Assembly (NCBI RefSeq): GCF_900188065.1
Contig: NZ_FZNQ01000012.1
Span: 1-64,000 of the forward strand
Reading direction: 5' to 3'
DNA from: Halorubrum vacuolatum
Lineage (GTDB): Archaea; Halobacteriota; Halobacteria; Halobacteriales; Haloferacaceae
DNA: 64,000 nucleotides
Translations under genes and position numbers: made by a program
The notes under the pieces: model-generated
Database searches by the model: none
What the model saw: the letters and a program-made list of their open reading frames with translations, nothing else
Told to the model about the DNA's origin: nothing
Shown: positions 1-64,000 of the stretch, piece by piece
How positions within the stretch are numbered: the stretch's first letter is position 1
Layout: the number at the start of each line of letters is the position of its first letter

Positions 1-54
1 AATCTCGTTCAAACAGCCGTTGAGGCGGTCGTTTTCGGGCATAGATCACTTTGA
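1..54 (+). CDS. Possible C-terminal tail of a truncated or off-window ORF (transposase-like?)
   Basis: Frame 1 is open from the window edge to a TGA at 52-54 and encodes 17 residues ending FGHRSL. The composition would suit the basic tail of a haloarchaeal transposase, but this is far too short to assign. The 350 bases that follow are less GC-rich than the rest of the window, which is common beside insertion elements. It could equally be chance. Confidence 0.2.
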   Translation, partial: NLVQTAVEAVVFGHRSL

Positions 55-406
55 AAACGCACCGCCTCACTCTTCATCCTTATCTGAACACCGCCTGTGT
101 GGGTGACCGTATTAGGGATCCCCGTTGTCCGCTTTGTGGGATCCTCGTTGTTTGTGATCGAAACGAAACCAAACACATTCTGCCAATTATCTTAAATTAT
201 GAGGGAATCCAGGAATATATACTAAAGCGGCGGCGTCGGCGAAGCTGTTACCCGAAATACCGATAAAGTCAATACAACGTGTCATGATCTATCGGGAGGA
301 ACGCTAACCAATAGCACATACTCGAAGAGCACAGGGCAATCCAACCAAAAACGAGACTCAAACATGTACACGTCACACGGAATTGGAGCAAAACGGGTGG
401 AGCACA
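55..406. other. Intergenic region upstream of the BCCT gene
   Basis: There is no convincing gene here. A 71-codon plus-strand ORF (51-266) has an unnatural Arg/Cys-rich composition and no haloarchaeal acidity. The stretch is AT-richer than its surroundings, with patches such as the AT run near 190-225. It should contain the transporter promoter, but I see no clearly placed TATA box at -26 from the chosen start. Confidence 0.5.
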
Positions 407-2269
407 ATGACAGATAAAGACGGTGGAATACAGGCAGAACTCTTCCACGCGGACACCGATCACGAAGCGGGAGGTAACAACATACAGAAGTTCGGCTTCG
501 ACATCAACCCGCCGGTGTTTTTCATCGCCAGTGGGTTGATACTGCTCTTTATCGTCCTGTCACTGGCATTTCCGGATCAGGCCGGAACCGCTTACGGCGA
601 CGCCAGGGAGTGGGTGTCTGAGATGTTCGATTGGCTGTTCATCCTGGCAGCCAACGCCTTCATCGTGTTCATGGTCGGGCTCGCGATAAGCAAGTACGGA
701 TCGATCCGTCTCGGCGGTGTCGACGGCGAACAGGAGTTCAGCGACATCTCCTGGATCGCAATGCTGTTCAGCGCCGGTATGGGCATCGGGCTGATGTTCT
801 TCGGCGTCGCCGAGCCGGTGTTCCACTTCTACGATCCACACCTCGGTGCAACCGGTGGTTCGGAGGGCGCGGTCGACGTTGCGCTTGCAGTCTCGCTGTT
901 CCACTGGGGCTTCCATCCGTGGGCCATCTACGCCCTCGTTGCACTCGGGTTGGGCTTCTTCTCGTATAACCGTGGGTTACCCCTGACGTTCCGGTCCGTG
1001 TTCTGGCCGGTCCTTGGTGAACGGATCTACGGATGGCCGGGACACATCATTGACATCCTGACCATCTTTGCGACCCTGTTCGGGCTGGTGACGTCACTCG
1101 GACTCGGGGCCTTACAGATCAACCGTGGGCTCGAATTCCTGGGTGGATCCATCGGGTTCTTCCCCGCAGTACCGTTTAGTGGAGGTGTTCAGGTCGGTAT
1201 CGTCCTGTTCATAACGCTCCTTGCAACGGGTTCGGTCTACCTCGGTCTCGAAAAGGGTATCCGGCGCCTGAGTAACCTGAACCTGTCGTTGATGCTGTTG
1301 CTTCTTGGGGCCGTGTTCGTCCTCGGTCCCACGTTGACTATCCTCGGAATGATTCCCCAGGGAATCGGTGCGTATCTGGGGAACTTCTTCGAGCTGTCGT
1401 TCTTCGCCGGGCAGGGCGACGCGTTCAGCGGCTCTCCATCCTATGCAGGTGCAGGCGATGCGTTCCTCGTCGATTGGACGGTGTTCTACTGGGCGTGGTG
1501 GATATCCTGGTCGCCGTTCGTCGGGATGTTTATCGCCCGCATTTCGAAAGGCCGAACGATCCGCGAGTTCATCGGCGGCGTGATGCTGATCCCGGTGATG
1601 TTCTCGTTCGCATGGTTCGGAGCGATGGGCGGTTCGGCCCTTTCGATGGAACGGGGCGGTGAGACGGTCGGCACCCTTGGCGGTGTCGGCGAGTTCTACG
1701 ACGCAGATGGTGAACTGACCGGTGCGTGGGAAGAGCTCTGGGCCGGCCCGATCAGCGAAGAGATCTGGGCGCTCGCGTTCGCAGAGGACACCGCGATGTT
1801 CGCCATGTTCAACGAATTACCGGGGACGGAGATCCTTTCGATCCTCGCGATCATCCTCGTGACGACGTTCTTCGTCACGTCCACTGACTCGGGATCGCTC
1901 GTCCTCGAACACCTGAGTACGGGCGGGAAACACACGACCGGCGCCACCGGTCGTGTCTTCTGGGCAGTGGCCGAGGGGGCCGTCGCGATTGCGATTCTGC
2001 TTGCGGCCGGTGCGGACGCGCTTGCAGGACTGCAGGCGGCGGCAATCGTGACTGGCTTGCCGTTCGCGTTCATCCTGATCTTCATGATGTTCTCGGTCTA
2101 CCAAGGACTGCGGAAGGAGTATCGGATTCTCAACTCCGATCGGTTCCAAGAGCGGATCGACGAAATGGTCGATAGCGGTGATATCGTGGTCGAATCCGAC
2201 CGTGGACAGGTCATCACCGAAGTCAGTCGGACCGACGACGGATCGACCGTGAGCGAGACCGACGACTAA
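407..2269 (+). CDS. BCCT-family betaine/choline/carnitine-type transporter
   Basis: This is a 620-residue secondary transporter of the BCCT family, which takes up quaternary-ammonium or sulfonium compounds such as glycine betaine, carnitine or DMSP, usually with Na+. The glycine-rich GMGIG segment lies near residues 124-128. The Trp-rich signature FYWAWWISWSPFVG, followed by the ISKGRTIREF loop, starts near residue 361. About 12 hydrophobic segments are visible, with hydrophilic acidic ends as expected for a halophile. I chose the Met at 407 (MTDKDGG) over one eight codons earlier because the extra residues are not conserved-looking. The gene stands alone, but downstream genes for methylated-amine breakdown suggest it may feed catabolism as well as osmoprotection. 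The exact substrate cannot be read from sequence. Confidence 0.93.
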   Translation: MTDKDGGIQAELFHADTDHEAGGNNIQKFGFDINPPVFFIASGLILLFIVLSLAFPDQAGTAYGDAREWVSEMFDWLFILAANAFIVFMVGLAISKYGSIRLGGVDGEQEFSDISWIAMLFSAGMGIGLMFFGVAEPVFHFYDPHLGATGGSEGAVDVALAVSLFHWGFHPWAIYALVALGLGFFSYNRGLPLTFRSVFWPVLGERIYGWPGHIIDILTIFATLFGLVTSLGLGALQINRGLEFLGGSIGFFPAVPFSGGVQVGIVLFITLLATGSVYLGLEKGIRRLSNLNLSLMLLLLGAVFVLGPTLTILGMIPQGIGAYLGNFFELSFFAGQGDAFSGSPSYAGAGDAFLVDWTVFYWAWWISWSPFVGMFIARISKGRTIREFIGGVMLIPVMFSFAWFGAMGGSALSMERGGETVGTLGGVGEFYDADGELTGAWEELWAGPISEEIWALAFAEDTAMFAMFNELPGTEILSILAIILVTTFFVTSTDSGSLVLEHLSTGGKHTTGATGRVFWAVAEGAVAIAILLAAGADALAGLQAAAIVTGLPFAFILIFMMFSVYQGLRKEYRILNSDRFQERIDEMVDSGDIVVESDRGQVITEVSRTDDGSTVSETDD

Positions 2270-2294
2270 TCCGGTCGGCCGCTCGCTCACGAAC

Positions 2295-2312
2295 GACCTA
2301 TTCGGTCTTTTT
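2295..2312 (+). terminator. Short hairpin plus T-run after the BCCT gene
   Basis: A GACC-TATTC-GGTC hairpin is followed directly by TTTTT, 26 bases after the transporter stop codon. Archaeal termination mainly needs the oligo-T run; the hairpin adds plausibility. Confidence 0.45.
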
Positions 2313-2407
2313 CACTTCGATTCGGACGGCGTGCGTTATGTCCGTACCGGCCCGATCGAGAACCGGTGGCGATTGGACCGGTTAACAAACGGATACAGCG
2401 ATCCGTC

Positions 2408-2716
2408 TCAGAGGCGCCGGAACACCGATCCGAACCGGTAGGGCGTCACGAGGAACGAAATAAAAAAGACGACTACTGAAAGGACGAACGCCACTCCGGA
2501 AACCGCGATCATTGCCCGCCCGAGTGTCGGCCATAACTGTCCAGCTACTATCGTCACAGACATCGCTAGCACGACGATCATGAACAGCCCCATCGCAACG
2601 CGTAAACCCGTCGATTTTGGGTTGAACTGACATTTGGGACAGGCCTCTTCATCGCCTTCCAACTCGTAGCCACACCGTTTACAGTGTGGTAACCCGCCGC
2701 TGAATGGATTAATCAC
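2408..2716 (-). CDS. Small zinc-ribbon membrane protein
   Basis: This 102-residue protein starts with a treble-clef/zinc-ribbon pair (CKRCGYEL near residues 12-19 and CPKC near 27-30). Two hydrophobic helices follow at roughly residues 40-65 and 70-92, then a short basic tail. The layout, a cytoplasmic zinc ribbon with a two-helix membrane anchor, is common among uncharacterised haloarchaeal proteins. Its start lies 2 bases past the stop of the universal stress protein gene on the same strand, so the two are probably co-transcribed. The function is unknown. Confidence 0.75.
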   Translation of the reverse strand: MINPFSGGLPHCKRCGYELEGDEEACPKCQFNPKSTGLRVAMGLFMIVVLAMSVTIVAGQLWPTLGRAMIAVSGVAFVLSVVVFFISFLVTPYRFGSVFRRL

Positions 2717-2718
2717 TC

Positions 2719-3141
2719 TTACCGCACGATGGTGACTGGGATATCGCTCAGTTGGAGCACCTTGTCAGCGGTGCTACCGACGAGTTTGTTGATCGCACCG
2801 TGTCCTTGCTTTCCGATGACGATTGCGTCGATGCCCTTTTCGTCGGCATACTCGACGATTTCAGGCCCGGCTTTGCCACGCTTCACTGCCCCTTTTGCCT
2901 TGGAAATCCCTCGTTCCGTGGCCTTTTTTACGACCTCCGTCACCAGTTCTTCTCCGTACTGATTGTATTCGTCCAGTTCTTCGTCGGTTAAATCGACGGT
3001 GATGATGTACGACGCCTTCGTTTCGACGACGTACAGTGCGTGTACTTCAGCGCCGGTCAGCTCCGCGAGGTCGAGGGTGTGTTCGACGGCCGCATCCGAG
3101 ATCGAACTGCCATCGACCGCAACGAGGATTTTATTGTACAT
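2719..3141 (-). CDS. Universal stress protein, UspA family
   Basis: A 140-residue single-domain UspA protein. It opens with the first beta strand ILVAVDGSS and ends with the nucleotide-loop type motif G-x2-G-x8-G-S-T (GKQGHGAINKLVGST) followed by the last strand IPVTIVR. This pattern is typical of ATP-binding USPs. I placed the start at MYNKILVAV; an in-frame ATG nine codons upstream (3168) is possible but adds nothing that matches the family. It probably forms an operon with the zinc-ribbon gene downstream. Its specific role is unknown; in haloarchaea such proteins often accompany transporters. Confidence 0.88.
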   Translation of the reverse strand: MYNKILVAVDGSSISDAAVEHTLDLAELTGAEVHALYVVETKASYIITVDLTDEELDEYNQYGEELVTEVVKKATERGISKAKGAVKRGKAGPEIVEYADEKGIDAIVIGKQGHGAINKLVGSTADKVLQLSDIPVTIVR

Positions 3142-3326
3142 TGTTGTCTTCACCAGATTATCGCTCATCCTATTTAAAAGTCGGTCCGCTCTGTACTGGC
3201 TGTCAAGGGAGCAACGAACACGACGCAGTCACTGCTGCCGGCGTGACGATGCGCTCGTGCCGTATCGGTCGTGGCTTCCATCGGATGTTATACGTTGTCG
3301 TTCCGTAGCTGTCGGTAGCACGAGAG

Positions 3327-3674
3327 ATGAGCAACTCCACTGATACACCGTCTGGAGAGTCGATCGTCGAGTGTCAGTTCCAGAACGGATCGATCTCGGT
3401 GTACGATACCTATCTCACGATCGAACGCGCGAAGGGTTCGAACTACGAAAACAAGCGGATCGAAATGAATGAGATATACGATGTCACGCACACGTCCGGT
3501 ATTATTACCGGTCACATCCAGATCCACCAGCATGGCGTCGAACCGGATGCGGGTGGGTTCTTTACGCATCCCGTCGACGAGAACACGCTCTATTTCCAGC
3601 GAGCGAAACGGTCGTGTGCCGAGCAAGCACGGGATGCCATCATCGAACGGATGGCCGGTGATCGGGCGGAGTGA
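3327..3674 (+). CDS. Conserved-looking small hypothetical protein
   Basis: A 115-residue soluble protein with alternating short beta strands (VECQFQNGSISVYDTYLTIER, IETNEIYDV-like blocks) ending in a helix (SCAEQARDAIIERMAG). The beta-rich body with a terminal helix resembles small PH-like domains, but this is only a shape impression. It is transcribed alone between a divergent universal stress protein gene and the convergent ilvA. Codon use and acidity match the neighbours. I do not recognise a family. Confidence 0.65.
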   Translation: MSNSTDTPSGESIVECQFQNGSISVYDTYLTIERAKGSNYENKRIEMNEIYDVTHTSGIITGHIQIHQHGVEPDAGGFFTHPVDENTLYFQRAKRSCAEQARDAIIERMAGDRAE

Positions 3675-3827
3675 TGGCCGCTTGTAAGGCAATTTTTCTG
3701 TTACGCCGAGTCGTAATCGAGAACGAGCCCACACTTCCTTCGATATTCCGTGACTGGCCCGTCGACGATCAATCCCCTTGTCGGACGGAATAGCCTCGGA
3801 ATGTGGGTCGCTCCCCGATGACGACGC

Positions 3828-5087
3828 TCACGCGGACCGTGTCGAGGCGCTCGCGCGGTTCACCACCTCCGCCTCATAGCCGTGTTCGTGGATCGACTCG
3901 ACGATGTTGCGGGTGTGTTCGATCCCGCTCGTTTCGATCTGGAAGATGAGATACGCCTCGCCGACGTCGAGGTCCTCCAAGGCCCGATCGTGACGCACGG
4001 TCTGAATGTTCGCCTCGTGTTCGGCGATGATACCCGACAGCTCGGACATCTTCCCCGGTTGATCGTCGATATGCACCCGGAGCCGGAGGATCTGTTGTCG
4101 TTGCGTGAGCGCGTGAATGAGCACCGCTCGAAGCATCGTCATGTCCAAATTTCCGCCACACAGTAGCGGCATCACGCGTTCTCCTTCGACGTCGAGTGCG
4201 TCGCTGCGGATCGCCGCAACGGCGGCCGCGCCCGCCCCCTCTGCCAGCTGTTTTGACCGCTCAAGCAGCACCAGGATCGCCGAGGCGATCTCGCTGTTGG
4301 TGACCGTGACGACCTCGTCGACATGCCGATCGATGATCGTGAGCGTGCGATCGGAGATCCCGCCGGTCGCGATCCCGTCGGCGATCGTATCCACCGAATC
4401 GAGCGTCTGTGGGATCCCCTTGTCGAGGCTGTCCGGGACGGTCTCAGCACCTGACGCCTGCACGCCGACGATCCGCGCATCCGGGTTGTGCTCGGCGAAC
4501 GCCGTGGCGATGCCGCTTATCAATCCACCGCCGCCGATGGGCACGACGACGGTCTCCACCTCGGGAAACTGCTCGGCCATCTCGACACCCAGCGTCCCTT
4601 GGCCGGCGATGATATCCGGATCGTCGAAGGCATGGACGAACTCCGCGTCCGTCTCTCCGGCCAGTCCCTTCGCGTACGCCGTGGCCGCCTGGAAGTCCTT
4701 GCCGACGAGTTCGACCGACGCGCCGTAGCCTCGGGTCGCATCGATCTTCGTTTGCGGGGCGTTCGTCGGCATCACGATGGTCGACTCCACCCCGCGTTTC
4801 GTCGCCGCGAGCGCGACCCCCTGTGCGTGGTTTCCGGCGCTGGCGGCGACGACACGGTCGATGCCGTCCTCGACACAGCGAGTGATCTTGTTGTACGCGC
4901 CACGGGTTTTGAACGATCCCGTCCACTGGAGGTGTTCCAACTTGAGAACGACCTCCTCGGCCCCGGTCATCGCTTCGAGGGAGGTGCTGCGTTCGATCGG
5001 CGTTCGCTTGACGACCGACGGATCGTCGAGCCGTCGCTGTGCCCGCTCGATGTCGGCGTACGTGACGGGGAGGGCGTCACCGCTCAT
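3828..5087 (-). CDS. ilvA: Threonine ammonia-lyase (threonine dehydratase)
   Basis: This PLP enzyme deaminates threonine to 2-oxobutyrate, the first step of isoleucine synthesis or of threonine breakdown. At 419 residues it has the usual fold-type II core and a C-terminal ACT domain (about 330-410). The Schiff-base lysine is K60 in SFKTRGAYNK, and the phosphate-binding glycine loop GGGG is at 185-188. A C-terminal ACT of this single type occurs in both biosynthetic and catabolic enzymes, so feedback by isoleucine cannot be asserted. Its start overlaps the folD stop by 4 bases (ATGA), so the two genes are translationally coupled. RidA, which clears the 2-aminoacrylate/enamine intermediates this enzyme makes, is encoded about 1.5 kb away. 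Confidence 0.95.
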   Translation of the reverse strand: MSGDALPVTYADIERAQRRLDDPSVVKRTPIERSTSLEAMTGAEEVVLKLEHLQWTGSFKTRGAYNKITRCVEDGIDRVVAASAGNHAQGVALAATKRGVESTIVMPTNAPQTKIDATRGYGASVELVGKDFQAATAYAKGLAGETDAEFVHAFDDPDIIAGQGTLGVEMAEQFPEVETVVVPIGGGGLISGIATAFAEHNPDARIVGVQASGAETVPDSLDKGIPQTLDSVDTIADGIATGGISDRTLTIIDRHVDEVVTVTNSEIASAILVLLERSKQLAEGAGAAAVAAIRSDALDVEGERVMPLLCGGNLDMTMLRAVLIHALTQRQQILRLRVHIDDQPGKMSELSGIIAEHEANIQTVRHDRALEDLDVGEAYLIFQIETSGIEHTRNIVESIHEHGYEAEVVNRASASTRSA

Positions 5088-5977
5088 GGGAGTTCGACGT
5101 CGACCCCCGACTGTATGCTCGCGGCCTTCACCGTGTTGTACATCAACATCGCGATCGTCATCGGTCCGACGCCGCCGGGAACGGGGGTGATCGCGCCGGC
5201 GACCGGTTTCGCGCTCTCGAAGTCGACGTCCCCGACCAGCTTGTACCCCTTCTCCGTATCGGCCTCGACGCGGTTGACGCCGACGTCGATCACCACCGCC
5301 CCCTCGCCGATCATCGATCCGTCGATGAGTTCGGGATAGCCGGCCGCGGCGATGACGATATCGGCCTCGCGGGTCTTCTCGGCGAGGTCCTTGGTCCGCG
5401 AGTGACAGACCGTCGTCGTCGCGTTTCCACCGGGGGCCTTCTGGATCAGGAGGTTCGCCATCGGTTTGCCGACGATGTCCGATCGACCGACGACGACGGC
5501 CTCTGCCCCTTCGGTCTCGACGTCGGCCGCCTCCAGGAGTTTCTGCACGCCGTGGGGTGTACAGGGTTTAAATCGGGGATCGCCGGCGACGAGCCGGCCG
5601 ACGTTCTCGGGGTGGAAGCCATCGACGTCCTTCATGGGCTCGATACGACGGAGGACTGCGGCGTTGTCGACGTGATCCGGAACGGGCATCTGCACGAGGA
5701 TCCCGTTGACGTCCGGATCCGCGTTCAGTTCGTCCACGACGTCGAAGAGTTCCTCGGCCGGCGCGGACGCATCCAGTTGGTGATGGATCCCGTCGATCCC
5801 GAGCTCCTCACAGGTCCGTTGTTTCATCGAGACGTACGTCTCGCTCGCCCCGTCATCGCTCATCAACACGGTCGCCAGCGAGGGCGTCACGCCCGCGGAT
5901 TTGAGTTCCTCGATGGAGTCCTCAAGCGCCGCAGTGATCCCGTCGGCAACCTCGTTTCCGTCGATGATCCGTGTCAT
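5084..5977 (-). CDS. folD: Methylene-tetrahydrofolate dehydrogenase / methenyl-tetrahydrofolate cyclohydrolase
   Basis: A bifunctional 297-residue enzyme interconverting 5,10-methylene-THF, 5,10-methenyl-THF and 10-formyl-THF with NADP. The catalytic pair is visible as Y48 and K52 in YVSMKQ. The family signatures GILVQMPVP, PMKDVDGFHP and the NADP-binding GRSDIVGKP follow in order. The start at 5977 is preferred over the ORF's first ATG because a TATA-like box lies 26 bases before it and because family members begin close to this point. It is the first gene of an operon with ilvA. Together with fhs and the MetF-like gene it forms a full THF one-carbon interconversion set. Confidence 0.96.
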   Translation of the reverse strand: MTRIIDGNEVADGITAALEDSIEELKSAGVTPSLATVLMSDDGASETYVSMKQRTCEELGIDGIHHQLDASAPAEELFDVVDELNADPDVNGILVQMPVPDHVDNAAVLRRIEPMKDVDGFHPENVGRLVAGDPRFKPCTPHGVQKLLEAADVETEGAEAVVVGRSDIVGKPMANLLIQKAPGGNATTTVCHSRTKDLAEKTREADIVIAAAGYPELIDGSMIGEGAVVIDVGVNRVEADTEKGYKLVGDVDFESAKPVAGAITPVPGGVGPMTIAMLMYNTVKAASIQSGVDVELP

Positions 5978-5998
5978 ACTGGTCCACCTGCTCCGGTT

Positions 5999-6008
5999 CC
6001 TAAATCGG
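5999..6008 (-). promoter_or_regulatory. TATA-like box for folD-ilvA
   Basis: On the minus strand the box reads CCGATTTAGG, centred about 26 bases before the folD ATG, as expected for a leaderless haloarchaeal transcript. Confidence 0.5.
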
Positions 6009-6342
6009 CTTGTGTATTCATGCTCATTTTCGATCAGTCGGGCAACCCGGTGGGTCCGTACGCCAGTCGGCTCGGGGCCGGGTACTGCGGATGGATTCGT
6101 GTGCATCCAGTAATAATGCACTGCATATGGCGTTTTTCGAGCCGCGAGGGAGCCGCATTACATAACAACTCGATAGGCTGTCAGATATTGTCGATCGAAA
6201 CGGTTCCGCGTCGCTCGCGGAGTGCTGGGCAGGGTGCGTTCGAAGGGAGACCGCGTCACTCGTGAACCATCGGCGGGTCTCGGGGGATCAAGCCGGTTTG
6301 AAAACAGTCGGCCGAAAACGCGCTACCTGTCGTGACGGCCGC
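6009..6342. other. Intergenic region between folD and a 43-residue ORF
   Basis: I find no gene here. The plus-strand ORFs crossing it lack haloarchaeal composition and codon bias. No repeat or RNA structure is obvious. Confidence 0.5.
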
Positions 6343-6474
6343 TTATTCCTCGGAACGGCGGTTGAACAGCTTCTCGATGCGAGCGACGATACCCGTCGAC
6401 GCCCCGGGGAGGTAGAACTCGGTGTCTTGGCGGTCTTCAACGGCTGATCGGGTCGTGTGTTTTGCTTGGCTCAT
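6343..6474 (-). CDS. 43-residue conserved-style small protein
   Basis: This short minus-strand ORF starts at the ATG at 6472-6474 and stops at TAA 6343-6345. It encodes a hydrophilic protein beginning MSQAKHTTRSAVEDRQD, with a middle EFYLPGASTG segment and a helix IVARIEKLFNRR at the end. Two things support a real gene. Its codons show the usual G/C bias at third positions. A TATA-like box (GTTTAAAAT type, 6498-6508) lies about 29 bases before the ATG, fitting a leaderless mRNA. It is divergent from ridA. No function is assigned; the amphipathic end could contact a partner protein or the membrane. Confidence 0.6.
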   Translation of the reverse strand: MSQAKHTTRSAVEDRQDTEFYLPGASTGIVARIEKLFNRRSEE

Positions 6475-6497
6475 ATATGTACCTCGGTGCCGGAACG

Positions 6498-6508
6498 GTT
6501 TAAAATTT
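6498..6508 (-). promoter_or_regulatory. TATA-like box for the 43-residue ORF
   Basis: The AT-rich element ggtttaaaatt is centred about 29 bases upstream of the ATG at 6474, typical of haloarchaeal leaderless promoters. Confidence 0.45.
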
Positions 6509-6573
6509 CGCTTATTACTCTATGAATTTAATGAACGATCTCTATCGACAGCCGCTGTCATGACACCTACCAA

Positions 6574-6582
6574 CCTTTATCA
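6574..6582 (+). promoter_or_regulatory. TATA-like box for ridA
   Basis: The element cctttatca is centred about 27 bases before the GTG at 6605. It supports that GTG as both transcription and translation start, because the ATG at 6560 would lie upstream of the box. Confidence 0.5.
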
Positions 6583-6604
6583 TGGTCCCCTCACGACCTC
6601 CGGT

Positions 6605-6985
6605 GTGAAACGCACTATTAGCACCGATGATGCACCGGCTGCGGTCGGCGCGTACAGCCAAGCGACGACGAACGGGGAACTGCTCATCACCGCCGGGCAG
6701 CTGCCGCTCACGGTCGATGGTGAGCTCCTCGATGACCGCCCTGTCGCCGAACAGACACGACAGTGTCTCTCCAACGTCGAGGCGATCCTTGCCGCCGAGG
6801 GGCTCTCGCTTACGGACGTCCTCAAAACGACGGTCTACCTGGACGATATCGACGACTTCGAGGCGTTCAACGAGGCCTACAGCGAGTTCTTCGAGTCGGA
6901 GCCGCCCGCTCGAAGCGCCATCGAGGTGGCTGCCGTTCCGAAGGGAGCCGCCGTCGAGATCGAAGCGATCGCCGTCGTCGAATAG
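6605..6985 (+). CDS. ridA: RidA/YjgF-family enamine/imine deaminase
   Basis: A 126-residue protein of exactly the family's usual length. RidA hydrolyses reactive enamine/imine intermediates released by PLP enzymes such as threonine ammonia-lyase, which is encoded nearby. Visible signatures include AVGAYSQA near the start, ITAGQLP, and the C-terminal block RSAIEVAAVPKGAAVEIEAIAV, whose Arg binds the substrate carboxylate. I chose the GTG start at 6605 (VKRTIST) because it gives the canonical N-terminus and is placed correctly behind a TATA-like box. The longer reading would add about 60 non-conserved residues. It is a monocistronic gene converging on fhs. Confidence 0.93.
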   Translation: MKRTISTDDAPAAVGAYSQATTNGELLITAGQLPLTVDGELLDDRPVAEQTRQCLSNVEAILAAEGLSLTDVLKTTVYLDDIDDFEAFNEAYSEFFESEPPARSAIEVAAVPKGAAVEIEAIAVVE

Positions 6986-7020
6986 CGACCGATTCCTAAC
7001 GGCTCCGGATAGAGCCGTAT

Positions 7021-8748
7021 TTAAAAGAGCCCGGTGATGTTTCCGTCCGCGTCGATGTCCATGTCGGCGGCGGCGGGTCTCGCCGGCAGCCCCGGCATCG
7101 TCAACGCGTCCGCGGTCAGCGCGACGAGGAAGCCGGCCCCGGCCGAGGGATAGATCTCGCTGATCTCGAGCTCCCACCCCTCGGGAGCGCCCTTGAGGCT
7201 CGCATCGTCGCTCAGCGAGTGGAACGTCTTCGACATGATGACCGGGTAGTCGTCGAAGCCGAGGTCGTTCATCTGTTCGATATCACTGAGCGCCTTCCCG
7301 GTGAATTTCACGTCGTCGGCGCCGTAGATCTCCGTGGCGATCGTCCGGATCTTCTCGTCGATGGGCGCTTCGAGATCGTACAGCGGCTCGAAGGCCTCCT
7401 CGTCGCTCTCTTCGACCGCGTCCACGACGTTCTCCGCGAGGTCGACGCCGCCTTCGCTTCCCTCCAAGAAGACGTTCGACTCGGCCGCGCGGATGCCCAA
7501 CTCGTTTGTACAGTGGTCGAGTACTGCCTGCACCTCCTCGTCGGTGTCCTCGGGGAACCGGTTGATCGAGACGACGACCGGGACGCCGAACTTCTGTAAG
7601 TTTCGGACGTGCTTATCGAGGTTCGAAAAGCCGGCCTCGACGGCGTCGACTCCGGCGTCGTCGATGGCGTCGTAGTCGACCGGCCACTGATCCAACCCGT
7701 GGTATTTAAGCGCGCGAATCGAGGCGACGAGCACGACGGCGTTCGGCGTCATTTCACCCATCCGGCAGACGACGTTCATGAACTTCTCCGCGCCGAGGTC
7801 GGAACCGAAGCCGGCCTCGGTGACGAGATACTCGCCCATGCCGAAGGCGGTCTTATCGGCGATGAGCGAGTTCGTCCCGTGCGCGATGTTCGCGAACGGG
7901 CCGCCGTGAACGAACGCAGGCGTCCCCTCTATCGTCTGCACGACGTTCGGTTTGATCGCATCGCGGAGGAGCATCGTCGCGGGGCCGGTGGCCTCGATGT
8001 CGTCCACGGTCACCGCGTTCCCGTCCTCGTCGTAGGCGACGATGATCCGGCCGATGCGTTCCTTTAGATCCGCCAGGTCGCTCGCGAGACAGAGCACCGC
8101 CATCAGCTCCGAGGCGGCGGTGAGTAGGAAGCTGTCCTCACGGGGGGTCCCGCCGGTCTTGCCGCCGAGACCGACGACGGTCTGACGGAGCGCCCGGTCG
8201 TTCATGTCGATCGCCCGCGGCCACGCGACGTTCGTCACGTCGATATCGAGCTCGTTACCCTGCGAGATCTTCGCATCGAGCATCGCCGCGATCAGGTTGT
8301 GTGCGGCCGTCAAGGCGTGGATGTCCCCGGTGAAATGGAGGTTGATGTCCTCCATCGGGAGCACCTGTGACTTGCCGCCACCGGCCGCGCCGCCTTTCAC
8401 GCCGAAGACGGGCCCGAGCGACGGCTCCCGGATGGCGATCATCGTCTCTTTCCCGATGTGGTTGAGCGTCTGACCGAGCCCGACCGTGGTGACGGTCTTC
8501 CCCTCGCCTTTCGGCGTCGGGGTCATCCCGGTCACCAACACCAAGTTCTGCGATTTCTCCGTGGACTCCTCCCGGAGACGCTCGATGGCGTGATGTTTTA
8601 CTTTCGCGGTGTACTCGCCGAAGTACTGGAGGTCCTCCAAGCCGAGCCCCCACGGCTCGACGAGCTCCCAGATCGGCTCCATCTCCGCTGACTGTGCGAT
8701 ATCGTAGTCCGTCGGAAAGGGCTCCTGATTGCTGTCTTCTGAAACCAT
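7021..8748 (-). CDS. fhs: Formate-tetrahydrofolate ligase
   Basis: This enzyme links formate, ATP and THF to 10-formyl-THF. Run in reverse, it releases formate and makes ATP from 10-formyl-THF. At 575 residues it is of standard size. The family's P-loop TPTPKGEGKT lies at residues 76-85, and the EPSLGPVFG and GGAAGGG blocks follow. The start at 8748 (MVSEDSNQ) has a TATA-like box about 30 bases upstream; the longer ORF to 8901 runs through promoter sequence. It lies between ridA and the two DAO-GcvT genes on the same strand as the latter. With FolD and the MetF-like protein it could oxidise methyl groups to formate while recovering ATP. Confidence 0.96.
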   Translation of the reverse strand: MVSEDSNQEPFPTDYDIAQSAEMEPIWELVEPWGLGLEDLQYFGEYTAKVKHHAIERLREESTEKSQNLVLVTGMTPTPKGEGKTVTTVGLGQTLNHIGKETMIAIREPSLGPVFGVKGGAAGGGKSQVLPMEDINLHFTGDIHALTAAHNLIAAMLDAKISQGNELDIDVTNVAWPRAIDMNDRALRQTVVGLGGKTGGTPREDSFLLTAASELMAVLCLASDLADLKERIGRIIVAYDEDGNAVTVDDIEATGPATMLLRDAIKPNVVQTIEGTPAFVHGGPFANIAHGTNSLIADKTAFGMGEYLVTEAGFGSDLGAEKFMNVVCRMGEMTPNAVVLVASIRALKYHGLDQWPVDYDAIDDAGVDAVEAGFSNLDKHVRNLQKFGVPVVVSINRFPEDTDEEVQAVLDHCTNELGIRAAESNVFLEGSEGGVDLAENVVDAVEESDEEAFEPLYDLEAPIDEKIRTIATEIYGADDVKFTGKALSDIEQMNDLGFDDYPVIMSKTFHSLSDDASLKGAPEGWELEISEIYPSAGAGFLVALTADALTMPGLPARPAAADMDIDADGNITGLF

Positions 8749-8773
8749 CTGAGCGGATATTCCGCAGGACCCA

Positions 8774-8808
8774 CTAATAATGTTCTCCCATCTGATAGCA
8801 TATATAAA
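8774..8808 (-). promoter_or_regulatory. Two TATA-like elements upstream of fhs
   Basis: ATTATTAG (8774-8781) is about 30 bases before the fhs ATG, and TTTATATA (8801-8808) is about 56 before. The first suits a leaderless transcript, the second one with a leader of about 30 bases. Two promoters or two regulators are possible. Confidence 0.4.
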
Positions 8809-8918
8809 GGATGTGTTCGCCGACCGGGCGCTCGTGTCCGCTCGTTCCCCCAATCTGGACGAAATATGATAGAATGTGGAGCGCCCATCGCGGCGATTCA
8901 CCCCCGAGCGCCGCCGCC

Positions 8919-11471
8919 TTATCGAATGAGTTTGTTTCGTCCCGGGTCGAAAAGCGGCTCGTCACGAACCGTCGCGTCGTATACCTCGCCTTCACAATGC
9001 ACCTGAAGGCTGGTTCCGGCTTCGGCGTACTCACTCGGCACGTAGGTGTAGGCGATGGACTCCCCGATGCTGTAGCCGTAGTTTGCGGCTTGGACGTATC
9101 CCAGCGTCTCCTCGCCATCGCAAACGGGACGGCCGGTGAGCAGGATGTCCGTCGAGTCGTCCACGGTGATCGGCGTGATCCGGTTTTCGATCCCGTCCGC
9201 CCGTGCGGCCTCCAGTGCCTCCTTGCCGATGAAGTCGGTATCCATATCCACCGCGAAGGGGAGCCCCGCCTCGAAGGGATTCGCGTCGGTGTCGATGTCC
9301 GCCCCCCAGAGTCGATACCCCTTCTCCAACCGCATCGAACTCAGCGCACCGCCGCCCATCGGGCGGACGTCGAGGTCATCTCCGGCCTCCCAGAGCGTCT
9401 CCCAGAGACGACGGCCGTACTCCGCCGGTGCCCATAGCTCCCAGCCGAGTTCGCCGACGTATGAGACACGGAGCGCGATCACCGGCACCTCGCCGACGTA
9501 CATCCGTTTCGCCCGGAAGTAGGGGAACCCCTCGTTGCTCACGTCCGCGTCGGTACACCGCTGTAAGAGCAGCCGGGACTTCGGCCCCCAGAGGCCGATG
9601 GTCGATTTCGCTCCCTCCTCCACGTGCACCGAGACCGTCTCCGGTGCGTGCTCCTCCAGCCAGCCGCCGTGGATCCCCGGCGAGTTGCCGCCGCCGGTGG
9701 TGACCATATACTCCTCCTCGGCGAGACGGACGACCGTCACGTCGGCGAGGATGCCGCCCCCTTCGTCCAACAACAGCGAGTAGCGGACCCGCCCGACGTC
9801 GACGTCGATGTCGTTGCTACAGACCCGCTGTAAAAAGTCGGTGCTTCCCGCGCCGGTCACGCTGATCGAGGAGAACGAGGTCATATCGAACATCGAGACG
9901 TGCTCGCGGGTGTGAAGGTGTTCGGCGCCCTCGATCGGCGAGCGGTTGATCCCCTGCCAGCCGTCCTGTTCGGGGATCATCCCCTCGTATCGGGATACGA
10001 GGTCCGCGTTCGACTCGTACCACTGCGGCGACTCCCAGCCGCCGCTCTGGTAAAACTCCGCGCCGAGCTCCCGCTGTTTTTCATAGAACGGGCTGGTCCG
10101 AAGTCCCCGATGGGAGGACGGCTGCCAGCGCGGCTCAACGATGCTGTAGACCTGCTCGTATCGTTTCGCCCCGCGGTCGACGAAGTACCCCTTCTCGCCG
10201 GCGTGCGGCTCGAATCGACGAACGTGGATGCCGCCGGTGTCGACCGGGCCGGACGGGAGCCTCGGGACGCCGTTTTCCATCCACTCCGCGAGGATCCGAC
10301 CGTAGCCACCGGAGTGGGTCCACCAGATGGCGAGCGCGGACCACAGACCGTCCACCGCCCGTGTTTCGCCGATCGCGGGCATTCCGTCCGGCGTGAAGAC
10401 GAAGATGCCGTTCTCGGTGGCCTCGTATTCCGCGTCCGCGGTCGCCGGAAGGAGTTCGTCGAAGGCCTGTTTCGGCGACTTCTCTCGGCCTCGGTGGGTC
10501 GGTTTGTGCCAGTGTTCCGGTGTGAACCCGCGGACGGACGCCTGTCGGTCCTCGCTGTTTTTCCCCATCGCGTCGGGGTCCACCGAGAGCGTCTCGTGGT
10601 TGTACGAGCCCAACCCGATCGCGTCGCCGTGGGTCCGGAAGTACAGCGAGTTGTCCTGGTCGCGACCGACGGGCTGATGCGGGGCTTCGCTCATGTACTC
10701 CTGGATGGCCCGATCGCCCGGTACCTCCAGGCCGGTCGTGTTCTCCCCGACGGAGCTTCCCGCATCGGCGAGCTCTGCCAGCGGTTCGGTGACGACGTAC
10801 TGGTGTTCGACCGGCGCGATCGGGAGATCGATCCCCGCCAGCTGACCGGTCTGATAGCCCCAGTTGTTCGTCGCCATGACACACCGCTCACAGTCGATCC
10901 GGCCACGGTCGGTGACCACCCCGTTGATTTCCCCGCCTTCGACATCGAGATCCGTCACCTCGGTGTTTCCATGGAACGCCGCGTCGGCGTGTTCCATGTA
11001 CCACTGGAGCGCCGCGATGCCGTCGACCCGGCCGTCCGTCGGCGAGTAGTAGCCGCCGAGGATCTGCGATTCATCCACGAGCGGCAGGTGTTCGACGACC
11101 TCTTCGGGCGAAAGCAGTTGCGGCTCCGGAAGGCCGTACGCGGTCGCCCATTCGACCCGCCGCCTGAGGAAGTCCATCCGCTCCTCGCTGCGGGCGACCT
11201 CGATCCCACCCACCTCATGATAGACGCCGGCCTCCGAGAGGAGCCGGCTCGTGTAGTAGGCCGTCTTCGTCTGGATCTTCGACGGCGACGTCTGGAACAT
11301 GATTCCCGGCGCGTGGACCGACGATCCGCCGGTGACCGGTAGCGGTCCCTGATCGATAACGACGATGTCCTCCGCACCGAGTTCGCTTAGATGGTACGCG
11401 ACGCTACAGCCGACCGCGCCGGCCCCGATGATAACCGTATCAGCCCGTGACGGTAGACTCTCTGAGCCCAT
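8919..11471 (-). CDS. FAD-dependent oxidase/GcvT fusion (dimethylglycine/sarcosine dehydrogenase-like), copy 1
   Basis: An 850-residue protein of the DMGDH/SARDH family, which oxidises an N-methyl amine and passes the resulting methylene group to THF. The N-terminal DAO domain (about 10-390) begins with the Rossmann motif GAGAVGCS. It has H53 in GGSSVHAPG, equivalent to the histidine that carries covalent FAD in mitochondrial DMGDH. A middle FAO_M-type segment precedes the C-terminal GcvT THF-binding domain (about 430-850), whose GGGILADVTV retains the Asp used in folate catalysis. I chose the Met at 11471, not 11492, because a TATA-like box lies 27 bases before it. It is followed 290 bases upstream by a paralogue. 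Electrons probably go to ETF. The substrate (dimethylglycine, sarcosine or other) is not resolved. Confidence 0.88.
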   Translation of the reverse strand: MGSESLPSRADTVIIGAGAVGCSVAYHLSELGAEDIVVIDQGPLPVTGGSSVHAPGIMFQTSPSKIQTKTAYYTSRLLSEAGVYHEVGGIEVARSEERMDFLRRRVEWATAYGLPEPQLLSPEEVVEHLPLVDESQILGGYYSPTDGRVDGIAALQWYMEHADAAFHGNTEVTDLDVEGGEINGVVTDRGRIDCERCVMATNNWGYQTGQLAGIDLPIAPVEHQYVVTEPLAELADAGSSVGENTTGLEVPGDRAIQEYMSEAPHQPVGRDQDNSLYFRTHGDAIGLGSYNHETLSVDPDAMGKNSEDRQASVRGFTPEHWHKPTHRGREKSPKQAFDELLPATADAEYEATENGIFVFTPDGMPAIGETRAVDGLWSALAIWWTHSGGYGRILAEWMENGVPRLPSGPVDTGGIHVRRFEPHAGEKGYFVDRGAKRYEQVYSIVEPRWQPSSHRGLRTSPFYEKQRELGAEFYQSGGWESPQWYESNADLVSRYEGMIPEQDGWQGINRSPIEGAEHLHTREHVSMFDMTSFSSISVTGAGSTDFLQRVCSNDIDVDVGRVRYSLLLDEGGGILADVTVVRLAEEEYMVTTGGGNSPGIHGGWLEEHAPETVSVHVEEGAKSTIGLWGPKSRLLLQRCTDADVSNEGFPYFRAKRMYVGEVPVIALRVSYVGELGWELWAPAEYGRRLWETLWEAGDDLDVRPMGGGALSSMRLEKGYRLWGADIDTDANPFEAGLPFAVDMDTDFIGKEALEAARADGIENRITPITVDDSTDILLTGRPVCDGEETLGYVQAANYGYSIGESIAYTYVPSEYAEAGTSLQVHCEGEVYDATVRDEPLFDPGRNKLIR

Positions 11472-11493
11472 GGACTCACTCCATACTGTCATG

Positions 11494-11502
11494 ATATTAA
11501 AT
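11494..11502 (-). promoter_or_regulatory. TATA-like box for DAO-GcvT copy 1
   Basis: ATTTAATAT on the minus strand is centred 27 bases before the ATG at 11471. The second paralogue therefore has its own promoter rather than relying on read-through. Confidence 0.5.
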
Positions 11503-11762
11503 ACACGGTCGGCCGCAGTTCTCCCCGCAGACACATACCATTGAGAGCGCCCAAATCGACCGCGTATACCGGATAGTAGAATGCCGCCGGTTCGTCGCCT
11601 ATCGCGGGTGATCCCCCACCGAACCACAACATAACTGAAATCGTATATGAATGGCGACGGCAACACAGCCCGTTGCGAGCCAGACAGATCCCGATCCGGA
11701 CGTCGGCGCCGGAGCCAGCGGCGACGCGTAGCCGATCAGGGACGAACGAGACGAATAGCCGA

Positions 11763-14336
11763 TCAGGGAACGAGCGGTTCCTCCCTGACGGTCGCGGCGT
11801 AGCGCTCACCCTCGTAGAGGACCTCAACCTCCGTGCCCGGCTCGGCGTACTCCGGTGGGAGATACGTGTACGCGATACAGGCACCCGCCGTATAGCCGTA
11901 TTCGGCGCTGTGGACGTAGCCGATCGTCTCGTCGCCGTCGAGGACGGGCCGATGGTTGAGGATGACCGCTTCGGGGTCGTCCAGCGTGAGGCAGGCTACC
12001 TTGTGTTTGATATCGTCGCCAGCGGCGGCCGCGGCGACGGCCTCCTTGCCGATGAAGTCGGTATCGAGGTCGACCGCCCAGCCGAGCCCCGCCTCGTAGG
12101 GGTTGTGCTCGGTGTGGAGGTCTTCACCCCACAGTCGGAATCCCTTTTCAATGCGCAGCGAGTCGAGCGCGCCGTTCCCGTACGGTCGGAGATCGTACGC
12201 CTCACCGGCATCGAGGAGGTGCTCCCAGAGCCGCTCGCCATACTCCGACGGGGTGTACAGCTCCCAGCCGAGCTCGCCGGCATACGACACCCGAAGCGCC
12301 GTGACGGGGATGTTCTTCACGAAGAGCCGTTGGCTCGTGAAGAAGGGGAACGCCTCATCGGAGAGGTCGGCGTCGGTCACCTCGCTCAGGACCTTCCGGG
12401 CGTCCGGACCGGTACAGACCATCGCCGCGAGACTCGAGGTGACGTCGTTCACCACGACGCCCTCGGGTGCCTGCTCACGCACCCACGCGACGTGGTTGTT
12501 GCCGACCTCACGCCCGGTGGTCAACAGCAGATATCGATCCGGGCCCGTCCGCGTGACCGTGATGTCCGCTCTGACGCCGCCACCCTCGTTACACATGAGC
12601 GTGTATTTCACGTCGCCGACGGCGAGGTCCATGTCGTTCGTACAGAGATACTGGATGAACTCGTCGGCGTCGCCCCCGACGACCTCCATCTTGTTGAACG
12701 AAGTCATGTCGTGGAGGCCGACCTTCTCGCGGACGTGAAGCGCCTCCGCGCCCTCGATCGGCGACCAGTATTTCGCCTCCCATCCCTCACGCGTCGGGAT
12801 CCGGTCGGCGTATTCGGCGACTAAGTCCGCGTTCGACTCGAACCAGTGTGGCTCCTCCCAGCCGGCCTCGGCCCACAGCTCCGCGTCGTACTCTTTGTGG
12901 GTGTGATACATCGGCGTCCGCCGGATGTCACGCTGGTGGTCCGTCCAGACCCACTTCGGGTGCATGATGTTGTAGACGATACGATACTCCTCGCCGCCGA
13001 TGTCGTGGGTGAAATCCCAGCTTCCCTCGTGCTCGTCGAACCGATTGACGTCGCAGTGGGCGAGGTCGATCGGGCCGGTGTCGAGTCGGGGGACGCCGTT
13101 CTCCATCCACTCCGCGAGGGCTTTCCCCGCGCCACCTGCGTGGGTGACCCAGATGGCCGCCGCCGTCCACAGGCCGTCGTATTCCTGCACTGGGCCCATT
13201 ACGGGAAGTCCGTTCGGAGACTCCGCGAACATCCCGTTGTATTTGTGTTCGAGCTCCTTGCCGGCGGTCGCCGGGATCAGCTCGTCGCTCGCCTGCCGAG
13301 GCGCCTTGTCGGGACGGTCGGGATGGGTCGCGTTCTCCATGTGGTACTCGGTGAACTCGTGGACCGACCCCTGCTCGCCGTCCGGATCGTTCCGACCGAG
13401 GTCCTTCGGGTTCGGGACGATCGGTTCGTGGTTGTACGATCCGATGCCGTAGGCGTCCCCGTGGGTCCGGTAGTACATCGCGTTGTCCTGATCGCGGAGG
13501 ATCGGCCGATCCGGGCCGACGAGCAGTCGCTTGGCCTTCTCCCCGGAGACGTTCTCGTAGTTCTCAAAGAGCGGATGGTCGGTGATGTCGACGGCGCCCT
13601 CGGCTAACTCCTCCAGCGACTCGGTCATCGTATACTGGTGTTCGACCGGCGCGACCGGGAGGTGGACCCCGAGCCGGTCGCCGAGCTGTCGCGCCCAGAT
13701 GTTCGTCGCGATGACGACCTCGTTACACTCGATCGTTCCGTTCTCGGTCACGACAGCGGTGACCGCCCCGTCATCGATCTCGACGTCCTCGGTTCGGGTG
13801 TGCGGGACGAACCGTGCGCCACGGTCCATCGCCTCCCGTGCGAGCGCGTCACAGGCCACGACGCCGGAGACCTGTCCGTCGGTCGGCGAGTAGTAGCCGC
13901 CGAGGATCCGATCCGGGTCGACAAGCGGCAGGTGTTCGGTGACCTCCTCGGGGGTGAGCAGCTGTGGGTCCTCGATCCCCCACGCCTTCGCGTGTTCGAC
14001 CCGACGTTGGAGGAAGTCCATCCGTTCTTCGCTTCTGGCGACTTCGATCCCACCCACCTCGTTGTACGCCTGCGTGCCGTCGGCGCCCTCGAGCTCTGAG
14101 TAGAGCCGCCGGCTGTAGTCGGCAAACTGGCCGAGGACCTTCGGTTCCGCGGTCTGAAACATGATACCCGGCGCATGCGTCGAGGATCCGCCCGTCGTCG
14201 GCATCGGCCCCTGGTCGACGACGACCACGTCGGATCGGCCCAATTTCGTCAACTGATACGCGATGTTACAGCCGACGATACCGGCGCCGACGATGACGGT
14301 GTCGGCCTCTTTCGGCACGCTGTCAGTCGTGTCCAT
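11763..14336 (-). CDS. FAD-dependent oxidase/GcvT fusion (dimethylglycine/sarcosine dehydrogenase-like), copy 2
   Basis: An 857-residue paralogue of the 8919-11471 protein with the same order of parts: Rossmann motif GAGIVGCN, likely flavinylated H54 in GGSSTHAPG, a middle segment, then a GcvT domain with GGGVRADITV and the C-terminal block TVREEPLVP. The start at 14336 (MDTTDSVPKEA) matches the start of its paralogue in alignment. The two are clearly related but diverged throughout, which suggests different substrates (for example dimethylglycine and sarcosine) rather than a recent duplication. It lies head to head with the HTH protein gene at 14588. Family membership is secure; the substrate is inferred. 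Confidence 0.88.
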   Translation of the reverse strand: MDTTDSVPKEADTVIVGAGIVGCNIAYQLTKLGRSDVVVVDQGPMPTTGGSSTHAPGIMFQTAEPKVLGQFADYSRRLYSELEGADGTQAYNEVGGIEVARSEERMDFLQRRVEHAKAWGIEDPQLLTPEEVTEHLPLVDPDRILGGYYSPTDGQVSGVVACDALAREAMDRGARFVPHTRTEDVEIDDGAVTAVVTENGTIECNEVVIATNIWARQLGDRLGVHLPVAPVEHQYTMTESLEELAEGAVDITDHPLFENYENVSGEKAKRLLVGPDRPILRDQDNAMYYRTHGDAYGIGSYNHEPIVPNPKDLGRNDPDGEQGSVHEFTEYHMENATHPDRPDKAPRQASDELIPATAGKELEHKYNGMFAESPNGLPVMGPVQEYDGLWTAAAIWVTHAGGAGKALAEWMENGVPRLDTGPIDLAHCDVNRFDEHEGSWDFTHDIGGEEYRIVYNIMHPKWVWTDHQRDIRRTPMYHTHKEYDAELWAEAGWEEPHWFESNADLVAEYADRIPTREGWEAKYWSPIEGAEALHVREKVGLHDMTSFNKMEVVGGDADEFIQYLCTNDMDLAVGDVKYTLMCNEGGGVRADITVTRTGPDRYLLLTTGREVGNNHVAWVREQAPEGVVVNDVTSSLAAMVCTGPDARKVLSEVTDADLSDEAFPFFTSQRLFVKNIPVTALRVSYAGELGWELYTPSEYGERLWEHLLDAGEAYDLRPYGNGALDSLRIEKGFRLWGEDLHTEHNPYEAGLGWAVDLDTDFIGKEAVAAAAAGDDIKHKVACLTLDDPEAVILNHRPVLDGDETIGYVHSAEYGYTAGACIAYTYLPPEYAEPGTEVEVLYEGERYAATVREEPLVP

Positions 14337-14587
14337 GGTACTGGATAGACAGTAGCGATGGCTCGGAAAATAGCTATCGTCTCCATCGATCATCAGTTCG
14401 TCCTTTTGAACAAGTGATAGGTCGAGTCAGACGCTCGTGACGGATCCTCCATCGTTCGTTTGTCCGTCAGGTCAGTCCCTCAGTTCGTCGAGTCGGAGCC
14501 CCGATTCCGCACGTCAGCCGGGAATCCCCGTCGCTCCCGAATCAGACGTGAGTATTTGAATGGGTTTGTTATTCCCGATGAACTACT

Positions 14588-15859
14588 ATGTGGCACAAGG
14601 TGTCAGTAACGATCATTGATATGGGACTTGGCACCGCCTTCGACGCCCTCTCACAGATCGTCGATCACTACGAATCACACGGGGGATCGATCACGCAGGT
14701 CACCGCGATGCCCGCCGATCCGAACGGGGACAAACTGTCCGTCGCGATCGACGTCCCGATATCGACGTTTCTCGGAAGTGAGGGTCGGCAGGGACTCACC
14801 CCGATGGGGGCGTCGATAACCGACGACGGTAACGTACACATCGAATACGAGCTCACCTCGCTCGACGAGCCGCCGACGCTCGAGGGGGCGACGTTTTCGT
14901 CCGTAGACACGACTGTCGATGTCGAGGACGACGAGGTGCGTCTGCGCGTCGAGTGTCTCGTCGAACCGGGGGATCAGCCCGTCGCGGCCTCGGCGGCGAG
15001 CCCCTCGAATGAACGGGATGAGACGACGTCCACCGGTGGCGAGCCGTCAGCAGAGGGCGACGGATGGGCAGAAGCGGGCGAAGACGACGGGCGGATCGGA
15101 ACCCTCGAAGACGAGGGACGGAACCGGTCCGCGGGTGAACCGGCCGCCAACGAGGTGGACTCCACGGTCGAGACCGACGGGGGAGACGCCGATCCCTCGA
15201 CTGAAACACGCGATGTGATCGATGATACGCTCGCGGCTACCCGTGACGAGTCGGTTCCGCCGTATGAGGACACCGACTACCTCCAGCGGCTCTATGAGCT
15301 CTGTGATAGCTTCACACAGATGAGCCGGCGGATCGACATGGACGTCTCCTCCGAAACGGTGCGCCGATACATGATCCAAGCGGACATCCATGAGCCAAAT
15401 ACCTACGATACGTCATCCGGATCCACATCGTCCGAGAACGAGGGCCCGGAGCAGCCATCCGCGGAGACACCCGACCAGTCCTCCGAAGAGACGCCTGAAC
15501 AACCCTCCGCGGGGACAGCCGAGGAACCGTCCGAGAAACCGACGGATCGATCCTCCGCCACCCAGCGGGACGCCCCGTTCACGGCCGACGAGACGCTCGA
15601 TGACCGATCCCTCGCCGATCACGTCGACCTTCCCGATGGGCTCGAAATGGAGGACGTCGTCGACGCCGTGATCGAATCGATGACCGTCCACGAGGCGACT
15701 CGTCGCCTCGACCTCGACCGTAAACAAACACGTGACCTCCTCGCCGATCTCGACCTGTTGGACCTGGTTTCACGACCGCTCTCGAAGGCACCCGAGGAGC
15801 CGATCAACTACGAAACGGTCGCCGGGCGGATCAACCGCTGTCGGGCGAACGAGGCGTGA
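14588..15859 (+). CDS. Uncharacterised acidic protein with two helix-turn-helix-like regions
   Basis: This 423-residue protein has three parts. Residues 1-125 form an alpha/beta region starting MWHKVSVTIIDMGLG. Residues 125-225 are a low-complexity acidic Ser/Glu/Pro linker. A compact helical segment near 235-275 (LYELCDSFTQMSRRIDMDVSSETVRRYMI) looks like a homeodomain-type HTH. A second disordered repeat region (PEQPSAETPDQSSEE type, about 280-330) leads to another helical segment near 350-400 (VHEATRRLDLDRKQTRDLL), also HTH-like. I recognise no family. Its position, divergent from DAO-GcvT copy 2 and 76 bases before the MetF gene on the same strand, suggests a regulator of the island. DNA binding is an inference from shape. 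Confidence 0.7.
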   Translation: MWHKVSVTIIDMGLGTAFDALSQIVDHYESHGGSITQVTAMPADPNGDKLSVAIDVPISTFLGSEGRQGLTPMGASITDDGNVHIEYELTSLDEPPTLEGATFSSVDTTVDVEDDEVRLRVECLVEPGDQPVAASAASPSNERDETTSTGGEPSAEGDGWAEAGEDDGRIGTLEDEGRNRSAGEPAANEVDSTVETDGGDADPSTETRDVIDDTLAATRDESVPPYEDTDYLQRLYELCDSFTQMSRRIDMDVSSETVRRYMIQADIHEPNTYDTSSGSTSSENEGPEQPSAETPDQSSEETPEQPSAGTAEEPSEKPTDRSSATQRDAPFTADETLDDRSLADHVDLPDGLEMEDVVDAVIESMTVHEATRRLDLDRKQTRDLLADLDLLDLVSRPLSKAPEEPINYETVAGRINRCRANEA

Positions 15860-15898
15860 GCCGCCCACCTATTTAAACGGGTTTTCCATTTCACCCGT

Positions 15899-15907
15899 GT
15901 ATAAAAG
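15899..15907 (+). promoter_or_regulatory. TATA-like box for the MetF-like gene
   Basis: gtataaaag is centred about 33 bases before the ATG at 15936. The MetF gene therefore has its own promoter even though it follows the HTH gene closely. Confidence 0.5.
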
Positions 15908-15935
15908 TATCCGGAAACCGTTTACTCTGTAAGTT

Positions 15936-16793
15936 ATGGCAACGGGAACGAGTGCGGCGACGGACGTTCACGGGGTTCAAACCCTGCTGACGAGCGCGCG
16001 GTTCGAACTGATGCCGTTCAAAAGCTTCGACGAGGAGATCGAACACCTCCCGGAGAACGCCACCATCGCGATCACGACCTCGCCACAGCTCGGGATCGAG
16101 CGGACGGTCGAAAAGACCGAGTTGGCCAAAGAGTTGGGATACGATGTCGTTCCACACATCGCCGCCCGCTACGTGGAGGATACCGATCAGCTCGAGGAGA
16201 TCGCCGAGCGCTTGGAGGCCGCCGGCGTGACCGATATCTTCGTGCCCGGCGGCGACCGCGAGGAACCCGCCGGCGAGTTCGAATCGGCGTACGACATGCT
16301 CGTGGCGCTTGAGGACCTGCCGTACTCGTTCCCGGAGGTCGGTATCACCGGCTATCCCGAGGGGCACGCCTTTATCGACGACGAGGAACTCGCCGCGTCG
16401 ATGGAGCGAAAGGCACCGTACGCCACCTACATCGTCACCCAGCTCTGTTATGACCCGAATACGGTGCTTGAATGGATAGAGACGATCCGGGATCGGGGGA
16501 TCGACCTCCCCGTTGAGATCGGCATTCCCGGCGTGATGAACTACCAGCGACTGCTCCAGATCTCACAGAAAGTCGGCGTCGGCGATTCGGTCAAATTCCT
16601 CCGCAAGACGACCGGCATCCTCGGATTCGTCAAGCAACTCGTCGGATCGCGTGGAAGATATAAACCCGACGACCTGATCGACGGCCTCTCGCCGCATGTC
16701 GGAGACGAGACATATAATATCCGTGGGGTCCACATCTACACGTTCAACCAGACGCCGGACACCGAATCGTGGCGTCGTGGACGGCTCGCGTGA
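15936..16793 (+). CDS. Methylenetetrahydrofolate reductase family protein (MetF-like)
   Basis: A 285-residue TIM-barrel protein of the MetF family, which interconverts 5-methyl-THF and 5,10-methylene-THF using FAD. Family blocks appear in order: a PGGD-containing strand (IFVPGGDREEP), GITGYPEGH, the TQLCYD substrate strand, GIPGVM, and the C-terminal VHIYTFN. The length matches short bacterial and archaeal versions that lack the eukaryotic regulatory domain. It is convergent with the DmdA-like methyltransferase gene. If that enzyme produces methyl-THF, this one would oxidise it to methylene-THF for FolD. MetF members usually reduce in biosynthesis, so the direction here is inferred from neighbours. 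Confidence 0.88.
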   Translation: MATGTSAATDVHGVQTLLTSARFELMPFKSFDEEIEHLPENATIAITTSPQLGIERTVEKTELAKELGYDVVPHIAARYVEDTDQLEEIAERLEAAGVTDIFVPGGDREEPAGEFESAYDMLVALEDLPYSFPEVGITGYPEGHAFIDDEELAASMERKAPYATYIVTQLCYDPNTVLEWIETIRDRGIDLPVEIGIPGVMNYQRLLQISQKVGVGDSVKFLRKTTGILGFVKQLVGSRGRYKPDDLIDGLSPHVGDETYNIRGVHIYTFNQTPDTESWRRGRLA

Positions 16794-16877
16794 GCCGCCA
16801 CCCCATCGACTCATAACGACGGTCGAACCTCGTCAAATCGTCCACGAAAAAATCGAGACGCCCCGAACCGACCGGTA

Positions 16878-18254
16878 TCAGTCGTTCTGCTGTGCTTCCT
16901 TCCGCGCGTTGAGCTTGGCTAGCTCCCGTGCGCTCGGGTTGACGGACTCCTTGAACGGAACCTTCGCGGCCGTCGCGAACACGGGTTCACCGGGCTCGTC
17001 GGCGTACTCGTCCGGCAGGTGCACTTCGAACTCGAGGTCGAGCTCCTCGGCGTAGATGTCGTCGTTGAGCGGCGTGTCGGTGACTTCCTGGATCTTCTCG
17101 GCCGGCACGAAGCCCATCCCGATGTTGGTCTCGAGATCCGGGTTCCACCACGGCGAGGTGAGGTAGCCGCACTCCTCGCCGGTTTCGGGGTCGGAGATGA
17201 GCCAGAAGTCGGGTGCGTAATCGCGGATCGGCTCGCCGGCCATTTTTAAGCCGATGAGCTTGAGATTGAACGGATACTCCCCGTTTTCGATCTGCGCTTT
17301 CTGTGCTTCGAGCGCCTCCTTGCCGATGTAGTCGGCCTCCTTGTCGTCGGGAACGTGATAGCCCAGGTTGACCTGGAAGGGCGACGTCTCGTGATCGAGG
17401 TCCTGTCCCCAGGACATGATACCGGCGGCGATCCGTCGGTGGTGACCGGGAGCGATCTGGCGGCCGCCGTGCTCTCTGACTGACTCCATGACGGGGTCCC
17501 AGACGCGCTCGGCGTTCTTCGAGGCGTCCCGGACGTAGATCTCGAAGCCTTTCTCGCCTGAGAAGCCGGTCTGGCTGATCAGCACCGAGCAGCCGTCGAT
17601 TTCGGCGTCCATGAGCCCATAGTAGGGGATCTCACTGACCTCCTCGCCAACGACGTCGACCATGACGTCCTCCGAGAGCGGTCCCTGGATCTGCATCGGC
17701 GCGACGTCGATCTCGTCGATCTCCACGTCGAAGTTCTCACCGACGTTGACGCCCTGCAGCCACTGCATCAGCGTCGAGTCCGAGATCGAGAACCAGAACT
17801 CGTCCTCCTCGGGACGGAGCAGGACGGGGTCGTTCAGCACGCCGCCCTCCTCGTTACAGAGGATGACGTACTTCCCGTCCATCGGGTCCATACCGGTCAC
17901 GTCTCGGGTGACGACGTAGTTGGTCAACGCCTCCGCGTCGGGGCCCTTGACACGGATCTGGCGCTCGACGGCGACATCCCAGAGCGTGACGCTCTCGGTC
18001 AGCGCCTCGTACTCGGCCATCGCTCCGCCGTCCTCGGGCTCGACGAGCCCTCGTGGGTGATACAGTCGGTTATACACGGTACACCGCCACGCGCCGTTCT
18101 CGACGAAGGACTTGTGGAAAAACGGCGACTTTCGAACCCGCGTCGAGACCAACATCTCGATGCCGGGGTCGCCCGTCTGGCGAAGGTTCCGCGGTACCGT
18201 CCGATCCGATTGATCAACACTGGGATAATTGGGATGCTCTTGGTTCCCGGTCAT
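16878..18254 (-). CDS. GcvT-fold aminomethyltransferase, DmdA-like (DMSP or related demethylase candidate)
   Basis: A 458-residue stand-alone GcvT-fold protein without an FAD domain. Its motifs look closer to bacterial DmdA than to glycine-cleavage T protein: TVYNRLYHP near 59-67, WDVAVERQI at 92-100, GGVLNDPVLL at 137-146, FSISDSTLMQWLQG near 155-168, and PMQIQGP. DmdA moves a methyl group from dimethylsulfoniopropionate to THF. No gcvH or gcvP is present, arguing against a glycine-cleavage role. I start at 18254; two TATA-like elements lie 22-31 bases upstream and a perfect inverted repeat lies further up. The tail (about 370-458) is longer than in SAR11 DmdA and very acidic. Other methylated donors, such as betaine derivatives, are possible. 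Confidence 0.8.
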   Translation of the reverse strand: MTGNQEHPNYPSVDQSDRTVPRNLRQTGDPGIEMLVSTRVRKSPFFHKSFVENGAWRCTVYNRLYHPRGLVEPEDGGAMAEYEALTESVTLWDVAVERQIRVKGPDAEALTNYVVTRDVTGMDPMDGKYVILCNEEGGVLNDPVLLRPEEDEFWFSISDSTLMQWLQGVNVGENFDVEIDEIDVAPMQIQGPLSEDVMVDVVGEEVSEIPYYGLMDAEIDGCSVLISQTGFSGEKGFEIYVRDASKNAERVWDPVMESVREHGGRQIAPGHHRRIAAGIMSWGQDLDHETSPFQVNLGYHVPDDKEADYIGKEALEAQKAQIENGEYPFNLKLIGLKMAGEPIRDYAPDFWLISDPETGEECGYLTSPWWNPDLETNIGMGFVPAEKIQEVTDTPLNDDIYAEELDLEFEVHLPDEYADEPGEPVFATAAKVPFKESVNPSARELAKLNARKEAQQND

Positions 18255-18271
18255 GCCTATGATCAACGAGT

Positions 18272-18289
18272 ACAAATACACATAAAACG
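18272..18289 (-). promoter_or_regulatory. Promoter of the DmdA-like gene
   Basis: Two overlapping AT-rich candidates, CGTTTTATG (18281-18289) and TGTATTTGT (18272-18280), are centred 31 and 22 bases before the ATG. One is probably the TATA box of a leaderless or near-leaderless transcript. Confidence 0.5.
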
Positions 18290-18306
18290 GACCGTTGCTT
18301 ACTGGC

Positions 18307-18321
18307 GGTGTTTATAACACC
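18307..18321. promoter_or_regulatory. Perfect inverted repeat, candidate operator/UAS
   Basis: GGTGTT-TAT-AACACC is a perfect palindrome with 6-base arms and a 3-base centre. It lies about 25-35 bases upstream of the likely TATA box of the DmdA-like gene, where haloarchaeal activators of the Bat type usually bind. The Bat/HTH_10 regulator gene ends only 30 bases away. Confidence 0.5.
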
Positions 18322-18340
18322 CCCCGAAGGGCTACGGGGG
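18321..18340 (-). terminator. GC hairpin after the Bat-type regulator gene
   Basis: CCCCCG-8 nt-CGGGGG starts 11 bases past the regulator's stop codon. There is no long T-run, so termination is only suggested; it could also insulate the neighbouring promoter. Confidence 0.3.
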
Positions 18341-18350
18341 AACCGCATCA

Positions 18351-19004
18351 TCAGTCGTTGGCGTCGTCGATCGTCGCGGCGATCAGGTTGCGGATGCCAC
18401 GCCGGAGCCGGCCGCTCACCGCCGTCGAGGAGAGATCCATCTGCTCTGCGACGTCGTTCAGCGACATCTCCCTGGGCTCGCTGAAGTAGCCGTTATCATA
18501 CGCCACCTGAAGCGCCAACCGCTGTTCGTCGGTCAAGCCGTACGACTCCTCCCCGCCGGAGTCGGCGTTTCCGTACACGTTGATGATGTCGAGCGAGATG
18601 TCCCGTTCGGTCGCATATTCCCAGATCGAGTTCAACGCGACGCGGTCGGGCAGCACCAACCGGACGAGCCAGCCGCGGTCTTTCGTCTCCGTGTGCGCTA
18701 AAAACCCGTTCTCGTCGGTGACGATGGTGCTGATGAGTTCGGTCTCGGGAGTGTGTTCGATGTAGTAGATGCCGGTCCGGTCGGTCCAGTCGACGAGTTC
18801 GTAGGTCGCAACTGTCGGATCAGCCTCGAACGTATCCTCGATCGTCTCCCGGTCGTCGTACTCGACAAGGAACGGGAAAACGGCGGATCCGGGGTCGGTG
18901 GTCCCCTGTGGAATGACACGGATTGTGACATCACCGAGGCTTCGAAGCGTCGGGACGAGGGCGAGCCGTTCGTGTTCGATGTGGATCGTGGCTGTAATTG
19001 ACAT
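18351..19004 (-). CDS. Bat-type transcriptional regulator with C-terminal HTH_10 domain
   Basis: A 217-residue regulator in the style of the bacterioopsin activator family. The N-terminal half (about 1-150) is the alpha/beta sensor-like region typical of this group. The C-terminal block (about 158-212) begins LTDEQRLALQVAYDNGYF, continues SLNDVAEQMDLSSTAVSGRLRRG, and is a clear HTH_10 domain. The start at 19004 (MSITATIHIEHERL) fits related proteins. It lies immediately upstream of the DmdA-like gene on the same strand, with only the inverted repeat and promoter between them. It is the best candidate to control that gene, and perhaps the wider island, in response to a metabolite. Confidence 0.88.
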   Translation of the reverse strand: MSITATIHIEHERLALVPTLRSLGDVTIRVIPQGTTDPGSAVFPFLVEYDDRETIEDTFEADPTVATYELVDWTDRTGIYYIEHTPETELISTIVTDENGFLAHTETKDRGWLVRLVLPDRVALNSIWEYATERDISLDIINVYGNADSGGEESYGLTDEQRLALQVAYDNGYFSEPREMSLNDVAEQMDLSSTAVSGRLRRGIRNLIAATIDDAND

Positions 19005-19175
19005 GGGTAGCTGCGCGTGCGACGGATCGGTGGGTGTGAGCGAAAACGCGATCAATCGTCGTCACTCTATCGGTCGAATCGGACGATACGCGCTGGGACA
19101 CGGAATCCCAATCGGATCGATCACCGCACAAAGCTTCCGGACACGTCGGTCACATCGCCGCTCGTCGGGTCAACG

Positions 19176-19910
19176 CTAGCGCAGATCGACGGCCATCATC
19201 ACCTCATCGACGTACTCCCCGTCGATCCGGTAGTGGTCCCGGCGGACGGCTTCCTCGTACCACCCGTGTGATTCGAGAAACGCCATCGCCCCCTCGTTGG
19301 TGGCAGGAATGCTGTTATAGAGTTTCTCGAATCCGATCTCTCGTGCCCAGGAGGAACCCTTCTCGAGGAGCTTTTCGCCGATACCCTGCCCGCGATATTC
19401 CTCCATTACCCCGACCGTGAGGCGGGCGGTGTGTTTCAGTTTATCCGCCTCCGGAAGGTCGAGATGGACCCATCCGACCACCTGATCCTCGACGGTCGCG
19501 ACGAAGAACATTCGCGAACTCACCTCGTTGTGACGGTTGAGCGCCTCCTCGAAATCGAGCAGGTCGGCGACCGTCTCGGCTTCGATGTATGAGCCATCCT
19601 CGGCGACCTGCCGGAGCACGCCGATGAGGCCGCCGAGGTCGGCCTGTCGGGCGGTCCGGATCGTATAGCGCGTATCGGCGCCTTCGTGGGTGACGCCGTT
19701 GTCGGTATCGAAGGCGATCTCCAGGTCGTCGCCGACCCGACGGACGTAGCCATCGCGCCGCAACACCGCGAGATGGTGGCCGAACGCGTGCTCGTCGAAA
19801 CCGAGTTCCCGACACACCTGGTCGGCGGATACGGAGCCCCGCCGCTCGATGTACGCGTAAATGTCCTTGCGATCCCGGTTCTCGATCGAGACGCGCTGGG
19901 TGAGTTCCAT
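19176..19910 (-). CDS. GNAT acetyltransferase with N-terminal winged-helix domain
   Basis: A 244-residue two-domain protein. Residues 8-65 form a winged helix (DIYAYIERRGSVSADQVC onwards, ending in a DGYVRRVGDDLE wing). Residues 80-244 form a GNAT fold with the acetyl-CoA loop YRGQGIGEKLLE and the late strand block AMAFLESHGWYEEA. Such HTH-GNAT fusions are known in haloarchaea; they may bind DNA or modify a protein target. The gene stands alone between the Bat regulator and an SHOCT-domain gene. The substrate is unknown. Confidence 0.82.
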   Translation of the reverse strand: MELTQRVSIENRDRKDIYAYIERRGSVSADQVCRELGFDEHAFGHHLAVLRRDGYVRRVGDDLEIAFDTDNGVTHEGADTRYTIRTARQADLGGLIGVLRQVAEDGSYIEAETVADLLDFEEALNRHNEVSSRMFFVATVEDQVVGWVHLDLPEADKLKHTARLTVGVMEEYRGQGIGEKLLEKGSSWAREIGFEKLYNSIPATNEGAMAFLESHGWYEEAVRRDHYRIDGEYVDEVMMAVDLR

Positions 19911-20242
19911 GCTACTCCGTACCTCGCATCCATACTTAAGTATTGTTCAGGATAGATCGGTTTCGAAAGACCGGACCGAACCGCATGGGGGACGTTGCTG
20001 CGGATAGCAGCGTACACGGGCGAATCCGAAGATGCCGGCCGCACTCGACAGCGGTGAGATCGGGACCGATGAACTACCACGAAATGGGACACGAAAGCGA
20101 CGAATCGAGATCGAGACGCTGTCGGAGTTGGTCACTTCCCCCGTCGTTGAATAGAAAACCCCGTTGTTTTCCCCATCAGTTGACTCACATCTCAGTTCGT
20201 CGGTGATCGATAGTCCCTGCGGACACAACAGGGCTGTATCGG
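19911..20242. other. Intergenic region with no supported gene
   Basis: A minus-strand GTG-initiated frame (19947-20246) spans most of it, but its Ser/Arg-rich composition is unlike neighbouring proteins. I see no RNA gene or repeat. A promoter for the GNAT gene should lie near 19935. Confidence 0.5.
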
Positions 20243-20581
20243 TCACTCACGGGTCAATCGCTCTCGACGCGTCTCGAACTCCTCGTCGGTGAGGTCTCCA
20301 CGGGCATATGCCGCTCGCAACGCTTCGAGCGCCGGATCCGGTCGGTTGGTTTCCGATCCACGAACGCCACGATATAACAGATAGCCAACGCCGAGGATCA
20401 AAAGCAGCGGCACGATGGACAGCAGGGCCCACATCCAGGAGACACCGGTTCCGTTCCACATGTGACCACCTCCCCACAGTCCCATTATCGGCATCGCGAC
20501 TGCCATCATGAGCACTGGCAAGAAGACGATCGCGGCGATCACTATCAATAGCGTCTGTGTTAGCGCGTTGTCGGTCGCCAT
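20243..20581 (-). CDS. Small membrane protein with SHOCT domain
   Basis: A 112-residue protein with two hydrophobic helices (about 8-30 and 45-68), separated by a glycine-rich GLWGGGHMW segment, and a short C-terminal SHOCT helix-turn (PALEALRAAYARGDLTDEEF). SHOCT domains are short oligomerisation elements. I chose the second Met (20581, MATDNAL) since the first three residues look adventitious; either is possible. It is a common haloarchaeal gene type with no established function. Confidence 0.8.
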   Translation of the reverse strand: MATDNALTQTLLIVIAAIVFLPVLMMAVAMPIMGLWGGGHMWNGTGVSWMWALLSIVPLLLILGVGYLLYRGVRGSETNRPDPALEALRAAYARGDLTDEEFETRRERLTRE

Positions 20582-20812
20582 AGGTTTCATAGATTCACGG
20601 GCGATTTGAGCCCATGGGTGTGAACGTCCATCGGAGGATCGCGGAGACCGTTCATACTCGCCTCTCGGCGTTTATTGTCGAGTAGATCCGTTCAGGGAGC
20701 CGTTTGGTGCCGACCGGTCCGACTTCACAGCGATCTCCGCACGTCGACGTGCACGCTAGCGATCGGCTCGGACGGAACGTGTTCCGCGAGTTCTGTCACT
20801 CACGGATCCGAG

Positions 20813-21259
20813 CTATCGACGGTGAAGTCCCGTCAACAACGCGGCGACGTCGGTGATATCGTGGGTGGCGACGAGCGCCTCCGCCGCCTCCCGAACCGTC
20901 ACATCGGGGTCCGCCTCGACGCCATGACACCGGGCATACACGGCGAGCCAGTCGTTCGTGGCGGCATGGAGACGCTGCATCTCCGTCGCGGAAAACCGGA
21001 CGGGGTCGGCCGCGGTCCGCGCCTCGACGTACAGCCCCACGACGGGGCCAAGACCGTCACGGGCGGCGACGAGCGCCGCCTCCTCATGATCGGTGACGGA
21101 CGAACCGGCGAGTTCGGTCTCCTCGCCGTCTTTCCCGTCCAGTTCGCTCGGATCGAACCGGTCGCGGGTGGCAGCCGCCTGTGCCGCGAGGGACGCGATG
21201 CGGTCGGCAAACGCCGACGCCGACCCGTGTCGATCAGCCGCGACATCACGTCCGGTCAC
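20813..21259 (-). CDS. Hypothetical protein at the end of the ETF operon
   Basis: A 148-residue, mostly helical acidic protein beginning MTGRDVAADRHG. It contains several Ala-rich helices (SAFADRIASLAAQAAATRD, the EEAALVAARDGLG region) and ends VAALLTGLHRR. Its ATG lies 6 bases beyond the fixC stop, so it is very probably translated from the same mRNA as etfB-etfA-fixC. No metal or cofactor motif is visible. It may be an assembly or docking factor for the ETF-quinone oxidoreductase; that is inference from position only. Confidence 0.7.
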   Translation of the reverse strand: MTGRDVAADRHGSASAFADRIASLAAQAAATRDRFDPSELDGKDGEETELAGSSVTDHEEAALVAARDGLGPVVGLYVEARTAADPVRFSATEMQRLHAATNDWLAVYARCHGVEADPDVTVREAAEALVATHDITDVAALLTGLHRR

Positions 21260-21265
21260 GGAAGC

Positions 21266-22930
21266 TCACCCCTGTTTGTACTCGACACCTTTGCCGCCAC
21301 TTGGGTGATCCCAGTCGGTGTCTGCGACGACGGCGCAGGTGCCACACTCGATACAGGGCTGGGTGTCGAGGCTGACCAGGTGTTTCTCCTCGCCGTTCGT
21401 CTGCACCCGTTCATCGCGGTAACAGCCGCCACCGAACCCCTCCGCGCTGACTGGACAGGCGGTGACCGCGGTCCCGCTCGCGGCGTAGCTGTCGTCAAGC
21501 AGTTCGATATGCGGGTCGCCGACGTCGTAGGTGAGATCACCGATCCGGTCGGCGAGTTTCGGCGGCTCGATGGTGTCTCCCTCGCCCTCGATGGGCTCGC
21601 CGAGCACCTCGGCGATCCGGATCGGGATCTCCACATAGGAGATGCTGCTGTCCGGGACCATCCCCAACAGGAACGGCGAGTTGAACGCCCGTTCGGCGGC
21701 ACCGCCGAGCGCTTTCATCCCCAGCGCTCCGACAGGTGAGTTGATGAGCGTACTGCCGACGCCGGTCACCACGTCGCTCTCGGCGATGGATCGGGTTGCG
21801 CGATAGCGGGTCGGACGGAGCTGGTCCATCACCCCCTCCGAGTTAAGTTTCCGTTCATACAGCTCCCCGGCTTTCGTCGGGTCGCCTCGCGTCTTCGCGT
21901 CCGCATACGCCTCGGCGGCAAGGCCGCCGGCCGTGACGGCGTGATTCATTCCTTTGATGATCGGTCCTTGTGCCTGCATCTGTCCGGCCGCGTCGCCGAC
22001 GAGCAGCAGCCGTCCGCGATGCGGTGAGGGATGCGCGACCTTCTTCGAGTCCGGGACCAGCTTCGCGGAGTATTCACGCTCCTCGTACTCCCCCTGAAGC
22101 CACTGATCGAGCAACGGATGGGTGAGAAGCGCGTTCAACAGCTCGTGGGGCTCCGCCCGCTCGGCCGCCAGCGAATCGAGATGGAACACCGTGCCGATCG
22201 ACAGCGAGTCGGTGTTGGTGTAGAGGAATCCGCCGCCGCGGACGCCCTCGAAGAGGTCGCCCGAGAACAGGTGGGCGGCTCCCGGCTCGCCGTCGAGTCC
22301 GAACCGCTCGTCGATGACCTCCGGTTCCATCTCCACGACCGCCTTTACGCCCTGGAACCAGTCCTCGGGTTCATCCCAGTTCATCAATCCCGCATCCCGC
22401 GCCAGTTCGGAGTTGACCCCATCTGCGGCGACGATCAGGTCCGCTTTGATCGGATCGAGCTCGTCGCAGGTGACGCCGACGATCTCGCCGTCCTCGCGCA
22501 ACAGGCCGTTGACCCGTACCTCCGTCAAGAGCCCGCCGCCCGTCTCACGGGTGAGTTCATGAACGCGCTCGGCGAGCCACGAATCCATCCGCCGCCGGAG
22601 CACCGCATCACACCAGTCGGTGTCGTGGTGGTGGATCCGGTCCAGATCGAACGTCTTCACCTTGTCGCCGGCGATGTTGTGGATCAGGTACTCGTCGATC
22701 GGCCGCTCGGTCGCCTCCTCGCGGATCGCCGGAAAGAGGTCGTCGATCGTGTAGGGGGCCGACTCCTCCGCGTAGATGAGCCCGCCGGAGACGTTTTTCG
22801 AGCCGGCGTCGACCCCACGCTCCAACACGAGCGTCTCGACGCCCTGCCGTGCCAATGCTGCAGCCGCCGCCGCGCCGCCGGGACCCGCCCCGACGACGAC
22901 CGCCTCGTAGTGTTCGTGTTCGTCAGTCAT
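21266..22930 (-). CDS. ETF-quinone oxidoreductase, FixC-FixX fusion
   Basis: A 554-residue flavoprotein that takes electrons from the electron-transfer flavoprotein to the quinone pool. The FAD Rossmann motif GAGPGGAAAAAAL is at 14-26. The quinone/FAD body follows (GDAAGQMQAQGP, then IIKGMNHAVTAG). The C-terminus is an iron-sulfur domain with Cys in TACPVSAEG, GGGCYRDER and QPCIECGTC, then the FixX-like end DWDHPSGGKG. In nitrogen fixers FixC and FixX are separate genes; here they are one chain, as in ETF-QO. The gene overlaps etfA by 8 bases. It could serve the DAO-GcvT enzymes or acyl-CoA dehydrogenases, or be part of a bifurcating EtfABCX complex. Confidence 0.9.
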   Translation of the reverse strand: MTDEHEHYEAVVVGAGPGGAAAAAALARQGVETLVLERGVDAGSKNVSGGLIYAEESAPYTIDDLFPAIREEATERPIDEYLIHNIAGDKVKTFDLDRIHHHDTDWCDAVLRRRMDSWLAERVHELTRETGGGLLTEVRVNGLLREDGEIVGVTCDELDPIKADLIVAADGVNSELARDAGLMNWDEPEDWFQGVKAVVEMEPEVIDERFGLDGEPGAAHLFSGDLFEGVRGGGFLYTNTDSLSIGTVFHLDSLAAERAEPHELLNALLTHPLLDQWLQGEYEEREYSAKLVPDSKKVAHPSPHRGRLLLVGDAAGQMQAQGPIIKGMNHAVTAGGLAAEAYADAKTRGDPTKAGELYERKLNSEGVMDQLRPTRYRATRSIAESDVVTGVGSTLINSPVGALGMKALGGAAERAFNSPFLLGMVPDSSISYVEIPIRIAEVLGEPIEGEGDTIEPPKLADRIGDLTYDVGDPHIELLDDSYAASGTAVTACPVSAEGFGGGCYRDERVQTNGEEKHLVSLDTQPCIECGTCAVVADTDWDHPSGGKGVEYKQG

Positions 22931-24572
22931 CGCTCGCCCCCGTCACCGCCTCGATCGACCCACCCTGTTCGACGGCCGCCGTCAGCTTCGGAAGCACCTC
23001 GAAGAGGTCACCCTCGATGTAGTAATCGGAGAAGTCCCGAATGTCGGCGTCCGGGTCGTCGTTGATCGCGATGATCACCTCGGACTCGTCCATGCCGACC
23101 TTGTGTTGGACCGCGCCGGAGATGCCGGCGGCGATGTATACATCGGGTTCGACGGCCTGTCCGGATTCGCCGATCTGCCGTTCCTCGGTGATGTAGTCCG
23201 CCACGTGGCCGTCGAAGGCGTACGACGCGGTGATAACTCCGCGCGACAGGCCGAGGTCGGCGTCGTCGAACGCGTCGACGAGTTCGACGCCGAGTTCGAT
23301 CCCCCGCGTCGGATCCGTTCCGATGCCGCGGCCGAGCGCGACGATCACCTCCCGGCCCGTGAGGTCGACACCCGAATCCAGCGTGTCGTGGTCGACGATC
23401 TCCACCTGGAACCACTCGTCGGGAAGGTCGATGTCGTGTTCGACGATCTCGCCCTCGCGTTCGGGATCCGGCTCGGGCGCCTCGAACGCGCCGGGGATCA
23501 CGCTCGCACCCTGTGGGTGGAAGTCGCGATGGGGCTTGTCGATACAGAGGATGGTTGAGTATTCGAACCCGGAGAAGTCCGGCCGGGGCATGTGGAGGAC
23601 CCGTTCGAACTCCACGCTGTCGCCCGGCTTGCCGGTCTTCGCCGGGTTGGAGATCATCGCGTCATCGATGTAGAGGTCCGAACAGTCGGACGCGAGCCCC
23701 GAGTCGAGTTCGCCCTGCACGAGCGCGGAGAGGTCCCGGCCGTTGTTGGTCGCCGGGAAGACGTTGTATCGCGGCTCATGGTAGTCGCGCCACGCCGCCT
23801 CGAAATCCCGGCACATGTGGACGTACAGCTCCGTGTACGGTTTATGCCGGAAGCGCTCCAGTCGTGGATCGTCGTGGTAGACCACCCGGTCGGCCCCGTA
23901 GGCGATCGCCTCCTCGGCCAGTTCGCCCACGCCATCCCCGATGAGCACGGCGACGACGTCCTCGGGGTTCCCCTCCTCGTCGCCCCCGTAGCCATCCTCG
24001 CTGTTGTACTCGTCCATCATCTCGCGGGCGCGGCCGAGCATCTCCTTTGAGACCTCGATCAGCTCCCCCTGTTGGGTTTCACAGTACACCCACATGTCGC
24101 GATAGGTCTCACCCGAGACGCCCTCGACGTACTGTTTGTCCGCGGTCGGATGGTCGAGGTCCGGGTGCTTCTCCTCGGGCGGGACGTACTCGACGGCTTC
24201 CCCGTCGCCCTCATCGGTTCCCTCCACCGACTCGATACGGTTTTCGATCTGGGTGATCGCCCCCGAACGGTCCTCACCCGCCTTTTCACGCTCCAGCAGA
24301 TCGCGGAGGACGTCGCCGTCGTCGACGTCGCGAACCATGTTGGCGACGTCCGCGATGGAGAGCTCCGCGAGGTCGACCGTCTCGGGATCGATCTCCTCGC
24401 CGTCGGCCTCCAACTTCTCGATCCGGCTGTTGATAAGCGTCTTCACCGGGGCGCGGTCCTCGCCGCCCGTCTCCAGCTCCAGCATCTCACGGAGCTCCTC
24501 GACGTCGTCGATCCCGTTTACCTTCGGGCCGAGTTCGGCGATCTCGTGTTCGGTGGGGTCGATCTCCACCAT
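22923..24572 (-). CDS. etfA: Electron transfer flavoprotein alpha subunit with N-terminal helical repeats
   Basis: This subunit binds the electron-carrying FAD of ETF. At 549 residues it is over 200 longer than a plain EtfA. The C-terminal FAD domain (about 405-545) shows the family motif PDVYIAAGISGAVQHKVGM, preceded by GREVIVALGRGIG and the ESGQ turn. The N-terminal 110 residues contain two similar helical units, each with a DD-x-E/D-x-LR-x-ML/LL-E motif and a GEDR-x-x-x-x-x-I-x-x-RIE ending (about 20-54 and 75-114). These short repeats resemble SAP/Rho-N-type helical modules. The gene sits 2 bases after etfB and overlaps fixC. Confidence 0.92.
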   Translation of the reverse strand: MVEIDPTEHEIAELGPKVNGIDDVEELREMLELETGGEDRAPVKTLINSRIEKLEADGEEIDPETVDLAELSIADVANMVRDVDDGDVLRDLLEREKAGEDRSGAITQIENRIESVEGTDEGDGEAVEYVPPEEKHPDLDHPTADKQYVEGVSGETYRDMWVYCETQQGELIEVSKEMLGRAREMMDEYNSEDGYGGDEEGNPEDVVAVLIGDGVGELAEEAIAYGADRVVYHDDPRLERFRHKPYTELYVHMCRDFEAAWRDYHEPRYNVFPATNNGRDLSALVQGELDSGLASDCSDLYIDDAMISNPAKTGKPGDSVEFERVLHMPRPDFSGFEYSTILCIDKPHRDFHPQGASVIPGAFEAPEPDPEREGEIVEHDIDLPDEWFQVEIVDHDTLDSGVDLTGREVIVALGRGIGTDPTRGIELGVELVDAFDDADLGLSRGVITASYAFDGHVADYITEERQIGESGQAVEPDVYIAAGISGAVQHKVGMDESEVIIAINDDPDADIRDFSDYYIEGDLFEVLPKLTAAVEQGGSIEAVTGASDD

Positions 24573-24574
24573 GA

Positions 24575-25450
24575 TCAGTCACCCCCTGCAAACGGCGTGA
24601 ACTCCCCGAGTACCTCGTTCATCGCCTCCTCATCATCAGGGGAGACCGGCGTCGCCTCCCGCTCGGCCGGTCCCTTCGGGATCGGGTCGACGCCGGCGAC
24701 GATCGTCGGCGACCCGTCGAGCCCGATGAAGTCCGGATCGAGGTTGAGGTCCTCGTGGTTCCACACGGTGAGGTGATCCTCGAACGTTTCGGCGCGTGCT
24801 TTCGTCTCCTCGCGGAGGTCCTTATACCGGAGCCGGTGGTCGGCCTTCCGATAGCTCGGCTCGAACTCCGGATCCATCACGACGAACGCCGGGAGATCCG
24901 TCTCGACGGTCTCGATCTCGTCGACGTCGCCGGAGACGAGTCGCTTTGCGCGGAGTCGCCCTTCTTCGGGGTCGACATCGAGCGCGACGACGTGCGTGAG
25001 CAGCGAGCGATCCGGCAGGTCGTCGTTCATGTGGTGACACCACGTGGTCTGTGGCCCGGTGTGGCCGGTCTCCCCGTCGGCGGTTTTAAATCCCGCAACG
25101 ATGAGGTCCGGCGTTTCCTCCATGTTGGCGATCCCCGTCGTCACCGTCATCGCGGTCGCCCACGTGTCGGCGGCGGCCATTTCACGGTCGGACAATAAGT
25201 AGAGGTCATCGGCGTACACGTCACGCATCCCCTCCTGTAACACCTCCTTATAGCCCGGCGGACCCATGCTCATGAGCGAGACGGTCCCGCCGTGACGGAC
25301 CTTTTCCTGAAGGGCTGCCTGCAGTGCGACCTTGTCGTTCGGATTCATCACCGTCGGTGTCTTCCCCCGTTCCAGGTGGCCGTCCTCATCGAATGAGACC
25401 TTGCCCTCCCGGAAGTCGGGAACGCCTTTGGTCAGTACGAGCGTGTTCAT
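24575..25450 (-). CDS. etfB: Electron transfer flavoprotein beta subunit
   Basis: A 291-residue partner of EtfA. Typical features are the N-terminal strand LVLTKGVPDFR, the MNPNDKVALQAALQ helix, a long nucleotide-binding core containing MGPPGYKEVLQEGMRD, and the AETFEDHLTVW tail. The start at 25450 is preferred because a Shine-Dalgarno-like GGAG lies about 9 bases before it (GTGAGGAGATAGCT). This is unusual among the mostly leaderless genes here and suggests a leadered transcript. It is the first gene of the etfB-etfA-fixC operon. Confidence 0.93.
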   Translation of the reverse strand: MNTLVLTKGVPDFREGKVSFDEDGHLERGKTPTVMNPNDKVALQAALQEKVRHGGTVSLMSMGPPGYKEVLQEGMRDVYADDLYLLSDREMAAADTWATAMTVTTGIANMEETPDLIVAGFKTADGETGHTGPQTTWCHHMNDDLPDRSLLTHVVALDVDPEEGRLRAKRLVSGDVDEIETVETDLPAFVVMDPEFEPSYRKADHRLRYKDLREETKARAETFEDHLTVWNHEDLNLDPDFIGLDGSPTIVAGVDPIPKGPAEREATPVSPDDEEAMNEVLGEFTPFAGGD

Positions 25451-25588
25451 AGCTATCTCCTCACATTCATGGATGATCACGGTTCCTAATAGATGTTTAT
25501 GCAGGGTACGGTTAGCCGAACACTGCCGTGACGGTCGGATGGTGGGTCGAAGAAAACGGGAACGCGAGGATCGATAGGCTCGATCCGC

Positions 25589-25945
<357 letters not shown>

Positions 25946-26016
25946 TTATAAACCCAGCGGCTCCGCAGTCAATCGATCGTCCCGGCGGCGCCATGCGAAT
26001 GACCGTTCAGGCGGCG

Positions 26017-27696
26017 TCAATCGGCCCGATCGAACCCGTTCTCCAGCTCCGCTTGTCCCGCCGACCGCAACCCGTCCGCCGTCGTCTCGCCCGAAAGGAC
26101 CGCCTCCAGCCGGACGATCAACTCCTCGCCGGCGAGGAGGTCCGGCACCGCGACGTAGGTCGAACCCAGATCCAAGAGATCCAGCGCCTCGCGTTCGGTC
26201 TCCGCACGGAGAACGATCGTCGCGTCGAGGCCGAGATCGAGAACGCGACGGGAGACGACCGGCGAGACGGTCACCGAGACCACGGCCCGCGCCTCCTCCG
26301 CACGCGCCTTCTCCCAGGTATACGGCTCCATCGCGTCGGCCAGGACGTACGACTCACAATCGATCCGGACCGCCTCGTGCAGATCGGGATCGGTCTCGAT
26401 GACGACGTACGATTGCTCGAGGTCTTCAAGCGTCTCGACGATCCGTCTGCCAGTTTCACTGTAGCCGAGAACGATCACGTGGTCGGTGATGTCCGCGGGC
26501 ACCTCGCTTTGTTCGTCGATCTTGTCGTGGCGGCCGGAGACGATCCCACGGGTCGCAAGCCCCCGATAGATCCGCTCGTTGTACCGCTGGGTCACCGTCG
26601 AGGTGATCATCGTCACCGCGGCCGCGAGGACGATGGCGTCGAAGACCGCCTGCGTAAGCATTCCGATCAACAGCGCCTCGATAGCGATAACCAGCGAGAA
26701 CTCGCTGATCTGATCCGTGTTCAGCCCCGTCAAGGTCGCCGCCCGCGACTCGTAGCCGCGGTAGATCAGGATGGCAGTCGTCACCGCGGGCTTGACGAGC
26801 ACCGTCAACACCACGAGCCCGGCGACCAACACCAGCTTCTCGATCGAGTCAGCGGTACCGATCTCGACGAACGGAAGCACGACGAGCGCGCCGACGACGA
26901 CGAAGAAGATGGCGACGAAGAAGTCCTTGATCGCCTCCAACCCGTTGAAGAGCCCGAGGTACTCCGTCCGGTCGTGACGAACCGCGAGCCCGGCCGCGAA
27001 CGCTCCGACGACGACCGGCACGCCGACGGCTGCGGCGGCACCGATGAAGAGGACGAGCAGCGAGACCACCCCGATGATAAGCAGCTCGTCGGACCCCCCG
27101 GCGAACCGACCGACCGCATCGAAGAGATATCGGTTGACGAGCACCGCCGCGATGAAGAAACAAACCCCATAGCCGATCTGTAAGACGATCGGGTCGAGTT
27201 CTACCACCCCGGCCGTAACGACGAGGATGAACACGACGGCGAAGAGGTCCTGGACGAACTGGATCGACTCACCGAGCCGTCCGTAGATGAGGTTTCGTCG
27301 GATCTCCGACTGCATATGCGATGTCGCGACGATGGTCGAAGAGAGGGCTACGGCGACGCCAAGGAAGATCGTCTCGCCCGGTGGAAGCCCCACGATGAGC
27401 CCGAACCCGGCACCGAGCCCTCCGATAACGAGGATCTGTGCGAACGCGGCGGCCTCGCTGTCGGCGATCACCGACTCGATCGAGGTGGTCTGGATGCCGA
27501 CGCCGAAGGTGAACAGCAAAAGCGCGATCCCGAACTGTGCGAGTTCGAGGGCGATCGCCTCCTCGATAAAGAACCCCGCCAACACGCCGGCGAGGATGAG
27601 AAGCGGCGGGACCGGAAGGTCGTACTGGTTGGCGAAGACGAGGAACGGACCGGCAAGGAGGAAGATGATCGCCACCGCGGTGAGCATCTCAGACAT
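26017..27696 (-). CDS. CPA2-family cation/proton antiporter with RCK/TrkA-N domain
   Basis: A 559-residue monovalent cation:proton antiporter of the KefB/CPA2 type. Residues 1-390 hold about 12 membrane helices, including the glycine-rich LLLFTFGVG. The C-terminal 160 residues are an RCK (TrkA-N) domain, with the Rossmann motif HVIVLGYSETGRR and the strand-ending acid VVIETDP, which usually bind NAD(H) or K+ ligands. The start at 27696 (MSEMLTAVAII) follows the upstream antiporter's stop by 50 bases, so both are probably expressed together. K+/H+ or Na+/H+ specificity cannot be assigned. Confidence 0.88.
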   Translation of the reverse strand: MSEMLTAVAIIFLLAGPFLVFANQYDLPVPPLLILAGVLAGFFIEEAIALELAQFGIALLLFTFGVGIQTTSIESVIADSEAAAFAQILVIGGLGAGFGLIVGLPPGETIFLGVAVALSSTIVATSHMQSEIRRNLIYGRLGESIQFVQDLFAVVFILVVTAGVVELDPIVLQIGYGVCFFIAAVLVNRYLFDAVGRFAGGSDELLIIGVVSLLVLFIGAAAAVGVPVVVGAFAAGLAVRHDRTEYLGLFNGLEAIKDFFVAIFFVVVGALVVLPFVEIGTADSIEKLVLVAGLVVLTVLVKPAVTTAILIYRGYESRAATLTGLNTDQISEFSLVIAIEALLIGMLTQAVFDAIVLAAAVTMITSTVTQRYNERIYRGLATRGIVSGRHDKIDEQSEVPADITDHVIVLGYSETGRRIVETLEDLEQSYVVIETDPDLHEAVRIDCESYVLADAMEPYTWEKARAEEARAVVSVTVSPVVSRRVLDLGLDATIVLRAETEREALDLLDLGSTYVAVPDLLAGEELIVRLEAVLSGETTADGLRSAGQAELENGFDRAD

Positions 27697-27746
27697 CGGT
27701 CTCACCTCCCTCGACGGATGCGTTCCGGGGAACGTCGGGTCGCCGC

Positions 27747-29501
27747 TCAATCATCGAGATCACCAACCATCCGATCGTGGACGTCGGGAAACGGCGTCTC
27801 GTCCCGAAGCAGCGCCGTATCCCGATCGATCGCCTCCTCGAAGGTCTCCGGCTCCTCGAGAAGCGCTCGCACGTAGTCGGCGAGCCGCTCGGCCGAGAGG
27901 ATCGGTCCAAGGATGACGTAGTCCGCGCCTTTCGTATACAGTCGGCGGGCGTCATCCTCGGTTTTCGCCTCGAGGATGACCGTCGCGTCGGGCGCGGTCC
28001 CCCGGAGGAGCGCCTTACCGATCTCCAGCTGATCGGACGACGAGAGGACGAAGTCGGCCCGCTTGAGCGCGACGTCCTTCCGGATGGAGCCGCTCGCGAT
28101 GTCGCCGAACACCGCGTCGTAGCCGTTTTCAGTGAGCTCCTCGATGTGGCCGGCCTGTCGGTCGACCACGACGAGATCATCGTAATGGTCCGCCAGAAGC
28201 GTGAGCGCGTTCCGAGTCAACCCGTCGTAGCCGACGACGACGGCGTGGTCCTCGTACTCCCGTTGCTGCTCGGTGAACGTCTCCTCGGCCTCGAACCGTT
28301 CGAGCGACGGCTCCAGCCGGTCGAAGAGGACATCGCCGAACGCGAAGAAGTACACGGAGACGCTCATCGTGATGAGCGCCAACAGGGTCAAAAAGCCGAG
28401 GATCTCCACGCCGATGAACCCGCCGGCGACGGCGGCGACGCCGACGACCACGCCGAACTCGCTGACCTGAATCATGTAGAGGCTTCCGAAGAAGGTCGTC
28501 TCGCGGTCGAACCGCTGCCAATTGAGAAGCGTGAAAAACACCACGAACTTGCCGACCATCAGTACGACCGCCGCGATCACGGCCTCTTCCCAGTAGAACA
28601 GAAGCTCCCCGGCATCGAGGGACAACGCGACCGACGCGAAGAAGATCATCACGAACAGGTCCGTAAGCGGGTTCACCCGGTCCTGCAACTCCTTGCTGTA
28701 TGGAAGCTGCGCGATGGCGACCCCCGCGAGGAAGGCACCCATCTCGATCGAGAGGTACGCCTCCATCCCGAGCGGCGCGAGAAAGAGGTTGATGTTATCC
28801 GAGACGAAGACGAAGAGAAACGCCCACGAGATGGCGACGAGGAAGAACACCTGTCGGTTGTCGGCGATGCGACGGAACAACGGCGGGAGCGCGTACTTGG
28901 AGGCAGCCAGGGCAGCCACGGTGATGAGCGCCACGAGGGCAAGCACGACCGCCAGCGTCGTCGCGACCTCGGTCGCGCTCTCGGGGCGACCCGCCGCCAA
29001 CACCGCCAGCAGGATCACGACGACCACGTCCTGAACGAGGAGGACGCCGACGTCGATCTTGCCGTGGAGCGTCGTCGCCTCGTCCAGATCCGTGAGCATC
29101 TTGATCACGACCGCCGTCGAGCTGTACATGACGGCGAGGCCGATGACGATCGACTCCATCGTGCCGAAGCCCAACGCCAGCGAAACGCCGGTTCCGACCG
29201 CCGCCACGGCGGCCATCTGCGGGAGCGAGATCTTGACGATCGGCGCGAGGACGTGTTTGATCTCGTCGATCCGCATCTTGATCCCCAAAAGAAAGAGCAG
29301 AAACGCGAGCCCCAGTTCCGAAAGTGTCTCCGTGAGTTCGGTCACCTCGACCAGTCCGAGAACGACCGGACCGACGATCACCCCTGCGAGAATGTAGGCG
29401 ATGATGGTGGGTTGGCCGGTCTGTCTCGCGAGGAACCCCGCGAGCGTCGCAGCCAGAAGGATGATCGCGAGATCGAGCGACAGTGCTACTTCAGAAACCA
29501 T
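27747..29501 (-). CDS. CPA2-family cation/proton antiporter with RCK-like C-terminus
   Basis: A 584-residue KefB-type antiporter, first of a tandem pair. The membrane region (about 1-400) includes LAFLLFLLGIKMRIDEIK and a GQPTIIAYILAGVIVGP loop typical of the family. The C-terminal RCK-like domain begins HAVVVGYDGLTRNAL: the usual GxGxxG loop is GYDGLT and lacks the second glycine pair, so nucleotide binding may be altered. It shares the fold and order of the downstream antiporter but not close sequence. Together they may handle cytoplasmic K+ in a high-salt organism. Confidence 0.88.
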   Translation of the reverse strand: MVSEVALSLDLAIILLAATLAGFLARQTGQPTIIAYILAGVIVGPVVLGLVEVTELTETLSELGLAFLLFLLGIKMRIDEIKHVLAPIVKISLPQMAAVAAVGTGVSLALGFGTMESIVIGLAVMYSSTAVVIKMLTDLDEATTLHGKIDVGVLLVQDVVVVILLAVLAAGRPESATEVATTLAVVLALVALITVAALAASKYALPPLFRRIADNRQVFFLVAISWAFLFVFVSDNINLFLAPLGMEAYLSIEMGAFLAGVAIAQLPYSKELQDRVNPLTDLFVMIFFASVALSLDAGELLFYWEEAVIAAVVLMVGKFVVFFTLLNWQRFDRETTFFGSLYMIQVSEFGVVVGVAAVAGGFIGVEILGFLTLLALITMSVSVYFFAFGDVLFDRLEPSLERFEAEETFTEQQREYEDHAVVVGYDGLTRNALTLLADHYDDLVVVDRQAGHIEELTENGYDAVFGDIASGSIRKDVALKRADFVLSSSDQLEIGKALLRGTAPDATVILEAKTEDDARRLYTKGADYVILGPILSAERLADYVRALLEEPETFEEAIDRDTALLRDETPFPDVHDRMVGDLDD

Positions 29502-30018
29502 CGAATACAGGCCGTTTTCTGTGGAATATGATAGGTATTTCGGTGCCCCAACCACGACGTGGCCCGACGGCGACGCGAAGGGGTCGTCGGTCAGTGTCGG
29601 CAAACGGATTCGGATACGGGCCTTTTATATCCCAAAGCGGGATACTCCGTCCGTGGTGGCGATGACGATTCAGTTACCCCCACTGAGCCCCGTGTGACGA
29701 TCAGTTTCGACCGAGCCACCACCGCGATACGGCGAGCGACCGGTATTCTCAACACATCCTGTATGAGACGTTTCCGAGAATGTCCGCCCGGAACACTAAC
29801 GACCGGTCTCATCTCCGGCGGCGTGCCGTGTCGACCGGGAAACCCTCGTGCCGGGCGACCGCCTTACGTGGCGGCGGGCGCGTCGCGAACGCGACGGGTC
29901 TGTCACGTGCCTGGGTTCTCCGCGTGTTCATCGCTCCCGTTCGGGATCACTCGCGCGGGGACTTGGTGGCACGCAACTCCATATTCGTCGCCGCCGGGGT
30001 TAAAAACCTCGTTCGTCG
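29502..30018. other. Large intergenic interval, no gene supported
   Basis: Plus-strand frames here (such as 29559-30077 and 29780-30130) are Arg/Ser-rich and unlike halophile proteins. AT-rich runs near 29620-29635 (ccttttatatccc) could be a promoter, but nothing is well placed after it. I see no tRNA, palindrome or repeat of note. An uncalled small RNA is possible. Confidence 0.45.
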
Positions 30019-31692
30019 CTACTCACCCTTCTCGCTCCCGGCGACGATCGTCTCAGCGCCCTCGCGCGGTTCGTTGACCGAGACGGGGTCGATGCGCTTG
30101 CGACGGCCGTCGACCTCCGAGAGGAGATAGACCAGCCCGACGAGCGCCAACGCCCCGATGGGCAGGAGCACGAACGGCGTCACACCGGTGAACCCCCAAG
30201 CCAGAAGCAGGAGCACGACCACGACGCCCACCGTGACGGCGTAATAGAGCTGGGTCCGGACGTGGTCGATGAGGTCCGCGCCGGTAAAGGTCGCCGACAG
30301 CACGGAGGTATCGGAGATCGGCGAACTGTGGTCGCCGAGGATCGCCCCCGAGAAGATCACGCCGACCATCACGGCGACGAGGGTGTGCCCCTCCGCGCCG
30401 CCGCCGCTGATCTGCCAGGCGACCGGGATCGCGATCGGGGTCATGATCCCCATCGTTCCCCACGAGGTCCCCGTCGAGAAGGCGATGAAGCCGGCGACGA
30501 GGAAGACGAGCGCGGGGAGTAACTCGACGGAGACAGCCCCGACGGCTATCGCCGCGACGTAATCGCCCGTACCGAGCGCGCCGATGGTTTCGCCGATCCC
30601 CCACGCGAGCACGAGGATGGAGACCGCGGTGATCATGATCCCGAACCCGTCGATGGTGTACGCCGTGGCCTCGCCGACGCCGAAGATGTCGTAGACCTTG
30701 CCGAGCAGGAACCCGGTCGCGACCATCGCGAACGAGCCGATCATCAGCGCGGTCTCGTAGGCGGCATCGAGCGTGGCATCCCAGAGCAGACCACCCGCAC
30801 CCTCAACGTCGCCCGCGATGAGGTCCGCCACGAACGCGCCGACGGAGAACCCGCCGGTCCACAGCGCGGTCGCGAGCGTCATCACGATCAGCACCGCGAC
30901 AGGTGCGAAGAAGTTGATGAGCCGAGGGGTCGACGCCGGCGGCTCGCCGAGTTCGGCGGCGACATCCTGCATCGGGACGGCGTCGTCGCGGGTGACCTTG
31001 CCCGTCGTCCACGAGCGGTGTTCCGCGGTCAACATCTCGCCGTAATCGCGACCCCAGACGACGATGATGGCGACCATCACGATGGCGAGGATGGCGTACA
31101 TGTTGAACGGGATGGCCGAGAGGAAGACCTCGAAGGTGCTCGGCCGATCGGCGGCGTCGACGCCGGCGGCCTCGTACCCGTCGACGATGAGCGAGAGCTG
31201 AAACGCGACCCACGAGGAGATGCCGATGGTCGCGACGGGGGCGGCCGTGGAGTCGACGATGTAGGAGAGCTTCTCACGGGAGATCCGCAACGAATCGGAG
31301 ACGTCCTTCATCGCGGACCCGACGATCGCCGTGTTCGCGTAATCGTCGAAGAACATGGCTAAGCCGAGTATCCATGCGGCGAGTCCGGCCTTTCGTGGGG
31401 TATCGAGCCGTGTTAACGCCCAGTTCCTGACCGCGTAGGTCCCCCCGAGGTTCCATACCATGGCGACCCCGGAGCCGAGGAGGAGCGTGAACACGATGAT
31501 GGTCGCGTGGAAGTCGTCGGCTATCGCGTCGACGATCCACTCGAACGTCTGGACGATCCCGAGTCCCCCGGTGTAGATCACTGCCCCGGCCCAGATGCCG
31601 AGGAACAGCGACAGCACCGCCTTTCGTGTGAGTATCGCCAACACGATCGCGAGCAACGGCGGCACGACCGAGAGCGCTCCAAAGTCGGACAT
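30019..31692 (-). CDS. NhaC-family Na+/H+ antiporter
   Basis: A 557-residue multi-spanning membrane protein of the NhaC superfamily (Na+/H+ or malate/lactate-type antiporters). Signature segments include FFDDYANTAIVGSAM, which carries conserved acids in membrane helices, the FSTGTSWGTMGIMTPI re-entrant loop and SPISDTSVLSAT near the end. At least 10 hydrophobic helices and a short acidic tail are present. It stands alone between the CPA2 antiporters and asd, within a 6-kb ion-transport block. The coupling ion and possible organic substrate are not resolved. Confidence 0.9.
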   Translation of the reverse strand: MSDFGALSVVPPLLAIVLAILTRKAVLSLFLGIWAGAVIYTGGLGIVQTFEWIVDAIADDFHATIIVFTLLLGSGVAMVWNLGGTYAVRNWALTRLDTPRKAGLAAWILGLAMFFDDYANTAIVGSAMKDVSDSLRISREKLSYIVDSTAAPVATIGISSWVAFQLSLIVDGYEAAGVDAADRPSTFEVFLSAIPFNMYAILAIVMVAIIVVWGRDYGEMLTAEHRSWTTGKVTRDDAVPMQDVAAELGEPPASTPRLINFFAPVAVLIVMTLATALWTGGFSVGAFVADLIAGDVEGAGGLLWDATLDAAYETALMIGSFAMVATGFLLGKVYDIFGVGEATAYTIDGFGIMITAVSILVLAWGIGETIGALGTGDYVAAIAVGAVSVELLPALVFLVAGFIAFSTGTSWGTMGIMTPIAIPVAWQISGGGAEGHTLVAVMVGVIFSGAILGDHSSPISDTSVLSATFTGADLIDHVRTQLYYAVTVGVVVVLLLLAWGFTGVTPFVLLPIGALALVGLVYLLSEVDGRRKRIDPVSVNEPREGAETIVAGSEKGE

Positions 31693-31895
31693 ACCGACCT
31701 ACTGTGACCCGGGGGTTGATAAATGATCCTACGGATCTCCTCTGAGACGGCCAGATAACCGACCGATCGCTGTCGATTACGCCGTTTCCCCTGAGACACG
31801 CCACCATTCTTCCGGGAAATCCGACGATCCGTCGGTTCGTCCCTCGCCGGTGCCTATCCGAACGCACTTACGTGGCTGTGACACAGTGTCGTGCA

Positions 31896-32939
31896 ATGTC
31901 CGTACGAGTCGGCATCCTCGGCGCCACCGGTGCCGTGGGCCAGCGATTCATCCAACTGCTCGATGACCACCCGACCTTCGAACTCGCCGCCGTCACCGCG
32001 AGCGCGTCGAGCGTCGGGAAACCGTATCGTGAGGCGGCCAAGTGGCGGGTCGACACGGCAATTCCGGATGACGTTGCCGATATGGAAGTCCGCGCGACCG
32101 ACCCGGAGGCGATCGCGGATGCGAACGTCGACCTCCTGTTCTCCTCGTTGCCATCGGGGGTTGCCACCGAAGTCGAGCCGGCATTCCTGCAGGAGGGATA
32201 CGTCGTCTCCTCGAACTCCTCGAACGACCGCATGGCTCCCGACGTCCCGCTCACGATCCCGGAGATCAATCCCGAACATCTCGGCCTCATCGACGTCCAG
32301 CGCGACGAGCGCGGCTGGGACGGCGCGCTCGTGAAGAACCCGAACTGCTCGACGATCACGATGGTACCGACGCTCGCGGCGCTCGATTCGTTCGGGTTGG
32401 AAAGCGTCCACGTCTCGACGCTGCAGGCGGTCTCCGGTGCCGGCTACTCCGGTGTCACGTCGATGGAGATCATCGACAACGCGATCCCGCATATCGGCGG
32501 GGAGGAGGAAAAGATGGAGACGGAGTCCAGAAAGCTCCTCGGCGCGTTCGACGGCGCGGGGATCGAATTACATGACGCGGACGTCGTCGCCTCCTGTAAC
32601 CGGATCCCGACGCTCGACGGCCACCTCGAAAACGTCTTCGCGGCGCTCTCGGAGGATCCCTCGCCGGCGGAGGTTCGTGCGGCGATGCGTGACCTCCCGA
32701 GCGCAGACCTCCACAGTTCCCCCGATCAACTTATCAAGGTCTTCGACGACGAGAACCCCGACCGACCGCAGCCGCGTCTCGACCGCACGTATGCCGGTGG
32801 GATGGGCGTCGTCGCCGGCGGTGTACAGACGACCTACGAAGGAGTCGCGTACAACTGTCTCGCACACAACACCATCCGCGGTGCAGCCGGAGCATCGGTG
32901 TTGAACGGCGAACTGCTCGTCAAGGAAGGCTACGTCTGA
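31896..32939 (+). CDS. asd: Aspartate-semialdehyde dehydrogenase
   Basis: A 347-residue NADPH enzyme that makes aspartate semialdehyde for threonine, methionine and lysine synthesis. The nucleotide loop GATGAVGQRF lies at 9-18 and the catalytic C151 in NPNCSTITM. The IPEINPEHL and AGYSGVTSMEIIDN blocks match the archaeal/fungal subclass. The start at 31896 (MSVRVGILGA) begins at the first strand, eight codons after an in-frame earlier ATG. It is a single-gene unit converging on the fatty-acid enzyme gene. Confidence 0.95.
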   Translation: MSVRVGILGATGAVGQRFIQLLDDHPTFELAAVTASASSVGKPYREAAKWRVDTAIPDDVADMEVRATDPEAIADANVDLLFSSLPSGVATEVEPAFLQEGYVVSSNSSNDRMAPDVPLTIPEINPEHLGLIDVQRDERGWDGALVKNPNCSTITMVPTLAALDSFGLESVHVSTLQAVSGAGYSGVTSMEIIDNAIPHIGGEEEKMETESRKLLGAFDGAGIELHDADVVASCNRIPTLDGHLENVFAALSEDPSPAEVRAAMRDLPSADLHSSPDQLIKVFDDENPDRPQPRLDRTYAGGMGVVAGGVQTTYEGVAYNCLAHNTIRGAAGASVLNGELLVKEGYV

Positions 32940-32993
32940 GCCGGCTCCGTCTACACCGGCTTCGTCTCCATCGAATACGGCCGGGGGGTAGGG

Positions 32994-34991
32994 TTATTTC
33001 CCCTTGAAGTCCGGATCGCCGTCGCCCATGAACGCCGTGATCCCCTCCATGACGTCCTCGGTGTTCATGATGTGGCCGAACGCCTGTGCTTCGATCGCGA
33101 GGCCGGCCTCCCCGTCCGTGCGCCCGGCGTGCATCGCACGCTTGGTGTATCGCTGGGCGATCGGGGGCCCGGCGGCAAGGTCGGCCGCCAACTCCCACGC
33201 CCGATCCGCAAGGGCGTCGTTGTCGACGACCTCGTTTATAAAGCCGTAGTCGGCCATCGTCTCTGCATCGTAGCGGTCGGCGGTGAAGATGATCTCCTTC
33301 GCGCGCCCCTCACCGACGATCCGTGCGAGCCGCTGGGTGCCACCCCAGCCGGGAAGCAGCCCGAGGTTGTGTTCCGGTTGGCCCAGTTCGGAGCGCTCGG
33401 AGGCGACTCGAAGGTCCGCACACGTCGCAAGCTCCATCCCGCCACCCAGACAGTAGCCGTCTATCCCGGCGACGACCGGCTTGTCCATCGCTTCGAGCTT
33501 TCCGAACGTCCGTTGACCCCGCCGTGAGATCTCCACGGCCAGGATCGGGTCCGCCCCGCCGGCCGCCATGCTCTGGACGTCCGCGCCGGCCGAAAACGCC
33601 CGATCGCCGACCCCCGTCAAGAGGACCGCCCGGACGTCGTCATCGGCACCGAGCCGGTCGATCGCGTCGCCCAGTTCGTCGAGCAACTCGTCACTGATCG
33701 TGTTCATGCGGTGTGGCCGGTCGATCTGGATGTGACCCACCCGCTCCGAGATCGTCACGGCAAGCGTGTCGTAGTCGAAGCCGTCTCCTTCGACGGTTCC
33801 GGAATCGTCGGAACCGCCGGAACCACCGGACCCATGAAAGCCCCCGTCCTCGGCGGCCTCACGAAGCGCCGGAACCACATCATAGCGTGCCTCTCCGGTC
33901 GCGTCCGCCAGCCCATCAAGGGTCTCGGTCAAGGTTTCGAGCCCCGCTGAATCCGCGAGTTTCGCCGGCCCGTCCGGGAACCCACCACCCAGCATGACGG
34001 CCCGGTCGATCGCATCCGCGTCTGCGACGTCGTTGCCGATCAAGCCGGCGACCTCGTTGGCCATCACCGCGAGCAAGCGGCGTTCGACCCCTTCATCGAT
34101 CGCGTCCGTCGGGATGTTCACACCGCCGTTTTCATACTCGTAAAAACCGACACCCGTCTTCTTGCCGAGGTCACCGGCCTCGACCTTTTCAGCGAGGAGC
34201 GGACACGGCCGATAGGCGTCACCCAACTCGCCGTGCATATACTCGAGGACGTGATAGCCGACGTCGATGCCGACCTGATCGGCGAGTTCGAACGCCCCCA
34301 TCGGGAGGCCGAGCCCGTACTTCGTCGTCGCATCGACGGTCTCGATGTTCGCATCGCCGGATTCGACGATCCATGCCGCCTCGTTCATCAGCGGGACGAG
34401 GATCCGGTTCACGATGAAGCCGGGACTGTCCTTATGGACGCGGACGGGCGTTTTGTCCATCTCCTCGGCGAGTGCCTCGATCAACGAAAGGGTGGCCTCG
34501 TCGGTGTGCGCTCCGGCGATGACCTCGACGAGCGGCATCCGGATCGGCGGGTTGAAAAAGTGCATCCCACAGAATCGTTCGGATCGCTCGGTCACCTCCG
34601 AGAGGTCGGTGATCGACAGGCTCGACGTGTTCGTGGCGAAAACGGTCCGATCCGGCGCGTACGACTCCAGGTCGGCGTACACCTCCTGTTTGATCTCCAT
34701 CTTCTCCGGGACGGCCTCTATCACGACATCCACGTCCGCGACGGCCGCTTCGAGGTCGACGAGCGGCTCGATCCGTTCGAGTGCGGCATCGGCCTCCTCG
34801 TCGTTGATGCGGTCCTTCTCGGCGAGCTTTCCGAGCGACCACTCGATCTGATCGTACCCGTTCTGGACGAACTCCTCGTTGATATCGCGCAGCGTCACGT
34901 CATAGCCGGCGAGCGCGGCGACCTCCGCGATGCCGTGACCCATGTTTCCGGCGCCGAGTACGGCCACTCGCTGGACGTCTTCAAGCTCCAT
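32994..34991 (-). CDS. 3-hydroxyacyl-CoA dehydrogenase / enoyl-CoA hydratase fusion
   Basis: A 665-residue bifunctional beta-oxidation enzyme. The dehydrogenase comes first: Rossmann loop GAGNMGHGI at 14-22, then NTSSLSI and the catalytic-His region FCGMHFFNPP. A flexible GSGGSGGSDDSG linker near 390-410 leads to a crotonase domain with GGGMELATCADLR and the second-Glu block GQPEHNLGLLPGWGGTQRL. Both crotonase glutamates are thus present. This order is the reverse of bacterial FadB and matches archaeal crotonyl-CoA hydratase/3-hydroxybutyryl-CoA dehydrogenases. The start at 34991 (MELEDVQRVAVLGAG) gives the expected N-terminus. Confidence 0.93.
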   Translation of the reverse strand: MELEDVQRVAVLGAGNMGHGIAEVAALAGYDVTLRDINEEFVQNGYDQIEWSLGKLAEKDRINDEEADAALERIEPLVDLEAAVADVDVVIEAVPEKMEIKQEVYADLESYAPDRTVFATNTSSLSITDLSEVTERSERFCGMHFFNPPIRMPLVEVIAGAHTDEATLSLIEALAEEMDKTPVRVHKDSPGFIVNRILVPLMNEAAWIVESGDANIETVDATTKYGLGLPMGAFELADQVGIDVGYHVLEYMHGELGDAYRPCPLLAEKVEAGDLGKKTGVGFYEYENGGVNIPTDAIDEGVERRLLAVMANEVAGLIGNDVADADAIDRAVMLGGGFPDGPAKLADSAGLETLTETLDGLADATGEARYDVVPALREAAEDGGFHGSGGSGGSDDSGTVEGDGFDYDTLAVTISERVGHIQIDRPHRMNTISDELLDELGDAIDRLGADDDVRAVLLTGVGDRAFSAGADVQSMAAGGADPILAVEISRRGQRTFGKLEAMDKPVVAGIDGYCLGGGMELATCADLRVASERSELGQPEHNLGLLPGWGGTQRLARIVGEGRAKEIIFTADRYDAETMADYGFINEVVDNDALADRAWELAADLAAGPPIAQRYTKRAMHAGRTDGEAGLAIEAQAFGHIMNTEDVMEGITAFMGDGDPDFKGK

Positions 34992-35136
34992 GCTCCACCG
35001 GTCGGAACCGTCCCGATTGAACGTTTCTCTTTTCAGAACGAGAAACACTCTTACTGTTTATTTTCTGCGTCGACCCATCGAGTGCTTCGGGGTCGACGAA
35101 ACCGGTATCCTTCACGGAGGAGAACAGCGACCCAGT

Positions 35137-35745
35137 ATGGACACACGATCCGGCTCCAGGGCGGCCGTTGAGGCGGTGTTGCGTGAGGATCCAGTGATGG
35201 ACCGGTTGCTCGACGAGCACGGTTGGCTCCCCATCGTCCCCGCCGAGAACGAGTTCGGGCGGCTTTGTCGGTCGATCATCAATCAGCAGCTCTCGACGGC
35301 TTCGGCGGCGGCGATCCGCGAGCGGGTGCTTTCGGTGCTGGCGGACGAGGTCACGCCGGCGCGCGTCCTCGCCGCCGATGAGGATCGGCTGCGGGAGGCA
35401 GGGCTCAGCGCGACGAAGCTTCGGTACCTCCGCTCGGCGGCGACCGCGTTCTCCGAGCGTGATCTGTCCCGTGAAGGCCTTAGCGAATTGGACGACGACG
35501 CGGTCATCGAGGAGCTCACGACGATCACGGGCGTCGGCGAGTGGACTGCCCGGATGTACCTCATCTTTGCGCTGGGACGCGAGGACGTGCTGCCGCTCGG
35601 CGACTTGGCGGTTCGTCGCGGGATCGAGGCGCTTTACGCCGACGGCGAGGAACTCACGCGATCGGAGATGCGGGCGATCGCCGACGGGTGGCGACCGTAT
35701 CGGAGCTATGCGACCCGTTACGTGTGGGCGGACTACGAATCGTGA
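35137..35745 (+). CDS. DNA-3-methyladenine glycosylase, HhH-GPD family (AlkA-like)
   Basis: A 202-residue base-excision glycosylase. The helix-hairpin-helix is TITGVGEWTARM (about 129-140), followed by the catalytic aspartate D156 in LPLGDLAVRRG. The early helix RLCRSIINQQLS is also a family hallmark. There are no Cys residues for an iron-sulfur cluster, so it is AlkA/MagIII-like rather than Nth-like. The start at 35137 is chosen because residues encoded upstream are basic, non-conserved and overlap the divergent gene. It is divergent from the 3-hydroxyacyl-CoA dehydrogenase fusion. Confidence 0.9.
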   Translation: MDTRSGSRAAVEAVLREDPVMDRLLDEHGWLPIVPAENEFGRLCRSIINQQLSTASAAAIRERVLSVLADEVTPARVLAADEDRLREAGLSATKLRYLRSAATAFSERDLSREGLSELDDDAVIEELTTITGVGEWTARMYLIFALGREDVLPLGDLAVRRGIEALYADGEELTRSEMRAIADGWRPYRSYATRYVWADYES

Positions 35746-35938
35746 GACGTGGCATACACCGATAGTATCCTTGGCGAACAGCCGACATCAGGCGGGCCGT
35801 GTGTGTTACTACGGAGTACATACCACGCGACGGCGACGTCGGACACCCGCGGACCGCCACGTGGCCATCGTCAGGACATAGGGCGGTTGGCCGCGTGCTT
35901 GTATATAAATCCTGTTCGCTTCGTCGTCCAACTGGTAT

Positions 35939-35943
35939 AAAAA
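35939..35943 (-). terminator. Oligo-U signal after the RimK-retropepsin gene
   Basis: On the minus strand, GC-rich sequence after the stop codon at 35960 runs into CGCTTTTTATAC. The TTTTT run 17 bases past the stop fits oligo-U-dependent archaeal termination. Confidence 0.35.
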
Positions 35944-35959
35944 GCGTTCGCCGGGGGGC

Positions 35960-37309
35960 CTACTCCTCTTCGAGAACCGGCCCGTCCTCCCGCTCAGCAG
36001 GTTCGGCGTCGACCCGCTTCCGGACGTCGACGCGGTACTGCTCGAGGATGTCCCGGCCGAGAAGCAGCGGGTACTCCATGTGCCCGCGGTCCTCGACGCT
36101 CGCGGTGACGGTATGCTGGTTGCCGCCGACGCCGATGACGAGGTCGACCACGGGGCGGGCCTTGCCGCTCCGAACGCTTCCCGATTTCACCCGCGTCATG
36201 CTCTTTATCGGCCCGGCGCCGATCTCCGCGGCGAGTTTCGTATCGATGCTCGTTCGGGTCGCCCCCGTGTCGGACTTCGCGAGCGCCTGCGTCGACCCGG
36301 ATGTGCCGGTCACGACGACCTCCTCGATGTAGCCGATGACGGGGAGTTCGTCGGGCTGTGGTCGCGGCTTCGGTGCACACGACGGGCGGGAGTCATCAAG
36401 GGTCCGTGCGAGCTGTTCGACGGTCGTCTCATCCACCGTGCCGTCGACCGTCTCGATAGCGAGTTTGGCGATGTACGGTGCCGGCGATCGGCCGGTCGCT
36501 TTATGTAACCCCTTGAACCCGGCGGTCGGGTTGACTTCGAGCACGTACCAGCCGTCGTATCCCTCGACGAGGTCGACGCCCGCGTAATCGAGTCCCATCA
36601 CCTCGGCCGCATACAGCGCCGTTTCAGCCGCCTCTTTCGGCATATCCTCGGTCGCGTCCTCGACGGCACCGCCCAGCGCGACGTTCGTCCGCCAGTCGCC
36701 TTCGGGCGCATAGCGGTACATCGATCCGACGATCTCCTCGCCGACGACGTAGACCCGGAGGTCCCGGTGCTTCTTGTCGTCCCGGTCGATGAGCTGTTGG
36801 AGGAACGCCTGTCGATTCCCGACCTTCGGGTTGACGCGCTCGGTGAGGTCAACCTTCCACGTACCCCCGCCGTGGGTGCCGATCGCCGTTTTATAAACGC
36901 CGACCTCGCCGAACCGTTCGCGGTCCTCGTTGAGCCGGTCGTTCGAGAGCGCGAGCAGCGCGTCGGGGACCCGGATGTTCCAATCGGCGAGATTGGCGGC
37001 GGTCGCGAACTTATGGATGGACGCGAGGACGGCGTCCGGCTCGTTCAGCATCGGCCGGATGCGCTCGAAGGTCGCCGCAAGCCCGAGCAGCTCAGCTGGC
37101 TGTCCGGTGTTCGACAGCAGGAGTCGGTTTGCGATCACGTCGACGGCCGGCTCGACATCGACCTCTCCGTCCTCGACGCTTATCGCGGCGTTCTCCTCGC
37201 GTAACCACACCGGTTCGTGGCCGAGGTCCTCGACCGCGTTTAAGATCGCCTTCGTCTCCTTGCTGTTGTGCAGCGACAGCACCCCCACCCGTACCGGATC
37301 AGAAGTCAT
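35960..37309 (-). CDS. RimK-type ATP-grasp ligase fused to a retropepsin-like (DUF785/RimB) domain
   Basis: A 449-residue two-domain protein. The ATP-grasp ligase (about 8-290) contains VYKTAIGTHGGGTW and the metal-binding motif LEVNPTAGF (257-265). RimK-type enzymes add glutamate or similar amino acids to proteins or small molecules. The C-terminal domain (about 320-435) has D347 in KSDTGATRTSID and the closing LLLGRD (415-420), both typical of retropepsin-like RimB/DUF785 proteases. A ligase and a likely protease in one chain could act as writer and eraser of the same modification. It is monocistronic. The target is unknown. Confidence 0.85.
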   Translation of the reverse strand: MTSDPVRVGVLSLHNSKETKAILNAVEDLGHEPVWLREENAAISVEDGEVDVEPAVDVIANRLLLSNTGQPAELLGLAATFERIRPMLNEPDAVLASIHKFATAANLADWNIRVPDALLALSNDRLNEDRERFGEVGVYKTAIGTHGGGTWKVDLTERVNPKVGNRQAFLQQLIDRDDKKHRDLRVYVVGEEIVGSMYRYAPEGDWRTNVALGGAVEDATEDMPKEAAETALYAAEVMGLDYAGVDLVEGYDGWYVLEVNPTAGFKGLHKATGRSPAPYIAKLAIETVDGTVDETTVEQLARTLDDSRPSCAPKPRPQPDELPVIGYIEEVVVTGTSGSTQALAKSDTGATRTSIDTKLAAEIGAGPIKSMTRVKSGSVRSGKARPVVDLVIGVGGNQHTVTASVEDRGHMEYPLLLGRDILEQYRVDVRKRVDAEPAEREDGPVLEEE

Positions 37310-37408
37310 GCACGAGTCTGCACCCGGGGAGGTAAAAATAACGCCGATCGCTTTTTGCGTTTACGCGACTGGTCGTTCTGCCACGCGGTCGCTCACCCAA
37401 TCGAACGG

Positions 37409-37615
37409 TCATGGATCCCTGGACGCTCGGTGTTCCACGCGCTCCGTGCGCATCGTCCCCGCGAAGTAGTCCGCCTCCCCCTGATCGTCCGAAAGCGACC
37501 GAAGCGCAGGTTCGCTACACGCCGGACACGCCTCCGGCATCGTCGTGAGTGCGAACGCGGTCGCACACGCGGGACAGATGACGTGTCTCAACCCGAGCCC
37601 GACTGGACGGTTCAT
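37409..37615 (-). CDS. Small zinc-ribbon protein
   Basis: A 68-residue protein with two CPAC knuckles (residues about 14-17 and 30-33), forming a likely Zn(Cys)4 ribbon after HVICPACATAFAL. The tail is acidic, then basic. Its ATG is 307 bases from the aldo/keto reductase stop and it does not overlap RimK. Small zinc fingers of this size are frequent in haloarchaea and often bind nucleic acids or partner proteins. The family is not recognised. Confidence 0.6.
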   Translation of the reverse strand: MNRPVGLGLRHVICPACATAFALTTMPEACPACSEPALRSLSDDQGEADYFAGTMRTERVEHRASRDP

Positions 37616-37782
37616 GCGTGTGCTATGCCCGGTGTATACTAATACGGATCCCGCGTGGTCGGGTTCCGAATCCGGTGTGACGCGTCAGGCGAGGACCCCG
37701 GAGTGAAACTGAACGCGTCGGCGACGAAGTCGCTACGCTCGGGCGGTTTCGAGCGGAAGTGACTGGGTGGGAAGCGGTCCCG

Positions 37783-38856
37783 TCAGTAGGACGCGGCGCG
37801 CTTGTCGAGGCCCGCCGCCTCGATGTCCTCGCCGTCGACGGAGGTTCGGAGCACGTCCATCCCGTCGTCGCGGTCGATCCCGAAGTTGGTCGCGTACAGC
37901 TCCTCCAGTCGGTCGTACTCGTCGGCGGACAGGCGGGGAACGTCGCTCGCGGCGCTCCATTCGGCGATGTCCGCGGCGGTTCGGAACGTCGGGGTAACCG
38001 AGGCGACCTCGTCGTGGGAGAGCAGCCACGCGATGGAGGCCTGCGAGAGCGTCCGTGTTCCCTCGGCGTGGTCGGGTTGCTCCAAGAATCGGATCGCTTC
38101 GACCTTCTCCCAGCCGGTCTCGTACCACTCCTGTGGGCGGTGTGCCCGGTGGTCGCCCTCCTCCAAGACGGTGTCCGGGGTCACCTGCTCGTTGAGCAGC
38201 CCCGAGGAGTGCGGAACGCGAGCGATAACCGACGTGTCGGAGCCCGTCTCGCGAATCGTGTCGATGAAGTGCCGCCCGGGCTCCTGCTCGAAGAGGTTGA
38301 AGACGGTCTGGACCGCGTCGAACTCCTCGTACTCGACGGCCGCGTCGCCCTCGGCCAGCCAGCCGATCGAGGGGCCGAGCGCCCAGCCGAGCGCCCGAAC
38401 CCGACCGTCGGCTTTCCACTCACGAAGCAGGTCGCGGACCTCCCCATTGACCTCGCTCACGTTGGCGTTGTGTAGCTGGAGGAGGTCGACGTAGTCGGTG
38501 CCGAGACGGTCGAGCGAGCGCTCGAAGGCGGTTTCGAGGTACTCGCGGTCGAGCTCCTTTGGCAGTTCGCCGTGGCCGGCCTGCGGGTTCTCATAGAAGT
38601 CGTAGCCGATCTTCGTCGCGAGCGTCACCTCGTCTCGGCGGCCATCTATCGCCTTTCCGATGATCCGTTCGCTGTCGCCGTGGCCGTAGACGTCGCCCGT
38701 GTCGAGGTAGGTAATCCCGTGGTCGAGGGCGGTCTCGACCATCCCGATGGCCTCCTCCTCGGTGCGGTCCCCCCACCAGTTCGTGCCGACGACCCACGCG
38801 CCGAAGCCGACTTCAGACACCTCAACGCCGGAGCGTCCGAGTTCGCGGTAGTGCAT
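37783..38856 (-). CDS. Aldo/keto reductase
   Basis: A 357-residue NADPH-dependent TIM-barrel reductase. The catalytic set is visible as the Asp/Tyr in DTGDVYGHGDSE, the Lys in LATKIGYDF and the His in LLQLHNA. It starts MHYRELGRSGVEVSEVGFG, the standard beginning of the family, at 38856, rejecting an 87-residue extension that would run into the LSm promoter region. The gene is single and divergent from LSm. Substrates are unknown; the closest type is the YajO/Tas-like group acting on sugars or xenobiotic aldehydes. Confidence 0.92.
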   Translation of the reverse strand: MHYRELGRSGVEVSEVGFGAWVVGTNWWGDRTEEEAIGMVETALDHGITYLDTGDVYGHGDSERIIGKAIDGRRDEVTLATKIGYDFYENPQAGHGELPKELDREYLETAFERSLDRLGTDYVDLLQLHNANVSEVNGEVRDLLREWKADGRVRALGWALGPSIGWLAEGDAAVEYEEFDAVQTVFNLFEQEPGRHFIDTIRETGSDTSVIARVPHSSGLLNEQVTPDTVLEEGDHRAHRPQEWYETGWEKVEAIRFLEQPDHAEGTRTLSQASIAWLLSHDEVASVTPTFRTAADIAEWSAASDVPRLSADEYDRLEELYATNFGIDRDDGMDVLRTSVDGEDIEAAGLDKRAASY

Positions 38857-39018
38857 GCTCTTTCGTTGGCTACCGGGACACTTAGGGGGTGCGGTCCGTC
38901 CCCAAGGGTTCGATCGAGCGTTGCGGTCGCCGCTCGCGCATTTCGTTATCGACGGAGGAATCCACGGATCGGACGATTCCGCCCACGTCAGTCGTTCTCG
39001 CGGTGACTCGTACCCGGT

Positions 39019-39028
39019 ATTTTTATTA
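39019..39028 (+). promoter_or_regulatory. TATA-like box for LSm-rpl37e
   Basis: tatttttatt is centred about 29 bases before the LSm ATG, as expected for a constitutive leaderless haloarchaeal promoter. Confidence 0.5.
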
Positions 39029-39052
39029 GCCCGACGGGCACCACCTTGAACA

Positions 39053-39295
39053 ATGAGCGGACGACCCCTCGACGTGCTCGAAGCGTCGCTCTCGGAACCT
39101 GTGACCGTCCATCTCAAGGACGGGACGACGTATTACGGGATCCTCGCCGGCTACGACCAGCACATGAACGTCGTACTGGAGCCCGAAGAGGGTGTCGTCG
39201 ACCGGATCGGCGACGAGCTCGACGGCGAGTTCGCGGTCGCCATCGAAGACACAACGATTATACGCGGCGATAACGTCGTCACGATCAAAGCATGA
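39053..39295 (+). CDS. lsm: LSm (Sm-like) RNA-binding protein
   Basis: An 80-residue archaeal Sm protein that forms heptameric rings binding U-rich RNA. The Sm1 motif ([21 protein letters not shown]) and Sm2 end ([13 protein letters not shown]) are both clear. Its TGA overlaps the ATG of rpl37e by 4 bases, so the two are translationally coupled. This pairing with L37e is a conserved euryarchaeal arrangement linking RNA metabolism to ribosome production. Confidence 0.96.
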
Positions 39296-39468
39296 CCGGC
39301 TCCGGTACGCCCTCTCAAGGGAAAAAGAACAAGACGGTTCACGTGAAGTGTCGACGGTGTGGCGAGACGTCCTACCACCGCACGAAGGAGCGCTGCTCCT
39401 CGTGTGGCTTCGGGAAGTCCGCGAAGCGTCGTGATTACTCCTGGCAGTCGAAAGCCGGCGACCACTGA
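39292..39468 (+). CDS. rpl37e: 50S ribosomal protein L37e
   Basis: A 58-residue gene. It encodes [20 protein letters not shown], then two zinc-binding pairs ([10 protein letters not shown] and [13 protein letters not shown]), the hallmark of eukaryotic/archaeal L37e, a zinc-ribbon protein near the exit tunnel. The length and the basic, Lys/Arg-rich chain stand out against the acidic neighbours, as expected for an rRNA-binding protein. It starts inside the LSm stop (ATGA). Confidence 0.95.
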
Positions 39469-39581
39469 TCGGCCGATCCGACCGCACTGTTACCGACCGA
39501 TTGTCGCAAGCCTCCCAGTCGCATCGCTCCTCCACGCCTCCGTCGACACCCTTAACACCGGAAGGTCGCGACGTACGGGTA

Positions 39582-41303
39582 ATGAGTACGGACGTATCGA
39601 GCGAGACCGACTCGGACGGGTCGGACGACACCGAGTCGGAGGCGTTCGCGAACGCCTGTCGCTCGCTCGTCGATCGCATTCTGGCCGGCGAGGTCGACCG
39701 CGAGGACCTCGAATCCGCGAAGCTCGAGGCCTGCTCCGAGTTCTCCTCGCCGAAGGTGCCGAAAAACACCGCGATCCTCGATCACACCCCCGATGAAGCC
39801 CGCGAGGACGTGCTGGAAGTCGTCCGACGGAAGCCGGTTCGGACGGCGTCCGGGGTTTCGCCGGTCGCGATCATGACCTCCCCGGAGACCTGCCCGCACG
39901 GGAAATGTCTCTACTGTCCCGGCGGACCCGCCTCGAAGTTCTCCTCCGCACAGGCGTACACGGGTCACGAACCCGCCGCAGCCCGCGGCAAACAGAACGA
40001 CTACGACCCGTACGGACAGGTGACCCTCCGGCTCGAACAGCTCCGGAAGATCGGCCATCCCGTCGACAAGGTCGAACTCATCCTGATGGGTGGAACGATG
40101 ACGGCCCGCTCACACGACTATCAGGAGTGGTTCGTCAAACGCGCCCTGCAGGCGATGAACGACTACGACCTCGATGCGGATCCGGAGCCGGCGGAAGGTG
40201 AGTCGTTCGCCCAAGCGCCTGAGGATATCGAATTCCGCTACCTGGAGGACGTGATCGCGGAAAACGAGACGAACGAGATCCGAAACATCGGGACGACCTT
40301 CGAGACGAAGCCCGATTGGTGTGATCCCGAACAGATCGACCGGATGCTTGATCTCGGCGGGACGAAAGTCGAGGTCGGCGTCCAGACGACCTACGAGCGG
40401 ATCAACCGTGAGATGCATCGCGGCCACGGCAACGAGGCCTCCCGGGACGCCAACCGTCGGCTCAGAGACGCCGCGTTCAAGGTCGGCTTCCACATGATGC
40501 CGGGACAGCCGGGGATGACGAAGGAGATGTGTCTGGAGGACTTCCGTCAGCTCTTCGAGAACCCACGCTGGCGGCCCGATTACCTCAAGATCTATCCGAC
40601 GCTCGTCGTCGAGGGAACCCGTATCTACGACGACTGGCACCGCGGCGACTTCGAGCCGCTCTCGAACGAGGAGGCGGCGGACCTGATCGCGGAGGTGATG
40701 GGAATGATCCCGAAGTACACCCGCCTCCAGCGTGTCCAGCGCGACATCCCCGCGGACTTCATCGAGGGGGGCGTCTGGAAGTCGAACCTCAGACAGCTCG
40801 CCGAGAAGCGTGCCGAGGAGAAGGGGATCGTCCCACGCGACATCAGGGCCCGCGAGGTCGGCCACAACGAGGCGGATCCGAACCCCGAGGACGTCGAACT
40901 CGACGTGCTCACCTACGAGGCCGCCGGCGGCACGGAACACTTCATCTCCGTCGAGGATCCGGTTCAGGACCTCCTCATCGGCTTCTGCCGGCTCCGATTC
41001 CCCTCGTTCGCCCCGGATCAGCCCGGTGCACCCGGAACGGCGACCGACGACGTTCGCCGGGAACTCCGGGATGCCGCGCTCGTTCGCGAACTCCACGTCT
41101 ACGGGAGCGAGGTCGGCCTCGGCGGCGACGGCGACTGGCAGCATCAGGGCTATGGCCGCCAGTTGCTCGAACACGCGGAAGGGATGGCCAGCGAGGCCGG
41201 CTACCGAAAGATCGCCGTCATCTCCGGAATCGGTGCCCGCGAGTACTACCGGGAGAAGCTGGGATACACACAGGACGGCCCATACGTCTCGAAGCGACTC
41301 TGA
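39582..41303 (+). CDS. elp3: tRNA uridine-34 5-carboxymethyl synthase Elp3
   Basis: A 573-residue radical-SAM/acetyltransferase enzyme that modifies wobble uridines of tRNA. The radical-SAM cysteines C104, C109 and C112 occur in TCPHGKCLYC. The VELILMGGTMTAR and VGVQTTYERIN blocks follow. The C-terminus (about 430-573) is a GNAT domain with QHQGYGRQLLEHAE. This single protein is the usual archaeal Elp3 with no Elongator partners. The start at 39582 (MSTDVSSETD) is preferred to one 27 codons upstream. It follows rpl37e by 113 bases, in a translation-related neighbourhood. Confidence 0.96.
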   Translation: MSTDVSSETDSDGSDDTESEAFANACRSLVDRILAGEVDREDLESAKLEACSEFSSPKVPKNTAILDHTPDEAREDVLEVVRRKPVRTASGVSPVAIMTSPETCPHGKCLYCPGGPASKFSSAQAYTGHEPAAARGKQNDYDPYGQVTLRLEQLRKIGHPVDKVELILMGGTMTARSHDYQEWFVKRALQAMNDYDLDADPEPAEGESFAQAPEDIEFRYLEDVIAENETNEIRNIGTTFETKPDWCDPEQIDRMLDLGGTKVEVGVQTTYERINREMHRGHGNEASRDANRRLRDAAFKVGFHMMPGQPGMTKEMCLEDFRQLFENPRWRPDYLKIYPTLVVEGTRIYDDWHRGDFEPLSNEEAADLIAEVMGMIPKYTRLQRVQRDIPADFIEGGVWKSNLRQLAEKRAEEKGIVPRDIRAREVGHNEADPNPEDVELDVLTYEAAGGTEHFISVEDPVQDLLIGFCRLRFPSFAPDQPGAPGTATDDVRRELRDAALVRELHVYGSEVGLGGDGDWQHQGYGRQLLEHAEGMASEAGYRKIAVISGIGAREYYREKLGYTQDGPYVSKRL

Positions 41304-41326
41304 GAGGCGCTGAGAAAACGCGGCGC

Positions 41327-41881
41327 TTACTCGTCGTCCTCGGATGCACACAGCCGAAGCGACATCTCCATTTCGAAGCTCTCGGCGTTGGAGGTCTCGA
41401 AGCCGATCTTTTTGTACAAAGAAACCGCGGGATGGTTCCACCGCTCGACGGTCAACCACACCTTCTCGATGTCGTGTCGCTGTCCGTATCCGAGCAGTCC
41501 ACGGATGAGTCGGGTGCCGATCCCGGCCTCCTGATAGTCCTGGTGGACGAAGATGGCGAGTTCGTAGCTCTCGCCGTCGCCATCCGGCACGAGCGTGGCG
41601 TGTCCGGCGACCTCCCCGTCACACCACGCGAGGACGTTGAAACAGTCCTCATCGAGGATCGCTTCAAGCCAATCGCGAACCCGTGATTCCCCGCCCGGTG
41701 GGATCCCCTGTGCACGGTCGGCGGGGTCGAAGGAGGTGTACATAGCGACGAGCGCCTCGTGTTCCGGTTCGCTCCCGTCGTAGGCGCGGACCTCGACCGC
41801 CCGTCCCGATCGGTCATCGAAGGTCATCGGTGGGGACGGGAAGTCGTCGGCAACGTCCTCGGGGAACCGTCTCGGGCTCAT
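41327..41881 (-). CDS. GNAT-family N-acetyltransferase
   Basis: A 184-residue acetyltransferase. The acetyl-CoA site is QEAGIGTRLIRGLLGYG (about 137-153), followed by the C-terminal VERWNHPAVSLYKKIGFE typical of RimI-like GNATs. The N-terminal 30 residues (FPEDVADDFPSPPMTF) are unlike the core and may be a tail. Its start overlaps the universal stress gene's stop by 4 bases, giving a coupled USP-GNAT pair. This pairing recalls cAMP- or nucleotide-sensing USP-acetyltransferases, but here the domains are separate proteins. The substrate is unknown. Confidence 0.88.
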   Translation of the reverse strand: MSPRRFPEDVADDFPSPPMTFDDRSGRAVEVRAYDGSEPEHEALVAMYTSFDPADRAQGIPPGGESRVRDWLEAILDEDCFNVLAWCDGEVAGHATLVPDGDGESYELAIFVHQDYQEAGIGTRLIRGLLGYGQRHDIEKVWLTVERWNHPAVSLYKKIGFETSNAESFEMEMSLRLCASEDDE

Positions 41882-42246
41882 CGAACCAGCGTCACCGACG
41901 TCGTGGCGTTCAACAGGACGAACTCGGCGATGGGACCGATCGTGATCTTCCCCATTGGGCTCGTCTGTCCGCCGCCCAGAACGATCTCATCGAACTCCTC
42001 CCGCTCGGCGATAGAGACGAGTTGGCTGCCCGGGTCGCCCTCGACGGTTCGAATGTCCGCATCGAGTCCCGCCGCATCGATCGTCTGTTGTGCTCTATCG
42101 ACGATTTCAGGGGTCGAACGTGGGGAATCAGGATTCTCGACGATGAGGATCGTCACGTCGTCATCGGCCGTGACCGCCCGGTCGACGGTTCGTTCGAGCG
42201 CGCGGATCGAATCGTCGCTCCCGCCGATCCCACAGAGTACCTTCAT
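41878..42246 (-). CDS. Universal stress protein, UspA family (small)
   Basis: A 122-residue USP beginning MKVLCGIGGSDDSIRAL. The C-terminal nucleotide motif is altered: GGGQTSPMGKITIGPIAEF, with G-x-G spacing but no canonical G-x2-G-x9-G-S, then TTSVTLVR. ATP binding is therefore doubtful. I use 42246 as start; the ORF's first ATG 21 codons earlier gives a non-conserved basic extension. It is translated ahead of the overlapping GNAT gene. Confidence 0.82.
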   Translation of the reverse strand: MKVLCGIGGSDDSIRALERTVDRAVTADDDVTILIVENPDSPRSTPEIVDRAQQTIDAAGLDADIRTVEGDPGSQLVSIAEREEFDEIVLGGGQTSPMGKITIGPIAEFVLLNATTSVTLVR

Positions 42247-42341
42247 ATGGCTTCGGTCCACGGGCGAGGTAAAAAGGGTTCGGCGTTCCGCCGGACGGTG
42301 TAGCGACAACCCTTTTGTACGGGCCGTCGATCCGTACTGTC

Positions 42342-43079
42342 ATGAGCGATCCGCCCGGTCCCGCGACCGACGACGACCCCGGAGCGGCCACGGAGGACGC
42401 TGACCCCGGAGCGGCCACGGAGGACGCTGGCGGGCGAGGATCCGACGGCGGGGATGGACCTGACGAGGATGGACCCGACGAGGATGGACCCGACGAGGAT
42501 GGGCCCGACGAGGAGTCGACGGCGCACCAACCGGACGGGTCATCGTTGCCCCCGCCGGACGTCCGCAAGTACGAGCGGTTTAAAAAGATGGACGGGGCCC
42601 GGTATGAACGGGTCAACGGGTTCCTCCGGGATCGAACCTACATTACGGCACGTGAGTGGGCGATCGCACGGCTGTGTGCTGATTTCCGGACCGAAACCGG
42701 CGTGGAGATGACGAAGATCGGCGAGAACCTCCCCGAACTCGTCCCCTTTATGACCGACACCTACACGCCACAGGCGGTCAATCAGGCCCGATACGCCTTC
42801 GAGGAGAAGGTGACCAAAGCCGGGGCGACGTTCTTGTACGGGGCGATGTCCGGCTTCTTCACCGCCGAGGACTTGGACGAGATGATGTACGAGGTGACCG
42901 AGGTCGCCAAGTTCCTCCTCGAAGTCGAGGGGGTCGACCTCGCGGTCGCAGAGGAGCTCGAAGCCGAGGATCGGATCAGTGAGGTGATGCGTGAAGTGCG
43001 GGCGTCCTCGGCTGACCTCCGGGGCGAGGAGGTTCGCTGTCCCGAGTGTGGACACGTTCACGGCGCCACAGAGGAGTGA
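42342..43079 (+). CDS. Conserved haloarchaeal protein (DUF5806-like) with N-terminal repeat tail
   Basis: A 245-residue protein. Residues 1-70 are a disordered acidic tail rich in Asp, Gly, Pro and Glu with two tandem duplications. Residues 75-225 are a conserved-looking helical core (KYERFKKMDGARYERVNGFL through DRISEVMREVRASSADL). A C-terminal CPECGH motif is a half zinc knuckle. I think the core matches a haloarchaeal DUF (DUF5806), from memory. It ends 2 bases before the histidine kinase ATG, so the two are probably co-transcribed, perhaps as a signalling pair. Confidence 0.7.
   Translation: MSDPPGPATDDDPGAATEDADPGAATEDAGGRGSDGGDGPDEDGPDEDGPDEDGPDEESTAHQPDGSSLPPPDVRKYERFKKMDGARYERVNGFLRDRTYITAREWAIARLCADFRTETGVEMTKIGENLPELVPFMTDTYTPQAVNQARYAFEEKVTKAGATFLYGAMSGFFTAEDLDEMMYEVTEVAKFLLEVEGVDLAVAEELEAEDRISEVMREVRASSADLRGEEVRCPECGHVHGATEE
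42375..42428 (+). repeat. 27-base tandem duplication inside a coding tail
   Basis: Two identical copies of a 27-base unit (starting gaccccggagcgg) encode DPGAATEDA twice. The copies are identical at DNA level, suggesting a recent slippage or duplication. Confidence 0.75.
42453..42514 (+). repeat. 15-base tandem repeat (GPDED units)
   Basis: About four units of ggacccgacgaggat type, nearly identical, encode GPDEDGPDEDGPDEDG. The copy number probably varies between strains. Confidence 0.75.
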
Positions 43080-43081
43080 CG

Positions 43082-44659
43082 ATGCGCGACGACTGGGGGC
43101 TTCTCGACGGCCTTCCCGACCCGGTCCTCGTCGTCGACGGCGACGGGATCGTCCGGTTCGCAAACGCGCAGGTCGAGCAGACGCTCGGATACGCCCCCGA
43201 AAAGCTCGAAGGCGACGTCGTCGAGTCGTTGTTACATCCCGAGGACGCGGAGTCGCATGCGAGCCTCCGAGAGACATATATGAGGGACCCGCAGCCCCGA
43301 TCGCTCGGATCGGGACTCGATCTCTATGCGCTCCGCGCGGACGGCACGGAGGTCCCGGTAAGCGTCAGCCTCGGCCCCTTCGAACACGACGGCGAGACAT
43401 ACATCCTCACGACGGTCGTGGACGTGAGCACCGAGCGCGCCCGCGAGGTGGAGCTTCAGCGACGAACCCACATGCTCACGTCCCTCCACCGGGCGACACA
43501 GGATCTCTTAAAAACGACCGACCGCGACCTCGCCGCTGAGGCGGCGGTGACCGATATCGAGAACGTGCTCGACCTGCCGCTCGCGGCGATCTGGCTCCAT
43601 GATGACGCGAACGGGACGCTCCGGCCGGCGGCGTGGACGGACGCTGCGGCGGAACTCGTGGGGGATCATCCCACCTTCGACCTCGACGGCGAGACGCTCA
43701 TCGCCCGCGCGTTCAGGGCCGGCGAGCCGCACTACGTTCCGGATACACACGACGAGCCGACACGGTACAACCCCGAGACCCCCGTCCGCTGTGAGTTCAT
43801 CGTTCCGCTCGGCCGGTACGGCGTGTTGAGCGTTAGCTCCCCGGAACCGGACGCCCTCGTGGAAGCGGACCAGGCCGTCGCCCGGCTGTGGGGGGCGACG
43901 ATAACGATGGTGTTCGTCCGTATCGAACGCGAACAACAGCTGCGATCGAAGGAAACGGACATCGCCCACGAGCGCGACCGCTTGGAGGAGTTCGCGAGCG
44001 TCGTCTCACACGACCTCCGGAACCCGCTCACCGTCGCCGCCGGCCGGCTCCAACTGGTGCGTGAGGAGCACGACAGCGAGGACCTCCAAGCGATCGATCG
44101 ATCGCTCACGCGGATGGAGGCGATCATCGAGGACGTGCTGACGCTCGCCAGACAGGGCGACGGGATCGACGAGGTCGAACCGGTCCAACTCGCCGGGCTC
44201 GCCGAGGAGTGTTGGACAAACGTGGACACCGAACGGGCGACGCTCTCCGTGGCCGGAGATGTCACCATCTCGGCGGACAGAAGCCGGCTCGCGCAGGTCC
44301 TCGAGAACCTGTTTCGCAACGCGATCGAACACGGGATGGATGACGGAGCCACCGATGGAGAAGGGGATGAAACGATCGCCATCGAGGTCGGTCCGCTTCC
44401 AGATGGGGACGGATTCTACGTCGCGGACGACGGTGACGGGATCGATCCCAGGATCCGTGAGGAGGTGTTCGAACCCGGGATGACGACGAACCCGGATGGG
44501 ACCGGCTTTGGACTTCGGATCGTCGCCGAGATCGCCCGCGCACACGGCTGGTCGGTATCGATCGCCGACGCCGAGGCGGGTGGGGCTCGGTTCGAGTTCC
44601 GGGGCGTCGAGTTTGTCGATGCGAGCGGACGCGTCGAGGGGACCGAAACCGACCGGTAG
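43082..44659 (+). CDS. Sensor histidine kinase (PAS-GAF-HisKA-HATPase)
   Basis: A 525-residue soluble kinase with no membrane helices. Residues 8-120 form a PAS domain (LLDGLPDPVLVVDGDGIVRF start). Residues 130-285 form a GAF-like domain. The phosphoacceptor is H310 in ASVVSHDLRNPLTVAAGR, followed by the HATPase N box (LFRNAIEHG), G1 box (ADDGDGID) and GTGFGLRI G2 box. The arrangement is typical of haloarchaeal orphan kinases, which sense cytoplasmic redox, light or metabolite signals. No response regulator is encoded nearby. It is coupled to the upstream DUF5806-like gene. Confidence 0.93.
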   Translation: MRDDWGLLDGLPDPVLVVDGDGIVRFANAQVEQTLGYAPEKLEGDVVESLLHPEDAESHASLRETYMRDPQPRSLGSGLDLYALRADGTEVPVSVSLGPFEHDGETYILTTVVDVSTERAREVELQRRTHMLTSLHRATQDLLKTTDRDLAAEAAVTDIENVLDLPLAAIWLHDDANGTLRPAAWTDAAAELVGDHPTFDLDGETLIARAFRAGEPHYVPDTHDEPTRYNPETPVRCEFIVPLGRYGVLSVSSPEPDALVEADQAVARLWGATITMVFVRIEREQQLRSKETDIAHERDRLEEFASVVSHDLRNPLTVAAGRLQLVREEHDSEDLQAIDRSLTRMEAIIEDVLTLARQGDGIDEVEPVQLAGLAEECWTNVDTERATLSVAGDVTISADRSRLAQVLENLFRNAIEHGMDDGATDGEGDETIAIEVGPLPDGDGFYVADDGDGIDPRIREEVFEPGMTTNPDGTGFGLRIVAEIARAHGWSVSIADAEAGGARFEFRGVEFVDASGRVEGTETDR

Positions 44660-44710
44660 GAGCCACGAGACCGAAGAGACCGATCCTCACGGTCGGTCAC
44701 GGAGCGCGTC

Positions 44711-46417
44711 TCAATCGCCCGAGACCGCCGGGACATCCGCCTTTTCATACCCCGGAACGGTCCCGTCGTCGTTCCAGCCACGGATCGAGTAGTATTCCGA
44801 AAGGGCATCCTCGAACCCGTCGATCTCGTACGGGAGCGAGTCGTCCCCGCGGTCGAAGCCACGCGCGTTGTTGAACGCCCGCTCGAGTTCGACGACACGT
44901 GCGCCCATCTCGAGGAGGGTGTCGTAGTCGGTGTCAAGCAGTCGCGCGAGCCGGTCGTCGGTGACGGTCCCCCGCGAGAACTTACAGACGACCGCCGAGT
45001 CAAGGACGGCGTTCCGGTTCTCCTTTGCGACGAGTTTCGGTGGCTTGCCCTCCAGTCCGTGGGGATCGAGCGCGTCCTCCTTACCGACGAGCGGGTACTC
45101 GTACGGGTAGAACTCCCCGTACATGTGATCGGCACCCCGATTCGAGGTCGCAAAGGCGAGCCCCTGACCGTTGAGCTGTCGTCCGTCATGGCCCGAAAAC
45201 GCGAGCCCCTTCACCGTCCAGTCGTCGACGCCGAACTCCTCGTGTGCCCGGTGAACGCCCTCGGCGAGCTTGTCGCCGACCCCCTCGCGGTAGGCGATCT
45301 GCTCGACGAGCGAGTGGACGAGCGTCGCGTTGCCGAACTCGTCTTCGGCCGCGAGATACATCGAGACGACGTCGCCACAGGAGATGGTGTCCATCCCGAG
45401 CTCATCACACAGCTCGTTCGCGCCCATCACGTCGACGATGTCGTCGATGCCGGCGTTGGACCCGAACGCCATCACCGTCTCGAACTCCGGACCCTCCGTC
45501 TCGATCCCGGTCGCCTCATCACGCGTCGGGAGCTTGCAGGCGAACGCACACTGTGAGCAGGTCCCCTTTTTATACTTCTTCTCCTCGACGCGATCACCTG
45601 AGATCCCCTCGGCCCCCTCAAAGGACCGTTCGGAGAAGTAGTAGGACGGCAGCGCCTCGACCGCGTTCGCCAGCTCCGTCACGCTCGTGGTCCCCTGTCG
45701 TTTCATGATGTGGTCCGAGGTCGCCGCCTCCCGATGAACCTCGCCCGCATCCCCCGGCCACTCGATGTCGATCCCCGGGTCGGCATCGCCCGCGAAGGTG
45801 AGCGCCTTGACGCCTTTCGATCCGAGGACGGCCCCGAGCCCACCTCGCCCGAACGCCCGGGTGTCGGAGGTCATGATCGACGCGAAGCGAACCTCGTGCT
45901 CGCCGGCCGGGCCGATACAGGCGACGTTCTCGGGTTCGAGGTCGTGTTCTTCGCCCAGATACTCGGAGACCGCCGATGTCTCCGCCTCCGCGAGGTCCGG
46001 GACCGGCTCAAATGTGACGTTCGGCGTGCCGTCCTCGTCGGCCTCGCGGACGTGGATCGCCAGAAGGCCGTCGCTTTGACCGACGATCTCGACGGCCGCA
46101 TAGCCCGCACCGGTGAAGTTTCGCGAGAGGAACCCACCCGCGTTCGACGAGCAGATCCCGTTCGTGAGCGGCGAGACGGCCGTCGCCGCCATCCGGCCGG
46201 TGTAGGAGGTCCGCGAGTACTGCATCGGTCCGGTCGAAAGATAGAGCCGGTTCTCCGGTCCAAGCGGGTCGACGTCGAACGGAATCCGGTCGTATGCGAG
46301 TCGGGTGTTGAGTCCCCGGCCACCGATAAACTCGGTGAGGACGTCGTCTATCGGTTCGGTCGTTGCGGTCCGTTCGCCGACATCGATGCTGAGGAGGAGC
46401 CCATGGGCGTGTCTCAT
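44711..46417 (-). CDS. aor: Tungsten aldehyde:ferredoxin oxidoreductase family (AOR)
   Basis: A 568-residue AOR-family enzyme that oxidises aldehydes to acids with ferredoxin, using a tungsten or molybdenum bis-pyranopterin and a 4Fe-4S cluster. The cluster ligands are C287, C290 and C294 (CSQCAFAC) and C478 (VVCKF). The IGGRGLNTRL start and RGGLGAVLGSKGVKAL blocks are strong signatures. It is transcribed alone, converging on the histidine kinase. The aldehyde is not resolvable. Cofactor biosynthesis genes are not in this window. Confidence 0.93.
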   Translation of the reverse strand: MRHAHGLLLSIDVGERTATTEPIDDVLTEFIGGRGLNTRLAYDRIPFDVDPLGPENRLYLSTGPMQYSRTSYTGRMAATAVSPLTNGICSSNAGGFLSRNFTGAGYAAVEIVGQSDGLLAIHVREADEDGTPNVTFEPVPDLAEAETSAVSEYLGEEHDLEPENVACIGPAGEHEVRFASIMTSDTRAFGRGGLGAVLGSKGVKALTFAGDADPGIDIEWPGDAGEVHREAATSDHIMKRQGTTSVTELANAVEALPSYYFSERSFEGAEGISGDRVEEKKYKKGTCSQCAFACKLPTRDEATGIETEGPEFETVMAFGSNAGIDDIVDVMGANELCDELGMDTISCGDVVSMYLAAEDEFGNATLVHSLVEQIAYREGVGDKLAEGVHRAHEEFGVDDWTVKGLAFSGHDGRQLNGQGLAFATSNRGADHMYGEFYPYEYPLVGKEDALDPHGLEGKPPKLVAKENRNAVLDSAVVCKFSRGTVTDDRLARLLDTDYDTLLEMGARVVELERAFNNARGFDRGDDSLPYEIDGFEDALSEYYSIRGWNDDGTVPGYEKADVPAVSGD

Positions 46418-46470
46418 ACACCTAGATTTGCATCTGCATCGATAAAACTCGGGGTGTCGGTATTCGTCCG

Positions 46471-48306
46471 CTAGACGACCCCGAGGGCGGCCATGATCTG
46501 GTTACCGAAGATCATCACGATGAGCCCGACGAGCATGAGCAACCCGGAGGAGACGGTCACCGTCCGGACCGCCGCGTGTCTGTCCCCGAGCGGAAGCCGG
46601 CTCGCGACCGCCTCGGCGACCATCCGGAGGATCCGTCCGCCGTCGAGCGGGAACGCCGGCAGGCAGTTGAACAGCGCGAGCTGGATGTTGATCCAGCCGG
46701 TCCAAAACAGGAGGTTCGCAAGCACGAACACGCCGCCGCCGAGGATCGCGAGGCTCCCTTCGATCACGAAGAAGTTCGTGACCCCCCCGTTGAAGCCGGC
46801 GAAGTTGAACGGCAGCCCGAAGAGGCTCCCGAGCGGGAGGATGAGCGTCACGAAGACGAGCCCGAGCGGCGAGTCGACGAGCCCGCCGATCGGCACATCG
46901 TCCGCGGCGCCGCCGGCATCGCCGCCGAGGAGTTCGAGATACGCCCCGGCGGGATATTCGGAGACGCCGAAGTCGTCAAGCGCCAGCCCGCTCGTGCCGG
47001 GGAAGATGTTCACGCCGAGGAAGCCACCCTCCCGGTCCGGGTGCGGCGCGAGGTCGACCTCGTAGGTCACGCGCTCGTCCTCGCCCGTGTAGGCGATGAC
47101 ATCGACGACGGTTCCGGGTTCACGCTCCCCGAGGGTCGCGGCGAGGTCGTCGTCGTCGCGGATCCGGTCGCCGTCGATCTCGACGATCGTCAGCGGCTCG
47201 CCGAGTTCCGCGCCGGCGTCATGCAGCGGCCCGTCCTGTTGAACCTCGATGATATACGCCCCGATCGCCATCTCCGTGGCGTCCTCGGCGTCGTCATCGA
47301 CTGCGCCCGCGTCCGTTTCGACGGTCGCCCGCTCGTCGTCGCCGATTACCTCGAAGAACTCCCGTTCGGTGCCCACGGCCTCGCCGTTCACCGCCTCGAC
47401 GGTCACCGGTCGGTCCGTTATCGTGACGCCGAGCGGGTTGCCGCCGGCGGATCCGACGATCTGGAGCTGGCGGTCGACATCCACCACACGTTCGCCCTCG
47501 CCGTCGTCGACCGTGACCGTCACCTCCCTGTCGGCGTCGGCGATCGCGGCCTCGAACTCGTCGGCGGTCTCGACCGGGTCGCCCTCGACTGCGACGAGAC
47601 GGTCGCCGTCGACGATCCCGGCGTCCTCGGCCGGCGATCCGGGATTTACCTCGCCGACGGCATATCCCGGCGCGACGGACATCGCGCCGACGACCGGGCC
47701 GAAAAGCAGCGCGAAGACCACGATCGTCAACAGCGTGTTGGCGGTGACGCCGGCGGCGAACATCCGTGCGCGGGCGCCACGGGAGGCCTCCCGGGTCGTC
47801 TCCTCGTGGGGCTCGACGAACGCGCCGACGGGGAGGAACGCGAAGAACACGAGGCCCATGGACTCGATGTCGATCCCCTCGACGCGACAGAGGAGCCCAT
47901 GTGCGCCCTCATGGACCACCATCGCGATCACGAGGCCGATCACGATCTCCAGGGCGGCCTCGAGCGGGAGGAACTCGTTGACGCCCGGGATGATGAGGAA
48001 GTTCTGTGGCTGCTGGATCGCCGCCGGTTGTGGGGCGGCGATCGCGGAGATCCCGGAGGTGACGATGAGGAGGAACGAGCCGACCATCGCGACGAGCGCG
48101 CCGCCGAGGCCGAGGTTGGCGAGCGCCCGCCAGAGGCGTGTCGGGCGTGAGAGGCGATCGAGGAACTCCCGGCCACGGCGGGTGTGAACCGTGGTCAGGG
48201 GACCGGAGACGCGAACCGAGTCCGGGAGGATCCCGCGGTTTCGGAGCCACATCGCGACCGCCGTGTACGCGAGGATCCCGGACAGGACCCACAGCAGGGT
48301 ACTCAT
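46471..48306 (-). CDS. Site-2-protease-type membrane metallopeptidase (M50) with PDZ domains
   Basis: A 611-residue intramembrane protease. The zinc motif HEGAH (H132, E133, H136) lies in a membrane helix, and a second signature FPLDGGRI lies near residue 555. Two PDZ-like modules (about 220-300 and 330-420) sit between membrane segments, as in RseP/S2P. The start at 48306 (MSTLLWVLSG) is the natural signal-anchor helix; the longer frame adds a polar stretch. It probably releases membrane-bound regulators. The candidate substrate is unknown. Confidence 0.92.
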   Translation of the reverse strand: MSTLLWVLSGILAYTAVAMWLRNRGILPDSVRVSGPLTTVHTRRGREFLDRLSRPTRLWRALANLGLGGALVAMVGSFLLIVTSGISAIAAPQPAAIQQPQNFLIIPGVNEFLPLEAALEIVIGLVIAMVVHEGAHGLLCRVEGIDIESMGLVFFAFLPVGAFVEPHEETTREASRGARARMFAAGVTANTLLTIVVFALLFGPVVGAMSVAPGYAVGEVNPGSPAEDAGIVDGDRLVAVEGDPVETADEFEAAIADADREVTVTVDDGEGERVVDVDRQLQIVGSAGGNPLGVTITDRPVTVEAVNGEAVGTEREFFEVIGDDERATVETDAGAVDDDAEDATEMAIGAYIIEVQQDGPLHDAGAELGEPLTIVEIDGDRIRDDDDLAATLGEREPGTVVDVIAYTGEDERVTYEVDLAPHPDREGGFLGVNIFPGTSGLALDDFGVSEYPAGAYLELLGGDAGGAADDVPIGGLVDSPLGLVFVTLILPLGSLFGLPFNFAGFNGGVTNFFVIEGSLAILGGGVFVLANLLFWTGWINIQLALFNCLPAFPLDGGRILRMVAEAVASRLPLGDRHAAVRTVTVSSGLLMLVGLIVMIFGNQIMAALGVV

Positions 48307-48434
48307 TGAACCCGGTTTAGCGACGGCGATGGGTAAGGTGTTCGGTTCCACGGACCGACACGTAATGTCGAACTCCGAACCCGGCCAACCGACGATCCTC
48401 AACATCCAAGTACCCGCCTCCCGAACCGCCGAGT

Positions 48435-48671
48435 ATGATGGCGTTAGTGGACTTCCTCGTCCGACTCGTCGGCGACGTCGGCCGGTTCGTCGAGATCTTT
48501 GTAAACGAAGTGATCTTGGGCGCCGGCGACCCGCTCAGTATCGTCTCGCTCGCGATCGGACAGGTGCTGATCGGATTCGCGGTGCTCGTGCTCGCGTACG
48601 GCGTGGTCGGCGCGCTTTTCAGCGAACTCGGCGTCCAGCTCCCCACACTCGGGCGCGGCCGCGGCGAGTGA
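48435..48671 (+). CDS. Small membrane protein
   Basis: A 78-residue protein with two hydrophobic helices (about 3-28 and 35-62) and a short polar tail GVQLPTLGRGRGE. ATG at either 48435 or 48438 could start it. It lies between the divergent site-2 protease and the metallophosphoesterase gene, 40 bases upstream of the latter on the same strand, and may be co-transcribed with it. No family is recognised. Confidence 0.65.
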   Translation: MMALVDFLVRLVGDVGRFVEIFVNEVILGAGDPLSIVSLAIGQVLIGFAVLVLAYGVVGALFSELGVQLPTLGRGRGE

Positions 48672-48710
48672 ACAACTAAGTACGGTTCCGACAAATAGCC
48701 GGCGACCCGC

Positions 48711-49520
48711 ATGATTGTCGCCGTCTCGGACGTTCACCTCGGCGTCGCCGATGACGCATCGTCCGCTCCCGTCAAGACCGAGTTCGGCCGCTTTCTCGAC
48801 TACCTCCGTGAGGACCTCCGACCCGATCACCTCGTATTGAACGGCGACATCGAGGATCTCTGGCGTCGGGACATGCGGACGCTCACCCGCGAGAACTACG
48901 ACGTGTTCGCCTCGCTGTCGGCGCTTCGGGACGAAGGTACCGAGGTCCATTACGTCCTCGGCAACCACGACTGGTACGCCCGCCATGACGCCGGAACGCG
49001 CTCTGAACCGTACTACGAAACGGCCTACGAGACCGACCTGACCCTCGAAAGCGACGGCGTCGCCTACGCCTTCCTCCATGGCCACCAGTTCGACCCCGTC
49101 CAGCGGGAGTGGTACTTCGATAAACTGGCGCTCGTCAGCGACGACGCCGTCGGTGCGACCTTCAGCAAGAAGTGGGCGACCGTCGCCGACGGCGACAGCC
49201 GGTTGGACGCCGTGATGACTGCCGGGCGACTGCTCTATGACCGATTCAGACACGGAACGTGGGACGACCGGGTGCGTGAGATGGACCGCTGTGAAACGGA
49301 CATCGACCTCGGCGTGCAACCGCCCGGTTCCGGCCGGTACGTCGAGAGCCGCCCGGAGGTCGACTGGCTCTGTCTCGGCCACACCCACGACGGGGGGATC
49401 GCCTCGGCCGCACGGGTCGCCAACTCAGGAGCCTGGATGGAGGGTCGCCATACGTATCTGCAGTTGACCGACGAACCACGGCTGCTCGAATGGAACGAAG
49501 GCGATCCGCAGGAAGTGTGA
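48711..49520 (+). CDS. Calcineurin-like metallophosphoesterase
   Basis: A 269-residue dimetal phosphoesterase. All motifs are present: DVHLG (7-11), NGDIEDLW (about 44-51), GNHDWY (about 85-90), FLHGHQFDP, and GHTHDGG near the end. The layout (an inserted helix after GNHD and a C-terminal GHTH) is similar to UDP-diacylglucosamine hydrolases, but haloarchaea lack lipid A, so a nucleotide or phospholipid is more likely. It is translated after the small membrane protein. Confidence 0.9.
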   Translation: MIVAVSDVHLGVADDASSAPVKTEFGRFLDYLREDLRPDHLVLNGDIEDLWRRDMRTLTRENYDVFASLSALRDEGTEVHYVLGNHDWYARHDAGTRSEPYYETAYETDLTLESDGVAYAFLHGHQFDPVQREWYFDKLALVSDDAVGATFSKKWATVADGDSRLDAVMTAGRLLYDRFRHGTWDDRVREMDRCETDIDLGVQPPGSGRYVESRPEVDWLCLGHTHDGGIASAARVANSGAWMEGRHTYLQLTDEPRLLEWNEGDPQEV

Positions 49521-49553
49521 CGCGCGCCGGTCGAAGCCGACGAACGGATCGAA

Positions 49554-51056
49554 TCAGTCGTCCGCAGGAACCCCGCTGAACTCGGGGCGCTCGACGCGCC
49601 GGTCGGTCGTTTCGCCCTCGACGTCGAACGGATACTCGCCGGTGACACAGCCGAGACAGAGGTCCGCCCGGGACGCCTCCAAGGCGGCCGCGACGGCGTC
49701 GATCGAGAGGTACGCGAGCGAGTCGGCGGCGATCCGTTCGCGGATCTCTTCGACCGACCGGTCGGCGGCGATCAGCTCCTCGCGAGTCGCCATGTCGATG
49801 CCGAAATAACAGGGCGCGACGATGGGCGGCGCGCCGATCCGCATGTGTACCGCCTCCGCGCCCGCTTCCCGGACGAGTTCGACGAGCTGCGTCGAGGTCG
49901 TCCCTCGAACGATGGAGTCGTCGATGATGGTGACGGTCTTCCCCTCGACCGTCGAGCGGATCGGGTTGAGCTTCAGCCGGACCGCGCGTTCGCGCTCGTC
50001 CTGTGTCGGCATGATGAACGTCCGCCCGACGTAGCGGTTCTTCATCAACCCCTCCGCGAACTCGACGCCGCCGTCGTCCTCCGCTCGCGGGTCGCCGTCG
50101 GCGGTCGTCTCGTGTGCGGCGTCGACGTATCCCGAGGCGAACGCGCGACCCGAGTCGGGCACCGGCATGACCACGTCGCTCTCGACGCCGGACTCCTCCC
50201 ACAGCTTTCGGCCGAGCTCGCGGCGCACCTCGTAGACGAGGCTGCCGTCGATGATCGAGTCCGGGCGGGCGAAGTAGACGTGTTCGAAAAAGCAGTGGGC
50301 CGTCGAACCCGCATCCACGAGCTGATAGGTATCATAGCCCGCCCCGTCGGGCTCCAAGACGACCAACTCGCCCGGTTTCACGTCCCGGATCAGCTCGCCA
50401 TCGAGGGTGTCGATGGCCGCCGACTCGCTCGCGAGGACGTAGCCGTCCTCCAGCTTTCCGAGACAGAGCGGCCGGTTTCCGAGCGGGTCGCGGACGCCGA
50501 GGACGGTGTCGTCGTGGGTGATCGTGAGCGAATAGGAGCCGTGGATCCGGCCCATCGTGTGTTTCACGGCGCGGACGAGATCCTCCTCTAATAGGTTGCG
50601 TGCGAGGTCGTGGGCGATCACCTCCGTGTCGCCGTCGGAGGTGAACGCGTGACCCGCGCTCTCCAGTTCGGCACGGACCTCGTCGGCGTTGACGAGGTTC
50701 CCGTTATGCGAGAGGCCGAGCGAGCCGGATTTAAACGAGACGGAGAAGGGTTGTGCACAGCTCTTATCGAGGCTGCCGGCGGTCGGATACCTGACGTGGC
50801 CGATCCCGGTACTGCCCGCGAGCGACTCCAGGGCGCGTTCGTCGAAGGCGTCACCAACCAGCCCGCGCTCGACGTGGCTGTGCTGTTGAAAGCCGTCGTG
50901 TGTGACGATCCCCGCCGACTCCTGGCCACGATGCTGGAGCGCATACAGCGCATAATAAAGCGGTCGGACCGCCGCCCGGTCCGTTAACGAGACGCCGACG
51001 ATGCCGCACTTCTCCCGCGGCTCGTCGCCATCGATGTGATCCCCACCGGGTTCCAT
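49554..51056 (-). CDS. purF: Amidophosphoribosyltransferase
   Basis: A 500-residue first enzyme of purine synthesis, making phosphoribosylamine from PRPP and glutamine. The nucleophile C17 (EKCGIVGV) follows a 16-residue propeptide. The PRPP site VTIIDDSIVRGTTS and the cysteine-containing C-terminus DLCLGCVTGEYP, which suits the 4Fe-4S ligand set of the Bacillus-type enzyme, are visible. The start at 51056 has a TATA-like box 26 bases upstream. It lies alone, convergent with the phosphoesterase gene. Confidence 0.96.
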   Translation of the reverse strand: MEPGGDHIDGDEPREKCGIVGVSLTDRAAVRPLYYALYALQHRGQESAGIVTHDGFQQHSHVERGLVGDAFDERALESLAGSTGIGHVRYPTAGSLDKSCAQPFSVSFKSGSLGLSHNGNLVNADEVRAELESAGHAFTSDGDTEVIAHDLARNLLEEDLVRAVKHTMGRIHGSYSLTITHDDTVLGVRDPLGNRPLCLGKLEDGYVLASESAAIDTLDGELIRDVKPGELVVLEPDGAGYDTYQLVDAGSTAHCFFEHVYFARPDSIIDGSLVYEVRRELGRKLWEESGVESDVVMPVPDSGRAFASGYVDAAHETTADGDPRAEDDGGVEFAEGLMKNRYVGRTFIMPTQDERERAVRLKLNPIRSTVEGKTVTIIDDSIVRGTTSTQLVELVREAGAEAVHMRIGAPPIVAPCYFGIDMATREELIAADRSVEEIRERIAADSLAYLSIDAVAAALEASRADLCLGCVTGEYPFDVEGETTDRRVERPEFSGVPADD

Positions 51057-51077
51057 GTCTGCTCGTGTGCGGGGATC

Positions 51078-51086
51078 GAATAAAAA
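51078..51086 (-). promoter_or_regulatory. TATA-like box for purF
   Basis: TTTTTATTC on the minus strand is centred 26 bases before the ATG at 51056, consistent with a leaderless mRNA. Confidence 0.55.
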
Positions 51087-51166
51087 CCCTCGTGTCCGTG
51101 GCGTGTCGATCGGTTTTTACCCGCCGATCGATCCATATGTGTGTATTCCTCTCGGGTGGTCACGGC

Positions 51167-51544
51167 TCATCCGGTCAGCTCGTCGAGGGCCTCGAAGTAG
51201 TCCTCCCGCGGGATCTGGTACGGTTCCCGATAGTCGACGTCGCCGTCGGCAAACCGGTCGGCGAGGTCGACGGCGGCCTCTGCGGCGACCTCCCGGTCGT
51301 CGTACGTTTCGGCGACCGCCTCGATCTCGGGTTCCAAAAAGCAGACGACGTGCCACTCGTCGGTCGCGTACTGGCCCGCGCCGGGACGTCGTCTGCGCGA
51401 GCCGTTCGTCAGGTAGATCGTCGGGAGACACTCGGCGGGGAAGCCGTCCTCGTTGAACACGTCCGGCCGAAAGACCAGGATCGCCCGTCCGCCGGGCTCC
51501 TGGTTCCACACCTGCCACCCGTCGGGAAGCGCCTCGAAGCTCAT
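51167..51544 (-). CDS. Conserved haloarchaeal protein (DUF5820-like)
   Basis: A 125-residue acidic protein beginning MSFEALPDGWQVWNQEPGG. The FRPDVFNEDGFPAECLPTIYLTNG and VDYREPYQIPREDYFEALDELTG blocks look like a haloarchaeal family I know from memory as DUF5820; I am not fully sure of the number. It lies 110 bases upstream of purF on the same strand. No catalytic motif is evident. The function is unknown. Confidence 0.75.
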   Translation of the reverse strand: MSFEALPDGWQVWNQEPGGRAILVFRPDVFNEDGFPAECLPTIYLTNGSRRRRPGAGQYATDEWHVVCFLEPEIEAVAETYDDREVAAEAAVDLADRFADGDVDYREPYQIPREDYFEALDELTG

Positions 51545-51636
51545 ACCTCCGTTCGGTTCTCGAGCGATGAAAGGGTCGCGCTCCGCGGGCGGGGGGACGG
51601 CCCTTCCCCCGACCGGATCGGTCCGTGCGGGTTCGG

Positions 51637-52704
51637 TCAGCCGCTGAACTCGTTACAGACGGGGATCCCCATCGTGTCGAAGTCCGTCATCGCCGCTAAC
51701 CGGTCCGGCACCTGATGGATGTCGATCGTCTCCGAGACGAGCGCGGTCGGGTCGAGTTTTCCGGTTCGGATCATATCGAGCATCTCGGGATATCGGGACG
51801 GCTGCAGCCCCAGCGAGCCGATGAACTCGATCTCCTTCGCGACGAACTCGTCGGTCGGCAGCGGGATCATGCCCTCCTCGGCGGCGGTTGTCAAGCCGAT
51901 CTGGACGTGGCGGCCGCCCTTACCGAGCGATCGAACCGCGTTCTGACAGGTCGCGGTGATCCCGAGCGCGTCGACGGAGACCGCCGCGCCGCCGTCGGTC
52001 ATGTCCCGGACCTCCTTCGCCGGGTCGTCCACATCGCGTGCGTTGACGGTGTCGACCGCGCCGAGTTCCTCGGCCTTTTCGAGTTTTTCGTCCATCAGAT
52101 CGACGCCGATGACGTTCGCGCCGAGCGCGTTTGCGATGTGCACCGCAGCGAGCCCGATCCCGCCCAGCCCGTGCACGACGACGTCCTCGCCGTTGCCGAC
52201 GTCGCCCTGATGGGCCATCGCGTGATAGGAGGTCATAAAGCGGCAGCCGATTCCCGCGGCGGTATCCGATTCGATCTCGTCGGGGAGCGGAACCGCGTTG
52301 ACGTCGGCGGCCGGGATGTGTACCTCCTCGGCGAACGCGCCCGGTGCCTCGTTCATAAAGCCGAGGCCGATGTGGTTCTCACAGATGTTCTCACGCCCGT
52401 TTCGACAGAGCGAGCACTCCCCGCAGGCGAAGTTGAACGGGATCGCCACCGTGTCGCCTTCCTGCACGCTTGTCACGTTCTCGCCGACCTCGACGATGGT
52501 CCCCGTCGGTTCGTGACCCAGTACGTGTGGCGGGTCGGGCCGGTAGTTGAACCAGTCCCACTCGCCCTGCCAGCAGTGCCAGTCGCTGCGACAGACACCA
52601 CAGCCGTCGACGCGGGCGACGGCTCCATCCGGCTCGGGTTCCGGACGTTCGACCTCCTGTACCTCCAACGGCTCCTTGAACTCCTCGAGTACGACGGCTT
52701 GCAT
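51637..52704 (-). CDS. Zinc-dependent alcohol dehydrogenase
   Basis: A 355-residue medium-chain dehydrogenase. The catalytic zinc ligands are in GCGVCRSDW and LGHEPTG. The structural zinc loop is CGECSLCRNGRENIC, and the NAD site is GLGGIGLAAVHIANALGA with the D of IGVDLMDEK giving NAD preference. The start at 52704 (MQAVVLEEFKEPL) is canonical. It is divergent from the cryptochrome gene across an unusually AT-rich promoter region. The alcohol or aldehyde substrate is unknown. Confidence 0.93.
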   Translation of the reverse strand: MQAVVLEEFKEPLEVQEVERPEPEPDGAVARVDGCGVCRSDWHCWQGEWDWFNYRPDPPHVLGHEPTGTIVEVGENVTSVQEGDTVAIPFNFACGECSLCRNGRENICENHIGLGFMNEAPGAFAEEVHIPAADVNAVPLPDEIESDTAAGIGCRFMTSYHAMAHQGDVGNGEDVVVHGLGGIGLAAVHIANALGANVIGVDLMDEKLEKAEELGAVDTVNARDVDDPAKEVRDMTDGGAAVSVDALGITATCQNAVRSLGKGGRHVQIGLTTAAEEGMIPLPTDEFVAKEIEFIGSLGLQPSRYPEMLDMIRTGKLDPTALVSETIDIHQVPDRLAAMTDFDTMGIPVCNEFSG

Positions 52705-52736
52705 GGCCGGACGCCGTTTCACGCGGCATCTATGTA

Positions 52737-52800
52737 ATGATTGTATATTATTATCGTTCATATTAAAATTGAAATGTCAACTTTTTATTATTCCCACGTA
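52737..52800. promoter_or_regulatory. AT-rich divergent promoter region between adh and cry-DASH
   Basis: The segment holds several TATA-like stretches (tgtatattattatcg, catattaaaattg, tttttattattccc) on both strands and is far more AT-rich than the coding DNA around it. It probably serves both divergent genes. Confidence 0.45.
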
Positions 52801-52850
52801 GGTGGCCGCCTCTCCGGGTCGTTTTCACCCCTCCAGCCCGTACCGGAGTC

Positions 52851-54440
52851 ATGCAGAACGATCGCCCCTCTGCCAACGGGAAAAAAGACCACGAACCGCG
52901 TTCCGACGGCGAAACGCCTGACCGACAGTCGATCGCGATCCACTGGTTCAGGCGGGATCTGCGGCTTCACGACAACCCGTCGCTCGTCGCGGCCGCGGCG
53001 GCCGACCGACTGATCCCAATCTACGTCTTCGACCCGGACGACTACGGACCGAGCGAATACGGCGGTCGACGGTCATTTAGATACGACAAGACCGGGTTTC
53101 ACCGCACTCGCTTCCGGACGGAGGCGGTCGCGGACCTTCGCGCGTCCCTCCGGGCGCTCGGCTCGGAACTGTACGTCCGCGTCGGCGACCCGGCGGAGGT
53201 GATCCCCTCGTTCGCGGAGCGGACCGGAGCGGAGGTCGTCCACGCGGGGTCGTGGAACGTCCCTGAGGAGCGGACGACGGAAGCCCGTGTCCGCGGGGCG
53301 CTCGCCGACCGCGACGAGCCGACACCCCTCAAAACCGATCCCGGACACACGCTCTATCATCCGGCCGACCTCCCGGACGGCCCGGCGGGGGTCGAGGATA
53401 CGTACACGCCGTTCCGCAAGTCCGTCGAGAACGCGGCCGATGTCGAGGTTCGAGCGCCGCTCGGCGTGCCGTCGCTTCCGCCGGTTCCGTCACCGTTAGG
53501 TGACGACGAGGACCCGCTTGCGCCCGGACGGATCCCCGAGCCAGCGGACCTCCTCGATGGGGGATCCGCCGGCGACGAAACCGGCGAGGGCGACGGTACG
53601 GGCGACGGGGACGTTGATCGTCGCCCCGACGACGCCCTCCAGTATCGTGGGGGCGAAGCGGCGGGGATCGCCCGCCTCCGGGAATACCTCTGGGAGGGTG
53701 ACCATCTCCGACAATATAAAAAGACCCGCAACGGCCTCGTCGGGCGGAACTACGCCTCGAAGCTCTCCCCGTGGCTCAACGAGGGCTGTCTCTCGCCGCG
53801 GGCCGTCCACGACGAGGTCCGAACGTACGAGGCCGTCCGCGTCGAAAACGACTCCACCTACTGGCTCATCTTCGAGCTGATCTGGCGGGACTTCTTCGCC
53901 TTCCAGGTCGCCAAACACGGCGATCGCTACTTTTCACGGGAGGGGATCCGCGAGCGCGACGACATCGAATGGGCGACGGGCGAGGAGGAGGAGCGACGCC
54001 TCCGGCGCTGGCGTCAGGGACGCACGGGTGTCCCGTTCGTCGATGCCGGGATCCGCGAGCTACGTGCCACGGGCTATCTCTCGAACCGCGCCCGTCAGAA
54101 CGTCGCCTCCTTCCTCGCGAACGACTGTCGGGTGGACTGGCGGAAGGGGGCCGCCTTCTTCGAGACCCACCTCGTCGATTACGACCCCTGTTCGAACTAC
54201 GGCAACTGGGCGTACATCGCCGGCGTCGGCAACGACTCACGCGATCGTGCGTTCGACGTCGTCTGGCAGGCCAACCGCTACGACGAGGACGGCGAGTACG
54301 TTCGACGGTGGGTTCCCGAGGTCGCCGATCTGCCGACGGCGTACGTCCACGAGCCGTGGACGATGGATCCGGGGACACAGGGACACCACGGGGTGCATCT
54401 CGGCGAAGATTATCCCTGGCCGGTCTTGGAGATGAAGTAG
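52851..54440 (+). CDS. DASH-type cryptochrome / photolyase
   Basis: A 529-residue flavoprotein of the photolyase superfamily. The DASH-type N-terminus AIHWFRRDLRLHDNPSLV is clear. FRKSVE, SKLSPWLNEGCLSPR and LIWRDFFAF follow; this set suits the DASH branch. The C-terminal FAD region (NYGNWAYIAGVGND) is intact. The first 25 residues are a polar extension of uncertain reality. DASH proteins repair cyclobutane dimers mostly in single-stranded DNA, or sense blue light. It lies 4 kb from a second photolyase. Confidence 0.9.
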   Translation: MQNDRPSANGKKDHEPRSDGETPDRQSIAIHWFRRDLRLHDNPSLVAAAAADRLIPIYVFDPDDYGPSEYGGRRSFRYDKTGFHRTRFRTEAVADLRASLRALGSELYVRVGDPAEVIPSFAERTGAEVVHAGSWNVPEERTTEARVRGALADRDEPTPLKTDPGHTLYHPADLPDGPAGVEDTYTPFRKSVENAADVEVRAPLGVPSLPPVPSPLGDDEDPLAPGRIPEPADLLDGGSAGDETGEGDGTGDGDVDRRPDDALQYRGGEAAGIARLREYLWEGDHLRQYKKTRNGLVGRNYASKLSPWLNEGCLSPRAVHDEVRTYEAVRVENDSTYWLIFELIWRDFFAFQVAKHGDRYFSREGIRERDDIEWATGEEEERRLRRWRQGRTGVPFVDAGIRELRATGYLSNRARQNVASFLANDCRVDWRKGAAFFETHLVDYDPCSNYGNWAYIAGVGNDSRDRAFDVVWQANRYDEDGEYVRRWVPEVADLPTAYVHEPWTMDPGTQGHHGVHLGEDYPWPVLEMK

Positions 54441-54461
54441 TCGGGAGTCACTAGCGAGCCC

Positions 54462-54881
54462 TTAGCGGCCCCGCCGATCGAGCAGTGCCGCGCCAACCAG
54501 CCCGAGGCTGATAAGGAGGAACGCCACCAGCGTGAGCCGTGGGATGGTGAACACCCCGAAGCCCCGCCAGAGGATCGTCGTACAGCCGCCGTCGAGCGTA
54601 CAGGTCGCATCCGGCGACAGCTGGAGATAGCTGTGATAGGCGGCGACGGCGGCGCCCAAAAGCGACAGCGGCAGGCCGGTTCGCCAGACGGCCGTTCGCC
54701 CCTCAAGGGTTGCGACGCCCACGACGATCACGAGCGGGTACATCAAGATCCGCTGGACCCAACAGAGGTCACACGGAACCAATCCCATGGCCTCACTGAA
54801 ATAGAGGCTGCCGACGGTGGCGACCGCGGCGACGAGCGTGACCGCTCCGAGAAGCAGTCGAACCGGCTCACCCCGTTCCAT
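54462..54881 (-). CDS. Disulfide bond formation protein DsbB family
   Basis: A 139-residue four-helix membrane protein. The quinone-linked CxxC is C37-x2-C40 (VPCDLCW), and the second pair is C94 and C100 (TCTLDGGC). WVQRILMYPL after the CxxC is a family hallmark. It would reoxidise an extracytoplasmic thiol oxidase and feed electrons to quinone. The start at 54881 (MERGEPVRLL) excludes a 65-residue extension that overlaps the tRNA gene. It is the gene nearest the tRNA-Glu. Confidence 0.92.
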   Translation of the reverse strand: MERGEPVRLLLGAVTLVAAVATVGSLYFSEAMGLVPCDLCWVQRILMYPLVIVVGVATLEGRTAVWRTGLPLSLLGAAVAAYHSYLQLSPDATCTLDGGCTTILWRGFGVFTIPRLTLVAFLLISLGLVGAALLDRRGR

Positions 54882-54948
54882 GGGGACAGTGGAGGGGCGA
54901 TAATCAAAAGCGAATCGCCGTCGCTCCCGTGTGCCGATCACTGAAAAG

Positions 54949-55054
54949 TGCTCGGTCAGGGATTTGAACCCTGGTCGTCGGCTGTCTTCCGGACCGGCCC
55001 GAGGCCGCGTCCGCCGAAAGGCCAACATGATTGGCCGGACTACACCAACCGAGC
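54949..55054 (-). tRNA. tRNA-Glu (anticodon UUC) with intron
   Basis: The minus strand folds as a full tRNA. The acceptor stem GCTCGGT pairs with ACCGAGC, the T arm is CAGGG-TTCAAAT-CCCTG, the D arm contains GTAGTCCGGCC, and the anticodon stem is TTGGC/GCCGA. The loop reads CT-TTC-G, so the anticodon is TTC. A 31-base insertion (54984-55014) follows position 37. The exons add up to 75 bases including the discriminator A. The CCA end is not encoded. Confidence 0.92.
54984..55014 (-). other. tRNA-Glu intron (31 bases)
   Basis: The intron lies between positions 37 and 38, the commonest archaeal site. Its core folds on itself: CGGAC pairs with GTCCG and inner CGGCC with GGCCG around a TCG loop. 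The ends should form the bulge-helix-bulge cut by the EndA splicing endonuclease. Confidence 0.8.
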
Positions 55055-55150
55055 GCATCCGACCGTTGCGCGGCATCCGATTTAACTCTTCTCAACTCCC
55101 GTCGCCGTGATATGGATTGTCTCGGTCGCCGAGGCGCTCGCGTCGGCCGG

Positions 55151-55222
55151 TCATCCCCGCAATCCTCGACGGCTCATCCCCGCAACCGCCGACAGTTCGT
55201 GCTCGTGACCACCGACAGTCCG
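55151..55222. repeat. Short direct repeats before the rhodanese gene
   Basis: tcatccccgcaa occurs at 55151 and again at 55174 (23-base period), and ccgacagt-type units recur just after (near 55188 and 55212). The interval 55055-55298 has no gene I can support. Confidence 0.5.
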
Positions 55223-55267
55223 TGCACACGGCCACCCGGGTTTGCGAGGGAATCGGGAGCGACGCCC

Positions 55268-55275
55268 TTTATAAT
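55268..55275 (+). promoter_or_regulatory. TATA-like box for the rhodanese gene
   Basis: tttataat is centred 28 bases before the ATG at 55299. Confidence 0.5.
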
Positions 55276-55298
55276 CTCGATGGCCTCGGTTAGAATCG

Positions 55299-55628
55299 AT
55301 GGTCGAGGAGCTTACCCCCGAAGAGGTCCACGAGCGCGTCGAGGAGGGAACGATCCGCGTCGTCGACACCCGCCCCGAATCGCAGTTCAACCGGGGCCAC
55401 ATTCCGGGCGCGATCAACCTCCCCCTCGGGGAGTTACCACGTCGCGTCGACGAGATTGAGTGGGACGAAACCGACATCGTCTGTGCCTGTCCCATCGGCC
55501 AGTCGTCGATCCAAGCCGCCAAACTCATCGACAGCTACGAGGGCGTCGACGACGACGTCACCGTCGCGAGCATGGCGGGTGGCTATCGCGAGTGGGCGTT
55601 CGAGCTCGAACCCGACGACGCGAAGTGA
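55299..55628 (+). CDS. Rhodanese-domain protein
   Basis: A 109-residue single rhodanese domain that moves sulfane sulfur. The DTRPESQFNRGHIPGAINLP block and the catalytic cysteine C64 in the loop CPIGQSS are in place. The C-terminal GGYREWAFEL helix is also typical. The compact one-domain type is used in tRNA thiolation or sulfur detoxification. It precedes the rhomboid gene by 79 bases and may be expressed with it. Confidence 0.92.
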   Translation: MVEELTPEEVHERVEEGTIRVVDTRPESQFNRGHIPGAINLPLGELPRRVDEIEWDETDIVCACPIGQSSIQAAKLIDSYEGVDDDVTVASMAGGYREWAFELEPDDAK

Positions 55629-55707
55629 TCAAACCCGAGAGCGGACTCGAGGGCGACCGAGGACGTATCACGCTCCGGTCCCGATAGGATAATAGTCAGA
55701 TCACCGC

Positions 55708-57801
55708 ATGATTCCGATAACAACGACTCGGGTCGCACTCGGCGTGTCACTGTGTTTCCTCGCCGCCTTCGCGTGGCACGTCCTCGACCGCGACGCGTGG
55801 CGGGAGCGCCTGACCGACCGATTCGTTCTCGGCGTTCCGTGGGGAACGCTCGTCACCGTCGCGGTCGTCGTCGGCTTCTATCTGTTCGCACAGAGCGGCT
55901 TTCAGTACCCGGACGCTCCGGTTATCTACGCGTTCATCTCGTGGTCGTATCTCTATCCCACGGGGATCCTCACCGCCGGCATCGCCCACGGGGGTGCCGA
56001 TCACATCGTCTCGAACATGACCGGCACGCTCGTGTTGGCACCCATCGCGGAGTACGTTTGGGGCCACTATCGGGGCGGCTCACGGAAGCGCGCCGCCGAC
56101 TCGCAGGCGGATAACGGCCTCCTCGGCCGGCCCTGGCTGCGCGCGGTCGTCGTCTTCCCGGCGGCCCTGTTCGCGGTCGCTTTCCTCACCGCGGCGTTCT
56201 CGCTCGGTCCGGGTCTCGGGTTCTCCGGCGCGCTCTACGGCATCGTCGGCTTCGCGGTCGTCGCCAGACCGCTCGCGACCGTCGTCGGCGTCGTGGCGAC
56301 CTCCGCGGTCGGGACGATCTTCACCGCGTTCACCTCCCCGCTCGTTCGAGAGACGCTCTCCGTCGGGCCGCCCGCGCCACCGAGTTGGGCGGGGGTCGGC
56401 TTTCAGGCGCACCTGCTCGGGTTTCTCATCGGAGCGCTGCTCGCCATCGCCCTGCTCTCCGCCCGGGGGACGCGGCCACGGATGGATCGCGTCCTCGGCG
56501 GCACCCTCGTCGTCGGCGTCGTCCAGTCCGTCTGGCTGCTGACGGGCGGCGGGGCGGACGAGTTCGTCCTCTATCGGGGCGTGGGGATGACGTTCCTGTT
56601 CGGGCTGACCGTTCTCATCGCGCTCGCGGCCGCCGGAAGCGCCCGGCCCCTGATAGTGCGGGTGCCGCTTCTCGAACCGTCGGTTTCGGGAGCCGGATCC
56701 ACTTCCTCGGAGCCATCGAAGGCGGATGACACCGGGGCGTTCGAATGGGTCACCCAGGACAGTACCGAGGGTGACACCCCAGCCGATGGCTCGAAGTCAA
56801 CGGAACGGCATCCATCCGATACCGCACACGGGAAGCCCCGAAAGCCCCGCGTGCGCCGTGGGATCGCGGCCGCCTGGGTCGTCCTGGTCGTCCTCGCGAG
56901 CGCCCTCGTCGCTGCCGCATCGATCGCCCTCGACGAGCCGGCCGCGATCAGCCTCCTGAGCGCGGCGATCCTCGCGACCCTGCTCTCTTTGCCTGCGATC
57001 CCCGCGATACTCCCGCGACGGCTTCATTCCGGGCCACTCACCCGTCGCGGCGGGGCCGTCCTCGTCATCGTGGGTCTCACCCTGTTGGCCTCGTTACCGA
57101 TGGTCGTCTTCGGGCTGCTGGTCGTCGACGACCCGTCTATCGAGGGCTCGGAGGCGATCGAGATCGGTGACTATTCGGTCGCGTACGTCGACGACGAGCC
57201 CGCGCCGCAGTCGGGCGCCATCGACCTCGGTGAGGGATTCACCGGCGGGACGACGGACGGGGTCATCGTCACGAGCGATGAGCGTGAGATGTGGACGGTC
57301 GACGAACGGCCGGCCGTGCTCGCACACGAGGGCGAAACGACCGTCGTCGTCGGCGGGATCGGCTGGCGTGAGGAGGTGGCCGTCGACCGGGTCGCCTGGG
57401 ATGTCGTCGGCAACGAGACCGCCTACGCGGTCGATCTCGAACACGACGAGGAGGAGATCCGTTCGTACGTCGGTGACGTCATCGACAGCGACTCGCGCGT
57501 CGACGGCCACGCGCTCGCCGTTGCCCCGACGGATGATGGATTCGAAGTGCGTGCGACGCCGACCGAGGGAGCGACCGACGGTGACGCGACGGGCGACGAA
57601 GGCGTGGGTGATGCGGCTGAAGACCCGCTCACCGCGACGGTCCCGGAGCCGGGTGAGGAGGAATCGCTCGGCGATCTACGGATCCGAACGGTCCCAGTCG
57701 ATGGCGACGGGGGAAGCGATCTCGAGGACGAGGACGTCGATGCGCGGCTCGTCGTCGAGGGCTCGGGGAGTACCGTCGTGCTCGCGGAGCGGCGGGCATA
57801 A
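55708..57801 (+). CDS. Rhomboid-family membrane protein with long C-terminal extension
   Basis: A 697-residue protein. The rhomboid core (about 80-260) has H94, H99 and N103 in the HGGADHIVSNM helix, S173 in GFSGALYG and H235 in FQAHLLGFLIG, so the Ser/His catalytic dyad is intact. Further membrane helices follow near 260-310, 395-420 and 445-470. Residues about 475-697 are a soluble, probably extracellular, beta-rich domain with acidic linkers. Most rhomboids are 200-300 residues, so the extension is notable. The domain could recruit substrates or respond to the cell surface. Confidence 0.85.
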   Translation: MIPITTTRVALGVSLCFLAAFAWHVLDRDAWRERLTDRFVLGVPWGTLVTVAVVVGFYLFAQSGFQYPDAPVIYAFISWSYLYPTGILTAGIAHGGADHIVSNMTGTLVLAPIAEYVWGHYRGGSRKRAADSQADNGLLGRPWLRAVVVFPAALFAVAFLTAAFSLGPGLGFSGALYGIVGFAVVARPLATVVGVVATSAVGTIFTAFTSPLVRETLSVGPPAPPSWAGVGFQAHLLGFLIGALLAIALLSARGTRPRMDRVLGGTLVVGVVQSVWLLTGGGADEFVLYRGVGMTFLFGLTVLIALAAAGSARPLIVRVPLLEPSVSGAGSTSSEPSKADDTGAFEWVTQDSTEGDTPADGSKSTERHPSDTAHGKPRKPRVRRGIAAAWVVLVVLASALVAAASIALDEPAAISLLSAAILATLLSLPAIPAILPRRLHSGPLTRRGGAVLVIVGLTLLASLPMVVFGLLVVDDPSIEGSEAIEIGDYSVAYVDDEPAPQSGAIDLGEGFTGGTTDGVIVTSDEREMWTVDERPAVLAHEGETTVVVGGIGWREEVAVDRVAWDVVGNETAYAVDLEHDEEEIRSYVGDVIDSDSRVDGHALAVAPTDDGFEVRATPTEGATDGDATGDEGVGDAAEDPLTATVPEPGEEESLGDLRIRTVPVDGDGGSDLEDEDVDARLVVEGSGSTVVLAERRA

Positions 57802-57879
57802 GTCCTCCACGTAGCCCGGAAGCGACGTCGCTCCCACCGCTCGTTTATTCTTAAGAGGGAGCGGCGAGGAGGGATCCGT

Positions 57880-58278
57880 ATGACCCGATTCGACGCCACA
57901 ACCGAGACGGAGCGGCTGAAGCTCTTCGCGGACGCCGTGACGGCCCATCGCAAGCGGTCGAGCGAGGTGATGACCGTCGACGTCGACCCCGAAAGCGACG
58001 TCACCGACGGCGGTGAGGTGCCGCCATGGATCCAGCTCGCGGGGACGGAGGTCGTGATGGACTGCACGGACGCGGAGCTCGACCGGTTAAAATCGCTCGT
58101 GGACGAGTTCCCGGAGTTCCGGATCGCCGAACTCGAAAGCCCGGAGGACGCGGAGGGGACGAACGCGGTGATCACGGCCCGATCGGACGCCAATCGGGTC
58201 TCGGGATTCATCGAGCGCGCGTTCCGTGAGGTGTATGCACTCGAGGATGACTATCGGGTCTGGGCGACGACCGTTTAA
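57880..58278 (+). CDS. Small hypothetical protein
   Basis: A 132-residue acidic protein. It has an N-terminal helix TERLKLFADAVTAHRK, a central WIQLAGTEVVMDCTDAE strand, the helix ELDRLKSLVDEFPEF and a final VYALEDDYRVWATTV strand. The pattern suggests a small alpha/beta domain. It lies 54 bases before the photolyase gene on the same strand and could be co-transcribed with it. No family is recognised. Confidence 0.7.
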   Translation: MTRFDATTETERLKLFADAVTAHRKRSSEVMTVDVDPESDVTDGGEVPPWIQLAGTEVVMDCTDAELDRLKSLVDEFPEFRIAELESPEDAEGTNAVITARSDANRVSGFIERAFREVYALEDDYRVWATTV

Positions 58279-58332
58279 GCCGGATCGCGAACACGTCGGT
58301 GGATTCAGGACCCTGACGCGCGTACCCGTTTT

Positions 58333-59883
58333 ATGGACCTCTTTTGGCATCGTCGCGACCTCCGCGTCGCCGACAATCTCGGCCTGGCCACGGCCGCAGA
58401 ACGCGGACCGATCGCGTCGGTCTTCGTCTTCGATACGGACGTCCTCGCCCACGCCAGCGACGTTCGCGTTCGCCGGCTGTTAGACGGCCTCGAAGCCCTG
58501 CGGGACGCCTACCGCGACCGTGGAAGCGACCTGCTGCTCGCCCACGGTGACCCCGCCTCGATCCTCCCGGCGCTCGCTGAGGGACTGGATGCCGACCGTG
58601 TCGTCTGGAACCGCGATTACTCGGGACTCGCCCGGGAGCGCGACGCTCGCGTGCGGCGGGCGCTCGCCGAAGCCGGGGTCGAACGGGACGCACACCACGA
58701 CGCGGTGTTACACACACCCGATTCGATCCGGACGAACGCGGGCGACCCGTACTCGGTGTACAGCTACTACTGGAAGAAGTGGCGCGACCGCGAGGTGGAT
58801 GACCCCGTTCCCGCGCCCGACGACGCCGACCTCCTCGATGACAATCGGCTTTCGGACGACCTCCGGGAGGCCGGGCTCCTCGGGCCAAACGACGACCGTG
58901 ACGGAGACGGAAACGACGAGGGCGACGACGACCGTGACGGAGACGGAAACGACGAGGGCGACGACGTCCGTGTCGCCGTCGGCGAGCTGCCGCCGATGGA
59001 GGTGCTGGGCTTCGGGGAACCCGACGTCGAACTGCAGCCCGCCGGGACGCACGCCGCACGCGAGCGGCTCGACGCGTTCCTCTCGGAGGCCGTCTTCAGT
59101 TACGTCGACGACCGCGACTATCCGATCCGGGAGGGAACCTCACGGCTCTCGGCCGCGTTTAAATACGGCGAGATCGGGCCACGGGAGGTGTACGCCGAGA
59201 CGGAACGGGCGAGGGAGGCCGCGACGGACCGGCCCGAGCCGAAGGCCGAAGCGAGCGTCGAGGAGTTCCAAGCGCAACTCGCCTGGCGGGAGTTCTACAC
59301 GCAGGTGCTCTTTCACAACCCCGAGGTCGTCACGGAGAACTACAAGACCTACGAGGAGCCGATCGACTGGCGCGATGACCCCGAGGAGATCGAGGCGTGG
59401 AAGCGAGGCGAGACGGGCTATCCGATCGTCGACGCCGGGATGCGTCAACTCCTGGCGGAGGGATACATGCACAACCGCGTTCGGATGATCGTTGCCTCCT
59501 TCCTCACGAAGGATCTCCTCGCCGACTGGCGACACGGCTACGCGCACTTCCGCGACCGGCTCGCGGACCACGACACCGCGAACGACAACGGCGGCTGGCA
59601 GTGGGCCGCCTCGACCGGGACCGACGCCCAGCCGTACTTCCGGATCTTCAACCCGATGACGCAGGGCGAACGCTACGATCCCGATGCCGAGTACATCACG
59701 ACGTACGTCCCCGAACTCCGTGGCGTCGAACCCGACCTCATCCACGAGTGGCCCGACCTGCTGGCCGTCCAGCGAGCCAACGCCGCCCCCGAGTATCCCG
59801 ACCCGATCGTCGATCACGCCGAGCGGCGCGAACGGGCGCTCGCGATGTATAAACGGGCGCGTGGTGAGGATCCCGACGCGTAG
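58333..59883 (+). CDS. phr: Deoxyribodipyrimidine photolyase (CPD photolyase)
   Basis: A 516-residue light-driven DNA repair enzyme. The start MDLFWHRRDLRVADNLGL, the body block LAWREFYTQVLFHNP and the FAD-binding end HDTANDNGGWQWAAS are typical of class I photolyases. The antenna domain region around residues 90-115 (VVWNRDYSGLARERDARV) is conserved. An acidic insertion near 186-210 contains a duplicated 12-residue unit between the antenna and catalytic domains. It complements the DASH protein encoded 4 kb upstream. Confidence 0.95.
   Translation: MDLFWHRRDLRVADNLGLATAAERGPIASVFVFDTDVLAHASDVRVRRLLDGLEALRDAYRDRGSDLLLAHGDPASILPALAEGLDADRVVWNRDYSGLARERDARVRRALAEAGVERDAHHDAVLHTPDSIRTNAGDPYSVYSYYWKKWRDREVDDPVPAPDDADLLDDNRLSDDLREAGLLGPNDDRDGDGNDEGDDDRDGDGNDEGDDVRVAVGELPPMEVLGFGEPDVELQPAGTHAARERLDAFLSEAVFSYVDDRDYPIREGTSRLSAAFKYGEIGPREVYAETERAREAATDRPEPKAEASVEEFQAQLAWREFYTQVLFHNPEVVTENYKTYEEPIDWRDDPEEIEAWKRGETGYPIVDAGMRQLLAEGYMHNRVRMIVASFLTKDLLADWRHGYAHFRDRLADHDTANDNGGWQWAASTGTDAQPYFRIFNPMTQGERYDPDAEYITTYVPELRGVEPDLIHEWPDLLAVQRANAAPEYPDPIVDHAERRERALAMYKRARGEDPDA
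58891..58962 (+). repeat. 36-base tandem duplication in the photolyase gene
   Basis: Two identical copies of a 36-base unit encode DDRDGDGNDEGD twice in the interdomain linker. The identity at DNA level suggests recent expansion. Confidence 0.75.
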
Positions 59884-59982
59884 ACCGGGCGCGTGGTGAG
59901 GAACCAAATGATCCTCCCGACGCGTAGCGCTCCGTACTGCGTGGGGGAAGCGCCTTATCCACGGCAGCCATAGCGCCGATCG

Positions 59983-60657
59983 ATGGACATCGACGTGTTG
60001 CTGTACGACGGCTTCGATGAGATCGACGGCATCGCGCCGTACGAGGTGTTCGACTACGCGCTGACGTACGCGGCCGAGGAGGCCGCAGCCGACGCCGACG
60101 ACGAGCCGGAGCCGGTCGGACGCGTGCGCTACGTGACGCACTCGGCGCGTGAGACCGTAACGGCGAGCCATGGCACGCGGGTCGGGATCGACGGGACGCT
60201 CCCCGATCCCGAGTCGACGGACGCCCCCGACCTGCTCGTCGTTCCCGGCGGGGGCTGGAACGCCCGCGATGAGGAGGCCAGCGCGTGGGCGGAGGCACAA
60301 CGCGGTGACATCCCGCGGGCGCTCGCGGCCTACCACGATGCCGGTGTCCGGATCGCCACCGTCTGCACCGGATCGATGCTGCTCGCGACGGCGGGGATCA
60401 CCGACGGCCGGCGGACGATCACCCACGCCGGCGCCGTGGAGGAGCTTCGAGAGTCGGGGGCGAACGTCGTTGAGGCGCGCGTCGTCGACGACGGCGACCT
60501 CGTCACCGCCGGCGGGGTGACCTCGGGGATCGACCTCGCGTTATATCTCGTCGAACTGGAGCTGGGCGAGACCGTGGCGGATCGGGTCGCGACCGTGTTG
60601 GAACACGAGCGTCGGGGTGGGATCGCCCGTCGGTCAGATGAAAAACCGGGTGTATAA
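59983..60657 (+). CDS. DJ-1/PfpI-family protein
   Basis: A 224-residue class I glutamine amidotransferase-like protein of the DJ-1/PfpI group. The nucleophile elbow is ATVCTGSMLLATAG, with the LLVVPGGGWNARDEE loop before it and TITHAGAVEELRESG after. Such proteins act as hydrolases, glyoxalases or regulators. An insertion of acidic residues (about 25-45, EEAAADADDEPEPVG) between the first strands is a halophilic feature. Its 3' end overlaps a small ORF on the other strand by 24 bases. Confidence 0.9.
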   Translation: MDIDVLLYDGFDEIDGIAPYEVFDYALTYAAEEAAADADDEPEPVGRVRYVTHSARETVTASHGTRVGIDGTLPDPESTDAPDLLVVPGGGWNARDEEASAWAEAQRGDIPRALAAYHDAGVRIATVCTGSMLLATAGITDGRRTITHAGAVEELRESGANVVEARVVDDGDLVTAGGVTSGIDLALYLVELELGETVADRVATVLEHERRGGIARRSDEKPGV

Positions 60658-60765
60658 AAGCAGCAGTACCGAGACGACGCTCACGAGCAGGATCCAGCCG
60701 ACGATGATGATCCCGACCTGTCGCATCGTCATCTCTTCGCCGCTGAGGATCTCACCGATACCCAT
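60634..60765 (-). CDS. 43-residue small membrane protein
   Basis: A short minus-strand ORF from ATG 60763-60765 to TGA 60634-60636. It encodes MGIGEILSGEEMTMRQVG, then one hydrophobic helix (IIIVGWILLVSVVSVLLLLY) and TRFFI at the C-terminus. A very good TATA-like box (60787-60797) lies 26 bases before the ATG, and the codon bias fits. The last 24 bases overlap the convergent DJ-1 gene. It is a plausible single-helix membrane peptide; the function is unknown. Confidence 0.65.
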   Translation of the reverse strand: MGIGEILSGEEMTMRQVGIIIVGWILLVSVVSVLLLLYTRFFI

Positions 60766-60786
60766 GACCTCGCCCACGGCACCCCA

Positions 60787-60797
60787 TTATATAAAAG
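60787..60797 (-). promoter_or_regulatory. TATA-like box for the 43-residue membrane protein
   Basis: CTTTTATATAA on the minus strand is centred 26 bases before the ATG at 60765. It is among the strongest TATA-like elements in the window. Confidence 0.6.
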
Positions 60798-60837
60798 ATC
60801 GGCTCTGCGTGTCGGGTTGCTGAGAGCGGGCGGGACG

Positions 60838-61239
60838 TCACCCCTCGACGGTGATCACCGTACAGTCCAGTTTCTCCCGCAGGTAGCCGTCGATATCGGG
60901 GTCCGAGAGGAGCTTCTGGACCATCCGCCGCCAGCGCCCCGCCTGCTTCGACCCGATGACGACGACATCGGCTCCCTCGGCGGCGACCTCCTCTAAGATC
61001 GTCTCCTCGACGAGGAATCCCCGCCTGACGACGTAACGAGCGCGGTCGAGTCGCCCAAGTCGCCGTTCGATTGACTGTTTGAGCTCCGTTCGGGTGACAT
61101 GGCGGCTGTTCTGATAGAGGTCAACGTGCAGGATGGTGAGGTCGGCGTCGCGTTCCTCGGCCACCCGGACCGCCTCTCGGAGCGTCGCCTCCGAGTGGCT
61201 CGACGGCGGATATCGAACGGGAACCACGACCAACGTCAT
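60838..61239 (-). CDS. Universal stress protein-like (UspA family)
   Basis: A 133-residue USP fold protein with MTLVVVPVRYPPSSHSEATL at the start, the ADLTILHVDL strand, GADVVVIGSKQAGRWRRM and a final LDCTVITVEG. The nucleotide loop GSKQAGRW lacks the G-x9-G-S/T part, so ATP binding is uncertain. The TATA-like box at 61261-61269 lies 26 bases before its ATG. It is a single gene between a small membrane ORF and the aspartoacylase-type gene. Confidence 0.85.
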   Translation of the reverse strand: MTLVVVPVRYPPSSHSEATLREAVRVAEERDADLTILHVDLYQNSRHVTRTELKQSIERRLGRLDRARYVVRRGFLVEETILEEVAAEGADVVVIGSKQAGRWRRMVQKLLSDPDIDGYLREKLDCTVITVEG

Positions 61240-61260
61240 AATAAATGGGTCGGCCCCTCA

Positions 61261-61269
61261 ATATAAATA
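61261..61269 (-). promoter_or_regulatory. TATA-like box for the universal stress gene at 60838
   Basis: TATTTATAT on the minus strand is centred 26 bases before the ATG at 61239. Confidence 0.55.
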
Positions 61270-61318
61270 CGCTGTCGGTTCGACCGCGACCGCGACGACC
61301 GGCTGGTCACGGATCGCA

Positions 61319-62344
61319 TCAGATCGCGTCTTCGTCGGACGGCGACTGGTCGCTCGCGAGGGCCCGCCGCGTCGCCTCGTCGACCTCGACGAGGTGACAG
61401 AGGGGATTGCCGGGGTAGACGACCGGGTTCTCCAGCACGCCGATGAGCAGCCCGGTGAAGGGCGCCTCAACGCCAAACGGTTCCTCTTTGAACGGGTTGG
61501 TGATCGTCGCGATCCGGTCGCCCTCGTTAACGAGCGACCCGCTCTCGTAGTGGGTATCGACGATGCCGCCCACGTCGGCACGGAGCCACGTCTTCTCACC
61601 GGGTTCCGAGACGATGGTCCGCCAGCCGGGCCAGCGGACCGTCGTCGACGTCAGCATTTCGTACTCCGCGAAGACGGAGCGGACGCCCGCCAGCGCGTCG
61701 TCGATGAGCTCACGTTGGAACCGGTGGGCCTCGCCCATCTCGATCGTGATGGTGGGGATCCCGTCCGCGGTCGCCTCGCCGCGGAGCGTCCCGGTCGGAC
61801 CGGGGCTGTCGAGGATCACGCTCGAGCCGAACGCCAACGCCAGCCGATGGACGCCCACGTCCGTCATGTCGCCACGGACGTGGAGCATGTTCGTCCGGCC
61901 GCGGGTGGAGGTGTGAAAGTCGAGGCCGAAATCACATGGCGCGATGAAGTTCGAGTAGATCCGGTGAGCCATCCGCTTCGAACTCGTCGAGCCCGCTTTC
62001 CCCGGAAACGATCGGTTGAGATCCCGATCGTAGACGGGGAGATAGCGCTGTTGGGCGAGGAAGCCGGGGACGTTGAGCACGGGCAGACAGACGAGGGTAC
62101 CCGCGAGTTCGGAGAGATCCCACTCGTGGGCGACCTCGCGGACGACCTCGATGCCGTTGAGTTCGTCGCCGTGGGCGGCCGCGGAAAGGAACGCCGTCGG
62201 TCCGTCGTGCTCGCCGTTCACGATCGTCACCGGGATCCGCACCGGGTCGCCGAGGTAGGTCTCGCTGATTCCGTACCGGATGTTCTGGGTCTCACCCGGC
62301 GCGACCGCGCCGCCGTTGTAGGTGAAGACCCCGTCATCGCTCAT
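61319..62344 (-). CDS. Succinylglutamate desuccinylase/aspartoacylase-family zinc hydrolase
   Basis: A 341-residue zinc carboxypeptidase-fold amidohydrolase. Zinc ligands H58 and E61 occur in AAHGDELNG and H144 in LDFHTSTRG. The N-terminal FTYNGGAVAPGETQ and C-terminal biotinyl-like beta barrel (about 230-330, ending VVYPGNPLCHLVEVDEAT) match the AstE/AspA group. Such enzymes remove acyl groups from amino acids; some are predicted partners of RimK-type ligases. The start at 62344 (MSDDGVF) is preceded by a TATA-like box. Confidence 0.88.
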   Translation of the reverse strand: MSDDGVFTYNGGAVAPGETQNIRYGISETYLGDPVRIPVTIVNGEHDGPTAFLSAAAHGDELNGIEVVREVAHEWDLSELAGTLVCLPVLNVPGFLAQQRYLPVYDRDLNRSFPGKAGSTSSKRMAHRIYSNFIAPCDFGLDFHTSTRGRTNMLHVRGDMTDVGVHRLALAFGSSVILDSPGPTGTLRGEATADGIPTITIEMGEAHRFQRELIDDALAGVRSVFAEYEMLTSTTVRWPGWRTIVSEPGEKTWLRADVGGIVDTHYESGSLVNEGDRIATITNPFKEEPFGVEAPFTGLLIGVLENPVVYPGNPLCHLVEVDEATRRALASDQSPSDEDAI

Positions 62345-62368
62345 GTTCCACCGGAACCGGGGGTTGGG

Positions 62369-62377
62369 TATATATAT
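62369..62377 (-). promoter_or_regulatory. TATA-like box for the aspartoacylase-family gene
   Basis: ATATATATA on the minus strand is centred about 29 bases before the ATG at 62344. Confidence 0.5.
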
Positions 62378-62575
62378 GACGGCCGTGACAGCGGTACACA
62401 TGATCGATCGGGAGGAACCTGATCCGCACGCAGCCGCGTGACGGCCGCGTCGGCCCGACGGTAGCGACCGTGCTGAGGAAGGCGAGCGCTCACGAACCGT
62501 CGGACGATCCCGCCGCCCTTATAAGTAAAGACGGCTGTATTCCCGCGTATCACCGATTTCGGGCTACGGGTTCGG

Positions 62576-63373
62576 ATGGCGGTCGTGGGATCGCTCCTGG
62601 CGGCGTTGTACTTCGCCGTCGGCATCGTCGGGCTCGCCGTGTTGGGCACCGGCGCGTGGCCGATCGTGGCGCTCTTGCTCCTTACGTTCCCCGTGCTCCA
62701 GTATAAGTTCGGAACGTGGATGGCGACGCGGAAGGCCGAGGAGATGCCGAACGAGGGGGGATACGCCGAGATCCACCGGATGACCGAGTCGCTGGCGCGA
62801 GATATGGGCATCCCGAAACCACGGCTGATGGTGATGTCAATGGGCGTCCCGAACGCGTACGCGACCGGCCGGAAGGGCGACGGCGTCGTCGTCGTGAGCG
62901 AGGAACTGATCCGCCTGCTGCGGCGGGACGAACTGGAGGGCGTGATCGCTCACGAACTCGCACACATCAAAAACCGGGACGTGTTGATGATGACCGTCGG
63001 CAGCTCCATCGGGATGATGGTCGGCTGGGCGGTCTACTTCGTCTACGTCTTCGTCGGCGAGGACAACCCGGGCGGCTTCCTCGTCGGCTGGGCGCTCTCG
63101 ATCGTCGCCCAGATGCTCGTCACCGTCCTCGTGATGGCGATCTCACGCTACCGCGAGTACGTCGCCGATGACGACGCACGCCGGCACATTGGAGGCGGCG
63201 ATCCCCTCGCACGGGCGCTCGAAAAGATCTCCTCGGGATCGGAGGGCCGCGACTCCGCCGTCGATGACGCCACCGCCGCCCTCTGTATCTTCAACAGCGA
63301 GCGCGGGCTGCTCGCGTCCGCCTTTGCGACCCACCCGCCGACGGAGAAGCGGATCGAGCGGCTGCGGAGCTGA
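62576..63373 (+). CDS. htpX: HtpX-family membrane zinc metalloprotease
   Basis: A 265-residue membrane protease for quality control. The zinc motif HELAH lies at H126, E127, H130 in IAHELAHIKNRD. The third ligand is in YREYVADDDA. Two N-terminal and two central hydrophobic segments are present, the latter after the zinc motif (about 145-185). The end ATHPPTEKRIERL matches HtpX. A TATA-like cccttataag at 62517-62526 lies 50-60 bases before this ATG, implying a short leader or an alternative start. Confidence 0.92.
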   Translation: MAVVGSLLAALYFAVGIVGLAVLGTGAWPIVALLLLTFPVLQYKFGTWMATRKAEEMPNEGGYAEIHRMTESLARDMGIPKPRLMVMSMGVPNAYATGRKGDGVVVVSEELIRLLRRDELEGVIAHELAHIKNRDVLMMTVGSSIGMMVGWAVYFVYVFVGEDNPGGFLVGWALSIVAQMLVTVLVMAISRYREYVADDDARRHIGGGDPLARALEKISSGSEGRDSAVDDATAALCIFNSERGLLASAFATHPPTEKRIERLRS

Positions 63374-63402
63374 TCGGTTCACTGGAGGCTGCTGGGAACA
63401 GC

Positions 63403-63699
63403 CTACAGCCGTTCACCGCATCCGCGACACTGCCGCACGCCGGGCAGGTTCTGTTTCTCACAGAACGGACAGCGACGGGCGCCCGGATGCGACGCGGTCG
63501 CCGTCGCGAGCACGTCGGCCGCGGAGGGCGCGGGCTGTTCATCGAGAACGCCACGGGCGACCATCACGTCGATCAGCCGATCGTCGCGCAGCCACATCAG
63601 GAACCGCCAAAAGCCGAGGAACAGCAGCGTCGGGCCGACCATCGCGACGCCGGCGACGAACAGCCGAAAGGCGATCTCCGCCGTCGAGAGTTCGGCCAT
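63403..63699 (-). CDS. Small membrane protein with C-terminal zinc ribbon
   Basis: A 98-residue protein with two hydrophobic helices (about 8-30 and 25-37, FVAGVAMVGPTLLFLGFWRFLMW region) and a C-terminal zinc ribbon CPFCEKQ plus CRGCGERL. It is convergent with htpX, 29 bases apart. This helix-plus-zinc-ribbon design is the mirror of the protein at 2408-2716. The function is unknown. Confidence 0.75.
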   Translation of the reverse strand: MAELSTAEIAFRLFVAGVAMVGPTLLFLGFWRFLMWLRDDRLIDVMVARGVLDEQPAPSAADVLATATASHPGARRCPFCEKQNLPGVRQCRGCGERL

Positions 63700-63806
63700 A
63701 TGTGTGTTATGTGACTCAGTGACAAAGTTCGTTTCGCCGAACGGTTATCGATGATCCGCAAGCCACAGGCGACCGCCGACAAGTCGCGCACGACCGCCGA
63801 CAAACG

Positions 63807-64000
63807 TCAGGCAAGCCGCATCCGATCGAGCAGTTCGGCGGTGGCGTCCGAACCGAACCGTAACGGTCGTCGCCACCACGGTCCCTTCCCGGAATCCGAT
63901 GACCGTTCAGTCACGAGGCGGTTCGCCTCGACGCCAGCTCCCGGTGTACTTAACGGCACGACCCGATCGAACAGTCCCGACGCCTCCCGCTCGCCGGCGA
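63807..64000 (-). CDS. C-terminal part of a gene running off the right edge
   Basis: The minus strand is open from the edge to a TGA at 63807-63809, giving about 64 residues that end TAELLDRMRLA. Preceding residues include GAGVEANRLVTERS and PWWRRPLRFGSDA. The absence of stops is modest evidence only. The product cannot be named. The adjacent interval 63770-63805 has a duplicated gaccgccgacaa. Confidence 0.45.
   Translation of the reverse strand, partial: AGEREASGLFDRVVPLSTPGAGVEANRLVTERSSDSGKGPWWRRPLRFGSDATAELLDRMRLA

Follow-up and report, generated by a model that had tools for sequence, protein, structure and literature searches.

Halorubrum vacuolatum codes for a stand-alone, DmdA-branch protein of the GcvT fold that we predict to be a folate-dependent demethylase of onium compounds, most likely of glycine betaine (rough probability 0.6). 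Its gene occupies positions 16878-18254 on the minus strand of the window, by which we mean the entire 64,000-nucleotide stretch analyzed. From the ATG at 18254 it specifies 458 residues; an upstream GTG would extend the product to 467, but the ATG is favored because the N-terminus that follows it (HPN.PSVDQSDR..PRNLRQ.GD) is conserved among the haloarchaeal homologs. Pfam recognizes GCV_T in full length (147 bits) and GCV_T_C weakly, and the 458 residues contain only these GCV_T domains, with no fused FAD domain of the DMGDH or sarcosine oxidase kind. The best curated NCBIfam model is that of DmdA (NF009133), with 239.7 bits against a cut-off of 410 that no haloarchaeal protein in 293 genomes reaches; the GcvT (156.7 bits, cut-off 300), LigM (39 bits, cut-off 580) and DesA (50 bits, cut-off 800) models likewise fall short of their thresholds. 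The closest PDB sequence is the DmdA structure 3tfh. An AlphaFold2 model (mean pLDDT 72.6, below 50 for residues 267-284 near the active site) is also nearest to 3tfh (Z 34.3), with GcvT a close second less than 2 Z units away (Z 32.7); hence, the model confirms the fold without discriminating between DmdA and GcvT. Members of the haloarchaeal family in plasmid records are annotated as glycine cleavage T protein or aminomethyltransferase; Haloarcula hispanica is among the natural carriers.

Judged by their domain composition, the neighbors of this gene form a methyl-group oxidation island:

383-2269, plus strand: BCCT transporter (PF02028, 563 bits)
3828-5087, minus strand: PLP-dependent threonine/serine ammonia-lyase of the IlvA type with an ACT domain (PF00291, 279 bits)
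5084-6121, minus strand: FolD methylene-THF dehydrogenase/cyclohydrolase (PF02882, 228 bits; PF00763, 128 bits)
6422-6985, plus strand: RidA-type enamine deaminase (PF01042, 131 bits)
7021-8901, minus strand: formate-THF ligase, FTHFS (PF01268, 813 bits)
8919-11666, minus strand: second DMGDH/sarcosine-dehydrogenase-type flavoprotein (Pfam; longest frame, true start probably downstream)
11763-14393, minus strand: DMGDH/sarcosine-dehydrogenase-type flavoprotein (Pfam: DAO, FAO_M, GCV_T and GCV_T_C)
14588-15859, plus strand: 423-residue haloarchaeal protein beside MetF, without a Pfam or NCBIfam match
15936-16793, plus strand: MetF-type methylene-THF reductase (PF02219, 49 bits; nearest PDB sequence 7xg9, MTHFR)
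16878-18254, minus strand: DmdA-branch stand-alone GcvT-fold protein, proposed glycine betaine:THF methyltransferase (NF009133, 3tfh, tree, residues, fold model)
18351-19055, minus strand: BAT/HTH_10 regulator, likely local (PF04967, PF15915)
21266-22930, minus strand: FixC/ETF-quinone-oxidoreductase-like flavoprotein (NF007450, 211 bits, below cut-off)
22923-24572, minus strand: FixB-like ETF alpha (PF00766, PF01012)
24575-25480, minus strand: FixA-like ETF beta (PF01012)
25589-25942, minus strand: FixX-like ferredoxin (4Fe-4S domains)

The first-pass annotation had placed the gene beside a MetF and a Bat-type regulator, with no gcvH or gcvP nearby. Both adjoining genes are as it described, and neither gcvH nor gcvP is found among the annotated neighbors (about 0.4-31.7 kb); the true GcvT of this genome is encoded elsewhere (C39, L003). 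The first 4000 nucleotides of the window have a GC content of 56.7%, against 61-68% across the remainder. Over 64 haloarchaeal loci, the recurrent neighbors of the DmdA-like gene are MetF, the HTH_10 regulator (a homolog in 45 loci), DMGDH, BCCT, IlvA, FTHFS, FolD and pabAB; SHMT lies close by in 10 loci, and homologs of the 423-residue protein (28-42% identical) occur next to MetF in 26. A creatininase-family gene is found close to the cluster in 10 loci (L183:15591-16388 and relatives), where it might provide a further entry to sarcosine.

The motifs by which the protein had been singled out as DmdA-like rather than a glycine-cleavage T protein (YN, WDVAVERQ and NDP) are real and not chance resemblances. 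Y61-N62, W92-D-V-A-V-E-R-Q99 and N141-D142-P143 align with Y32-N33, W58-Q65 and N107-D108-P109 of P. ubique DmdA, and W154, S156 and D159 with its W120, S122 and D125. Eight of these positions (Y61, N62, R98, Q99, N141, W154, S156 and D159) do not vary among the haloarchaeal (31), bacterial sister (19) and DmdA (6) sequences, whereas the GcvT sequences in the alignment have other residues there; the signature of the DmdA branch (YN, RQ, NDP and WxSxxDS) is shared by the haloarchaeal, sister and DmdA sequences to the exclusion of GcvT. The phylogeny that the first-pass annotation had proposed agrees with this. In a tree of 69 sequences, with bacterial sampling from plasmid records and one genome scan, the DmdA branch, comprising the haloarchaeal, bacterial sister and canonical DmdA proteins, stands apart from GcvT, the DMGDH C-domains and Tdm (support 100/100), and the window protein falls in neither a GcvT nor an unrelated clade. 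The 31 haloarchaeal sequences form a single clade (100/100) on a branch of length 1.33, outside the canonical DmdA clade. The AU test favors no order of the three DmdA-branch groups (p-AU 0.09 and 0.25), and we accordingly dropped the naming of any one clade as sister to the haloarchaeal family.

The earlier proposal of an archaeal DmdA-like demethylase therefore stands as regards the branch and, very probably, as regards 5-methyl-THF as a product of the haloarchaeal protein; the part that does not hold up well is DMSP as the substrate. A DMSP demethylase yielding methylmercaptopropionate and 5-methyl-THF would explain why the best match among curated models and structures is DmdA and why its signature residues are present, and an adjacent MetF would suit it as it would any methyl-THF product. 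We nevertheless regard it as improbable, since the DmdA cut-off is missed by 170 bits, the family lies outside the canonical clade and the residues confined to canonical DmdA (A154, S195, K199, Q200 and E238) are replaced by Q, T, G, E and R throughout the haloarchaeal sequences. Published DmdA trees already contain haloarchaeal homologs, placed as "non-DmdA" (PMC7487153). The same study identifies W171 in its alignment, which by our alignment would correspond to W197 of P. ubique, as the key residue for DMSP interaction in DmdA, and phenylalanine in its place goes with a DMGDH-like non-DmdA clade (PMC7487153). Phenylalanine occupies this DMSP-contact column in 31/31 haloarchaeal sequences; however, tyrosine is present in 3/6 DmdA-side sequences, including the canonical DmdA of Phaeobacter, which makes the column weak evidence against DMSP. 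Among the accessions of that published DMGDH-like clade are some that we take to be haloarchaeal. No homologs of DmdB, DmdC or DmdD were detected in the 64 haloarchaeal loci (E 1e-10), and the acyl-CoA dehydrogenases and hydratases of the window genome are of generic type only. As known DmdB and DmdC genes need not be linked to dmdA, this absence is a supporting feature. A DMSP substrate would also leave unexplained the tie to DMGDH, and thereby to N-methylglycines, described below. Taken together, score, clade, residues and neighbors rule out a canonical DmdA.

For the preferred substrate, glycine betaine, we infer the donor, the direction in which MetF runs and the succession of steps from what was observed: the sequence and fold of the protein, its clade, the gene order and the co-occurrence. 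The DmdA-like protein would pass a single methyl group from glycine betaine to THF in a redox-neutral reaction, yielding dimethylglycine and 5-methyl-THF, and MetF, running oxidatively, would convert the latter to 5,10-methylene-THF. The two DMGDH-type flavoproteins could then take dimethylglycine through sarcosine to glycine with the formation of two more methylene-THF, their electrons going to the ETF/Fix system. Oxidation of the C1 units to formate, with ATP, would fall to FolD and FTHFS; SHMT would combine glycine and methylene-THF to serine, and the ammonia-lyase, aided by RidA, would turn serine into pyruvate. MetF is what separates the hypotheses, in that methylene-THF, which needs no MetF, is what flavin-dependent demethylation of dimethylglycine and sarcosine gives, and 5-methyl-THF arises only by methyl transfer to THF. 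For the methylene-THF reductase step, haloarchaea are believed to rely on another reductase, of the Mer type (PMC8305020), with which a catabolic role of the window-type MetF fits. A second MetF of this type (69% identity) is encoded at L195:9065-9991 (G000:C55), adjoining what by eye appears to be a FolC-type folylpolyglutamate synthase. In Ruegeria, MetF2, THF oxidation and a serine ammonia-lyase are induced when betaine is the growth substrate (PMC12478193).

The distribution of these genes over 293 genomes of the haloarchaeal order points in the same direction. The DmdA-like gene is carried by 70 genomes, the window-type MetF by 72, the DMGDH type by 101 and a Rieske homolog of GbcA by 43; the query for the last is a homolog and not a proven GbcA (132 bits with the model for glycine betaine monooxygenase, cut-off 670). 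Haloarcula marismortui has a Rieske gene on pNG700. All 70 carriers of the DmdA-like gene have both MetF and DMGDH, with MetF alone in 2 further genomes, and the pairing of MetF with the DmdA-like gene is kept even where the two lie far apart (G012, G039, G060, G170 and G205). DMGDH is present in 99/101 genomes with a DmdA-like or Rieske gene and in 2/192 with neither, such that, as a genomic pattern only, the DmdA-like gene is interchangeable with a known type of demethylase upstream of DMGDH. As the genomes are related, genome-level p-values overstate their independence; relatedness was checked at the genus level, where 37/38 DMGDH-bearing genera have a DmdA-like or Rieske gene (Fisher p = 5e-4). 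The DmdA-like gene occurs without the Rieske gene in 58 genomes, the Rieske gene without the DmdA-like gene in 31 and both in 12. Over all 293 genomes the two show no anti-association (p = 0.56); one emerges only when the comparison is restricted to DMGDH carriers, and such conditioning can itself produce it, so that we base the argument on the either/or pattern. The tie to DMGDH points to an N-methylglycine and thereby glycine betaine as substrate, a reading that depends on the DMGDH paralogs acting on N-methylglycines.

The presence of MetF follows the DmdA-like gene rather than DMGDH, and 0/31 Rieske-only genomes have it. Since the Rieske route from glycine betaine gives formaldehyde and not methyl-THF (PMC12478193), a MetF is needed only with the DmdA-like enzyme. 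This pattern also bears on a divergent GcvT, or a stand-alone folate subunit serving the flavoproteins, that would make methylene-THF; the GcvT fold and the 157 bits on the GcvT model speak for such a protein, yet methylene-THF would not need MetF, each DMGDH already has its own GCV_T domain, the clade is separate and the true GcvT is elsewhere in the genome, making this highly improbable. By scores, clade, the GCV_T domain of DMGDH itself and the MetF pattern, GcvT, LigM and DMGDH-subunit identities are ruled out.

BHMT-type (S-methyl_trans) proteins were found in 0/293 genomes, and MttB-family proteins in 13, all of them carriers of the DmdA-like gene (hypergeometric p 3e-9, at the genome level), which is consistent with a shared methyl-THF outlet. 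In 46/70 carriers there is neither a Rieske enzyme nor an MttB/MtgB homolog, and hence no other known betaine demethylase; in the window genome, no Rieske enzyme, MttB/MtgB homolog or BHMT was found. Counted against the betaine reading are the Rieske enzyme in 12 carriers and the MttB-family gene in 13/70. Within a sample of 19 genomes of its genus, this genome alone has the DmdA-like gene, MetF or DMGDH, suggesting that they were acquired as a unit.

Sequence does not distinguish glycine betaine from other small onium donors, and both the chemistry and the MetF link would be valid for any methyl donor. Another onium or N-methyl compound (e.g. proline betaine, dimethylsulfonioacetate or several betaines) feeding the same C1 pathway is thus a possibility, albeit a minor one. 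The haloarchaeal clade has two parts: clade A, which includes the window protein, and a paralogous clade B, which includes the second copy of the window genome (C39). A MetF gene is found no more than about 9.5 kb away in 47/55 loci without a clade-B copy (clade A) and in 0/9 with one; this, together with the different neighbors of the bacterial sisters, suggests more than one substrate in the branch. As the clade-B paralog accompanies a clade-A copy in the genomes sampled, it may act on a second methyl donor. This 64%-identical paralog (L153, G000:C39:352433-353515, and L005) has an HTH_10 regulator of its own and no MetF nearby. Against a different donor for the window protein stand its strict association with DMGDH and its either/or distribution relative to the glycine betaine monooxygenase homolog. 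Among the bacterial sisters, which score below the DmdA cut-off (L048-L126, L042-L045), most genes lie beside Lrp, OsmC, enoyl-CoA hydratase and acyl-CoA synthetase, and a few, in Marinobacterium and Halomonas, beside MetF, FolD, PurU and BCCT. A DmdA-related aminomethyltransferase adjoining metF was reported from SAR11, its substrate not being known there (PMC3160333).

Glycine betaine is among the main osmolytes in hypersaline waters. In ten haloarchaeal genomes surveyed in 2011, genes for dimethylglycine oxidase were seen close to BCCT transporters; the survey went no further than to suggest that betaine might be used, and it named no enzyme for the initial demethylation step (PMC3102087). 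How glycine betaine is demethylated in the sea is described as long elusive in a 2025 study, and the routes listed in its accessible text (monooxygenase, homocysteine and corrinoid) do not include a direct THF route (PMC12478193). We found no functional assignment for the haloarchaeal family in the open-access literature, and its role in glycine betaine metabolism appears new. It is somewhat better than an even bet that a cobalamin-free, O2-independent, single-protein glycine betaine:THF methyltransferase is the haloarchaeal alternative to the Rieske monooxygenase, that the DmdA branch covers both N-methyl and S-methyl osmolytes, and that about a quarter of haloarchaeal genomes can strip all the methyl groups of betaine via folate. 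If so, a direct THF route would be added to betaine demethylation and a gap in the haloarchaeal pathway filled, many "glycine cleavage T protein" annotations would be corrected, and there would be reason not to score DmdA-like genes in saline metagenomes as DMSP demethylation.

The closest known relatives are the DmdA proteins of P. ubique (3tfh) and Phaeobacter inhibens (pPGA1_262), which share the fold, the YN/WDVAxERQ/NDP/WxSxxDS residues and the tree branch and are likewise stand-alone, THF-linked enzymes. The haloarchaeal protein is about 32% identical to annotated DmdA and differs from it in having N- and C-terminal extensions, in lacking SKQGG and in being tied to DMGDH and MetF without DmdBCD neighbors. 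A marine bacterial sister clade (Pelagibacteraceae, Marinobacterium, Halomonas, roseobacters; Lichenihabitans) is 35-40% identical to it and shares Q188, R273 and E234 against canonical DmdA; it differs in mostly having W rather than F at column 231 and C rather than W at 92. The Rieske glycine betaine monooxygenase GbcA would catalyze the same step, glycine betaine to dimethylglycine, and seems to be its alternative in haloarchaea, but has an unrelated fold and acts oxidatively, producing formaldehyde (PMC12478193). The corrinoid glycine betaine demethylase MtgBCD likewise delivers the methyl group to THF for oxidation by MetF2 (PMC12478193), but requires cobalamin and an MttB-family protein, a family not found in the window genome. 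LigM-MetF-LigH of Sphingobium SYK-6, encoded by the ligM-metF-ligH operon, also combines GcvT-fold methyl transfer to THF with MetF and FTHFS, and this THF route is an alternative to the Rieske enzyme VanAB for vanillate (PMC6888825). LigM, on whose model the window protein scores just 39 bits, differs in acting on an aromatic O-methyl group in vanillate O-demethylation. A LigM-like homolog of THF-dependent O-demethylases, of weak similarity and identified by eye, lies with an IclR regulator at L196:9396-10805 (G000:C33) in the window genome. By analogy, the DmdA-like protein and MetF may stand to the Rieske enzyme in haloarchaeal betaine breakdown as LigM and MetF stand to VanAB in that of vanillate.
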